IMG/VR virus record: IMGVR_UViG_3300027709_000002
Span: 1 to 38,215 of that record
Length of the DNA stretch: 38,215 bases
Source of the DNA: a virus
Strand: one strand, 5' to 3'
Shown here: piece by piece, positions 1 to 38,215 of the stretch
How positions within the stretch are numbered: position 1 is the first letter of the stretch
How the letters are laid out: each line of letters starts with the position of its first letter
Translations under genes and position numbers: made by a program
The notes under the pieces: generated by a model
The model's database searches: none
Told to the model about the DNA's origin: nothing
The model's input: the letters and a program-made list of their open reading frames with translations, nothing else

Positions 1-7
1 TAGGTTT

Positions 8-27
8 TGTGTGTATGTGTGTGTGTG
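8..27. repeat. Short alternating TG/TA tract
   Basis: Twenty bases of perfectly alternating purine and pyrimidine (mostly TG) lie near the left end. A much longer tract of the same kind lies at 1205-1263, so the lone leftward gene at 215-1030 has one on each side. The role is unknown; such DNA is prone to Z-form and to slippage. Confidence 0.6.
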
Positions 28-79
28 GGGTGAGAATGTCCTGACCACAAATTTTTTAATACTCTTGCCGGTGAAAATC

Positions 80-120
80 CCCAGCTCGGGATTGAGAATG
101 GTTCCTAAAACCCAGCTCGG
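80..120 (+). repeat. Direct repeat CCCAGCTCGG, two copies
   Basis: The ten-base word CCCAGCTCGG occurs at 80-89 and 111-120, 31 bp apart (about three helical turns). It lies in the non-coding stretch downstream of the leftward gene and, if the genome is circular, upstream of the small-terminase region. It could be a pair of protein-binding sites. I see no gene in 1-214. Confidence 0.45.
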
Positions 121-156
121 TATTTTTGTGGTTCTTGCTGTTGGAATTTTGGGCAT

Positions 157-198
157 AAAAAAACCCCGCCCGACTTGTGCCGAGCGGGGAATTTTTTT
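157..198. terminator. Bidirectional rho-independent terminator
   Basis: A GC stem (CCCCGC at 164-169 pairing with GCGGGG at 184-189, extended past one mismatch) is flanked by seven A at 157-163 and seven T at 192-198. It therefore has a U-run in either direction. It lies 17 bp beyond the stop codon of the leftward gene 215-1030 and should end that transcript. It would also block transcription entering from the left. Confidence 0.85.
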
Positions 199-214
199 AG
201 TGGTCAGGACAAAT

Positions 215-1030
215 TTAGATTGCTATTTGTTCTTCACTAGATTGAATTAAAACATTCGCAACGTTTCGGGCGAGAGTCACGTTTTCAGTAGTCACTGCTC
301 GGCTGATTTGTTCTGTCCAATTTTCGTCTCCGCTGCATGCGGTGAGTAGGTCGGACATCATTGCTTTAATGTCTGTTTTGTCTGCATTTCTTGTGCCGCC
401 TTTTTTCGCAAGTTTCACGCCTTTATCCTCGGCTAGGAAACTTACTGATTGCTTGATCGCATCCGGTTTTTTAGTTCCGTCTTTAATCATCTCTGTTTTA
501 GCGGCAGCAAATTGGGCTAGTACACCGTCAGTATCTATGTCTTGCTTAAACATTGACTTAACTAATGTTCCTAGTTGAACGGTGTCACTAGTTTTGATAT
601 CCATCCCGTTTAGGAAATTTTTGATATCGGCTAGCGTTGCATCATCGGTGACTTTACCTAGACCGTGTACGTACTCGGTAAAAGTTCCATCATTCATTGC
701 TACGGCACATAGTCCCGCTCCGGTTTGCATTTGCACCGTATTTCCTTCTTTTGTTACTAAGGATGTGAACGGTACATACTTGACGCTGCCATCTTTTTTA
801 GTTGGATTATCCGGGTCGATTACGTCCCAATTAATAGCCTTATTACCGGTTAAGTTTCCGTTACTATCTTTTGTGTCGGAAATTTTAGGTAGTACTGGAT
901 GACTCCCGTCATCCGCAATGGCTTTATCACTTACGCCGGCTAGCCAAATATTGAATCCGTGATGGATCCAAGTTTCGCCATTATTGCCGTACTTGTCAGC
1001 CAATTTAATGGCTTGGATTAACTTACTCAT
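215..1030 (-). CDS. Hypothetical protein, lone leftward gene with own terminator
   Basis: A 271-residue protein that I do not recognise. It has no signal peptide or membrane helix. The N-terminal half is rich in Gly, Asp and Asn and looks like a globular domain (residues 20-120). The C-terminal half is Lys/Asp/Glu rich and probably helical. The start is supported by a purine-rich AGAGAGAGA stretch a few bases upstream. It reads away from the early rightward operon, has its own intergenic promoter region (1031-1337) and a strong terminator at its end. This is the arrangement of an independently expressed accessory gene ('moron'). Alternatively it could be a virion protein transcribed separately. 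Function not assignable from sequence alone. Confidence 0.75.
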   Translation of the reverse strand: MSKLIQAIKLADKYGNNGETWIHHGFNIWLAGVSDKAIADDGSHPVLPKISDTKDSNGNLTGNKAINWDVIDPDNPTKKDGSVKYVPFTSLVTKEGNTVQMQTGAGLCAVAMNDGTFTEYVHGLGKVTDDATLADIKNFLNGMDIKTSDTVQLGTLVKSMFKQDIDTDGVLAQFAAAKTEMIKDGTKKPDAIKQSVSFLAEDKGVKLAKKGGTRNADKTDIKAMMSDLLTACSGDENWTEQISRAVTTENVTLARNVANVLIQSSEEQIAI

Positions 1031-1047
1031 TACTTTCTCTCTCTCTA

Positions 1048-1118
1048 GTGAACTACTTGGGTTTCGTTCACTACGTTCACCCTATCGGGTTTATCTGCTA
1101 ATAATTGATATTTATCAA
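1048..1118. promoter_or_regulatory. Putative operator half-sites in divergent promoter region
   Basis: Just upstream of the leftward gene are GTGAAC (1048-1053), GTTCAC (1066-1071) and GTTCAC (1075-1080). That is one inverted and two direct copies of a six-base word. A further inverted repeat, TTGATA-TT-TATCAA, lies at 1105-1118. These are placed where a regulator of the leftward gene would bind. The region 1031-1337 holds no gene I can support. It is AT-rich and must contain promoters in both directions, but I cannot name clean -35/-10 pairs. Confidence 0.35.
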
Positions 1119-1204
1119 ATTAGATAAATAATATGTATTAAATAAGTTTTATATTTTTCGTGACTCTTGCTTAAAAAAATTGTGGTAATACCATTTCACA
1201 TATT

Positions 1205-1263
1205 TATGTACACGTACATGTATATGTGTATGTGTATGTGTGTGTGTATATGTATGTGTGTGT
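1205..1263. repeat. 59-bp perfect alternating purine-pyrimidine tract
   Basis: Every base from 1205 to 1263 alternates pyrimidine and purine without a break, being mostly TG, TA and CA/AC steps. Such DNA can adopt left-handed Z-form under negative supercoiling and is unstable in length. It lies between the divergent leftward gene and the early rightward operon, about 75 bp before the first early start codon. Confidence 0.85.
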
Positions 1264-1337
1264 TTATGGGATAAGGATTAGAAATATATTCAGATAGTAT
1301 ATATGTATGCAATTAAATATGAATGGAGATTACAGAT

Positions 1338-1472
1338 ATGGAAAACAAATTAAACCAACGCAGATATCTAAAAGGTATTTCTTACCCAATAGTTAAAGCG
1401 TGTAGTTGCTCCCAATGTGGCGGGCAAAAATGGTTGCGGCACTATCGTTCTACCGAGTGGGTTAAGGCTTAA
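1338..1472 (+). CDS. Small zinc-ribbon-like protein, first gene of early operon
   Basis: A 44-residue basic protein. Cysteines at residues 22, 24 and 27 (CSCSQCGG) form a zinc-knuckle-like turn, but only three Cys are present, so one His (residue 33) or dimerisation would be needed for a full site. The start is preceded by GGAG at 1324-1327. The stop is five bases before the next start. It is the first gene after the long divergent intergenic region, so it is probably the earliest expressed. Its reading frame gives a better start for the next gene than a longer overlapping alternative would. Function unknown; a small nucleic-acid or protein-binding factor is the obvious guess. Confidence 0.6.
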   Translation: MENKLNQRRYLKGISYPIVKACSCSQCGGQKWLRHYRSTEWVKA

Positions 1473-1476
1473 TCGG

Positions 1477-1647
1477 ATGGGTACTACATTGAAAAAACAA
1501 ATATATCGTTTAGTTGAAGAAGAAATTGGTGCGGGGAATTGTCTCAGTACCGAAGATATTTGGATTAACGCTATTAGTGAAGTACTGGAATTGTCCTACT
1601 GGGATGTTGCAGAAAACTTAGACCATTATTTAATGGAGATCGGATGA
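1477..1647 (+). CDS. Hypothetical small acidic helical protein
   Basis: A 56-residue acidic protein, probably all helical, with no recognised motif. I chose the ATG at 1477, right after the upstream stop, over an upstream in-frame ATG at 1417 that would overlap the whole tail of the preceding gene. The stop overlaps the next start by four bases (ATGA at 1644-1647), which indicates translational coupling within the early operon. Confidence 0.6.
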   Translation: MGTTLKKQIYRLVEEEIGAGNCLSTEDIWINAISEVLELSYWDVAENLDHYLMEIG

Positions 1648-1841
1648 GTACTACGCTGAATGGTAAACCGATTGATGAGTCTTTCGGTACGACTATCGAA
1701 CATATCCGCAATATCCCCGTGATTGATGCCACTAATGCTAAGGCTACTGGCACTCACCGGAGGCGCAAGAATGGTCGTGTAGTTCTTTCATACGATTATG
1801 AGATACTCAAGAAAAGAGTGGAGGCTAATCTTAGTGGATAA
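1644..1841 (+). CDS. Hypothetical small protein
   Basis: A 65-residue protein with a basic stretch around residues 38-45 (HRRRKNGR) that may contact nucleic acid. It overlaps the previous gene by an ATGA junction and overlaps the next gene's GTG start by eight bases. It lies in the early operon directly before the GP88-like gene. No family recognised. Confidence 0.6.
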   Translation: MSTTLNGKPIDESFGTTIEHIRNIPVIDATNAKATGTHRRRKNGRVVLSYDYEILKKRVEANLSG

Positions 1842-2583
1842 AGAATATGCATTGAATAAGTTTTATGCTTCTACGGATAGGAAGGTTACCCCGTTGATGC
1901 GTAGCAGTCCGTTGGCTAATACTTTTGGGTTGCCGGCAGGTAAAGAGTATTCGTGTAAGGATGCTACGGAGTGGTGTCTGTCAAATTGTTACGCAGGTAA
2001 AATTGAGCAGTTGTATTCTAGTGTGCGTGTGTTCTTGTTGCGTAATTGGGATGTGTACGAGGCTAATAAGCATTCTGTGAATGGGTTAACGGATGCGCTT
2101 ATGCCTATGATTAACAAGTTTATTGATGATTGTGAACGGTTGGGTGTTGAGCCGGTGTTTCGTTGGTTTTGGGATGGGGATATTCCTAGTCGTAGGTTCG
2201 CTAGGGCTATGCAGCGTGTGTCGTGTGATGAGCGTGTGGTGTCAAGTGGTGTCAGGTTCTGGGTGTATACCCGTAATTTTGATGTAATAGATTTGTTGTT
2301 GTTGCCTAATTTGACGGTGTATTTGAGTATTGATGCTGGGAATATGTTGAAGGGGTATAAGACTAAGCGTATGTATCCGTCTGTGAAGTTGGCACTTTGT
2401 GCGGATACGTGGGATGAGACTGCGGTGTTGGCGGACAAGTTTGAAGGTGAGCGTAGGGGTGCTAGGTGTCCTGAGTTGACTGGTAAAATTCCGTTGGTTG
2501 TTAGGGGTGTTGGTGCGTGTGTCGATTGTGGCATGTGCATTAGTGGCGTGAACAATGTACGTTTTGCGTCTAGTAAAAAATGA
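1834..2583 (+). CDS. GP88-family phage protein (Cys-rich, radical-SAM-reminiscent)
   Basis: A 249-residue protein resembling the GP88 family known from mycobacteriophages. An N-terminal Cys cluster C41, C48 and C52 precedes the signature FRWFWDGDIPS (residues 109-119) and WVYTRN (143-148). A C-terminal set follows: C212, C229, C232 and C235. The spacing of Cys suggests a metal or Fe-S cluster; the true biochemical role of the family is not established. I chose GTG at 1834 because GGAGG lies at 1820-1824 with nine-base spacing. An in-frame ATG at 1798 has no good ribosome site and would overlap the previous gene by 44 bases. Third codon positions are strongly T/G, unlike the replication genes downstream. 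About 60 bp of non-coding DNA follows it. Confidence 0.75.
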   Translation: MDKEYALNKFYASTDRKVTPLMRSSPLANTFGLPAGKEYSCKDATEWCLSNCYAGKIEQLYSSVRVFLLRNWDVYEANKHSVNGLTDALMPMINKFIDDCERLGVEPVFRWFWDGDIPSRRFARAMQRVSCDERVVSSGVRFWVYTRNFDVIDLLLLPNLTVYLSIDAGNMLKGYKTKRMYPSVKLALCADTWDETAVLADKFEGERRGARCPELTGKIPLVVRGVGACVDCGMCISGVNNVRFASSKK

Positions 2584-2642
2584 GTGCATAAGTAATATGT
2601 GTTGCATATTTTTTATGTGCCTAATCATATAGAGAGGAAATA

Positions 2643-3107
2643 ATGGAAATAAATGGTGAGGTCAATATAGAAATTGACCAATATGCGGATGTCAGTATAG
2701 AAATTGACACCGAAGACTTGGCAGAAACTCTTTGCCAAGACCACAACTTAGTGGATGATGTTGTCTTACGAGAGTATGTGAGAGAACAGATGGAAAATGA
2801 GTTGGATGACCGTGTTACAGAAGCGGTTCATCAAGAGACTCAGGAACTGCGTACCAATATGGAAAGTATGGCTGAAGAGTTAGATCAGTATGAACTGAGT
2901 GTGCAGGTCGATGACTTGGATAATAAAGTCGATGATCTCCATTATCAGGTGAAAGGGTTAATATCCCCAGAACCTGATAGCGACTACTCATACGTGAAAA
3001 CTTACGTACTGGATAACTATGTGCGGATCAACGATCTGCAAGCAACTATCAGAGAAGTGGTAGATGCTCGTTTAGTCGAGTTGCTTACCCTACTTGTAAA
3101 GGAGTAG
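2643..3107 (+). CDS. Hypothetical acidic coiled-coil protein
   Basis: A 154-residue, very acidic protein. Residues 45-110 are heptad-like (ELRTNMESMAEELDQYEL and following) and predict a long coiled coil. Residues 1-25 contain two similar short segments of the VNIEID / VSIEID type, perhaps a duplicated beta hairpin. It is preceded by AGAGAGG at good spacing. A weak promoter could sit in the 59-bp gap before it. No catalytic motif. An oligomeric scaffold or inhibitor would fit but is speculation. Confidence 0.65.
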   Translation: MEINGEVNIEIDQYADVSIEIDTEDLAETLCQDHNLVDDVVLREYVREQMENELDDRVTEAVHQETQELRTNMESMAEELDQYELSVQVDDLDNKVDDLHYQVKGLISPEPDSDYSYVKTYVLDNYVRINDLQATIREVVDARLVELLTLLVKE

Positions 3108-3109
3108 TA

Positions 3110-3370
3110 ATGAATAATGATATCCCGGTTGATGGAACTGTGTACCGTGAACGATTTGGGCGGTTGGAGAATTGGTGGGTTAACCCTGATGGTACTCTCA
3201 GCGGTAATGTCGTCAATTCTGCGTATGTTCCGAATGGTACGTGGATTACTACTGGTGCTTTAACGCACCGTTTTGGAAAGTGTGTGTATTCGGATGAGGC
3301 TCAGTATTTGTTGGGCTTCCCGATGGTTTTTGCGTTACCTAAAGAGAAAGGATGGGTAAGTCCATGGTAG
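3110..3370 (+). CDS. Hypothetical small protein
   Basis: An 86-residue protein, rich in Gly, Trp, Tyr and Asn, probably a small beta-rich domain. It starts one base after the previous stop region, using the AAGGAG that ends the upstream gene as its ribosome site, so it is translationally coupled. No recognised family. Confidence 0.6.
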   Translation: MNNDIPVDGTVYRERFGRLENWWVNPDGTLSGNVVNSAYVPNGTWITTGALTHRFGKCVYSDEAQYLLGFPMVFALPKEKGWVSPW

Positions 3371-3618
3371 AAGTAATTGAAACTTTCCTGTGGATTGCTA
3401 TAGGGGTGGCGCTTGCTGTGCCTCCTACTATGGCTATCTGTTACAGGGGGGAAAGAAAGCGGATAGAGCATTTGAAACACCTTTTCAAGGAGGGGTGTCT
3501 GAATGCGTTCAGAAGCCAATTAGCCGAAGCGATGATGCGACAGGCTGATAGGGAACAGCAAGCCGAGTATGCACTTGGGGTGCATCTTGAGGAAGAAAGA
3601 ATGAAAGAGAGGGGCTAA
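3364..3618 (+). CDS. Small single-pass membrane protein
   Basis: About 84 residues. One hydrophobic helix at residues 6-26 is followed by a basic turn (RGERKR) and a charged, helical cytoplasmic tail. This is an N-out, C-in type II/III topology by the positive-inside rule. An in-frame ATG at 3352 directly abuts the AAAGG and leaves no spacer, so I prefer 3364. It overlaps the previous gene by seven bases. Early phage genes of this type often act on the host envelope or in exclusion, but nothing here proves that. Confidence 0.6.
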   Translation: MVEVIETFLWIAIGVALAVPPTMAICYRGERKRIEHLKHLFKEGCLNAFRSQLAEAMMRQADREQQAEYALGVHLEEERMKERG

Positions 3619-3762
3619 ATGCCTATTGAAACAGACTCGCAAGAGTGGAGAAAAAATGTTATTAACAGCATCATACGTTTCTTGAGAGACAACGAGGAGT
3701 ATGGAGATGACTGGGGAACAGAAATTAAAGTGTTGAAATCTTTAATAGAAAAGGAGGGCTAA
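3619..3762 (+). CDS. Hypothetical micro-protein (47 residues)
   Basis: A 47-residue acidic helical protein ending in Lys-Glu-Gly. It follows the upstream stop directly and ends in a repeated junction (AAGGAGGGCTAATG) in which the Shine-Dalgarno sequence of the next gene encodes its last residues. Head-to-tail packing with the neighbours argues that it is real. No family recognised. Confidence 0.55.
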   Translation: MPIETDSQEWRKNVINSIIRFLRDNEEYGDDWGTEIKVLKSLIEKEG

Positions 3763-3887
3763 TGCCTGACATTTGTGAACAGATACAAGAAGATTTACTC
3801 ACATTCTTAGATGGTATGGAGTCATCCATACTCGATGGTGTGTGTCAAATAGTGGTGGACAATTTCAAAAAAGAAAGGAAGGGCTAA
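3762..3887 (+). CDS. Hypothetical micro-protein (41 residues)
   Basis: A 41-residue acidic protein with a helical N-terminal half and a basic end (KKERKG). Its start overlaps the upstream stop (TAATG) and its stop overlaps the next start the same way. The ribosome site GGAGGG lies at the end of the preceding gene. No family recognised. Confidence 0.55.
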   Translation: MPDICEQIQEDLLTFLDGMESSILDGVCQIVVDNFKKERKG

Positions 3888-4063
3888 TGGCTAGCAAACA
3901 ATGCCATATATGTGGACTGTCTGAGAATGTTTTCCTTTCATGGGAGAAATTCTGGCAGGTCACAGACCACAAGAACCAACAGGTGTGGGTGTGCTATGGA
4001 GACATGGTGAACCTTGACCCTATGGGTGATGGACAACTACAAGATCCTTTGAAGGAGGGCTAA
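3887..4063 (+). CDS. Small zinc-knuckle-like protein
   Basis: A 58-residue protein with CHIC at residues 6-9 and another Cys at 36, plus His 27, which could complete a zinc site. I start it at 3887, the ATG in the TAATG junction; a longer in-frame version from 3842 would overlap the preceding gene. Its C-terminus is Leu-Lys-Glu-Gly, encoded by the recurrent AAGGAGGGCTAATG junction. Similar small Cys-pair proteins follow at 4063 and 4215. Confidence 0.6.
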   Translation: MASKQCHICGLSENVFLSWEKFWQVTDHKNQQVWVCYGDMVNLDPMGDGQLQDPLKEG

Positions 4064-4230
4064 TGGGTATTGAAGATGAACTTACGTTCCATTCTCTTAA
4101 CACCCCCGAGGGTGACGCATTGTATAACGAGATGTACGGCTACTATCGTTGCGGTATTTGCAACAGGAGAACAAGCCGTCATCCATCTGCGTTGAGTAGA
4201 GATGGGGTGAAGATATGTCGGAAATGTTAA
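4063..4230 (+). CDS. Small zinc-ribbon-like protein
   Basis: A 55-residue protein with two CxxC knuckles: CGIC at residues 30-33 and CRKC at 52-55, the last Cys being the final residue. This is a complete four-Cys zinc ribbon separated by a basic loop (NRRTSRH). Such ribbons commonly bind nucleic acids or proteins. It starts at a TAATG junction with good GGAGGG and overlaps the next gene by 16 bases. Confidence 0.65.
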   Translation: MGIEDELTFHSLNTPEGDALYNEMYGYYRCGICNRRTSRHPSALSRDGVKICRKC

Positions 4231-4394
4231 ATGATTACGGGCATAGGTGGACTAATAGTTATGACGGGGACAATGTTGAATGTCAATATTGTGGCGACTC
4301 GTATAACAGCAAGAAGTGGTGTACTAATCGACTCGTTGTGTCTGAGCAAGACAGGGAGATGGATGAAGGTATGTCCAAGTACTATAACCTATAA
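4215..4394 (+). CDS. Small Cys-containing protein
   Basis: A 59-residue protein with CQYC at residues 23-26 and Cys 36. It is acidic toward the C-terminus. It overlaps the end of the preceding zinc-ribbon gene by 16 bases. An ATG at 4224 is an alternative start. I prefer this frame to a hydrophobic frame starting at 4231, because it keeps the Cys-pair pattern of its neighbours and the overlap habit of the operon. Confidence 0.5.
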   Translation: MSEMLNDYGHRWTNSYDGDNVECQYCGDSYNSKKWCTNRLVVSEQDREMDEGMSKYYNL

Positions 4395-4397
4395 ACT

Positions 4398-4421
4398 ATA
4401 TGCATGCATATGTTTTATAAT
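4398..4421 (+). promoter_or_regulatory. Possible promoter with 14-bp palindrome
   Basis: In the 88-bp gap before the gene at 4483, a perfect palindrome ATATGCATGCATAT (4398-4411) is followed at once by TGTTTTATAAT. The TATAAT (4416-4421) matches the -10 consensus exactly. No clear -35 is present, so the palindrome may be an activator or repressor site. It would drive the second group of early genes (4483-7692). Confidence 0.35.
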
Positions 4422-4482
4422 AGTGAAAGAAAGAGACTATTGATAGAGTATTAGTAGTCGTAATATTAAAGAGAGGAAAGCA

Positions 4483-4785
4483 ATGATAAAACTAAATAAC
4501 GGAGCCACTCCGATAGTGTGGCTGGTAAGAAATGGTGGCGAAGGAGAGCGTCCTTTTTGTGGCGTTCTTGTCGCTAGACCAATGGCAGGAATACACGCAT
4601 ATGTTTGTTGGAGTATGTACTCTGATGATGGTGAAGCATTTGATTGTGTGTGGGGTAACTATTGCCACACAATAGATGAGGCTATTGAATCATTCAATGA
4701 AAGGATTGCAGGTTCGATAGATGATGTTGGGATATACGAAAAAAGAAAGTACGACCAGTTCTTGAGGGGTGTGGAACATGTCTAA
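4483..4785 (+). CDS. Hypothetical protein
   Basis: A 100-residue mixed alpha/beta protein with several Trp, Cys and Gly residues in its first half and a charged C-terminal helix. GAGAGG precedes the ATG. It is the first gene after a possible promoter. It overlaps the next gene by eight bases. No recognised family. Confidence 0.65.
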   Translation: MIKLNNGATPIVWLVRNGGEGERPFCGVLVARPMAGIHAYVCWSMYSDDGEAFDCVWGNYCHTIDEAIESFNERIAGSIDDVGIYEKRKYDQFLRGVEHV

Positions 4786-5053
4786 AACTGAAATCATAGT
4801 AGGACATGTGGGTGTTGACTCAGGCACTATTCTCATAACCGATCCTTGTTACATCAAAGAGGACTACGACTATGAACAAGTGGTTGAACCCACCCTTCAA
4901 AACTTATGGAGTCACACCCTTAACGGCTTGGGATTTATCACAACTTCAGGCTACGGAGATGGGTACTACCCAGTTTATGCGACTGTGCGAGAAGATAAGG
5001 ATTGGGGCGCTCGTGTTGAAAGTGTCACGATCAGATTTATGGAGGGTGTGTGA
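4778..5053 (+). CDS. DUF4241-like small protein
   Basis: A 91-residue protein. The pattern GVDSGTILITDPCYI near the N-terminus, then GYGDGYYPVY and a final hydrophobic strand, recalls the DUF4241-like folds found in phages and bacteria, in which a Gly-Asp-Gly-x-Tyr-Pro-Val-Tyr segment is typical. The biochemical role of that family is not established. I chose ATG 4778 over GTG 4769 because GAGGGG sits eight bases upstream of it. The stop overlaps the next start (TGATG). Confidence 0.65.
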   Translation: MSKTEIIVGHVGVDSGTILITDPCYIKEDYDYEQVVEPTLQNLWSHTLNGLGFITTSGYGDGYYPVYATVREDKDWGARVESVTIRFMEGV

Positions 5054-5328
5054 TGTCCGACAAACCGAAAGTTCCTGAGTACGACCTTGAAGGTTGGTTT
5101 TACCGTGTGAGTAAACGTGTCCGCCTTCAAGACTGTTGGGGTGGAAGTGACTTGGCACTACTATTAGATCTGTTTGTCTTGTATTTGGGTTGGTCTACAC
5201 CAATAGAACCCGACGTAACTCCTGAAATGATTTATTACGCTAGTGGGATGGAAGACAGTCGAATAACAGATCTTTTAGATGGTCTTGAAAAAGAAACGGG
5301 TATACCTTATCCGTTCGATATTAAATAG
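5053..5328 (+). CDS. Hypothetical protein
   Basis: A 91-residue acidic, mostly helical protein with a hydrophobic stretch (residues 33-46) too short and mixed to be a clear membrane segment. The start overlaps the upstream stop in TGATG, with GGAGGG six bases before it. It is followed after 12 bp by the DUF932 gene. The alternation of strong ribosome sites with overlapping starts suggests high early expression. Function unknown. Confidence 0.65.
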   Translation: MSDKPKVPEYDLEGWFYRVSKRVRLQDCWGGSDLALLLDLFVLYLGWSTPIEPDVTPEMIYYASGMEDSRITDLLDGLEKETGIPYPFDIK

Positions 5329-5340
5329 AAAGGAGACTGT

Positions 5341-6255
5341 ATGAATAATACGGTTCTTGAAAGAAGCGAGGCGTTTTATGCTCGTGAAATAATGGGTGAT
5401 GCTGGGGCTTTGTTCCCTGTGCATTATCCAGCAGCACAACATCATTGTCTGCGAAGAGAAGACGCTCACATCCCTGTGATTGAGAGCGGCGTTTACAAGG
5501 GTGAACCTTTATACAAGTTCGTTGTCCGTGAGGACACGGGGCGTGTAGTCGGGTTACACTCTGGTAAATATCCTGAAGTTGATGGATATCAGATGCTTGC
5601 CGACATGGCAGACATGATGTTCCCTCTATCAACTACGTCCTGTACACTCTGGGGGGCAGGTGAAAGAGTTGCTGTTACGCAACAACTTTCGGACTCCATA
5701 GATCTTGGGGGTGGAGATACAATCCAATCCCATTTAGTGTGGATCAGTTCCTTAGATGGTTCTTGGTCAACTAGTGTGTACGACATGCAAAGCAGGTTCT
5801 TCTGCCAAAACCAATTAGTGGGTAAAGCACTATTGAAGGTTAGGCACACGAAGAACCACGATGAAATCTTTGAGATGAAAGCCACGATTGTGAAGCAGGC
5901 TGCTGAACAGGCGCTTGCTTGGCAAGGTAAGGCTCTCATGTTGAAGCAACAACCTATGATTGATTCAGAGTTTTATGAGTTAACCAGTCAGTTGTTGCCT
6001 TTTGAAGATCACATGTCTACCCGGAAAGAAAACTCTATCAACGAGGCTCGTGGCTCAATGAGGCGACGCTGGTTCGAGGAGAAAGAACAATGGGGTGAAG
6101 GTAATGGTTGGCTTGCTTGGAATGCTATTCAAGGTGCCGAGCAGCACACTGTTAACGCTGGACGTAACCGTGATAAGGCTAAGTCATTGCAGAAGGCTCT
6201 TGAAGGTAAAACTCCTTTGGCTAACAAAGCAATGAGTTTGATACTGGCTCAATGA
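5341..6255 (+). CDS. DUF932 (phage/plasmid-like TIGR03299-type) protein
   Basis: A 304-residue protein of the DUF932 type, widespread in phages and plasmids. The diagnostic part is RFFCQNQLVGKALLKVRHT (residues 152-170), preceded by a beta-rich domain (residues 40-145) with GAGERVAV. The C-terminal third is helical and basic. Length is normal for the family. AAAGGAG precedes the ATG with good spacing. Members lie in early or replication-adjacent phage regions, and an anti-restriction or DNA-binding role has been suggested; none is proven. The stop overlaps the next start (ATGA). Confidence 0.8.
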   Translation: MNNTVLERSEAFYAREIMGDAGALFPVHYPAAQHHCLRREDAHIPVIESGVYKGEPLYKFVVREDTGRVVGLHSGKYPEVDGYQMLADMADMMFPLSTTSCTLWGAGERVAVTQQLSDSIDLGGGDTIQSHLVWISSLDGSWSTSVYDMQSRFFCQNQLVGKALLKVRHTKNHDEIFEMKATIVKQAAEQALAWQGKALMLKQQPMIDSEFYELTSQLLPFEDHMSTRKENSINEARGSMRRRWFEEKEQWGEGNGWLAWNAIQGAEQHTVNAGRNRDKAKSLQKALEGKTPLANKAMSLILAQ

Positions 6256-6470
6256 TGAGTAGAAATCACAGAGAAGCAACAGCAACGATATTAGTAACAA
6301 TAGAATATGATGTTGAGCAAACATTTGACAATGGTGTCTCTATACATGATATGTGTGACAACTGGGATGAATGGATAGAACTACCTGAAGGGTGTATGCC
6401 TAAAGAATGGGATTACATCGAGGTAGAGATATCTAAGATTGAATGCGAAGGGGAAGAATGGTATCGATGA
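6252..6470 (+). CDS. Hypothetical acidic protein
   Basis: A 72-residue strongly acidic protein with alternating hydrophobic strands at both ends (TATILVTIEYDV and YIEVEISKIE), suggesting a small beta-sheet domain. Its start overlaps the DUF932 stop (ATGA) and its end overlaps the next gene. The acidity and beta-edge strands resemble small DNA-mimic or inhibitor proteins only in a general way. No family recognised. Confidence 0.6.
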   Translation: MMSRNHREATATILVTIEYDVEQTFDNGVSIHDMCDNWDEWIELPEGCMPKEWDYIEVEISKIECEGEEWYR

Positions 6471-7015
6471 TAACTAAATTATTATTGGTCGGTGCTTTGG
6501 GAGTGGCAGGGGCGTGTTTCCCTGTCACTTCCACTAGCCGAGTTCAAGTGCCTGTTATCACAGTGCCTACTTCAACAACGATAGCGTGGGAGGAAACCGA
6601 CTACGCTAAACACGTTGCGTCTAAACCTATAGTGGAGTGTCCTGCATACGGTTCGTGTGACATACCGGAACATGAGTACATTGCTCATCTTCCTTCGTTG
6701 CATGAATTGGTGCGGTACTACTTTGAACCTGAAGATGTGCCTTTGATGTTACGCATCGCTTTCTGCGAGTCGTCCGCTAAACCGGATGATAAATGGTCAG
6801 AGGCTATCAACCCTAAGAGTGGAGCCACAGGCTGGTTCCAGCACATGCCTGATTGGTGGGAGGAAAGAAGTTTCAAGGCAGGGTTCAGCGGTTGGTTGGC
6901 TGTTGAACCACGAGCCAATGTTGGTGTCGCTGCTTGGCTGTACTATAAACAACCACATCCAAAGTGGGGAAATGCCTCACATTGGTATCCGAGTAGATCA
7001 TGTTGGGAGAAATAA
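6458..7015 (+). CDS. Lysozyme-like (transglycosylase-type) putative lipoprotein
   Basis: A 185-residue protein. A basic-hydrophobic N-terminus (residues 1-19) ends in VAGAC with Cys 20, a possible lipobox, although Ala at -3 is not the most common residue. A Thr/Pro-rich linker follows to about residue 60. The C-terminal domain (about 85-183) has FCESS with Glu 104 as candidate catalytic acid, then NPKSGATGWFQHMPDWW, the pattern of SLT/lysozyme-like domains, and ends in a Ser-rich SRSCW. It should cleave or bind peptidoglycan outside the membrane. Its place in the early operon, far from the amidase/holin lysis genes, suggests superinfection exclusion, wall remodelling or entry rather than final lysis. 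ATG 6467 is an alternative start. Confidence 0.75.
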   Translation: MVSMITKLLLVGALGVAGACFPVTSTSRVQVPVITVPTSTTIAWEETDYAKHVASKPIVECPAYGSCDIPEHEYIAHLPSLHELVRYYFEPEDVPLMLRIAFCESSAKPDDKWSEAINPKSGATGWFQHMPDWWEERSFKAGFSGWLAVEPRANVGVAAWLYYKQPHPKWGNASHWYPSRSCWEK

Positions 7016-7016
7016 C

Positions 7017-7151
7017 ATGGGTATAGCACCATCAGGTGAACACACCTCAATAACAAGAGAAGAATATCTGCGTGTTCGAGAAGCAGACGCTAAACGTCGA
7101 AGACAAAAAGAAAGAGAGAGAAATGGCGAAGATACTAAAGAACTTTCCTAA
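7017..7151 (+). CDS. Small charged helical protein
   Basis: A 44-residue protein whose second half is highly charged (RVREADAKRRRQKERER) and probably a single helix that could bind nucleic acid. The ATG at 7017 has GGGAGA at a six-base spacing and begins one base after the previous stop. It overlaps the next gene by 29 bases. No family recognised. Confidence 0.5.
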   Translation: MGIAPSGEHTSITREEYLRVREADAKRRRQKERERNGEDTKELS

Positions 7152-7356
7152 CACTAGGAAAACAGAAATGTACCCGTGGGCTGAATGGTTCGACGGTGTA
7201 CCAAGACTCCTCGAAGCAGGGGTCGACTTCCAAGTACCGTACAACTCGTTTCGAGCATCCGCTCATCAAGCGGCTAAAAGACACGGGTTGAAGGTGAGGG
7301 TTGCTAAACTAGATAATGGTATGGCACTACAAGCGTACAAGGAAACAACTATATAG
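7123..7356 (+). CDS. Hypothetical small actinophage-type protein
   Basis: A 77-residue basic protein. The arrangement W-x-x-W-F-D-G...L...GVDF...S-F-R...A-x-x-H-G-L-K-V resembles short phage proteins of unknown function from actinobacterial phages, in which a tryptophan-rich start is followed by a basic helix. I started it at 7123, where a purine-rich AGAGAG lies upstream, rather than at the in-frame ATG at 7072. A strong hairpin follows the stop. Confidence 0.6.
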   Translation: MAKILKNFPNTRKTEMYPWAEWFDGVPRLLEAGVDFQVPYNSFRASAHQAAKRHGLKVRVAKLDNGMALQAYKETTI

Positions 7357-7360
7357 ATAT

Positions 7361-7404
7361 GTGAGGTCGGGGCGGGTAACCCTCTCTCCCTGCCCCGCCC
7401 TCAC
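7361..7404 (+). terminator. Strong GC hairpin, possible attenuator or terminator
   Basis: GTGAGG (7361-7366) and CGGGGCG pair with TGCCCCG and CCTCAC (ending 7404). This gives a 13-bp stem with a single mismatch and a pyrimidine-rich 16-base loop. No T-run follows, so intrinsic termination would be weak. It may act as an RNA processing or stability element between the gene ending at 7356 and that starting at 7426. Confidence 0.5.
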
Positions 7405-7425
7405 TCTAAACCGAGAGGAAAACAT

Positions 7426-7692
7426 ATGAGTAAAATGAGTGACTTAGATATACAACTCAAAGAAATAGAAACAAGGATAGATACCCTTGAACAAGTTTGT
7501 CATGCCATCTATGAGACAATCATTCAATTGGTTACGACTGTAGGAGATAACGCTCACGACAGGTCGTTTACCGAGACACGTCTGATGCATTCAATGGGTG
7601 CTATGTATGACGGATTGGTTCCTTGTGAGGATGACAAAGAAGAAACAGAAGAAGATAATGTAGTTCCTCTGTTCGACGGAGATAAGGAGTAA
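7426..7692 (+). CDS. Hypothetical coiled-coil protein
   Basis: An 88-residue acidic protein. Residues 1-45 have clear heptads (LDIQLKEIETRIDTLEQVC) and predict a coiled coil. The C-terminus is an acidic tail (EDDKEETEEDN) ending in a hydrophobic VVPLFDGD, a layout shared by many small phage proteins that dock to a partner via the tail. GAGAGG precedes the ATG. It is the last gene of the early block before the ATGGC repeat element. Confidence 0.65.
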   Translation: MSKMSDLDIQLKEIETRIDTLEQVCHAIYETIIQLVTTVGDNAHDRSFTETRLMHSMGAMYDGLVPCEDDKEETEEDNVVPLFDGDKE

Positions 7693-7696
7693 CCTT

Positions 7697-7781
7697 GTCC
7701 GCCACCATGGCATGGCATGTGGAACCCGTTGGGTTCATTGTACATGCCATGCCATGCCATGCGCGGATAGTGTGGTAACAT
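7697..7781. promoter_or_regulatory. ATGGC/GCCAT iteron palindrome before the replication block
   Basis: After GTCCGCCAC (7697-7705), three overlapping ATGG/ATGT units (7706-7720) pair perfectly over 15 bp with ACATGCCATGCCATG (7742-7756). A further GCCAT follows to 7760. The loop itself folds as GAACCC-GTT-GGGTTC (7722-7736). TAACAT (7776-7781), a possible -10, precedes the start at 7789. The same pentamer array and a nearby GTAACAT occur at 38.1 kb before the small terminase. This may be a promoter/operator, a replication origin or both. Confidence 0.65.
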
Positions 7782-7788
7782 AAAACAA

Positions 7789-8613
7789 ATGACCGAAGCG
7801 ACCAACACAGACGACAGAATAATTCTCCGACAATCATGGCTAGGTTCCTTAGCGATGTGTCCAGAGAGAGCCAGACAAGACCTGTTAGGCATCTCAGAAT
7901 CAACAGAGTCCACCAACACTGCAATAGGCACAGCAGTCCACTATGGGATAGAACAATGTCTCACAGAGAAAATGGAAACAGGCGATCCTCTTTCCAAATC
8001 TGAAACCATCTCAGCCTCATTAGAAGAATGGGTTCGGAAAGAACCTGAGATAGTTGGATGGAACCATAAGACAGATGAGTGTGTAAAAATAATTGAACTC
8101 AACACGACAGCGTGGTGGGATGAGGTAATGCCCGACATTGATCCAATAGCCGTTGAGCAACACTTTGAACTACCACTCATAGTTGATCACGAACCCGAAA
8201 TCTGGTTACAAGGAACGATAGATTGTGTTCAATCTTTTCCACGTCCAATAGTGGATTGGAAAAATCCGGGACGTAAACCATCAGATGACTGGGAGAAGAA
8301 ACGATGGTCGGTGCAAGCAGCCGCATACACTTGGGCAGTATTACAAATGTCGGACAACTCTCTGACAGAACCTTTAGATTTTGAGTTCGTACACCTAGTC
8401 AAAGGCAAGGTGCATAGAACTTTAGTGAACGTAACACCAGCAGAGCATGCAAGTCTGGTCGCTTTAGCGCGCTCTGCTGGTACACTCATAGCCGCAAACC
8501 TACCTGTATGGCCGTTAAACATGGTCGGATGGCACTGCGCCCCTAAATGGTGTGGTGCTTGGAAAACATGCAGAGGGAAAATTGCGGGAACAGACCCATG
8601 GAACCAACTATAG
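7789..8613 (+). CDS. Cas4/RecB-like PD-(D/E)XK nuclease with Fe-S cysteines
   Basis: A 274-residue protein. GTAVHYGIE (residues 47-55), Asp 145 in GTID, Asp 156 and Lys 158 in VDWK, and Gln 176 in the VQAAAYTW helix make the catalytic set of the RecB/Cas4-type PD-(D/E)XK fold. Cys 24 and the C-terminal Cys 250, 255 and 261 are spaced as the four ligands of a 4Fe-4S cluster. It is thus a predicted exonuclease for DNA ends, likely in recombination and replication. Length is normal for phage Cas4-like proteins. It starts the replication block, directly after the ATGGC palindrome. No CRISPR genes are nearby, so adaptation is not its role. Confidence 0.85.
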   Translation: MTEATNTDDRIILRQSWLGSLAMCPERARQDLLGISESTESTNTAIGTAVHYGIEQCLTEKMETGDPLSKSETISASLEEWVRKEPEIVGWNHKTDECVKIIELNTTAWWDEVMPDIDPIAVEQHFELPLIVDHEPEIWLQGTIDCVQSFPRPIVDWKNPGRKPSDDWEKKRWSVQAAAYTWAVLQMSDNSLTEPLDFEFVHLVKGKVHRTLVNVTPAEHASLVALARSAGTLIAANLPVWPLNMVGWHCAPKWCGAWKTCRGKIAGTDPWNQL

Positions 8614-8629
8614 AAAAGAGGTAGACCCA

Positions 8630-9202
8630 ATGGGAGAAAAAGATAACACCTTCACGGTGTTCCGTAGACAGGTCATACAGACCGGCAAATTTGAACCGGC
8701 GGAAGCGTCGTGTTCAGTCACCGTCACCCTTACAGGTGATGAGGATCAGGAGGCAGTAGCCAACTTAATAGCCGAGTGGGGTACGACCTTAGAGATAGCC
8801 AACTATGAAGCGTTGGGTGTCGGATATGAAATGACAGAATCAGGCGTGCGGAGGTTGGAAAAAAGTATTTCCCAATCTGATGCGAATGATTCCGTGGCAC
8901 CATCAACCACGGGGAATACAGCCCCAGCCGCTCCTGCTATCGGAGGCAGCGGAATGGACGCAATTTGGCGTGACTTGATGAACAACAAAACACAGTGGTG
9001 GGATCCCAACTGGGAAAAGAAATTAGACCCTGCCGCTAACTTTAATAAGAACGGTCCTGACTATAAACGTCGGGCTGATGGTAAGGGCATTTGGCTTACC
9101 AAAAAGGATGGCTCCTCACTAGTCCCTGACTGGTTTGTGTGTCCATTCACTGGTAAAGATGCTAATCAACTTGCCGAAATAGGCACGAGTATTCGAGCCT
9201 AA
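8630..9202 (+). CDS. Hypothetical protein, possible single-strand DNA-binding accessory
   Basis: A 190-residue protein. Residues 5-70 look like a beta-rich domain. A Ser/Thr/Ala/Pro linker (82-110) leads to a Trp/Lys-rich C-terminal domain (112-190), with WWDPNWEKKLD and DYKRRADGKGIWL. Trp and Lys rich modules beside a helicase and nuclease suggest DNA contact, but I recognise no named SSB fold or acidic tail. The ATG at 8630 has AAAAGAGG upstream; a longer in-frame reading would overlap the nuclease gene. It lies 14 bp before the helicase. Function unproven. Confidence 0.65.
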   Translation: MGEKDNTFTVFRRQVIQTGKFEPAEASCSVTVTLTGDEDQEAVANLIAEWGTTLEIANYEALGVGYEMTESGVRRLEKSISQSDANDSVAPSTTGNTAPAAPAIGGSGMDAIWRDLMNNKTQWWDPNWEKKLDPAANFNKNGPDYKRRADGKGIWLTKKDGSSLVPDWFVCPFTGKDANQLAEIGTSIRA

Positions 9203-9216
9203 CAGGAGTAAGAAAC

Positions 9217-10179
9217 GTGGATGCTCTTACACCTGAAGAGGTGGCTCATCGTCTCTCCGTTGCCACGGATGGAGAGACGGTGGACCCCTCTATTATAGAT
9301 AAACCTAAGACGTGGGCTTTAACCAACCAAGTAGTAGACAACCTAGTAGGTTTCATACGCAACCCTTCGGAACGCTGGTATTTAGGATTCCCTGAAATAG
9401 ATTTAGCGTCCAGAGGAATAGGAAAAGGTGAAGTGTTGATGGTAGTGGGGAGATCCCATACGGGAAAATCTCAAATGCTACTCAACAGTATTGTGGTTAA
9501 CCTGATCAACGATCCTGCCACACACGTAGTCATATTCTCAATGGATGAACCAAGAGAACTCGTGGCTATGAAACTATTCTGTTTGTTGAAAGGTCGCTCA
9601 TCCACCGAGGTGGAAGAAGCAATCAAAGTAAACGACAAACAAACCATACAGGAACTCGCTGAAGCCTCCGAGAAGGAACTATCACGAGTAGCAATCATAG
9701 ACGAATCATTACCACTCACACGCATGGAAGAAGTGATGGAAGAAGTGCGAGAATGGTTTGGCACAAACCCATCATTTTGTATGATTGACTACTTGGAATT
9801 ACTTCCGGGTGGTGACTCTGATGCCACGGGAGTAACAACCAAAGCACAAGCAATTAAACGATGGGCTAAAACCCAGCGAGTGCCAGTCGGGCTTGTCCAT
9901 CAAGCAGGTAGAGGCTCAGGAGACAAAGGTAAAGCCGCAGGATTGTACGCAGGCAGGTACGGAGGTGAACAAGAAGCCATCTTCGTTATCGAGGTGTACC
10001 GCCAAAAAGACAGATTCGACCTGTCCGAATGGGAAAAGAAATACCACGCAGATTCAATCAACCTGAACCTCTGTAAAAACAAAAGAACAGCAAGACTCAT
10101 AGATCAAACATACTATTTGGATCCCTCCACCGGACATGTTCACCCATACTGGGAGGAGTTGATACCCGATGCTTACTAA
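9217..10179 (+). CDS. DnaB-type RecA-fold replicative helicase
   Basis: A 320-residue RecA-fold ATPase. Walker A is GRSHTGKS (78-85), the catalytic acid lies in FSMDEP (107-112), and Walker B is FCMIDYLELL (187-196). A Gln/Arg sensor region follows (VGLVHQAGRGSG). It lacks the N-terminal helical domain of bacterial DnaB, as many phage helicases do, and should form a hexamer unwinding the fork. Start GTG at 9217 is supported by AGGAG eight bases upstream. It overlaps the primase start by 11 bases, which fits a helicase-primase pair. Confidence 0.88.
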   Translation: MDALTPEEVAHRLSVATDGETVDPSIIDKPKTWALTNQVVDNLVGFIRNPSERWYLGFPEIDLASRGIGKGEVLMVVGRSHTGKSQMLLNSIVVNLINDPATHVVIFSMDEPRELVAMKLFCLLKGRSSTEVEEAIKVNDKQTIQELAEASEKELSRVAIIDESLPLTRMEEVMEEVREWFGTNPSFCMIDYLELLPGGDSDATGVTTKAQAIKRWAKTQRVPVGLVHQAGRGSGDKGKAAGLYAGRYGGEQEAIFVIEVYRQKDRFDLSEWEKKYHADSINLNLCKNKRTARLIDQTYYLDPSTGHVHPYWEELIPDAY

Positions 10180-11188
10180 CAGATATGACGACGAAATTAT
10201 TGAAGGATTCGCTGACCTATTCCGAGGCGGTAAGATAGCAATAGACACAGGTGACTTCAGACCATGGACAAACCACGACGGCACGTTCATAGAAGCACAA
10301 GGTGAAGAATACTTAACTAAAATAACAGATCACCTCCACGCCGACCCAGCCATCGGAGTGTACCCACTATTCGCAGAAGAAGACGGACTGAAAGTCTACT
10401 GGGGGTGCGTCGACTTCGACGAAGGAATACAAGAATCATACACACACGCAAAAAACGTACACCAAATACTAAAACAACTAGATGTACAATCTTGGATAGA
10501 GCGATCACGTTCCAAGGGATACCACCTTTGGGTGTTTTTCACCACACCCATGTATGCACGAGATGTACGTGCAGGACTACTCGCTGTGTGCGACATCGTT
10601 GAAGCACCAACAAAAGAAGTAAACCCCAAACAAGTAGAACTCTCAGAACGAGGATGGGGAAATGGTGTCCGCCTACCCTACGCAAGTAACCGTCAAAGAG
10701 GAGGCTACAACGAGATGGATAACCCCGAATACTCCTTCTCCATGGTACCAGTAGCGACTTTCGTAAAAGATGCTATACCAAACCGTGTGACACCTGAAGC
10801 GTGGGAGCCTGTGAGAGCCTTATACAAGCCTCCTAAGCCGATTGAAGTACCCGTTCCTACAGTATCCTCATCAACACCATTACGGGGACTCTCAAAGGCT
10901 ATACGAACAAATGGTCCTAAAGGAGGCACCTCCGGTGACAGGTCAAGAACCCTCGTGGCATTAGCCTGTTCCATGTTTAGGGAAGGGTATGACAAACCAA
11001 CCATCTATTATGAACTAAAGTCTGCTGATAAGGACTGGGGCGGAAAATATGCTAACCGTACAGACGGAGAAAAAATCCTGTGGAAAATAGTAAATGACTA
11101 CGAAAAAGTTGCGTGGGAAAACGACGAATATTACAAGCGTCGTTATCAACAGAAAACCCAAGGTCAAAGCAAGACCGAGACACACTAA
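10169..11188 (+). CDS. Archaeo-eukaryotic (TOTE-like) primase
   Basis: A 339-residue protein with the archaeo-eukaryotic primase core. VDFD (81-84) provides metal-binding acids, SRSKGYHLWVFF (113-124) is the conserved basic-hydrophobic strand typical of TOTE-type primases, and PKQ...GNGVRLPY (153-171) closes the active site. A C-terminal helical part (about 250-339) resembles the PriCT-like helices that follow such cores. It should make primers on single-stranded DNA for the overlapping helicase. GGGAGGAG precedes the ATG. The last 95 bases also encode the start of RusA in another frame. Confidence 0.85.
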   Translation: MLTNRYDDEIIEGFADLFRGGKIAIDTGDFRPWTNHDGTFIEAQGEEYLTKITDHLHADPAIGVYPLFAEEDGLKVYWGCVDFDEGIQESYTHAKNVHQILKQLDVQSWIERSRSKGYHLWVFFTTPMYARDVRAGLLAVCDIVEAPTKEVNPKQVELSERGWGNGVRLPYASNRQRGGYNEMDNPEYSFSMVPVATFVKDAIPNRVTPEAWEPVRALYKPPKPIEVPVPTVSSSTPLRGLSKAIRTNGPKGGTSGDRSRTLVALACSMFREGYDKPTIYYELKSADKDWGGKYANRTDGEKILWKIVNDYEKVAWENDEYYKRRYQQKTQGQSKTETH

Positions 11189-11486
11189 GAGTGGACATGT
11201 ATTCACACCAAAAACCACACTCGATGAAGAAGGTTGTGTAGCACAAGCATGGGAAGAGCAAGTAGGCAAAACATTAACAGGACCATTAGAAATAGTGTTG
11301 GTATACAGTCCAACTCAAACGATACTACATGTGATGCAATCACCACATGGATCGAAAACATTAACAGGGGATCTGGACAATTACATCAAGTTGACATGCG
11401 ATGCATTAAACGGGGTGGCGTGGGAAGATGACAGACAAATCGTGCGAATCAACGCCGTTAAGGTCGACAAACTTGATAGTGATTAA
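11094..11486 (+). CDS. rusA: RusA-type Holliday junction resolvase
   Basis: A 130-residue RusA-family endonuclease, near the usual 120-140 residues. KVKARPR (23-29) forms the N-terminal strand and basic patch, GDLDNYIKLTCDALNG (92-107) carries catalytic Asp 93 and Asp 95, and DD at 112-113 provides the third acid. It resolves branched DNA before packaging. The KARPR strand lies before position 11188, so the long out-of-frame overlap with the primase (95 bases) is genuine. No clear ribosome site precedes ATG 11094; TTG 11109 is the only in-frame alternative that keeps the domain. It probably depends on coupling to primase translation. Confidence 0.85.
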   Translation: MTTKKLRGKTTNITSVVINRKPKVKARPRHTKSGHVFTPKTTLDEEGCVAQAWEEQVGKTLTGPLEIVLVYSPTQTILHVMQSPHGSKTLTGDLDNYIKLTCDALNGVAWEDDRQIVRINAVKVDKLDSD

Positions 11487-11991
11487 ACTCGAACCTTGGG
11501 AATATGAATGGGCATCACACGTAGGATGCAGACGGTTCATAGAAAACTGGGATAAACACGACGCATCCCATTACAAACGAGACTACATGGAAGACGACAG
11601 AACAGCGCAAGTAGCAGCAGCAATAGGAGAATTAGCGGTAGCACGAGTAACCAACCAATACTGGGGTGGGCATGTGTGGGCAGGCAACCGTCACCAAGAA
11701 AACCGTGGACGAGCAGACGTAGGTCACAACATAGAAGTTAGAAGAGTTAGAACATCTAACAACGCTGCGGTACGCCGCAGGCAACTAGGGCAAGGACTGA
11801 CCTTGTTCGTGGTACGACCAGTGCCTCCCGAATTTAGAGAAGTAGAGATGCTAGGGTGGATAGATCACGACGAAGCGTGGGAATTAGGAGAACCTTCAGG
11901 TTATGATGCGGACAACACTCGTGTCATATCCGAAGATTATTTGAAAACGGTAACAGAATATGGCAGGGAAACAAAAGGAGTTTCCGACTGA
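11428..11991 (+). CDS. Possible PD-(D/E)XK-like protein
   Basis: Up to 187 residues. AAIGELAVAR (a Glu-bearing helix, about residues 64-73) is followed by RADVGHNIEVRRV (about 95-107). A helix-Glu, then Asp, then Glu-x-Arg pattern resembles restriction-like nuclease folds of actinophages, with Arg where Lys is usual. A Trp-rich end (GWIDHDEAWELG) follows. I am moderately sure of the fold and unsure of activity. The first 15 residues may not be translated: TTG 11473 or GTG 11479 lie after AAGG at 11460-11463 and would cut the overlap with rusA from 59 to about ten bases. Confidence 0.6.
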   Translation: MTDKSCESTPLRSTNLIVIKLEPWEYEWASHVGCRRFIENWDKHDASHYKRDYMEDDRTAQVAAAIGELAVARVTNQYWGGHVWAGNRHQENRGRADVGHNIEVRRVRTSNNAAVRRRQLGQGLTLFVVRPVPPEFREVEMLGWIDHDEAWELGEPSGYDADNTRVISEDYLKTVTEYGRETKGVSD

Positions 11992-12409
11992 TCCAACCGA
12001 CACGTGGCGAGAAGGCAAGATACAGTTTGGAGCGCAAGATAGCCTCTTTCCACACAGGGCATCCACAGAAATAGAATCAATAATGGAAACACCACCATCT
12101 GGTGCAGAACCCCTAGCCGCCTTAGAAACAACCGCTCATATCAAAGAACTATTAGCAGACGTTATAGAAGAACTCAGCCCGCTAGAAAGATGGATAGCGG
12201 AAAGACTACTCATAGAAGGAATGTCTCTTCGTAAAGCAGGAGCAGTTCTAAGTATTCCAAAAACTTCCCTAGCCCGTAGACGTGACAAAATAAGACGCAA
12301 ACTAATGATACGTCTGATGGGAGAACCCGAATTTAAAGAATGGTTACAAGATTTAAACCATTCACTCCCCATCATTGATGACGAGACATTCTCGGATCAA
12401 TCCCATTAA
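11960..12409 (+). CDS. Sigma-70 region-4-like HTH regulator
   Basis: A 149-residue protein with an unstructured acidic N-terminus. Residues 71-116 (ELSPLERWIAERLLIEGMS, then LRKAGAVLSIPKTSLARRRDKIRRKL) have the helix-turn-helix of sigma-factor region 4: a 'leave-it-to-the-polymerase' helix, a turn and a basic recognition helix. It lacks region 2, so it is more likely an anti-sigma-like, sigma-appropriation or late-activator protein than a full sigma. It is the last gene of the early rightward arm and overlaps the end of the late arm. This is a good position for switching late genes on. The ATG lies 31 bases inside the previous gene. Confidence 0.7.
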   Translation: MAGKQKEFPTDPTDTWREGKIQFGAQDSLFPHRASTEIESIMETPPSGAEPLAALETTAHIKELLADVIEELSPLERWIAERLLIEGMSLRKAGAVLSIPKTSLARRRDKIRRKLMIRLMGEPEFKEWLQDLNHSLPIIDDETFSDQSH

Positions 12410-12679
12410 AGAAGTAGCCCAAACAGCAAAAGCAAACTGAGCCTCCTCTATACCATCGACACCGGCATGAAAAGCAGAAAGCAAAGCCTCCGCTTCCGCC
12501 TCATCAAATACTAATAGCAAACCTAAAAGTTGTTCATCCGACCACTTAGCATGTGTGCCATCAAGCACATCAAACAAACTAGAAGATGCCTCTAACTCTT
12601 GGTAAATCTCTTCTTGGATACACGTACCCTGCTGCTCTAAGAACAATTCCCATTTAGCATCAAGATCCGTATCATCCAT
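12362..12679 (-). CDS. Hypothetical acidic helical protein, end of the late arm
   Basis: A 105-residue very acidic, all-helical protein with a hydrophobic stretch (FAFAVWATSLMGLI, about 82-95) near its C-terminus. It is the last gene of the leftward arm, directly after the putative holin, and its 3' end overlaps the convergent regulator gene by 48 bases. Position next to holin and amidase suggests an antiholin or lysis-timing role, but no motif confirms it. The start lies just past the holin stop, with only a weak ribosome site, so coupling is likely. Confidence 0.6.
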   Translation of the reverse strand: MDDTDLDAKWELFLEQQGTCIQEEIYQELEASSSLFDVLDGTHAKWSDEQLLGLLLVFDEAEAEALLSAFHAGVDGIEEAQFAFAVWATSLMGLIRECLVINDGE

Positions 12680-12680
12680 A

Positions 12681-12851
12681 TTACTTCGCTACCTTATCCT
12701 TAACTATAGTCTTAAGGACTGATACAGCCGCTGCTAAACCAGCAACACCCGCACCCTTAGCCGACGACAAGTCAGCAACAACGAATACACCTAGAAACGC
12801 TTGAGCGAAAGTCCACCCAGCACGTTCTAACACATCAAATATGTTCTTCAA
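12681..12851 (-). CDS. Putative two-helix holin (r1t-type-like)
   Basis: A 56-residue protein with hydrophobic helices at about 12-28 and 32-47, a short basic C-terminus (KDKVAK) and an N-terminus beginning KNIFDVLERAGWTFAQAFLG. The RAGWTFAQAFLG opening matches the r1t-like small holins of Gram-positive phages. It would form the membrane lesion releasing the amidase. TTG is the start codon; AAAGGA lies seven bases upstream, and no ATG or GTG fits. It lies 413 bp beyond the amidase gene on the same strand. Confidence 0.75.
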   Translation of the reverse strand: MKNIFDVLERAGWTFAQAFLGVFVVADLSSAKGAGVAGLAAAVSVLKTIVKDKVAK

Positions 12852-12869
12852 ATTTTTTCCTTTATTAGA

Positions 12870-12902
12870 TTAATATCTTGGACGAGGCTTCTTACGACCC
12901 AT
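12870..12902 (-). CDS. Possible 10-residue basic micro-ORF
   Basis: A ten-codon frame encoding MGRKKPRPRY starts at the TAATG junction of the preceding gene and stops just before the holin's ribosome site. The overlap is exactly like those of real genes here, and the sequence is strikingly basic. It may be a real micro-peptide or a translational-coupling leader for the holin. Too short to judge further. Confidence 0.35.
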   Translation of the reverse strand: MGRKKPRPRY

Positions 12903-13060
12903 TAGTCGTTCTCGTCAAACTTAGCCCGCATTCCGTTACTCATTCGTAACATAGCGTCACCAGTGAGAGAACCTTGGTTCCCACCCTGAGAAACAGTGTC
13001 CACTAAAACCTTAGAGGCTTTAGGCACCTTCATTGTTTTACCATCTAAATTCTGTGGCAT
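12902..13060 (-). CDS. Hypothetical small protein
   Basis: A 52-residue protein, basic at the start and rich in Gly/Ser/Asn in the middle (SQGGNQGSLTGDAM), ending in a short acidic tail. It starts seven bases before the stop of the gene upstream with a weak TAGG ribosome site, and its stop overlaps the next start codon (TAATG). Many small virion or lysis-cassette proteins have this look. No family recognised. Confidence 0.55.
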   Translation of the reverse strand: MPQNLDGKTMKVPKASKVLVDTVSQGGNQGSLTGDAMLRMSNGMRAKFDEND

Positions 13061-13066
13061 GACAAC

Positions 13067-13252
13067 CTACTTTCCGAAAGGACGACCACCATATGCGGCG
13101 TTGCCCAAATTAGTGTCCCGCAAATAAGATGCGGCTTTCTTAGCCTTCTGACTCATATCCCACATGTTAAATGAAGACGTAGAGTTATGAAGTTGCTCAT
13201 CTTGAGAACCAAAAGTGTCCTCAAAAGAACCATATCCTGTACCCTTTGGCAT
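13067..13252 (-). CDS. Hypothetical small protein
   Basis: A 61-residue protein, Gly/Ser/Asn rich with a short helix (DMSQKAKKAASYLRD). It begins 12 bp beyond the amidase stop, and AAGGAAAAA upstream serves as ribosome site. Its ending (NAAYGGRPFGK) is aromatic and glycine rich. It may be a minor virion protein. No family recognised. Confidence 0.55.
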   Translation of the reverse strand: MPKGTGYGSFEDTFGSQDEQLHNSTSSFNMWDMSQKAKKAASYLRDTNLGNAAYGGRPFGK

Positions 13253-13263
13253 AATATTTTTCC

Positions 13264-14034
13264 TTATTGTATAAACAGCGAGCCGAACGTTTCACCGTTC
13301 ACCACACCTGTAACCTTCAAAAAACCTTGTGTCTCTTGAAACTCTCTAACAGCAGAAACAGTTTTCTTACCATAAATCCCATCAACAGGACCCGGATTGA
13401 AACCACGCTCCGCTAACTTTCCCTGCACCAAACGCACAGGCAAACCACGACTACGAGAAGGACGAGACAAAGGAGTCTTCTTAACCTGCTCATGTAAATC
13501 TTTAAAGAACTGAATGATCGCAGCCCAATCAACAGCATCAGGAGCCTCAACGACACCCATACCGTTCTCAACCCAGTTTCCTAAAACATCACCCGGACAC
13601 GTCGTATACCCCTCACGACTCTTCTTACGATGCGTTGAAACCCAAAGCCCCTTGCCGAAATGAGATTCAGCGGCATCAACAACTGTTTGTAAAGAACGTA
13701 AAGCAGCGTCGCTAGGCTTGTGAAAACCCCAGCCAGTAAAGCACACACTGATAGAACGACTGTTCCAACCTTTAGTCCCCGCTCCACGATTATCCCAACC
13801 TCTTCCTTCAAAAATTACGCCACTCTCATCAACCAACCAGTTGTAACCAATACCATCCCAGCCTTTACCCATGTGATGACGTTCAAACGCTTTAACAGCA
13901 TCAGAGTTCTTAGGTCCATTCTCCACACCAGAATGATGCATGACAACACCTTGAACTCTTGATTTGTTTAACTTGTCGAACTTCCCTTTAGGCGGGTTCT
14001 TAGCACCCCATTCTTTTCTGGAAACATACTTCAT
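13264..14034 (-). CDS. N-acetylmuramoyl-L-alanine amidase endolysin
   Basis: A 256-residue endolysin. The N-terminal domain (residues 1-160) is a type-2 amidase/PGRP fold. Zinc ligands are His 34 (in HHSG), His 135 (in STHRKKS) and Cys 146 (in TCPGD). A helical linker (160-195) leads to a C-terminal peptidoglycan-binding domain (about 197-254: VRLVQGKLAERGF, VDGIYGKKTVSAVREFQ). It cuts the amide bond between MurNAc and L-Ala at lysis. No signal peptide, so it needs the holin. AAAGG lies upstream. It is directly downstream of the giant internal protein gene. Confidence 0.92.
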   Translation of the reverse strand: MKYVSRKEWGAKNPPKGKFDKLNKSRVQGVVMHHSGVENGPKNSDAVKAFERHHMGKGWDGIGYNWLVDESGVIFEGRGWDNRGAGTKGWNSRSISVCFTGWGFHKPSDAALRSLQTVVDAAESHFGKGLWVSTHRKKSREGYTTCPGDVLGNWVENGMGVVEAPDAVDWAAIIQFFKDLHEQVKKTPLSRPSRSRGLPVRLVQGKLAERGFNPGPVDGIYGKKTVSAVREFQETQGFLKVTGVVNGETFGSLFIQ

Positions 14035-14079
14035 ATCTATAAGCCTTTCTTGTCCCGTCTACTCTTCCCTAGTCTAGTC

Positions 14080-17000
14080 TCAACGGTTCTCAAAAGACTT
14101 CCAAACGTCACGTTCCCTAGCCTTAGCAATCGATTTGCGAATCTCTTCACTGCGCTGTCTACGAGGAGTGTTAATACGGACACTCACACCACCCAACGTG
14201 GACATAATAGTCTGAATCCAAGTCTCCTGAGTCTTCTCATCTTCAGGGATGAGACGACGGAACCTACCCAAGAAAGGCAGCATGTTTTCAACAATCCCTA
14301 ACTTTTTGTCATTAACCATCCATTGACCTTTATTATTCTTATCAGCCCACCCAAGCATCTGCAAAGAATGCGCCATTCCCGGCATGTTCCGAATCATCAC
14401 AGGCAAAGGCACATACTCATCCATGTACGGGATGCCAGCAAAAATCTTTTTACCAGCCCAATATTCAATAGGTGTTTTAAGGAAAGGAGTAGCACCAGAA
14501 AAAACCTGCTCCAAAGCAGCGCCGCCACCTTCACGAGTAGGATCCATTCTGAACAAATCCTGCAAAGGTAAATCAGGAGTCCCATAAGTAACTGCACCAT
14601 TTATAGTCCAAGGTAACTGAATGTTGAAATTCTCCAAGAAGTAATGAGGGACAACATCCTCTTTCTCCTCCCCATATTCCAAATTACGTTTAACAGCCAT
14701 CAACCGATTAAACTTGCCCGGATTGCGAACCAACAACTCTGCTTGCAACGGCAAATTCTTACGAGTCCAAGTGTAAAATGGGAAGAAACGTTTACCATAT
14801 TTTTTCTCAATCGCAGACAAGCCGCCATAATTAAAATGCAACTTGTAAATCAACTGCAACGCCTCGTCCAAATTACCACCCGTTTCCAACACATGCATAC
14901 CAGTGCTTAAACGCATCAAATTCTCAGCGAAAGTATTCGCATGACGAACACCAGCAAAAAGAAAGAAACCAGAATCTAAAGGATTGAAAGTAACACGAGC
15001 CTGCCGATAAGGATTCTCGGAAGTGCCAACAACATAATCTAAAAATCCGGGTTGACCTAAATCAATATCCACAGAAGACGCAGCCTGACCGCCACCATGA
15101 CCACCATTGCTGACGATATCCCACGCCCTCTTATACTCCGCATAATTAGGATCACTTTTCTTAGTGTTCTTCAACAACGTTTGCAAACCCAACTCAAAGT
15201 TTCCCTGACCTTCCTTATATGCTCTTTGCATCAAAGGAATAGTTTTCCAAGTACGAGAAACAGGAACATCAGCGAACCACATGTTAGCCATACCCCCAAA
15301 AATATTTCTCATAACAAAACCCGGAGTAGCAACCATCTGAGCCTTCATCCAATTATGAACCCTGTCATACCCCCTAATGAACCCTTCAACCTGCTCCCTG
15401 TCATTCATTTTCTGAGTAGCGATCATTGCATCAATAACACTGTCCGCCATATAAGTATCACCAGCAATCAGCCAAGGACCCCACATTTGCCTAGCACTAT
15501 TATTAAACATGTCTCGCAACTGATCGGCTGTGAGATTATTCAAATCATAACCACCACCAAACGAATTAAGATTAAATGCTTTGTCATTCTTAGGACCCAA
15601 CTCGGCAGCCAATTCCTGAGCGAAACCATGCCTTTCTCTTTCAGCAACAGTCAACTGAGCCTCTGTATCCGCCGCTCGTGCAATAATATCCTCAACAGCC
15701 TGCTGCTCTTTAAGAAGTTTTTGCTGTGCCTTAACTAACCGTTGGTCATAAAAGTATTGTTTCTCTAACAACTCTTTAACTTCCATCTCAGTTCGCATTA
15801 TTCGATCAACAATCCGTTGACGTTGCTCATCCATATGTGCAACAACACGGGTACCTGTAATGAACTCACCTATTTGAATGGCATCGTAGTTCATCGAGTT
15901 GGTCATAGGCGGACCATGCTTAATCTCACCTTTAACCGTTTTCAGTATTGTATCTAAATCTAAAAAATGTTCCAAATTCCAAACATCAGGACCTAAAGAA
16001 GACGTTGGCTCAACTATTGCAGAAGGTCGACCATCAATGAGGAGATCATCGCCTTTTCGCGCACTTTCCTCCATCAAAGCCCGCAACTCCTGCCAAAACT
16101 CTTCACCCCTCACATCAGGATGACGAAGCCTTGTAACACCACCGGCACCATATCCACTACTTTCCCCATAATAAGAATCAGGAGTATCATCCCAATAAGA
16201 TGCCCAACGGGTTTGTCTACGACCATCTACCGCCCGCAACGCAGGATATGTAGCAGCGTTATAATCCATCAACCCCTGTTCAATCGTTATCCAAAAGTTT
16301 TGCAACAACTCGTATAGGTGCTGTGTATCTACTGGACTTCTCGTACCAGCATCTGTTATACCATACATGGTAGGCATATGCGACGAAGCAGTACCCCAAC
16401 CATAACGGTCAGTACTCAAGGCTTCCACAAATTCACGATTCGCTCCACTCATCCGAGGCAAATTCAACCCAGCAAGACCCCGCTCTTTCACAGAAGGAAG
16501 TATCAAACCTTCAGGCATCAAATTTCTCATCAAATGCGACCACTTGCCATCATTCTGAGAAGCCAACTCTAAATAAGTTTTATTCAAACGCTCTAACGTA
16601 GACCACACATCGTCAGACAACCCAGAAAGCCAATCTGTTTGCAAAGCATTATTCACTGCACCTAATTCTCGAATACTTGCAACAAACTTCTCAACCATTT
16701 GCAACTTTTTATCAGGATCAACTGGTTGTGGAGTAACCGACCATTCAGGATACGAAACACCACCTGTTTCCGTAGGAGCGGACTTTTTGAAGAAACGCAT
16801 AACCCGCGGCACAGCCTTTGTTTCACCGGCTGGAACCACCCACACATCACCCTGCATACCACGCACAGCGTAAGCGCCACCATCGTTAACCCAATCAGGC
16901 TGATTCAGATCTAAACCACGAGTAGGTCTTCGTGACACACTCACCTCACCGCCAAATGGCTGCTCCCACATATATGCTTCTGTAAGAGGCTCATCATACG

Positions 17001-20000
17001 GTTTTACTCTAAACCCTACTGCACCATAGTTTTCGGCTCGAACCATGTCGGCTCTCCACACTCTCATCGCTTTGTTTATTTCATATTTCCACTCTTCAAT
17101 AGCATCTACCGCACCGTCTTCAATAGCCTCTTTTAGAGTCGTATAAGGACTAGAGTTAGCCATCGTGTAACCTGAATCTGCTAACGCATCAAACCTTGCT
17201 AACATCTCTGGTGGCATCGTGCGATTAATCAAATCATCGGCAAAAAGTACGGTAGGTCCACCTCCTGTGAAAAAATCACGCACATCGGGATGAAACTGCA
17301 CAGATTCAACCCCCACCTCAACCTCGAAACGCGCACCGGTCAAATTCACTTCCCTATTTACCACATTACCCGCAGGGTCTATAACCTGTTCAGTTACCGT
17401 TTCCGCTGTTCGTACCATTTTCGTTTTGGGTGGCAACACAAGAGCCGCTCGTGCTGTAATGTCACCTGAAGTACCACCAACGAGTGATGCGGCTTCATTA
17501 AGCCCCATCTCACTCAAATTAAACAATTTTGTTCGGGTCATCTGGCTACCAGCGGCAGAAGTGGTCATTTCCATTCCCGCCCTGTCCGCCGCATACAAAA
17601 GCGTCGAATCAATCCATTCAAATAAATTCTCAAGCAACTTTCCAGTAAGAAACCCTGTACGCATAGGCTGAAGTTCTTGCAACTGAAACAATATGTCACC
17701 ACCAGATCCGGATCCCCCGAAAAAATCCCAACCTACACCAATCGAACTAGTAGACATATTGGTATGCAAAGTTAGAATTTCCGAGGCATCCTCCCATCCT
17801 CCGACCATTACGCCCGTCTCTTCTGCAAGATTTCCTAATTTGTTGATATATTCATGCAACCCCTCCAACGACTGAATCATACGATTTCGCATAGGATGCC
17901 CACTATGTTCAATCACATTTCTTAATGTTCTACCACCAAAAGCAGGGATGGCAACATCTATACCAACCATAAGAGGATCTAAAGTATTTTCATAATTCCA
18001 CATGGCAGCCTCAGTAAGAGGAATCGTACCGGGAGATAAATTACTCAACCCATCATCAGACATGGCTGTACTTATAATAGCACGATCAAAAACATCCGAG
18101 AACTCTGATATGGCACCTTGTCTAATCGCATCAATGGAACCTTGTGAAGTGACGTTAAGATTGTCAAGAGCCGATTGTATAGATTCAAGACTTTGAATAG
18201 TTCTGTCTCGAAGAACCGTGTCTTCCAACAAACTCTTAAGGAAAGGAAGCATAATACTTTCAATATCACCTAAATTGGCAGCAATGTCCGCACCTGATCC
18301 GTTGAGAATTTCACTGATAAACGTTTGTGCTTCGGAGGCGGACAGTGACAGCATCTCAAGTGCCTCTTGATCAGAACCGGACGCAGTTGATGTCCAAAAA
18401 ACATCAAGATCAATCTTCTCTTGTTGCACCGCCGTAGCCAAATTTTCCAACAACAATTCGTGCGTTTCGTTCATCTTTCCTAAACCTTCACGTATCGCAC
18501 TCACTCTTGTTAACAGACCTCTCAACTCCTCCATCGCAGGAGCCAACTCTTGAACAGCGTTAATTGCAGCACGTTGCGGGCTTCTCGGAGGACCATTAAT
18601 AGGGTAACCTAAAATATCCACCAAAAGTTTAGAAGAATCAGGAGTGTCAACGATATTGTATATACCTAAAATATCTCCAATTTGTCGGATCTTCATTTGT
18701 AGCACATATTCCAAATTGAGAACTTCAGCATTTGTTTCAAATAACTGTTCTAGCAAATCACCCCAAATACCACCCGAACCACTCCCACTAGTACCCCGCC
18801 TAGAGGTACTACCAGACGGTAAATCTATACCGCTTCCTGATAATTCAACCGTGTTTTCATCACCCACCAGCCTCGAAAGAGCATCATCTATCGCCTGTAC
18901 ACGACTCTCAATAAATTCTATACTGCCACGACCACCACCAGCATGTTCAACACCTTCCAAAACAACAGCATCCTGATACTGGCGAGCCACAACAGCAGCA
19001 CGAGCAGCCTTCTGTTCATCAGTCAACTTGTCTAACTCTTCACTAAGATCACGAACAGTGTTCTCCAACGCTTCCAACACATCAGCATTCTGCTTCCAAG
19101 TCTCAGCATTAAACAAAATACCCCGACTAGCCAAATACTGTTCCAAACCACGCAAATTAGCGTCATGCGACAAAGCATTAGCACGATACGCTCTACGTTC
19201 AGCGAAACCCTGCAACCAAATAGACTGCCCCTCCTCCAACCAGCCTCCCTGAATTAAAAGATCATCTATCTGTTCCGCCACAGAACGATTCAAAGGATCT
19301 GCAAGAGGATTGTTCGCATTCGCTCGGATACCACTACCAATCTCCGCAGATCGCGTAGCACTTTCCCGTTCACTCAAATCTCGTAAAATAGTTATTTTAG
19401 ATTCAGGATCAGCAGGATTCCAATCAGGATTTAAACCACGTTGCGTGTAAATAATCTCCGATGCCTGTGATGGCGCATTTACGGTACCCGGAGTGCGTAA
19501 AGTACCAACTATCTCTTCACCACCATCTTTCGCAGGAACACGTATAACTTTCCCATTTATCAAATTTCCATCAGAATTAACATGAGAAGGTACAGTTCCA
19601 CGTTCCCTTATAGGACCAACACGAGGACGGGATCTACTCAACACCTCCTCTTGCCTGCCAGCAGCAGCCAACTTTTCATCAAAAAGAGCATCTTCAACAA
19701 AATCGGACAACCAACCTATGTTACTCCAATCCTCACCATAGATCGCCCGAAGAATGACTCGACCCTCTGGGGAAAGAACCATACCTCCGCCATAACCGCC
19801 ATAAGCGTTAAGGTTTTGTTCCACCTCTTGAAAAAATTTACTTGTAGGTTTACCCGCTTCATCAAATGCAAGTCCATACAAATTGTCACGAGCCAACATA
19901 ACCAATTCAGGTTCCTCAACCTGCTCCAACAACATACGTTTAATCGTACCGATTTCTTCCAAAGTCAAATTAGGATACTTTTGTTTGATCCGATTAATAC

Positions 20001-21438
20001 CTTCTACAGTTATTGTCTGCGGTCCATGTGCAGATGGGAAAATAGATTGAGTGTCCGATCCGCCTATTCCCAAATAAGCAACCCAATCAGGTTCCAACTC
20101 GATCTGACCTAAAGTTAAATTGTCAACATTGGGATAATCTTTAACAACCTGATTCTGAACCCGATGCGTCGTTTTACGCATACGTTCACCCAAATAAGCA
20201 CCCAGCATATTCCCGCGGTCAAAACCAGAACGTAACTCGTTCGACAAAAGAATATCATCCACATTCCTACTACGAGCAAGAGTTCTCGAAGCGCGTTTAG
20301 TTTCCCTCTTCCTCTTATTCCACGCAGCAGCCTCTTCCCTAGGACTTTGCGAACGTCTCAATGCGTCCACATACTGCGTTTGAGGATCAACAAACAAATT
20401 CTTGAAAGCCTGCGCTCCTCGTGTAGTCGCAACCTTCTCATACATCATTCCCGGACCTGACATTATAGAAGCAGCAACACCGCTACCCAAAGGAAACACA
20501 CCTATAGGCAACGTATCAACAGGCACACGTGCAGCACGTGTTATAAGTTGACGTGCTTCATCAGATAAATCCGCAGGTAAATCTTTTAAACGTTTACGTT
20601 TCTGAGCGTTGAAAACCATCTCGTTCAAATCCATCGAATCATCAAAACCCATAGTCTTCAAACGTTGACGTGCAGTCGTAGGAGCATCCGCAGAGCCGAA
20701 AGCCTGCCTTGCACGTTTCCTAGCCATTAAACGAGAATCACGAGTTAACCTTCCCAGAACAGGACCAGTACCCGGAACTCTCCAACGCAAACCAGTTTCA
20801 ATACCCAACTCATCGATAAGTTCCTTACCGACTTTGCCATGCTTCCGAGCCAACACATTGCGAGCAGCAGAAACACTACGGTGCGTACCAACAGCCTCTA
20901 TAGCAGCCTCAACCGCTAATTCTTTAGCGCTCTTAGCCTTACCCACACCTTTATACAACTGATTCCGTAAAAAAGTTAAATCAGTCAGCAGTGCCTCCCT
21001 ACCGCCTATACGGGCATAAGCGCCCAAACCGCCAGCCCAAGACAAAGGATCTAAAGCAACGTCCCCCGCTAAACCTAAAGCCCGATTACCCCACTTGCCT
21101 AAATCAATACCTTCATCGTGGATTAGTTCACCGAAACCATAATGATCCGATATTTGATTACGGAAATCATTCCAACTGAACCCTTCACCTTGAAACAAGT
21201 CGATTGTTTCTTTCAAACCAGAAGTAACAAGAGAACGTGGGAAGTCAATTGCGCCAAGGATTTTGCCGAAAATACCTCCGCCGCCTCGTGAAACTTGTTG
21301 CGCTCCACGGGCTGTGGGAGTGTACGGCATTGAAGCAAGACGCTCCATGGTTGTTTTACCAACAGGCGCACCTGATGATGGAATTGGTGCTACCCCTGTT
21401 TTAACTATTGCTTGGAGAGCCTCATTGATGGCGGACAT
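14080..21438 (-). CDS. Giant internal virion / ejection protein
   Basis: A 2,452-residue protein that takes up 19 per cent of the window. The N-terminus (about 45-150) has AIDFPRSLVTSGLKETIDLF and GDVALDPLSW, a segment recurring in giant phage internal proteins. The C-terminal 550 residues contain PGFVMRNIFGGMANMW, FNYGGLSAIEKKYGKRFFPF and YTWTRKNLPLQAELL, also typical of large proteins that are ejected with DNA. The middle contains coiled-coil parts (about 790-870 and 1800-1880) and Ser/Gly linkers near residue 860. No enzyme motif was certain. It probably forms the internal core and a trans-envelope conduit, like T7 gp15/16. GAGGAG at the end of the preceding gene is its ribosome site. Confidence 0.8.
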   Translation of the reverse strand: MSAINEALQAIVKTGVAPIPSSGAPVGKTTMERLASMPYTPTARGAQQVSRGGGGIFGKILGAIDFPRSLVTSGLKETIDLFQGEGFSWNDFRNQISDHYGFGELIHDEGIDLGKWGNRALGLAGDVALDPLSWAGGLGAYARIGGREALLTDLTFLRNQLYKGVGKAKSAKELAVEAAIEAVGTHRSVSAARNVLARKHGKVGKELIDELGIETGLRWRVPGTGPVLGRLTRDSRLMARKRARQAFGSADAPTTARQRLKTMGFDDSMDLNEMVFNAQKRKRLKDLPADLSDEARQLITRAARVPVDTLPIGVFPLGSGVAASIMSGPGMMYEKVATTRGAQAFKNLFVDPQTQYVDALRRSQSPREEAAAWNKRKRETKRASRTLARSRNVDDILLSNELRSGFDRGNMLGAYLGERMRKTTHRVQNQVVKDYPNVDNLTLGQIELEPDWVAYLGIGGSDTQSIFPSAHGPQTITVEGINRIKQKYPNLTLEEIGTIKRMLLEQVEEPELVMLARDNLYGLAFDEAGKPTSKFFQEVEQNLNAYGGYGGGMVLSPEGRVILRAIYGEDWSNIGWLSDFVEDALFDEKLAAAGRQEEVLSRSRPRVGPIRERGTVPSHVNSDGNLINGKVIRVPAKDGGEEIVGTLRTPGTVNAPSQASEIIYTQRGLNPDWNPADPESKITILRDLSERESATRSAEIGSGIRANANNPLADPLNRSVAEQIDDLLIQGGWLEEGQSIWLQGFAERRAYRANALSHDANLRGLEQYLASRGILFNAETWKQNADVLEALENTVRDLSEELDKLTDEQKAARAAVVARQYQDAVVLEGVEHAGGGRGSIEFIESRVQAIDDALSRLVGDENTVELSGSGIDLPSGSTSRRGTSGSGSGGIWGDLLEQLFETNAEVLNLEYVLQMKIRQIGDILGIYNIVDTPDSSKLLVDILGYPINGPPRSPQRAAINAVQELAPAMEELRGLLTRVSAIREGLGKMNETHELLLENLATAVQQEKIDLDVFWTSTASGSDQEALEMLSLSASEAQTFISEILNGSGADIAANLGDIESIMLPFLKSLLEDTVLRDRTIQSLESIQSALDNLNVTSQGSIDAIRQGAISEFSDVFDRAIISTAMSDDGLSNLSPGTIPLTEAAMWNYENTLDPLMVGIDVAIPAFGGRTLRNVIEHSGHPMRNRMIQSLEGLHEYINKLGNLAEETGVMVGGWEDASEILTLHTNMSTSSIGVGWDFFGGSGSGGDILFQLQELQPMRTGFLTGKLLENLFEWIDSTLLYAADRAGMEMTTSAAGSQMTRTKLFNLSEMGLNEAASLVGGTSGDITARAALVLPPKTKMVRTAETVTEQVIDPAGNVVNREVNLTGARFEVEVGVESVQFHPDVRDFFTGGGPTVLFADDLINRTMPPEMLARFDALADSGYTMANSSPYTTLKEAIEDGAVDAIEEWKYEINKAMRVWRADMVRAENYGAVGFRVKPYDEPLTEAYMWEQPFGGEVSVSRRPTRGLDLNQPDWVNDGGAYAVRGMQGDVWVVPAGETKAVPRVMRFFKKSAPTETGGVSYPEWSVTPQPVDPDKKLQMVEKFVASIRELGAVNNALQTDWLSGLSDDVWSTLERLNKTYLELASQNDGKWSHLMRNLMPEGLILPSVKERGLAGLNLPRMSGANREFVEALSTDRYGWGTASSHMPTMYGITDAGTRSPVDTQHLYELLQNFWITIEQGLMDYNAATYPALRAVDGRRQTRWASYWDDTPDSYYGESSGYGAGGVTRLRHPDVRGEEFWQELRALMEESARKGDDLLIDGRPSAIVEPTSSLGPDVWNLEHFLDLDTILKTVKGEIKHGPPMTNSMNYDAIQIGEFITGTRVVAHMDEQRQRIVDRIMRTEMEVKELLEKQYFYDQRLVKAQQKLLKEQQAVEDIIARAADTEAQLTVAERERHGFAQELAAELGPKNDKAFNLNSFGGGYDLNNLTADQLRDMFNNSARQMWGPWLIAGDTYMADSVIDAMIATQKMNDREQVEGFIRGYDRVHNWMKAQMVATPGFVMRNIFGGMANMWFADVPVSRTWKTIPLMQRAYKEGQGNFELGLQTLLKNTKKSDPNYAEYKRAWDIVSNGGHGGGQAASSVDIDLGQPGFLDYVVGTSENPYRQARVTFNPLDSGFFLFAGVRHANTFAENLMRLSTGMHVLETGGNLDEALQLIYKLHFNYGGLSAIEKKYGKRFFPFYTWTRKNLPLQAELLVRNPGKFNRLMAVKRNLEYGEEKEDVVPHYFLENFNIQLPWTINGAVTYGTPDLPLQDLFRMDPTREGGGAALEQVFSGATPFLKTPIEYWAGKKIFAGIPYMDEYVPLPVMIRNMPGMAHSLQMLGWADKNNKGQWMVNDKKLGIVENMLPFLGRFRRLIPEDEKTQETWIQTIMSTLGGVSVRINTPRRQRSEEIRKSIAKARERDVWKSFENR

Positions 21439-21443
21439 CGGGT

Positions 21444-23809
<2,366 letters not shown>

Positions 23810-23810
<1 letters not shown>

Positions 23811-24235
23811 TAACTCAAAGCCTCTCGAAGTTTCGCAGCCGTAGCAGCCCGCTCAACATTAGAATCCAACGTGTCCTCCAAACGAGTACCAAAATAATCC
23901 CCGTAAGCACCCAAACGATCCATAGCAATCTGCATCAAAGCATCATCCAACATCGCACCACGCTCCGCCATCTGACGACTATAAGCACCAGCAGCCTCAG
24001 TCAAACCAAGATTCTTAACACCCGAAACTTCCATACCACGCTGCGCATAATTGCTCAACAACTGAGGAACCTGCTTCTTATACGACTTACCTAAATCGTA
24101 ACGATCAACCTCATAATTTCTCTTAGCCCTTTTAGAACCATGCGTACTACCCGCCAACGAACGCGCTAAACGTTGCTGAGGAGTGACCCCATAGGGGTCC
24201 GACACATTGTAATTTTTAAAAGGATCAAAAGCCAT
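23810..24235 (-). CDS. Hypothetical structural protein
   Basis: A 141-residue protein, basic at the start and helical throughout, with a Tyr/Gly-rich opening (DPFKNYNVSDPYGV). It lies between a small tail-type protein and the 788-residue internal protein with end-to-start contacts on both sides (TAATG-type and TAG-ATG). The position suggests a virion assembly or internal protein. No recognised family. Confidence 0.6.
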
Positions 24236-24403
24236 CTAGTTAAATACCTGACCCGCAATGACAAGAGTAGCGGTGTCTACAACAACATTTAGAACAACAG
24301 CCCCCTCCGACCCACCGCCGCTGAGAGCAGTACCAGCAGTTACATCCGAAATGTCGCCCGTACTGGTCTGTGTGATACGTTGGTTTATTCTCTGTACGCT
24401 CAT
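24236..24403 (-). CDS. Short fibre/tail-type protein with GDISDVTAGTALSGG motif
   Basis: A 55-residue protein. The core GDISDVTAGTALSGGGSE (residues 17-34) is the hallmark phrase of phage fibre and tail-spike shafts. Here it stands alone with short ends, so it is either a small stand-alone structural piece or a fragment of a former fibre gene. A GGGAG ribosome site and contact with the next start show it is translated. This frame is preferred over a Cys-rich frame in the same place. Confidence 0.65.
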   Translation of the reverse strand: MSVQRINQRITQTSTGDISDVTAGTALSGGGSEGAVVLNVVVDTATLVIAGQVFN

Positions 24404-24414
24404 TGCAACACTCC

Positions 24415-24705
24415 CTATCCAAAGTATGTGATCTGAATATCAGAATCTGAAGACCCAGCCCTGATGAACTTCACATCTGTTAAATCGTCTTGGTACAAAT
24501 CCATAACGCTGTATGGATTCAAATAGTGACCCACAGAAGCAGTCGGGGTTCCCCACCTGACTCTGATTGGTTCAGCACCGTTTGTTATCATTGCCGCAAT
24601 AGCACCAGTGGCGGCTGTGCAAGCAACAGCCACAGTAGATACTGTTAACTGCTGATCACCTACAGACGACCCGTACTGTGAGGCGTTATATCTTATTCCT
24701 GACAT
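24415..24705 (-). CDS. Hypothetical small virion protein
   Basis: A 96-residue protein, rich in Thr, Ala, Ser and Gly, with beta-strand pattern (PIRVRWGTPTASVGHYL and DSDIQITYFG). This looks like a small beta-sandwich decoration or tail-associated domain. GGAG lies upstream of the ATG. It belongs to a run of small tail-region genes between the putative receptor-binding protein and the internal proteins. No recognised family. Confidence 0.6.
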   Translation of the reverse strand: MSGIRYNASQYGSSVGDQQLTVSTVAVACTAATGAIAAMITNGAEPIRVRWGTPTASVGHYLNPYSVMDLYQDDLTDVKFIRAGSSDSDIQITYFG

Positions 24706-24712
24706 GTTTCTC

Positions 24713-24841
24713 CTAACCGCCTAACGCCGTTACGCGGATTTCTAAATCATCCAATTTTTCTTGGATTTTAAACAACTCAAATTCGATAGCGCGAGCATTC
24801 TCACCTAACATTTTTTGTGTGGGCTGGTATACGACAGTCAT
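24713..24841 (-). CDS. Small coiled-coil protein
   Basis: A 42-residue protein whose residues 13-40 form a heptad helix (ARAIEFELFKIQEKLDDLEI). It starts in the TAATG overlap with the gene upstream and ends eight bases before the next ribosome site. The tight fit makes it credible. It probably trimerises as part of the tail-fibre apparatus. No recognised family. Confidence 0.6.
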   Translation of the reverse strand: MTVVYQPTQKMLGENARAIEFELFKIQEKLDDLEIRVTALGG

Positions 24842-25128
24842 TACTCGGCTTCCTCCGCTGGAGGTACCGCAGTGATATAACCATCTTCATTAACTGTTGC
24901 ATCAGCCCAAATGTTTTGACAAAAAGCCAAAGCCTCAGATTCAGTCACTTCCGTGACATCCCAAGTTTCAAGCCCAGTCAAATCACAAGTTTGAATCAAA
25001 TAACCAATGTGGTAACCATTCTCATCTTTGTAAGCACTCGGACATGCTTCGCCACCTTTATCAGAAATCGCAGGCAACGGACCAGTTCCCGATGTTCCTT
25101 CAGAAAGTTTCCATTTTAAATAAATCAT
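24841..25128 (-). CDS. Hypothetical protein
   Basis: A 95-residue acidic protein with three Cys, two Gly-rich turns and a Tyr/His segment (KDENGYHIGYLIQTCDL) suggesting a beta fold. Its start overlaps the upstream stop (ATGA) and its stop overlaps the next start. It sits in the tail-fibre region. A fibre-associated role is likely from place only. Confidence 0.6.
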   Translation of the reverse strand: MIYLKWKLSEGTSGTGPLPAISDKGGEACPSAYKDENGYHIGYLIQTCDLTGLETWDVTEVTESEALAFCQNIWADATVNEDGYITAVPPAEEAE

Positions 25129-25679
25129 TGAGACAACTCTGCTTTCACTTGCGCTTCAACTTGATTGTTTCTTTCTTCAACAAGTTCATCCAATAAACCA
25201 ATCTGACGCATCGCATCTAATTGCGACCATTGAACACCACCAGCCATGATTTGAAGATTGGTTTGTCGAGTCATCCGAGCAGTCCAATATTCAGGTTGAG
25301 CGTGTTCGATCTCGTCGCGTGTGAAATGCGGCATTTTATCAAACAAATCTTCCATAATCGCATATTCTTTCAACGAACCGTTGTATGTAACCATCAAATA
25401 ATTCAAATCAATTTGTTTACTTTCAGCATCCAACGCATCCATCTCATCGCCTGTTTCTAACAATCTTTGAATCTCTAATTTTGATTTACGGATCGCTACT
25501 TCGTTTAGTTCCAACGCATGTCGAAGTGTTTGCATTTCTAAACACAACTGATAAAACTGCATTTCAATAGTGTCATGCTGTCTTAAAACAAAATTTTCTA
25601 TTTGAAAACGTGAACGGCTTTGTTGAACTTCCGCTATCGCTTCAGGGAACTGCATTCTGAGAGGGGCAACTTCGTTCAT
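25125..25679 (-). CDS. Coiled-coil tail-region protein
   Basis: A 184-residue helical protein. Residues 45-100 are strongly heptad-like (LCLEMQTLRHALELNEVAIR), and the C-terminus (155-184) is another acidic coiled coil. It follows the putative receptor-binding gene with an ATGA overlap. It may be a fibre chaperone or a trimerising adaptor. No enzyme motif. Confidence 0.65.
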   Translation of the reverse strand: MNEVAPLRMQFPEAIAEVQQSRSRFQIENFVLRQHDTIEMQFYQLCLEMQTLRHALELNEVAIRKSKLEIQRLLETGDEMDALDAESKQIDLNYLMVTYNGSLKEYAIMEDLFDKMPHFTRDEIEHAQPEYWTARMTRQTNLQIMAGGVQWSQLDAMRQIGLLDELVEERNNQVEAQVKAELSQ

Positions 25680-26713
25680 GGTGAAGCATCCGTACTAGAA
25701 AAACACATAGTTGCACTATCACTTGACCAATTACCTGAATCGGCTAGAGCAACAGTCGCAGTAGCCGTAGTTTCCGAAGCATAAGCCAAAAGAGAAGTAG
25801 CAGAAGTTTGACCACTATTTGACCAGTAACCGTGATTTCCTGTGTCTGAATATCCTGCTGAATAACCGCTATGATTAAGTGTTGCGCTTAGTGTCGAATG
25901 AGTGAAACTAGAAGCATAATCCCATTTATCAATAGCAGAACCCAGATTGTAACCAGCACCGAAATACCCTGCGACCTGCCCATTAGACATAGCCGCCCCA
26001 CCATACGTACCAGTCGATAACGAAGTTTGTGTGGAACCACTATCGGAAGAAAAAATGACGCTAGTTACGACAGTTCCAGGGGCGCTGACACCACCCCAAC
26101 CGCCAGCAGATAACCCTCTGTCACCGCTTTTCGCCATTCCTCGAACCATATACCTTGCTACGTTTACCGTGGGTGAAATAGTGCTAGTGGAAGTATCGCT
26201 TGAAAAAGCAAACTTTTCGATAGAAGTCGTGTACGCACCAGCGTTTGTTATACCTGAACCGTAATACCCTGCTGTGCCACTATTTGCATAACCGAAACCG
26301 CTTTGGTGTTCTGTTTGCGTAACAGTAGCACCAACCTCAGAACTAACATTTGAAGGTAATGCTACTTTCCAACTGCGCCTTGAACGGTAAGTCGGGTCGT
26401 CATCTTTGTTGATACCTGAAACGCTGTAACCAGCAACTTGATTATTGCAAATTCCGTAACAAACATTAGATCCCAGAGTGGTTATTGCAGTAGTAATAAC
26501 TTGGTAAGTTTGCAACGCAAACATAAACATCGTCATGTTTGCGTAGTTATATGATTTCTGCATAAAACCACCATAAGGCGAACCACCACCGCCAAACAGA
26601 CCGCCATTCAACCAACTAGAAACAGCCGTAGACGGCCACGCCTTCGCCGTGTCCTTCCTGCCCTTCCAGTTGGAAACCGCAGAACTAGGGTTAGTCCTAT
26701 CTTGTCGAAACAC
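25676..26713 (-). CDS. Putative receptor-binding protein with Kelch-like repeats
   Basis: A 345-residue protein. From about residue 90 onward there are roughly five or six repeats of 45-55 residues with the pattern 'GYxxGG...TSIEKFAFSSD...TL...G..AGYxxSG'. Ser, Thr, Gly and Tyr dominate. Such blades suggest a beta-propeller or stacked beta fibre, seen in marine phage receptor-binding proteins. The N-terminal 80 residues (Gly-rich, with a hydrophobic helix FMFALQTYQVI) probably attach it. It lies in the tail cluster and is the best candidate for host recognition. Confidence 0.7.
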   Translation of the reverse strand: MFRQDRTNPSSAVSNWKGRKDTAKAWPSTAVSSWLNGGLFGGGGSPYGGFMQKSYNYANMTMFMFALQTYQVITTAITTLGSNVCYGICNNQVAGYSVSGINKDDDPTYRSRRSWKVALPSNVSSEVGATVTQTEHQSGFGYANSGTAGYYGSGITNAGAYTTSIEKFAFSSDTSTSTISPTVNVARYMVRGMAKSGDRGLSAGGWGGVSAPGTVVTSVIFSSDSGSTQTSLSTGTYGGAAMSNGQVAGYFGAGYNLGSAIDKWDYASSFTHSTLSATLNHSGYSAGYSDTGNHGYWSNSGQTSATSLLAYASETTATATVALADSGNWSSDSATMCFSSTDASP

Positions 26714-26724
26714 TATAAGACCTC

Positions 26725-27099
26725 TTAAGCAGTTATTCTATTTACGTAACCAAATACTGTCACTTTAGAAGCAACCGCAGCAGCACCTTTAACGAGTAGT
26801 CCTGTACTGGATTTACCAGACAGCACCAATCCGGGTACTATTAACTGAAGTCCGCCTTCTGCGGTGACTGTATATTCAATGAGATCATCTGGATCATCTG
26901 TTCCACCAAACTGAATCGTAATCTTACGATCCGTTCCATCGGTGTTGGAAGCGTAGAGCCAGATTTCGTCAAGCGTAGTTGCTGTTGTAGTTGTAGTGTG
27001 TATGTCCGTAAACGCACCACTATCAACAGCAAGTTCTATACCTGTACCATCTCCTGCACTGCCTCCGGGAGCCAGTTGTACTTTTGAATATGTTGCCAT
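26725..27099 (-). CDS. Beta-sandwich structural protein
   Basis: A 124-residue Thr/Gly/Val-rich protein with alternating strands (TTTATTLDEIWLYASN, KITIQFGG, LIEYTVTA, GLQLIVPGLVLSG). It has no enzyme motif. It lies between the fibre-type genes. It looks like a small virion or fibre-knob domain. No named family. Confidence 0.65.
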   Translation of the reverse strand: MATYSKVQLAPGGSAGDGTGIELAVDSGAFTDIHTTTTTATTLDEIWLYASNTDGTDRKITIQFGGTDDPDDLIEYTVTAEGGLQLIVPGLVLSGKSSTGLLVKGAAAVASKVTVFGYVNRITA

Positions 27100-27111
27100 A
27101 TTACCTTTCCT

Positions 27112-27531
27112 TTAATTGAAAACCGAGTTTGTAAGAACGTTATTAGCGTCATTCCACGTAGGATCTGTTATATCTGTTAACAATGCCACTGTTCCACTGT
27201 TATTGGGAAGCGTTATGACTCTGTCGGCAGTTGGATCAGTAGCCCGCAAAAAAGTTTCATAATCATTATCTGTTGCTCCCTCCCAATAAATAGCAGCATT
27301 AGCGCCTTGCGTGTGATCAAGTTTTATATTTGCAGAAAATGTTGCCAAACCTGTAAAAGTAGAAGTTTGATTAACTGCTAAAGCACCAGCAATCGTTGTT
27401 ATTTTTGAAGTGGCAGACAAAGTAGGGGTATTCGTAGCCCAATCCACCACATCATCAAAATTTTCATTAACTTGCGCTGCGACAATCGCTGTTCCCGCAG
27501 TGAAACTATATGTTTTGGCTAATGCAGTCAT
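27112..27531 (-). CDS. Tail-fibre-type protein
   Basis: A 139-residue protein with the fibre-shaft markers YSFTAGTAIVAAQVNENFDDV (near residues 8-28) and ITLPNNSGTVALLTD (about 105-119). The latter phrase commonly ends fibre shafts. The middle is a Thr/Ala-rich beta-strand repeat. It is short for a fibre; several small genes here may build it together. The start overlaps the upstream stop (TAATG). Confidence 0.75.
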   Translation of the reverse strand: MTALAKTYSFTAGTAIVAAQVNENFDDVVDWATNTPTLSATSKITTIAGALAVNQTSTFTGLATFSANIKLDHTQGANAAIYWEGATDNDYETFLRATDPTADRVITLPNNSGTVALLTDITDPTWNDANNVLTNSVFN

Positions 27532-29249
27532 TAACGCAATCTCCTAGTTCTATACATACCTATGATTGATGTCACACCCCATTTGCCCCTATAGGACACT
27601 GATGGAAGAACAGCAAACCTCAAACTAATAGCCACCGCTGTCCCAATTGAAGACCATCTACCCAGCACATAGTTATCTTCAGTGCCTTCTGCCTGCCATT
27701 CAGACGTATCCCACACGCCTGTACCTGAACCTGAAGGAGCAGAATCCCACGTAGAAGGCGAACTTAAACCTGTAACAGTTGCATTTAAACGTTCTGTCCA
27801 ACCCGCTAAATTGTAATCTTTGTAAACATACTGATATATCAACAAATCAGCGTCCGCTAAAAGAACAGAACGAGTTTTACCCCACCTTTTAGCAAAAGTA
27901 GGACGATTACCTTCAAACCAGCCAGTCTGATAATAAGAATTTATTTCAGTTGCAGATGAATCATAGTTATCCACATCATAATTTTGGTTAACTTTAGAAA
28001 TACGATCAAAAGAAACAGGTGCATCAATAACTGAAGTAGCAGCAATACCATAATGAGTGTCATTGGTAGGACGATACGCTAAAAGACTCCGAGCATTAAT
28101 ATCGTGCCTAACCCAGCCGCCAGTAGCACCAAGACTGGGATCCCAAACAAACGTGTTTCTACGCTGCTCTTGATTAGAACCTGACAAATTATCATCAGAT
28201 TGATAATTGACAGACAACCAAAGTTTCTCATCAAACCACATCATTGAAGGAACAACAGTGGTTGTTAAAGCAGGTTGCCCTACAGCATAAGTCATTGCAG
28301 GTTTTATACGTTCAAAAGCCCACGCTAAAGTCTGATCTCTTAAAAGAAACAATCCATCTTCAGCAAACCAAAAGAACACACCAACAGTAGTGTTTATTGG
28401 TGTACAACCTTCCATGTTTCCCGCGGTGCGGGAAATGTTACGAACCTGAAAATTGTCCGTATTGAAACCTAAAACCTCATAAACAGAGTTCTCTTTGAAA
28501 ACCAGCAAACGGTTTTGATCTGGGAGAATGCCTGTTATGTAGTCACCGTCTTCACCTACGTCTATGTCAACATAGTGTGTTGCAGTCCAGTTTTCCGCAT
28601 CGGATGTTTTAGACCATCTTAAACGATTCTTATGATACGTTCCGCTTTCTAAAGTGTAAGCAGCCCAAACGTGTTCATTCCAAGTAGCAACATATCTGGC
28701 GCAAGGAAAGTGACCATCCGTTCCATCAAGATCAGGTACAGGATAAGCAACAGAGGCACCATCCCATCGTACTCCTGAATATGTCGTAATTCCTGAAGAG
28801 CCATGGAGCAACTCCCCATTAACGATATAAGTGTAACCATTGAAAGTCACAGAATGCGGAGCCTGACTGGTATTAAAATAAGCAGTAGTACCAATAGGAC
28901 CAGTAAAATCCCCTGAAGCATTATTGTTATAATAAATTTGAGACTGGATCGTAGAATCATTCAAAATAGCAGCAAGAATCTGATTCTGTTCAGACTCATA
29001 ATGAGTCATCAAACTAATAATATTGTGATCTAAAACAGTGTCATTAATTTTAGTAACAGCATCACGACGACGTACACCACCTCTAGGGTCAACCTCTACG
29101 TTCAACATTGCTGGAGATTCATTAGGGGCTAAATTGAACTGATCCGCTCTAAGATTCAAACCACCAGTAAAATCTGATTTTTCTTCGTATCTGTATGCTT
29201 CTTTACCTGCACCTGAAGTGACAGGAGGCAGTTTCATATCGAAAGGCAT
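27531..29249 (-). CDS. Tail hub / nozzle-like protein
   Basis: A 572-residue protein. The N-terminus has DFTGGLNLRADQFNLAPNES (residues 26-45) followed by NVEVDPRGGVRRRD, the opening phrase of podovirus tail nozzle and hub proteins (T7 gp12 / P22 gp10-like). The rest is beta-rich, with Trp and Tyr repeats suggestive of propeller blades. It lies directly after the adaptor gene. It should form the end of the short tail. Assigned from opening motif and place. Confidence 0.75.
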   Translation of the reverse strand: MPFDMKLPPVTSGAGKEAYRYEEKSDFTGGLNLRADQFNLAPNESPAMLNVEVDPRGGVRRRDAVTKINDTVLDHNIISLMTHYESEQNQILAAILNDSTIQSQIYYNNNASGDFTGPIGTTAYFNTSQAPHSVTFNGYTYIVNGELLHGSSGITTYSGVRWDGASVAYPVPDLDGTDGHFPCARYVATWNEHVWAAYTLESGTYHKNRLRWSKTSDAENWTATHYVDIDVGEDGDYITGILPDQNRLLVFKENSVYEVLGFNTDNFQVRNISRTAGNMEGCTPINTTVGVFFWFAEDGLFLLRDQTLAWAFERIKPAMTYAVGQPALTTTVVPSMMWFDEKLWLSVNYQSDDNLSGSNQEQRRNTFVWDPSLGATGGWVRHDINARSLLAYRPTNDTHYGIAATSVIDAPVSFDRISKVNQNYDVDNYDSSATEINSYYQTGWFEGNRPTFAKRWGKTRSVLLADADLLIYQYVYKDYNLAGWTERLNATVTGLSSPSTWDSAPSGSGTGVWDTSEWQAEGTEDNYVLGRWSSIGTAVAISLRFAVLPSVSYRGKWGVTSIIGMYRTRRLR

Positions 29250-29252
29250 TTA

Positions 29253-30059
29253 TCAGTTTTCCCATGAGTAACGCAAACGGCTAGGTAAAAAGTTGGAACC
29301 CATCCAACGAGAAGTCCGCACACTATTCAACAACAATGGTTGAGGAGCGGGAGTGTCTTCAAACCTTGCACGAAGATTATCCAACTCGCCTTGAAACAAA
29401 GCAAAATATTGGTTAGCCATACCCGCATCTTCTTGCTGTTGATACGTTCTGTATATTGCGTACAAAGATAAAACATTATCGAAAGGAACCGGCAAATCAG
29501 GCGTGTCAGCGTCTGCTATAGCGGTACGATTAATAACCGTTGTTCCACCAAATTCTATGGGGTTACGGTAACCACGCATATAAATTGTTTGACCCGATCC
29601 GGGTGTAGGGAACAAACGAATAACCTGATTGCTTATACCAGCACTGGCGCTTGAACCTGAAGCCCACATAGACCAATACCACGGGTCACCAGAATTGTTA
29701 GAATTTAACGGATATAGAATATCAGCAGCGTCGTAACCTATGTATCTTAAAACTTGAGAATCTCTTTTCAGAGAAGCAATTTCTCTTAAACCAACGTTAG
29801 AAGGAGCGACAGCACCAGAAAAAGTAACACCATCATGTGTGATACTAAGATTAGTGGCGATGTCCGCTATCGGATAATCTGATTGCCCACCCACAGTTGT
29901 GAAACTTAAAGCAACTTCATAAAACGGCCAACGCTTCTCAGAATAGACAATCAGGTTGTAACCTTCACGAATAAATGTGTTCATTGTAGAATCTGACACA
30001 TCGCTGCTGGTTATATCAACTATGTCACGGACATAAGTCCGCATTGCGCTTAACTGCAC
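29253..30059 (-). CDS. Head-tail adaptor (P22 gp4 / T7 gp11-like)
   Basis: A 268-residue protein. It begins LSAMRTYVRDIVDITSSDVSD with helices, then REGYNLIVYSEKRWPFYE, the usual opening of podovirus adaptors that plug onto the portal ring. A beta domain follows (about 60-190), with ADTPDLPVPFDNVLSLYAIYRTY near 195-220 and helices at the end. It lies between capsid and tail hub genes, as adaptors do. Confidence 0.82.
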   Translation of the reverse strand: MQLSAMRTYVRDIVDITSSDVSDSTMNTFIREGYNLIVYSEKRWPFYEVALSFTTVGGQSDYPIADIATNLSITHDGVTFSGAVAPSNVGLREIASLKRDSQVLRYIGYDAADILYPLNSNNSGDPWYWSMWASGSSASAGISNQVIRLFPTPGSGQTIYMRGYRNPIEFGGTTVINRTAIADADTPDLPVPFDNVLSLYAIYRTYQQQEDAGMANQYFALFQGELDNLRARFEDTPAPQPLLLNSVRTSRWMGSNFLPSRLRYSWEN

Positions 30060-30068
30060 TATAAACCC

Positions 30069-30275
30069 CTACTTGGTTTTTTTAGATTTAAAAACTTTAG
30101 TAGATGTTTTCACAGGAGCCTTCTGGATCGGTGATGTGTCTGCGACACGATGAATGTTACGTGATTGTCCAACGGTTTGAGGCCGTGGTGACGAATCCCG
30201 GAAATTGGTATCAGCCGAAGGTTCCCCTGCCGGTCTAACCCCTTTCTTATACGTATACTGTTCATATCTAGCCAT
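30069..30275 (-). CDS. Small basic disordered protein
   Basis: A 68-residue Lys/Arg/Pro/Ser-rich protein without visible fold. It lies between the major capsid and adaptor genes. This is a common place for small capsid-associated or DNA-binding proteins. No recognised family. Confidence 0.6.
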   Translation of the reverse strand: MARYEQYTYKKGVRPAGEPSADTNFRDSSPRPQTVGQSRNIHRVADTSPIQKAPVKTSTKVFKSKKTK

Positions 30276-30311
30276 TAGGACTCCTGTAAAAACTATCTCT
30301 GTGCCATCAAA

Positions 30312-31277
30312 TTATGCAGGTGTAATACCGTACATGTATCCTTGACGGGCGCGGTTACTTGTTGTTAACTCGCCGTAGCAGAGTAACTGTGAGAATACCG
30401 CATCTTGATTTGTAGGACGGACAAACGGAGTTGGCTTAAACCAAACGTCTGAGTGTGCTACAAGTTGTAGATACTTGGTATTCAACATGTACATTTTTCC
30501 TTCGCCCGCGAGAACGCCGTCAAATGTTACTGGACATCCCTTGAAAAGAAGGTTCTGGAAACCACCATCAGCCATGTCGGTGTCGGTGTACCTGATCTGT
30601 CCTTCAAGAAGACCCTCGTATGTTTCATACTGGGTTTGTCCTGTGATGATGATTGTAGGCTGATCATTACCCACTGAACAGTTATTGTAAGTGGTAGCCA
30701 TGTTTGCTTGAGTAAGAGCGCCACCTACGTTAGTAACTTGTGATCTCCACCACGAGTTATCTCCGTCAGTAGCATCAATACCCGCAAAAGCGGCTGATCC
30801 ATCATCATTACCTAGACCAACACAAGCGGCTAGACCATTCCAGTCTTTGCCACCGTTGCCGGTGCTGTTACCATAAAACATGGTGTTCATGTTTTCAATA
30901 ATTGTTTCCTGCGTTTGAAAGATTTTTCCTTCAAGAAGGTCAATTATTTGTGCTTCACCATTATTTTTGGCTTCTTCAATACCGTTGATTGTTACTGTCG
31001 CAGCATACTGTTTCCAAGAATACTCAGCAGCGCTTATGCCTGTTTGAGCAGTTGTGGAAATAGCATCTGTACCAGCGTATGAACCAGCGGTAGAGTTTGT
31101 GCCATAAATAAGGGGTACTACTATGTTCGCACCACCTGATACACGCCTAATTGTCTGACCATTTGTTAAAGCGTAAAACAATGGTCTTGCGCTGAAAATG
31201 TTGTCAGTCAGTTTAGGGATGTAGTTTTTCAGAGTGGTGGAAAGTATTTCATCAAAGTTAGCATTACCTGCTGCCAT
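30312..31277 (-). CDS. Major capsid protein (HK97-fold)
   Basis: A 321-residue protein typical of phage major capsid proteins. It begins NANFDEILSTTLKNYIPKL (N-arm), followed by NGQTIRRVSGGANIVVPLIYG, IDLLEGKIFQTQETIIENMNTMFYG (spine helix, about 115-145), and the A-domain strands near the C-terminus (GCPVTFDGVLAGEGKMYMLNTKYLQL). It should form the icosahedral shell and lies downstream of the scaffold. Length is normal. GAGG lies upstream. Confidence 0.9.
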   Translation of the reverse strand: MAAGNANFDEILSTTLKNYIPKLTDNIFSARPLFYALTNGQTIRRVSGGANIVVPLIYGTNSTAGSYAGTDAISTTAQTGISAAEYSWKQYAATVTINGIEEAKNNGEAQIIDLLEGKIFQTQETIIENMNTMFYGNSTGNGGKDWNGLAACVGLGNDDGSAAFAGIDATDGDNSWWRSQVTNVGGALTQANMATTYNNCSVGNDQPTIIITGQTQYETYEGLLEGQIRYTDTDMADGGFQNLLFKGCPVTFDGVLAGEGKMYMLNTKYLQLVAHSDVWFKPTPFVRPTNQDAVFSQLLCYGELTTSNRARQGYMYGITPA

Positions 31278-31301
31278 TTGTTTTTTACCTCATTCTGTTA
31301 T

Positions 31302-32048
31302 CTATGAAGCAAGTTCCCGTTTCGCATCCTCGAATGCTTGCCGGATAGAATTAGGTTTAGTCGAAGCACTATCCTTGATACTTCCTGTTTGTTTAGAACC
31401 TTTTGGTTCCACAACAGAAGCATCACGTTTAGCATCTGTTCGCTCTTGCTCTTTCTCCAATTTGTTGGCTTTCTCTGCAACATCGCCATATCTCATATGA
31501 GTTAATGCGGCTTCTAAGTTGCCTATTTTGTGAGTCAACGCATGTTGATAAAGTTCTTGCGAATCAAATTCCCCGTACTGGTCCCTAAGTCCTTCTACCT
31601 GCTTTTCTACTTGTTGTCGTCGTTGTAAACGTGCCTGCTGCGCTAACTGTGTTTCCAACTGCACAATACGCTGCTCGGTGGCATCAGTTTTAGGCTCATC
31701 CCACATTGAATCAGAACTGTAACTATCGTTACTGCCCTGTTGTGGAGTTGATCCCATCTGAACCCCGAACGCATCTGCTAACGCTGTCAGAGTCCCATCA
31801 GGGTCTGCTTCCAGCGAGGAAACTATTGCTTCCGCTTGCTGTAACCGTTTACGTTCGGAAGCCAATTCCTGCGTCTTACGTGTGTAATCCGACTGTCTTT
31901 GGTATCCGTCCCGAAGTTCTTCAAGGCTGACCTCTTGATTTTCACCATCCACCTTAACGGCATATGTGTCACCAGAAGGTTCCTCTGAAACTTCAACTGA
32001 AGACTCTGGAGTATCCACCGAGGTGGATTCCTGTACATCTTCTTCCAT
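31302..32048 (-). CDS. Scaffolding protein
   Basis: A 248-residue acidic, coiled-coil protein. The first 25 residues are acidic and disordered. Then VKVDGENQEVSLEELRDGYQ, typical of phage scaffold openings, and a long helix (DYTRKTQELASERKRLQQAEA). Further coiled coil lies at 120-160. A basic C-terminal helix (about 225-248) would bind capsid. It is adjacent to the capsid gene, as scaffolds are. Confidence 0.85.
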   Translation of the reverse strand: MEEDVQESTSVDTPESSVEVSEEPSGDTYAVKVDGENQEVSLEELRDGYQRQSDYTRKTQELASERKRLQQAEAIVSSLEADPDGTLTALADAFGVQMGSTPQQGSNDSYSSDSMWDEPKTDATEQRIVQLETQLAQQARLQRRQQVEKQVEGLRDQYGEFDSQELYQHALTHKIGNLEAALTHMRYGDVAEKANKLEKEQERTDAKRDASVVEPKGSKQTGSIKDSASTKPNSIRQAFEDAKRELAS

Positions 32049-32115
32049 ATTCTTTTTCTCCTTGGAGTCCTAAAAGGCTGCTCCTATAATCACAGGACAC
32101 ATTGTCCCATGCGAT

Positions 32116-34002
32116 CTACAGATCTGGTAAACCAACTCCCATTTGTCCACGAAGTTGTGCTACCAATTCTGGAGGAACCCCACCAGAAGCACCAAAAGCG
32201 CCACCTTGTTGAGGTACCAGACCTTCCATCATTGCTTGCGACGCACCCATACCGGCATTAGGAGATTGACCTTCAGGTTCCTCCCCGCCCATAGGCATAG
32301 GTTGTTGCTGCATGATAAATTTATCAGGATCTTTAATATCAAATCCCATAGTCAAAACATGTTTAGCCAACGCTGTTGGATCTATAACAGTCCCGACAAG
32401 CGGAGCCATCGCATTCAATAATGAGACAGCCTGCTGTTTACGAATAGTGTCATTAACGGGTTGAGTCGAACCACCTTCAACAGTGAAATCAAACTCACCT
32501 ATAATATCCTCTCGCGTGTAAGTAAAGAAAATATCTTCTCCACCTTTACCAGCGATACGAGCCATCTGCTCACCTGTCATAAATTGTTGCATCAATTGGA
32601 TAACTCGTCGTGCTATGTGACCGATACTAATTTCGACTATCGCTAGTTTGTCTGCCGCGCGAGCATTACCTGCATCAGCAATAATTGATGCTTCAGTAGC
32701 AGTACGCCGAATCTCAGGCATTTGACCTCTTGCATATTCGGAAACTCCCGACACAGTACTAATATCTTCTTCTATGATTGCTGAAGTGTTATAAATCTCT
32801 GGGGATAACGGAGTTTGAGGCATAGGAACCACAACTTCCTGTAAAGGTTTATTTTCATCAACCACTGGGACTAAACGCCCATCTTGATCTGACTCTAATG
32901 CTTCGCGTCCTTCAGGACCAAAAGACCGTTCGTGATACAAATATTTCCTTGCATACCGTTTACGTGCATTAATCAACTGTGTACGTGTTTTATCTAATTC
33001 CAGTTGCAACGACTCTATAGATTCTAAATCACCCATCGGATAGAAATAGTCCGGGATGTCATAATTTCGTAACATTACAAAAGGTTGACCGTAAGCGTAA
33101 GGCATAGGTATCGGATCGACTAGAAACTCTTCTCCTGTTTGCGAGAAAACAGACATCGTGTTTTCTGCAATATCGTAGTATTCGTAAATAGCCACACGAT
33201 CTTCTTCTAAAAGGAATTGTTCTTGTTCCTGACGTTCCCGGTTTTGAAACATCGGATATAAAATACCATCTGCTGTTAAACGTTTCCTAGCAGCAGCCTT
33301 ATATCTTTTATCCTTTTTAGCCTCTTCCAGAGGGCGGACAATGCGTTGACAGATCCATTGAGCATCCTCCATACACGTCGCTTCAGGATCAACATACATG
33401 TCAAAAGGAGAAACTCGTTCTACAAAAGGCTGATCTTCTACAACAACTGACATTGTGTCAGGAAGCGTCGTTACGATTTCTTCGTCTGTCGGAACTCCAC
33501 CAGCCAAAGCAGCATTTTCCATAGCGAACGTTTCTGCTTCTAAAATAGCCTCATCAACCATTTCTTCACGTTCAGTATCGCTAATAGACCGTTCTTGTTC
33601 AACAAATTTCCAACCGACCTTTAACCAACCATGACCATTAATTAAAAAATCTTTTACAGCACGACGAAACGTCTTACGAAAATCGTGATGTCTCCATAGG
33701 TAATTAACAACCGCTTCTACGAAAGCAGCCCTGTCAGAATTTTCTTGTTCAGTCGCAGAAACAACTATTTTAGGATGATTCACTGAGACAGAAGGAGCAA
33801 TAACGTTAATAGTTGAAAAAGCCATATTAACTACAATCAAATCTTCATTAGTAGCAGTAGTACGCGGCCATTGTCGACCACGGTACAAATCAATCATTCG
33901 CTGCCATAACGAATCGTAACCCATTTCATCACGCCAACGAGCCGACGCTTCAAGTCGACGTTTAGCAATTTCAAATTGCTCAGATCTAGTTTTTTTAGCC
34001 AT
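32116..34002 (-). CDS. Portal protein (P22-type)
   Basis: A 628-residue portal. FEIAKRRLEASARWRDEMGYDSLWQRMIDLY (wing helix, start), NVIAPSVSVNHPKIVV, FRRAVKDFLINGHGWLKVGW and FVERVSPFDMYVDPEA are classic portal phrases. The long helix ESLQLELDKTRTQLINARKRYARKYL (about 330-355) and the RRTATEASIIADAGNARAADK segment (about 438-458) form stem and crown. The last 80 residues are Gln/Gly/Met-rich and flexible. It makes the twelve-part ring for packaging. Start overlaps upstream stop (TAATG). Confidence 0.9.
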   Translation of the reverse strand: MAKKTRSEQFEIAKRRLEASARWRDEMGYDSLWQRMIDLYRGRQWPRTTATNEDLIVVNMAFSTINVIAPSVSVNHPKIVVSATEQENSDRAAFVEAVVNYLWRHHDFRKTFRRAVKDFLINGHGWLKVGWKFVEQERSISDTEREEMVDEAILEAETFAMENAALAGGVPTDEEIVTTLPDTMSVVVEDQPFVERVSPFDMYVDPEATCMEDAQWICQRIVRPLEEAKKDKRYKAAARKRLTADGILYPMFQNRERQEQEQFLLEEDRVAIYEYYDIAENTMSVFSQTGEEFLVDPIPMPYAYGQPFVMLRNYDIPDYFYPMGDLESIESLQLELDKTRTQLINARKRYARKYLYHERSFGPEGREALESDQDGRLVPVVDENKPLQEVVVPMPQTPLSPEIYNTSAIIEEDISTVSGVSEYARGQMPEIRRTATEASIIADAGNARAADKLAIVEISIGHIARRVIQLMQQFMTGEQMARIAGKGGEDIFFTYTREDIIGEFDFTVEGGSTQPVNDTIRKQQAVSLLNAMAPLVGTVIDPTALAKHVLTMGFDIKDPDKFIMQQQPMPMGGEEPEGQSPNAGMGASQAMMEGLVPQQGGAFGASGGVPPELVAQLRGQMGVGLPDL

Positions 34003-34256
34003 TAGACTTTCTCTATATTACGCCCTTGCGCTTTGGCTTCGGCGACTAGTTTTTTTTCTCTTTCGTTCAAAGTCAAATGCTGCTCGTCTAGCGGTAACCG
34101 TGAGCGGGAGACTGCTCCAGTTACGAATTTGATGCCATGTAGTTTTTGACGACGTTCCCATAATTCATCCAGTTCCGTTTCCGATACTGGACCACGAAAA
34201 TCCTGCACATACATGCAAAAATCTTCGTAGGTCGCTCCGCGAGGGAGGACTGCCAC
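34002..34256 (-). CDS. Hypothetical small protein before portal
   Basis: An 84-residue basic helical protein starting with GTG. The last 35 residues form a strongly charged helix (LNEREKKLVAEAKAQGRN). It lies between a disordered protein and the portal gene. It follows the upstream stop by two bases with no clear ribosome site, so it is likely coupled. No recognised family. Confidence 0.55.
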   Translation of the reverse strand: MAVLPRGATYEDFCMYVQDFRGPVSETELDELWERRQKLHGIKFVTGAVSRSRLPLDEQHLTLNEREKKLVAEAKAQGRNIEKV

Positions 34257-34258
34257 GT

Positions 34259-34567
34259 CTATGGACGCTTTGTATGAGGTGCGGCGTTGTGTCCTGCCAA
34301 GTCTGGTTGTGGCTTAGAAGGTTCAACTTGTCCTGTTTTTCCATGCTGATTAAACGGAGTTTCTCTAACAGTTTGTTCACCGTACCCACCTGTCATATTT
34401 GCATATTTAGGTGAATCCATTCTTTGACGAGGTGACTGAGGTTGTGCAGGTTCCCAAATAGGGTTAGCAACAACAGAACCACCACGTTCCATTACGTTAT
34501 TACCGCCGGTAGTGCCTTTACCATCAACATTCTGACTAGCACTAGTGTGCGATACAAATCTTGCCAT
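34259..34567 (-). CDS. Disordered Pro/Gln/Asn-rich protein
   Basis: A 102-residue, low-complexity protein rich in Gly, Pro, Gln, Asn and His with no predicted fold. It lies between the terminase and portal genes. Many phages have a small disordered gene here, sometimes packaged in the head. AGGAGG precedes the ATG inside a hairpin (34572-34590). Confidence 0.6.
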   Translation of the reverse strand: MARFVSHTSASQNVDGKGTTGGNNVMERGGSVVANPIWEPAQPQSPRQRMDSPKYANMTGGYGEQTVRETPFNQHGKTGQVEPSKPQPDLAGHNAAPHTKRP

Positions 34568-34571
34568 AATC

Positions 34572-34590
34572 GAAACCTCCTAATGGTTTC
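34572..34590 (-). promoter_or_regulatory. Small hairpin masking a ribosome site
   Basis: On the leftward strand, GAAACC pairs with GGTTTC, leaving AGGAGG partly in the loop and stem just before the start at 34567. It could dampen translation of the disordered protein. The stem is only six base pairs, so this is tentative. Confidence 0.35.
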
Positions 34591-34613
34591 TAAAAGTTTC
34601 CTAAATACTATGT

Positions 34614-35279
34614 TTAGAGTGTCCCACGCATACTATGTTTACCTATCAACATTTCATCAGTTTCCTCTGGTTTAACCATTCTAGCGAACCAATCCAGCGT
34701 CCAATAATCGTCCACTTTCTTTGTAAACTCAGGCATAAACGCATATTGGCGCATTTCATTAGCCAACGCTAGAGCCATAACACGGTCATCATGTGGGCTA
34801 CCACCCATAGTTCCGCGCTCATTACGGACATAAGTACGCAACTCCGCCAAAGTATACCTATCGTGAATAGTCAGTTCCTCCGAACGTAAAGCCATCCCAA
34901 GATCATCAATCATCAAAGGTTTAGTAGTTCTGGTGGTTTTCCAACCAAATTCTTGAGAAACTTTAGTAGTAGCCTGATTCAAACTTCTTTTACGAAAAAG
35001 ATTAGGATGACCTAAATGACGTAACTGAACTATAGTAGTTAAACCATGGTTATTGGATTCAACACAAGTCAAAGCATCCTTATACCACAAAGCGAGATTA
35101 TATACTTCGCCTGCTAACGTATCAGGAGGAATGTGACCATGCCACATAGCAACCTGTTCACCAGTACGCACCTCCAAAACTTGGGCGCAAGAATAGTCAC
35201 CGTGGACTAAACCTTCGGCTGTATCAACACCTATACAATAAATTTTACTAGCGTCTGGTTCACGCCAAACTGTGAGCAT
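34614..35279 (-). CDS. Terminase large subunit, nuclease half
   Basis: A 221-residue RNase-H-fold nuclease domain of a large terminase. It has GVDTAEGLVHGDYSC (about 17-31, first acid), CVESNNHG (about 72-79, second acid) and PHDDRVMALALA (about 162-173, last acids). It lacks the ATPase domain, which is encoded by the gene just upstream in a different frame. The ATG is ten bases after GGAG, so it can start separately by coupling. It cuts concatemeric DNA at packaging. Confidence 0.85.
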   Translation of the reverse strand: MLTVWREPDASKIYCIGVDTAEGLVHGDYSCAQVLEVRTGEQVAMWHGHIPPDTLAGEVYNLALWYKDALTCVESNNHGLTTIVQLRHLGHPNLFRKRSLNQATTKVSQEFGWKTTRTTKPLMIDDLGMALRSEELTIHDRYTLAELRTYVRNERGTMGGSPHDDRVMALALANEMRQYAFMPEFTKKVDDYWTLDWFARMVKPEETDEMLIGKHSMRGTL

Positions 35280-36165
35280 CTTTTCTAAACTCCACTACTT
35301 TCGGATGAGGGTTCCACAAATACCCTCCTTGCCCTTCTTCTATTTGACTCATCATTCTTTCTATAACATCCAAATCGAAAACAGGATTACCTGACTTGAT
35401 AAAAGCCTCTTCAGGGGAAGAAGGATATTCCTGAGCCAACTGCCACGCCAACATTGATTCTTTCTTAGACTGATACCAAGTATCATCTCTGTCCTCCGTA
35501 GCAGACCAAGGAAAAAACATTGGTTCAAACCTGTTAGTACCCGTTTCAGAACCAACCCACAATTCGTGAAAAAAGTTACCTGAACCATTAGCAGTAGACA
35601 AACCAATGATACGACCACCAACATCAGCGACAGGTTCTATAGAAGCCCACGCTTCTTCAGGATTTGGAAGGAACGCCCATTCGTCAACCACAACCAGCGT
35701 AGCCGACTCACCTCTTGCAGGATCGGATGCTGAAGGCATTGAAGTAATTTGAGAACCATTGTCAAACCCCATTTTTTGCTGATGTTCAACCAACGACTTA
35801 GGACCACGTTCCACCATCCATTCAGGTAAATGTTGAAAACCATACTTTGATTTTCTTAATAATAAAACAGACTCACGTTCAGTACGAGAAAGATCAATAA
35901 TGTTCTGATCAGAGAAAAAGAACGCTAACCAAAACTGGTGCGCAGCAACAAGAGTAGTCCAACCTATCTGACGTGCTTTTAAGGTGAGACTGTAACGGTT
36001 TGTTTCCCAGTGCTGTAATGCGGTAGATTGCGCACGTCGTAAATCAAATAAGATACGCCCATGAGCAGGATGAGCAATATGCCAATACTTATGTAGGAAA
36101 TAAGACTCATCTCTTTCACAACGCCTCCACTCAGCCTCTTGCTGCAACTCGGTTAATCTAGACAT
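35260..36165 (-). CDS. Terminase large subunit, ATPase half
   Basis: A 301-residue ATPase domain. LTLKARQIGWTT (about 60-71) is the Walker A of terminases, with no Lys at the usual last GKT/S place, but a Lys and Arg just before it. LVVVDEWAF (about 157-165) is Walker B. LSTANGSGNFFHELW (about 187-201) is the coupling motif. It stops in a frame +1 to the nuclease half after overlapping it by 20 bases. An intact protein would run straight through. ATG 36165 follows AAGG at seven-base spacing; GTG 36171 is less likely. Confidence 0.85.
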   Translation of the reverse strand: MSRLTELQQEAEWRRCERDESYFLHKYWHIAHPAHGRILFDLRRAQSTALQHWETNRYSLTLKARQIGWTTLVAAHQFWLAFFFSDQNIIDLSRTERESVLLLRKSKYGFQHLPEWMVERGPKSLVEHQQKMGFDNGSQITSMPSASDPARGESATLVVVDEWAFLPNPEEAWASIEPVADVGGRIIGLSTANGSGNFFHELWVGSETGTNRFEPMFFPWSATEDRDDTWYQSKKESMLAWQLAQEYPSSPEEAFIKSGNPVFDLDVIERMMSQIEEGQGGYLWNPHPKVVEFRKDAHSLA

Positions 36166-36174
36166 TAACACACC

Positions 36175-36972
36175 TTAAACAAAACAATGAGCAGTCTCAC
36201 AGGTATCAGGACCATCTTCAAATAAACTTTGCTGATCCGGTAAATCTCGCATCTTACCATAGGTTTTAAAAGTGCTATGCGCTTCAAACCTTTCAAAAGT
36301 ACGCTTACTCATCTCTTCTTCCAAATCAACGACCTGTTCAAACAAATCAGGTTTTTCGCGTCTCAACCTCAACCAATAATCATTATTATGAAACGGGCAG
36401 TAAAAACAAGCCGAACGAGGAGCAGGAGGCAAACCAGCATCTTTCACAATAGTTCGACACTGCGCACGAGATATCTTTCCATCCACTAAAGGAAAATCGT
36501 TTATCTGATACCTTCGCTTACTGTCCGACATTCGGTGAATCTCATCATAAGAAATACCTAACCCCATCATCACAGGATCATGCATCGTCGCACCCTCTTT
36601 ACGAATATGCTTTTCCAATACTCTGATTTTCCAATGTCCAGTACAGTTACGATTCAAAGGTGGCGCTCTGTGTTTTCCTTTTCTTGGAACAGTTAAACGC
36701 ACCGGCAAAGGAATTAAATTAGGTTCATTCATAATCTCTTCCCTGATGGAACGCTCCACCCCATCTTTAGAAACGCGTTTTAAAACATGTAACTCCATGC
36801 CATGTTTCGCCATAAAAGGTTTATGAACATTTTCCATATACTCGTAAGTCTCAGGATGTTCATCACCAGTATCAGCAAATAGAAAAGTTTTAAAATCTAT
36901 TTCACCCTGCGCTGCTAAAACCATAGCGGCTGTAGATTGCACCCCTCCGCCAAAACTAAAATACTTTTTCAT
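36175..36972 (-). CDS. PAPS-reductase-like PP-loop protein
   Basis: A 265-residue PP-loop ATPase of the PAPS reductase/DndC-like group. FGGGVQST (7-14) is the PP-loop. Cys 110 (in NRNCTGHWKI) and the C189-x-x-C192 pair (in ACFYCPFHN) are spaced as ligands of an Fe-S cluster in phage homologues. SYDEIHRMSDS and WLRLRREKPDLF complete the family pattern. Phage homologues may take part in DNA thiolation or sulphur-based modification, which is not shown here. It lies between the small and large terminase genes. Start overlaps upstream stop (TAATG). Confidence 0.85.
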   Translation of the reverse strand: MKKYFSFGGGVQSTAAMVLAAQGEIDFKTFLFADTGDEHPETYEYMENVHKPFMAKHGMELHVLKRVSKDGVERSIREEIMNEPNLIPLPVRLTVPRKGKHRAPPLNRNCTGHWKIRVLEKHIRKEGATMHDPVMMGLGISYDEIHRMSDSKRRYQINDFPLVDGKISRAQCRTIVKDAGLPPAPRSACFYCPFHNNDYWLRLRREKPDLFEQVVDLEEEMSKRTFERFEAHSTFKTYGKMRDLPDQQSLFEDGPDTCETAHCFV

Positions 36973-37124
36973 TACACATAAACTTCAACAAAAGCACCAC
37001 ATCCGGGACAACTCAAATTAGTAACCATCTTATAAGCATCATCCATAATCGCCGGTCTGAGATCGTCATCAAGATCATGGTCGCCGCCCCAAATCAACTC
37101 AGTGTTACAATGCCAACAATTCAT
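36972..37124 (-). CDS. Small zinc-ribbon protein
   Basis: A 50-residue protein with CWHC (3-6) and CPGC (39-42), separated by an acidic middle. This makes a four-Cys zinc ribbon ending GAFVEVYV. Very similar small proteins (opening MNCWHCNTELIWGGDHD) occur in cyanophages and other marine phages. It sits directly before the PP-loop gene with a TAATG overlap, so the two may work together. Function unknown. Confidence 0.75.
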   Translation of the reverse strand: MNCWHCNTELIWGGDHDLDDDLRPAIMDDAYKMVTNLSCPGCGAFVEVYV

Positions 37125-37127
37125 ATC

Positions 37128-37310
37128 TCACCCCGGATGGTTCATCAAAAATTCCTGATATTTCTCAGGTGAATCCAACACTATCGTAGTATACGAATAC
37201 TTAGCGTCATCGTCACCTTTTCCCAGAGTCACAGTAATAGCCCCAATAAGAGTACCGATAGCCACCAACAAACCTGTGATGGCTGCTATAAGTTTAATTG
37301 TTTTATTCAT
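37128..37310 (-). CDS. Small membrane protein
   Basis: A 60-residue protein with one membrane helix (about 5-29), followed by a polar acidic tail. Lys residues precede the helix, so the tail should lie outside. It starts right after the stop of the 38-residue membrane protein upstream. The pair lies between the terminase genes. A spanin- or envelope-related role is possible but unproven. Confidence 0.6.
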   Translation of the reverse strand: MNKTIKLIAAITGLLVAIGTLIGAITVTLGKGDDDAKYSYTTIVLDSPEKYQEFLMNHPG

Positions 37311-37427
37311 CTACTGGAACCACGACTGGACGATCCGAGACAACGCCCCCACCAGATACACTGTAGAAGCGCCAACTATTCCCATCAAAGTCAGGACTAT
37401 CCAATCCTTCCCTGAAGGCGGTTTCAT
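37311..37427 (-). CDS. Small membrane protein (38 residues)
   Basis: A 38-residue protein with a single hydrophobic helix (about 8-29). It overlaps the upstream acidic Cys protein by an ATGA junction and ends one base before the next start. This packing supports it against a longer overlapping frame of poor quality in the same region. No recognised family. Confidence 0.6.
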   Translation of the reverse strand: MKPPSGKDWIVLTLMGIVGASTVYLVGALSRIVQSWFQ

Positions 37428-37582
37428 TCGCAAGATTCACACGTCTCAGGGTTTTCCAAACCGCAAACGAGTTCCTCATCGTCGGAAAAAACATCATATT
37501 CTTCAGATGAAAACGCACCATCATAAACCAAGTCAGGACGCTCCCCCAAAACCATTTCATCCTCATAATCAACCTTCCCCAT
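37424..37582 (-). CDS. Small acidic protein with C-terminal Cys cluster
   Basis: A 52-residue, strongly acidic protein ending CGLENPETCESCE, where Cys 40, 48 and 51 form a possible metal site. Comparable endings occur in small phage genes. It begins inside the end of the small terminase gene (overlap 14 bases) and overlaps the next gene by four bases. A longer frame here (37303-37572) looks like a shadow. Function unknown. Confidence 0.6.
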   Translation of the reverse strand: MGKVDYEDEMVLGERPDLVYDGAFSSEEYDVFSDDEELVCGLENPETCESCE

Positions 37583-38027
37583 CAATAACCCTCAGATGAT
37601 GAATTTGTGCCTCCAACTCATCAGCCAACTCAGTGTCCGACATAGCCGCCGCATCACGATCCTCAACAACAATCTTACGACGAGGAGTAAACTTCTCAAT
37701 ATACTGCAAATACAAAGAAGCAGCCTGAACACTCCCGCTAACAGCCTGAGAATGCAAAGCATCAATAACGCCCTGAGTACGCTCAGGATGAATATTCAAC
37801 TCAGCAGCACGACGATCCCACTCCTTAGTGAAACGCATATCACGCTTAATGCGACGAATAGAATTTTCGTTAATATCGTTCTCTTTAGCCCAATCTTTTT
37901 GAAATTTAGGAACCCTATCGGGTCCCTGAAGTAGCCAATCTAAAAGATCTTTCCATTTTGTGGGCATTATCTTTTCGCCAGTCTCTTCGTCTGTTAACCA
38001 GCCGCGTCCGCCACCGTTTTGTGCCAT
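37569..38027 (-). CDS. Terminase small subunit-like DNA-binding protein
   Basis: A 152-residue protein. Residues 27-75 form a helix-turn-helix (WKDLLDWLLQGPDRVPKFQKD, then ENSIRRIKRDMRFTKEW). Residues 85-115 (RTQGVIDALHSQAVSGSVQ, then AASLYLQYIEKF) make an oligomerisation hairpin, as in small terminases. An acidic end follows. It should recognise DNA for packaging and pair with the large subunit. GGAGG is eight bases before ATG 38027; a TTG at 38042 is unlikely. First gene of the leftward arm, just downstream of the ATGGC array. Confidence 0.8.
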   Translation of the reverse strand: MAQNGGGRGWLTDEETGEKIMPTKWKDLLDWLLQGPDRVPKFQKDWAKENDINENSIRRIKRDMRFTKEWDRRAAELNIHPERTQGVIDALHSQAVSGSVQAASLYLQYIEKFTPRRKIVVEDRDAAAMSDTELADELEAQIHHLRVIDGEG

Positions 38028-38041
38028 AACATGAACCTCCA

Positions 38042-38105
38042 ATAGTAAAACGGAGACTGTCCCGTGTTACAATCATGTTACAATGGTCTAAAAAGGCGGG
38101 ACAGT
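38042..38105 (-). promoter_or_regulatory. Operator-like repeats upstream of small terminase
   Basis: A nine-base inverted repeat ACTGTCCCG (38056-38064) / CGGGACAGT (38097-38105) encloses two direct copies of TGTTACAAT (38065-38073 and 38076-38084), 11 bp apart, one helical turn. This is the layout of a regulator or origin-type site. A TACTAT-like box on the leftward strand at 38042-38047 is too near the ribosome site to be convincing as a -10. Confidence 0.55.
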
Positions 38106-38125
38106 GGCGACATATAAGTAGACAC

Positions 38126-38189
38126 CATGCCATGCCATGCCATGAAAACAGTACGCCACCCATAGTGGCGGACAGCAGTTCGCTGAACT
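38126..38189. promoter_or_regulatory. ATGGC/GCCAT array with flanking hairpins, late side
   Basis: CATGCCATGCCATGCCATG (38126-38144) holds four overlapping copies of the unit seen at 7706-7760. Beyond it are CGCCAC-CCATA-GTGGCG (38154-38170), GTGGCGGAC (38165-38173, the reverse of GTCCGCCAC at 7697), and AGTTC-GCT-GAACT (38177-38189). The elements recall those before 7789 but differ in order and spacing. It lies upstream of the leftward late arm. Confidence 0.6.
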
Positions 38190-38215
38190 AAGGAAAGAAC
38201 TCGCATTGCCCCTCC

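Follow-up and report, generated by a model that had tools for sequence, protein, structure and literature searches.

Why should a run of small viral genes be joined, one after another, by nearly the same short sequence? The question is raised by IMG/VR virus record IMGVR_UViG_3300027709_000002, which was analyzed whole (38,215 bases, hereafter the window). It carries an array of four micro-genes of 41 to 58 amino acids at positions 3619–4230, each entered through a repeated stop/Shine-Dalgarno/start junction, here termed a seam. A preliminary description, made without database searches, proposed that such a junction between unrelated micro-genes could be a recombination seam that lets small cassettes be gained or lost without breaking coupling. 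It predicted that cassettes should differ in number and order among relatives, with conserved junctions.

Results

Micro-genes and seams of the window

The array belongs to a run of small genes (F, G, H, I, J, K, and L) on the + strand of positions 3110–4394, with the following features.

3110–3370, + strand: gene F, 86 amino acids; its relatives in contigs L238 and L240 end in a seam, and the window copy does not
3364–3618, + strand: gene G, 84 amino acids; immediately precedes the array and supplies the left half of seam 1 with its 3′ end
3609–3621, + strand: seam 1 (G to H), GAGGGGCT-AA-ATG, then CCTA; 6 of 8 core positions
3619–3762, + strand: cassette H, a micro-gene of 47 amino acids with a relative in L017
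3753–3764, + strand: seam 2 (H to I), GGAGGGCTAATG, then CCT
3762–3887, + strand: cassette I, a micro-gene of 41 amino acids
3878–3889, + strand: seam 3 (I to J), GAAGGGCTAATG, then GCT
3887–4063, + strand: cassette J, 58 amino acids, CxxC-bearing
4054–4065, + strand: seam 4 (J to K), GGAGGGCTAATG
4063–4230, + strand: cassette K, 55 amino acids, CxxC-bearing
4215–4394, + strand: gene L, 59 amino acids, CxxC-bearing; begins with the patch MSEML

The claim that the junctions at four sites are nearly identical was confirmed, with seam 1 looser than the others. The 14-mer AAGGAGGGCTAATG occurs exactly at positions 3751–3764 and 4052–4065 and with two mismatches at 3876–3889. Each joint holds the last two codons and the stop of the upstream gene together with the Shine-Dalgarno sequence and start of the next. 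It had also been claimed that the Shine-Dalgarno sequence codes for the last residues of the upstream protein, Lys-Glu-Gly or similar, and this held (the proteins upstream of the four seams end in KERG, EKEG, ERKG, and LKEG). The further claim that the stop overlaps the next start held at three of the four junctions (H–I, I–J, and J–K, by 1 nt); at seam 1 the stop TAA abuts the ATG without overlap.

With up to three mismatches allowed, the 14-mer has 7 matches in the window versus 3.05 expected, and 7 matches were reached in 2 of 100 shuffles, an excess that taken alone is weak evidence. The core GGAGGGCT plus start joint, with at most one mismatch, was found three times on the gene strand of the window, never on the other strand, and in none of 20 shuffles.

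Comparison with relatives by the Nei-Gojobori method (pairs of 62–99% identity and at least 25 codons, no more than six listed per family) gave dN/dS values of 0.48 for H, 0.16 for J, and, against the window copy, 0.06–0.21 for K. Other families gave 0.13 (f43) and 0.28 (f45), with weaker values for f30 (0.48–0.74) and f37 (0.79–0.92). Cassette I was without a relative in the 24-contig set described below. CxxC pairs are present in several cassettes, and the MSEML patch that begins gene L also begins a GP88 gene (L041) and family f27 (L237 and L241). For H, I, J, K, and L, no Pfam match was obtained up to an E value of 0.1 and no PADLOC match up to 0.01, and a PHROG search of the small genes yielded marginal matches only (J, 0.0056; L, 0.037 or worse). 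An RNA family search of positions 2500–5400 returned none, and promoter and terminator scans of the same region were at chance level, with no site within 3619–4230. A near-perfect palindrome, TATAAACTATATGCATGCATATGTTTTATA, lies at positions 4390–4419, where gene L and the run of small genes end, and is followed by an AT-rich intergenic stretch. It was the single inverted repeat found in a search restricted to the window and lies off the seams (minimum length 18, exact seed 14, such that imperfect 17 bp repeats could escape).

Gene order in related contigs

Relatives were found by searches with window proteins M, P, and D and by alignments of D and L, and L157 came in through a scan for the seam pattern. 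The resulting working set comprises 24 contigs including the window (238,273 nt). Genes in the relatives were obtained with a custom gene caller, supplemented by 47 genes added by homology and two more at seam junctions (L237 at 7777, where f43 meets K at a GTG start, and L157 at 4946, where the gene is open to the contig end). A seam-like site inside gene W of L239 (position 5029) was excluded from the counts. We also used a set of 12 less redundant contigs, consisting of the ten that bear seams plus L241 and L041, within which identity still reaches 93.9% over 2594 nt (L235 and L238).

The block of variable gene content in the window is flanked by two genes.

1834–2583, + strand: gene D, Pfam GP88; left flank of the variable block
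5341–6255, + strand: gene P, Pfam DUF932; right flank of the variable block

The backbone order of exonuclease, W, helicase, primase, and RusA is constant across relatives, whereas the order of the small genes is not. The window has the order B-C-D-E-F-G-H-I-J-K-L-M-N-O-P, and L036 has B-C-D-E-F-x-J-x-x-L-M-N-x-x-P, where x denotes other genes. In L017 the order is D, two other genes, H, f13, f13, L, E, two other genes, and P. The variable block lies between D and P in the window and before D in L007, L008, L012, L040, L237, and L240.

The prediction that cassettes vary among relatives while junctions are conserved was thus met in the 23 related IMG/VR contigs: order and content differ, the seam is kept between unrelated genes, neighbors are seldom kept, and an empty site joins G to K without H-I-J. 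Named phages gave no DNA match to positions 2400–6300 and none to L, and only two distant matches to the helicase. Genome contigs queried with the helicase in a search for the host gave no relative, and nothing was found with gene F as a query. A viral scan with f13 returned five loci, all on contigs of the working set.

Consensus and distribution of seams

The typical cassette is one small ORF that ends in GAG GGC TAA, TGA, or TAG, with ATG (most commonly ATGCCT) directly after it. The consensus of the joint is GGAGGGCT, then A, G, AA, or AG, then a start that is mostly ATG-CCT. We call a seam strong when 7 or 8 of the 8 core bases match. The exact core precedes the start joint at 19 of 146 variable-region junctions versus none of 250 backbone junctions. 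Strong seams number 29 in the variable region, on ten contigs; in the backbone, the five junctions with 7 of 8 core positions represent one orthologous site on five contigs. At most variable-region junctions (111 of 146), fewer than six of the eight core positions match.

One joint links many unrelated genes: clustering the genes that follow the 29 strong seams at E < 0.01 gives 17 clusters, irrespective of coverage. In 25 of the 29 cases, EG forms the C-terminal end of the upstream protein. Stop and start overlap by 1 nt at 18 strong seams and abut at 9; at the remaining 2 the start lies 11 nt inside the upstream gene, which is out of phase.

The second codon played no part in picking seams. 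It is nevertheless CCT at 19 of the 29 strong seams; among non-seam junctions of the variable region the figure is 6 of 111, and in the backbone it is 1 of 250. Fourteen of the 17 downstream clusters have a CCT member and none has a member with another proline codon, although CCT makes up 38% of proline codons. When 336 pairs of seams flanked on both sides by unrelated genes were compared, identity across the three positions of the second codon was 0.51, 0.79, and 0.85, versus 0.24–0.38 in two controls. Note that the analyses of second-codon identity, block ends, attC boxes, proline codons, motif-free clustering, and shared lengths are based on 27 strong seams rather than 29.

Clustering of junctions between unrelated genes without reference to any motif (L003, L005, L008, and L012 left out) recovers the seam, along with two smaller junction classes in the same island, GGAGCAATGATG and GGAGGTGAGTGATG. 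Junctions of these two smaller kinds, GGAGGTGAGTGATG-like and GGAGCAATGATG, were observed between unrelated small genes at L240 6749, L040 3292, and L040 3506 and at L235 4082, L235 4231, and L240 5856.

Over the full length of the 24 contigs, the exact pattern GGAGGGCTN{1,2}ATG occurs 20 times, on 11 contigs; every site is on the gene strand, and the backward control has none. The best array is that of L235, in which f30, f45, and six further small genes (36–66 amino acids, the last being f13) are connected by seven successive joints, all with 7 or 8 of 8 core matches. Two L235 seams have 21 identical bases in common. Exact identity shared between unrelated seams has a median of 10, a 90th percentile of 15, and a maximum of 36 nt, compared with a control median of 6 and 90th percentile of 8 nt in samples of 40 backbone and 40 non-seam junctions.

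Single seam-like junctions are common in unrelated phages, and it is repetition that sets the group apart. A scan with GGAGGGCTN{1,2}ATGCCTA returned at least 120 loci; of 120, 4 belong to the group and 116 are unrelated. Of the latter, 111 start an ORF of at least 30 amino acids, and 25 have an upstream ORF ending in the seam stop. GCT occupies the three positions after GGAGG at 20 of 45 GGAGG-N3-N1/2-ATG sites in the 24 contigs, at 0 of 25 in 38 more distant relatives, and at 0 of 23 in 28 still more distant ones. With the scanned match masked, it was found at 2 of 117 such sites in 117 pattern-scan loci, and one of those two belongs to L211, a group contig. The contrast per contig is modest, with a maximum of 3 copies in the group (L040 and L235), compared with 2 copies of any single kind in controls.

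Turnover of neighbors across seams

Gene neighbors turn over faster across seams than across other junctions, although few joints are testable (11 strong). For families that also occur elsewhere in the 24 contigs, the same downstream neighbor was retained across strong seams in 4 of 45 comparisons, whereas other variable junctions gave 243 of 662 and the backbone gave 1936 of 3035; for the upstream neighbor the values were 4 of 55, 243 of 633, and 1936 of 3181. The 12 less redundant contigs gave, for downstream and upstream neighbors, respectively, 4/38 and 4/55 at seams, 97/345 and 97/330 at other variable junctions, and 246/429 and 246/454 in the backbone. Counted per joint, 4 of 11 testable seam joints recur on another contig, whereas 64 of 79 joints elsewhere in the variable region and 227 of 228 in the backbone do so (24 contigs; Fisher P 0.0038). 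In the less redundant set, the values are 4 of 11 for seams versus 45 of 62 for other variable joints (Fisher P 0.025). All four kept seam joints come from one block, E-f43-K, common to L019 and L237.

Before the last two genes were added, neighbors were kept in 131 of 372 and 131 of 345 comparisons at non-seam junctions touching seam families. At three other GGAGG junction types of the variable region, again before that addition, they were kept in 26 of 71, 84 of 126, and 32 of 128. The possibility remains that the seam marks a hot spot without causing it.

Joints that resemble exchange products

One candidate for an exchange within a seam is in L241, where G joins K directly and H-I-J are absent, versus G-H-I-J-K in the window. 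To the left, the joint retains the G-specific GAGAGGGGCTAA and corresponds to the end of window gene G (GAAAGAATGAAAGAGAGGGGCTAA); to the right, it retains the K-specific TGGGTATTG and corresponds to the start of window gene K (CTAATGGGTATTG). Therefore, H-I-J are either missing there or were gained in the window, and the change took place inside the seam. The joint has only 6 of 8 core positions, and the exact identity of the parent seams at this empty site is limited to GGGCTAA.

Other joints also resemble exchange products. L036 has a gene with a G-type 3′ end followed by J, without H or I. The f30 3′ end and its seam precede three different genes (L017, L040, and L235), and F leads through a seam to f45 in L238 and to an HNH endonuclease gene in L240. 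On six contigs, K is preceded by five different genes (f43 twice).

Ends of similarity blocks were compared with gene starts and seams in 13 of the 24 contigs, with each block counted from both sides and seams defined by at least 6 matches. Block ends lie within 15 nt of gene starts in 169 of 431 cases on the left and 121 of 381 on the right (43.6 and 38.6 on average at random); for seams, 63 and 55 ends fall within 16 nt, versus 10.7 and 9.3 at random. Some block ends lie slightly inside genes. Different bodies carry the same start patch (MPTYEDSNV-, MPIETD-, or MSEML-) or the same end patch (-GVHLEEERM). The joints at L238 6849 (f45–K) and L235 5293 are imprecise, with the upstream gene out of phase. 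Because of these two out-of-phase seams and the shared block E-f43-K, neither coupling nor turnover is absolute.

Backbone genes and other observations

Two backbone genes are candidate recombination functions.

7789–8613, + strand: PD-(D/E)XK nuclease (PHROG exonuclease)
11094–11486, + strand: RusA-like Holliday junction resolvase

Gene W (8630–9202) was considered as an annealase beside the exonuclease, and this assignment found no support, with no Pfam or PHROG match up to an E value of 0.01. Its structure model is weak (pLDDT 70.8, pTM 0.42), with no PDB match at E 0.001 or better. W is conserved between exonuclease and helicase, and its position alone makes it a candidate single-stranded DNA–binding or annealing partner. 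Scans of window proteins against PHROGs and Pfam revealed no integrase (not every ORF was scanned, and the record is possibly incomplete), and no tRNA genes were found in the window.

Several further features were observed. A repeat with CATGCCATGCCATGC occurs at 7740–7762 and 38118–38140, about 30 kb apart, and a similar stretch, which reads as f26, adjoins the exonuclease gene in several relatives; it may perhaps be a replication or packaging site. HNH endonuclease genes are present at L240 6282–6749, behind an exact seam in the variable region, and at L239 2394–2816, further downstream, and it is conceivable that the L240 enzyme drives local recombination. The window also encodes a phosphoadenosine phosphosulfate reductase (36175–36972, PHROG 424). 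On its minus strand (14080–21438) lies a single reading frame of 2452 amino acids, far above the other genes in size, which by its position is likely to specify a virion or injected protein.

Discussion

Seams as putative exchange points

We favor, with moderate confidence, the reading that the window represents one version of a hypervariable micro-gene island in a group of uncultured tailed phages, and that its joints serve both as coupling signals and as exchange points. That seams promote exchange is inferred. The evidence consists of metagenomic contigs without read data, and recombination itself was not observed and is hence inferred from sequence comparison. The recombination-seam proposal of the preliminary description is supported to this extent, the alternative to promotion by the seam itself being that it marks where functional products survive.

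A crossover or slippage between two copies of the seam, within one genome or between co-infecting relatives, would remove, insert, or swap whole cassettes, an inference drawn because the cassettes share the joint. The product would retain stop, Shine-Dalgarno sequence, and start in the right phase, and with the Shine-Dalgarno sequence in the end of the upstream gene and an overlapping stop, the new gene would be translated by coupling. Likely agents, which are inferred only, would be phage or host annealing and recombination functions (the PD-(D/E)XK nuclease and RusA) or replication slippage. Homologous recombination at the seam is likewise an inferred maker of the joints; the empty site is consistent with it, and the shared lengths are short. 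For RecA and Red, about 30 bp has been quoted (PMC2327257), and most seam–seam identity is below that. The shortness of this identity therefore favors slippage, annealing, microhomology, or help from neighboring patches. A region with a longest identical run of 11 bp was among those assayed elsewhere (PMC3945230).

A bolder reading, to which we give rather less credence than its opposite, is that of an integrase-free cassette system with a single universal seam (stop, Shine-Dalgarno sequence, and start) by which any two micro-genes of the island are interchangeable. Arrays would grow, shrink, and reshuffle by short-homology recombination, the products would stay translated, and patches such as MPTYEDSNV-, MPIETD-, and -GVHLEEERM would lengthen the homology and yield chimeric genes.

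Alternative explanations

The alternative to our preferred reading of seams as exchange points that survives best is a start-associated signal, in which the motif is kept for translation initiation, coupling, or binding of a regulator, turnover occurs by other means, and new genes carry or acquire the motif. This remains possible. The motif sits at the ribosome-binding site position and in this resembles the start-associated sequences (SAS) of cluster K mycobacteriophages, which also recur in front of accessory genes that are unrelated to one another (PMC3203893). With respect to the 16S rRNA tail, GCT after GGAGG provides no further pairing, whereas GGAGGTGA would. A specific function of the motif is therefore conceivable. 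However, most small-gene junctions of the region lack the motif, the motif tracks neighbor turnover, and start and end patches that extend beyond it are reused on different bodies. A plain Shine-Dalgarno constraint was rejected as the whole explanation, since conservation of GCT behind GGAGG and of CCT behind ATG is confined to seams.

A second alternative is illegitimate recombination followed by selection, in which breaks occur anywhere, only products with an intact stop, Shine-Dalgarno sequence, and start survive, and breakpoints merely look aimed. This is the favored model where no boundary sequence is seen (PMC3029335, PMC3233612), and the imprecise events in L238 and L235 are of the kind that it allows. 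Nevertheless, we consider it unlikely, as it does not predict one shared sequence at unrelated joints that includes GCT and CCT, which are unneeded for initiation, nor does it predict that neighbors are kept less often at seams than at other GGAGG junctions of the variable region.

Tandem duplication and divergence, whereby an ancestral micro-gene multiplied in place and its copies retained only their ends, draws some support from cassettes with a start or part of the body in common (MPIETD..., MPTYEDSNV..., and ETD..YLERVVKE). It is very unlikely, given that the 17 downstream clusters have differing bodies (CxxC-bearing, acidic, HNH endonuclease) and that whole cassettes recur in other contexts. 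Chance or an assembly artefact, which the shortness of the sequence and the metagenomic origin of the contigs might suggest, is all but ruled out by a window count reached in 0 of 20 shuffles, a strand bias of 20 to 0, a pattern present on ten contigs, and dN/dS below 0.5 for H, J, and K.

Relationship to known systems

The SAS and extended SAS (ESAS) elements (PMC3203893) resemble the seam in that a short repeated sequence containing a Shine-Dalgarno element lies upstream of the starts of different gene families, mostly in one orientation and in one part of the genome. The seam meets this description in so far as a repeated motif occupies the ribosome-binding site position at starts of unrelated accessory genes in one orientation. 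Membership in SAS was rejected, since the 13 bp consensus GGGATAGGAGCCC has 5 matches in the window, each with 3 mismatches, versus 5.14 expected, and none at the seams. The seam is also unlike SAS in that both the upstream stop and the start codon are part of it, it extends as far as the second codon, and it marks sites of gene turnover. For SAS, a role in translation initiation was proposed rather than exchange, and ESAS consists of 17 bp inverted repeats at about half of SAS sites (PMC3203893).

Integron gene cassettes, which are also found in phages (PMC9892861), are similarly interchangeable arrays of genes with a common joining element. The joint of the present array lies inside coding sequence, unlike that of integrons, and the window proteins scanned include no integrase. 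The integron reading was rejected, as a pair of attC-like boxes was found at 0 of 27 seams (−70 to +40) versus 41 of 2600 random stretches, although this was a simple pattern test only. Morons (PMC3029335) resemble the cassettes as extra genes in one phage that are absent from a relative. However, they carry their own promoter and terminator, for which cassettes that overlap by 1 nt or abut have no room; this criterion is unmet in the window.

The closest likeness is to mosaicism at boundary sequences (PMC3029335, PMC3233612), in which a conserved short sequence is present at gene boundaries where modules differ and has been proposed as an exchange site. Seams meet two of its criteria, with modules that differ at gene boundaries and a short conserved sequence located there. 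They differ in that one sequence, itself stop, Shine-Dalgarno sequence, and start, serves many unrelated cassettes in series, and any seam can therefore in principle pair with any other. The nearest single example found is Island3 gene 67/68, with a shared 18-residue C terminus of about 50 bp (PMC3029335). We file the seam array as a variant form of boundary-sequence mosaicism; no report of such a seam was found in the open-access literature searched (subscription papers were outside the scope).

It has long been disputed whether recombination at short boundary sequences produces phage mosaicism or whether breaks occur at random and are then sorted by selection (PMC3029335, PMC3233612, PMC3945230). 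A boundary repeated in series, together with an empty site and a measurable link to turnover, makes this dispute testable on one defined sequence. The seam suggests a simple design by which an operon accepts a small gene and expresses it at once, and the gain and loss of cassettes at seams could show how phages swap genes without breaking them.

Follow-up and report, generated by a model that had tools for sequence, protein, structure and literature searches.

Paired arrays of palindromic words before the replication and virion operons of a marine phage family, candidate operators of a single phage-encoded regulator

The stretch of DNA analyzed here, which we call the window, is a 38,215-bp virus record from IMG/VR with a GC content of 44%. 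Its rightward genes between 7.8 and 12.4 kb encode a PD-(D/E)XK exonuclease, a 216-aa protein, a DnaB-like helicase, an AEP primase, RusA and a sigma-like protein. The virion genes run leftward, starting at 38.0 kb with the small terminase, so labeled for its gene position and an HTH-like match below the cut-off (PF13022). As several relatives have the site preceding the virion genes only 5-8 kb from the exonuclease site, across the early genes, the window probably represents a form that has been permuted or cut. The late block also holds a PAPS reductase gene (36175-36972; phrog_424, 4.5e-38), found among the compared relatives only in G002, and low-complexity TGTGTATG repeats lie near the window start (10-27 and 1217-1268). 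The phages probably infect marine Actinomycetota, since distant relatives of the exonuclease occur in MAG contigs labeled Actinomycetota and Acidimicrobiaceae. With a relative of 57% GC (G010) the window shares an exonuclease of about 75% identity at a base composition far apart, which suggests hosts of different base composition. The nearest annotated phage, MW202803, has neither the array nor the candidate reader described below. The features of the two sites are collected in Table 1.

Table 1. Features at the exonuclease site and the late site of the window
Feature	Position	Strand	Remarks
Candidate reader, 77 aa, unnamed family	7123..7356	+	two genes upstream of exonuclease
Small ORF, 88 aa	7426..7692	+	between candidate reader and array; from translation; homologues in 5 other contigs
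Left box TGTCCGCCAC	7696..7705	+	identical to box at late site of window genome
Left array, 3 x CATG	7706..7719	+	5-bp period
Inner hairpin GAACCC-GTT-GGGTTC	7722..7736	+	sequence varies among lineages, stem retained
Right array, 4 x CATG	7743..7761	+	5-bp period
Extended -10 (TG-G-TAACAT)	7773..7781	+	ends 7 nt before exonuclease ATG
PD-(D/E)XK exonuclease, replication operon gene 1	7789..8613	+	PF12705 3.7e-12, phrog_1218
Small terminase, late block gene 1	37569..38026	-	start taken as ATG at 38026 (MAQNGGG...)
Late leader TGTCCC...GGGACA around GTAACAT iterons	38058..38103	-	outside shared element
Late TATA box (TATATG)	38111..38116	-	7 nt before TGTCCC
Late array, 4 x CATG	38126..38144	-	5-bp period
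Short hairpin GCCAC-TATGG-GTGGC	38155..38169	-	overlaps late box
Late-site left box TGTCCGCCAC	38165..38174	-

The initial annotation had described, at both sites and nowhere else, arrays of the pentamer ATGGC together with a shared word and a GTAACAT box. A search for all ATGGC runs of at least three units bears out the confinement to two places, 7.70-7.76 kb and 38.13-38.14 kb: exact threefold runs (minus strand) occur only at 7746-7760 and 38129-38143, with a twofold run at 7707-7716. The shared word GTCCGCCAC is indeed present at 7697 and, as its reverse complement, at 38165, with a third copy at 38006 within the small-terminase coding sequence. GTAACAT, in turn, does not hold up as a common box, as the window contains 10 copies on either strand, of which the one at 7775 is part of the -10 and that at 38.07 kb is an iteron with 11-bp spacing. 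The repeat unit itself is better described as a palindromic 4-mer recurring at 5-bp intervals, the fifth base being free, (CATGN)n. Of overlapping period-5 triples of any palindromic 4-mer, the window contains 5, compared with 3 summed over 100 dinucleotide shuffles; 30 related contigs (670 kb) contain 45, compared with 0-2 per shuffle. When all 16 palindromes are compared over periods 4-20, period 5 alone stands out, and with CATG and CTAG only; every one of the 30 maximal period-5 triple arrays in the 30 contigs is CATG or CTAG, and the inspected sites are the exonuclease and late positions. Many relatives also have a conserved block, TGTATAGATATGGAGGGACAG, on the upstream side of the late array; the window stops just inside it (38207-38215).

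The previously noted 15-bp inverted repeat at 7706-7720/7742-7756 is real and perfect, as is the inner hairpin in its loop, and as a single DNA strand the 7.7-kb element folds with a z of -5.95. The 38.1-kb element folds no better than its shuffles (z = -0.69 as RNA). A long hairpin was accordingly rejected as a feature common to both sites, being found only at 7.7 kb and missing from the late site of the window. An Rfam search of the window gave 0 matches above the gathering score.

Each array stands immediately upstream of a conserved promoter sequence. At the exonuclease sites, a TANNNT box, mostly TAGGAT or TAAGAT, ends 6-8 nt before the start codon in 66 of 74 distinct cases and is preceded by TGN in 50 of these 66, while any TANNNT at 4-10 nt before the start is found in only 13% of 618 control ORFs. 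Because the -10 ends so close to the start codon, the sequence predicts a leaderless exonuclease mRNA. From array end to this -10 the distance is 30-33 bp in 8/8 CTAG, 19/38 CATG and 8/16 CATATG sites, with smaller groups at 3, 14 and 27 bp; the spacing is not rigid, and the late-site array lies nearer to its -10. At the late sites, TGTCCC is preceded in most of 57 distinct leaders by an A/T-rich box (about -15 to -8); from this spacing the hexamer is the probable late +1, or else part of a packaging site. Conserved -10 elements with candidate binding sites directly upstream are thus found at both promoters, as in activator-dependent middle and late promoters. Further into the late leader of the window (38036-38110, minus strand) and of L083-L162, GTAACAT iterons with a spacing of about 11 bp have TGTCCC/GGGACA hexamers on either side; the iterons number about six in L102 and are absent in CATATG phages such as L098; beside the small terminase, these hexamer-flanked iterons are possibly a late 5' leader or a packaging site.

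How are the elements distributed among relatives? Loci were recruited via the exonuclease (80) and the small terminase (80), and more came from two further scans; the loci recruited by either gene mostly have the array in front of it. In all, about 220 IMG/VR relatives retain the array before the exonuclease/replication operon, before the small terminase, or before both where both are visible. Loss from close relatives that keep the genes, which would count against the proposal, was checked for, and the elements are retained. The word itself differs by lineage, with CATGN in most phages, CTAGN in one group and CATATG in others; a few outliers (L069, L247-L252, L264, L265, L277) have a strong hairpin at the matching place and no clear palindromic word. 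Within a genome, the two sites agree: the word class is the same in 14/14 contigs with both sites and a recognizable word, at a distance of 5-8 kb where measured. This word is CATG in G000, G001, G002, G005 and G010, CTAG in G020, L227, G039-G041 and G043-G045, and CATATG in G023; the weakest cases are G039, G045 and G023, with one exact late-site unit, and G043 and G044 are near copies. In G001 even the fifth base is alike, with CATGT at both sites, and the left box also matches within each genome (TGTCCGCCAC in the window, TGTACGCAAC in G001, TGTAGTCAAT in G020, TGTAGCCTCC in G023).

As the 14 concordant contigs are related, they do not represent independent trials. The exonuclease tree requires only about four word changes, too few for a sign test on independent pairs, so that both the word concordance and the residue association discussed below rest on few events and are inflated by shared ancestry. 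On this tree the CATATG phages fall into separated clades (p-AU 0.06 against a single clade), which hints at a parallel word change. Since the two sites lie kilobases apart and have nevertheless stayed alike through several changes of the word, one reader for both is the best explanation.

What could this reader be? The sigma-like protein (11960-12409), one of the binders put forward initially, makes a poor candidate, as its helix IPKT(S/T)(L/V)AR(R/K)RD is kept across the three main-clade word classes (ISKTSVARKRD in G009); the other, the small terminase, has its gene at one of the two sites only. The best candidate, and the likely array reader, is the 77-aa protein encoded at 7123-7356. Homologues precede the exonuclease in relatives of all main-clade word classes, with a divergent form in G039; none was detected in G040-G045, where the elements are kept, and in the outliers L247-L252, L264, L265 and L277 a homologue is present and the simple palindromic word absent. 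G040, G041 and G043-G045, with CTAG elements at both sites, have another basic ORF immediately preceding the exonuclease array.

Word-predicting alignment columns (U≥0.9) are denser in the candidate reader (4/72; positions 29, 54, 63 and 31) than in the five other proteins compared, namely the exonuclease (0/268), the 8552 protein (3/179), DnaB (0/311), RusA (1/113) and the sigma-like protein (1/110). Residue 54 is H/Y in 49/50 CATG phages, R/W in CTAG phages and something else in CATATG phages, a rule broken by L027, which combines CATG with R54; M/Q at residue 46 is confined to CATATG phages. As the reader was sought after the words had been seen, this residue pattern is a lead and not a pre-planned test. 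A comparison of gene trees did not single out the reader, as the 8552 protein and RusA need no more changes. The AF2 model of the candidate (pLDDT 87.5) consists of a short strand, one helix (40-53) and a beta-hairpin, and its nearest folds are unnamed viral proteins. Of five readers compared with Pfam, four matched nothing and the remaining one had only a spurious hit below the threshold, leaving the protein outside the Mor/C family, and neither PHROG nor PDB searches by sequence and fold returned anything named or any relative of solved structure.

Taken together, these observations point, with fair though not high confidence, to both elements being operator arrays of one phage-encoded transcription regulator, likely the 7123-7356 protein, that would govern the replication (middle) and virion (late) operons. 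The candidate reader would be produced from the genes that close the early block. Its operator would consist of the lineage-specific palindromic word repeated every 5 bp beside a lineage-specific left box, directly upstream of each promoter. As each of the three main classes uses a palindromic word, symmetric DNA binding is suggested, and the reader would probably bind the palindromes as dimers, side by side, with the 5-bp period placing neighboring dimers on alternating faces. A shift of reader specificity in a lineage would then be followed by a change in both arrays. Since the arrays lie at or upstream of the -35 position and the exonuclease promoter has an extended -10, we lean toward activation, by analogy with Mu Mor. 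Thus, the shared regulator suggested in the initial annotation is well supported by the retention of the elements in relatives, the joint switching of words within a genome and the conserved promoters directly downstream.

The same reader could instead be a repressor that shuts off the middle and late promoters, possibly for superinfection exclusion, with the word classes as immunity groups. Words that switch at all sites together do resemble heteroimmune groups, and the late-site array covers or abuts the -35/-10 region; still, we regard this as unlikely, as the distance from array end to the downstream -10 is 27-34 bp for all CTAG and CATATG and half of the CATG exonuclease arrays, neither an integrase nor a lysogeny repressor turned up among the proteins searched in a non-exhaustive annotation, and early promoters would be the more usual target. 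Somewhat less probable is the other proposal of the initial annotation, paired replication sites, in which an origin and a second required site, like ori and crr of P4, would be the targets of a phage initiator whose iterons differ by lineage. Direct repeats, the strong DNA hairpin and the adjoining operon with exonuclease, DnaB-like helicase and AEP primase would suit such a system, and a coevolving initiator would equally account for the co-switching. However, the second array precedes packaging and virion genes, the window lacks the long hairpin at its late site, and no iteron-binding initiator family was recognized in the replication block; the conserved promoters adjoining both arrays lend this proposal no support and speak against it. 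Replication iterons of the plasmid and P4 type are tandem repeats near replication genes, usually longer and with a period of about 20 bp. The window arrays share the tandem arrangement near replication genes, but have a 5-bp period, and one of them lies before packaging genes.

The arrays might also be read by a host factor, with the word tracking the host lineage. The GC content of the relatives spans 42-60%, and as they differ this widely, their hosts probably differ as well. Yet CATG is found at 44% GC as well as at 57%, and CTAG at 46% as well as at 59%, and no four-unit CATGN arrays were found in two MAGs with distant relatives, which are small, probably incomplete, and whose own phage contigs are without the CATG word; we consider a host reader improbable. 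Slightly less credit still is due to an RNA leader with a 5' hairpin as the conserved function in place of a DNA operator. The 7.7-kb stem is kept while its sequence changes, and in G040-type contigs the element is preceded by TATACT and followed by an SD-like purine run. Against this, the window's late element does not fold comparably, the CTAG late array is a one-directional repeat with no complementary arm, and the usual promoter follows the array, which would therefore not be transcribed from it.

Returning to operators of a shared regulator, the nearest working analogue is the middle promoter Pm of phage Mu, where short inverted repeats of 5 bp stand in for the -35 and are bound by a dimer of the activator Mor (PMC4390567). 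While both systems have short 5-bp repeats before a phase-specific promoter, the Mor site comprises two inverted repeats in one 16-bp element centered at -43.5 (PMC4390567), whereas the window family has 3-8 palindromic tetramers, one each 5 bp, at two promoters and with a word that varies among relatives, and for its candidate reader neither sequences nor solved structures gave a match. In evolutionary terms, the Cluster A mycobacteriophages come closest, as in both groups related phages differ in their motif; in these actinophages the operator/stoperator motifs vary following the repressor (PMC6550527, PMC9283540). Stoperators, however, are 13-bp asymmetric sites across the genome that are bound by a monomeric repressor (PMC6550527, PMC9283540), as opposed to two promoter-linked arrays of palindromic words. 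We do not claim membership in either system, given that the protein matches neither family and the form of the sites differs. In phi29, the early protein p4 acts from sites near the promoter, together with p6 at a single promoter region, to turn transcription from early to late (PMC3100819). The window family would likewise use a phage protein at promoter-proximal sites, but at two promoters rather than one region. To our knowledge, phi29 has no lineage-dependent word array of the window kind. Nothing relevant to this array type was found in the literature searched.

If the proposed reading is correct, it describes a regulatory circuit for a widespread, apparently uncultured marine phage group, adds a new family of small DNA-binding proteins, and offers a natural experiment in which a regulator and all its sites switch specificity at once. 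More tentatively, and with more doubt than conviction, we envisage an undescribed family of tiny phage regulators that bind palindromic tetranucleotides as a filament of 5-bp period at two promoters, with few residues setting the word. Reader and both operators would be re-coded together by lineage, providing a natural recognition code and insulated circuits among co-occurring marine phages. The five-unit array is in any case a usable signature: a scan of the whole collection of 2.9 million viral contigs found CATGN or CTAGN arrays of this length in only 18 (6 CATGN, 12 CTAGN); six of these resemble simple repeats, and the other 12 belong to the family of the window phage by exonuclease or terminase HMM.
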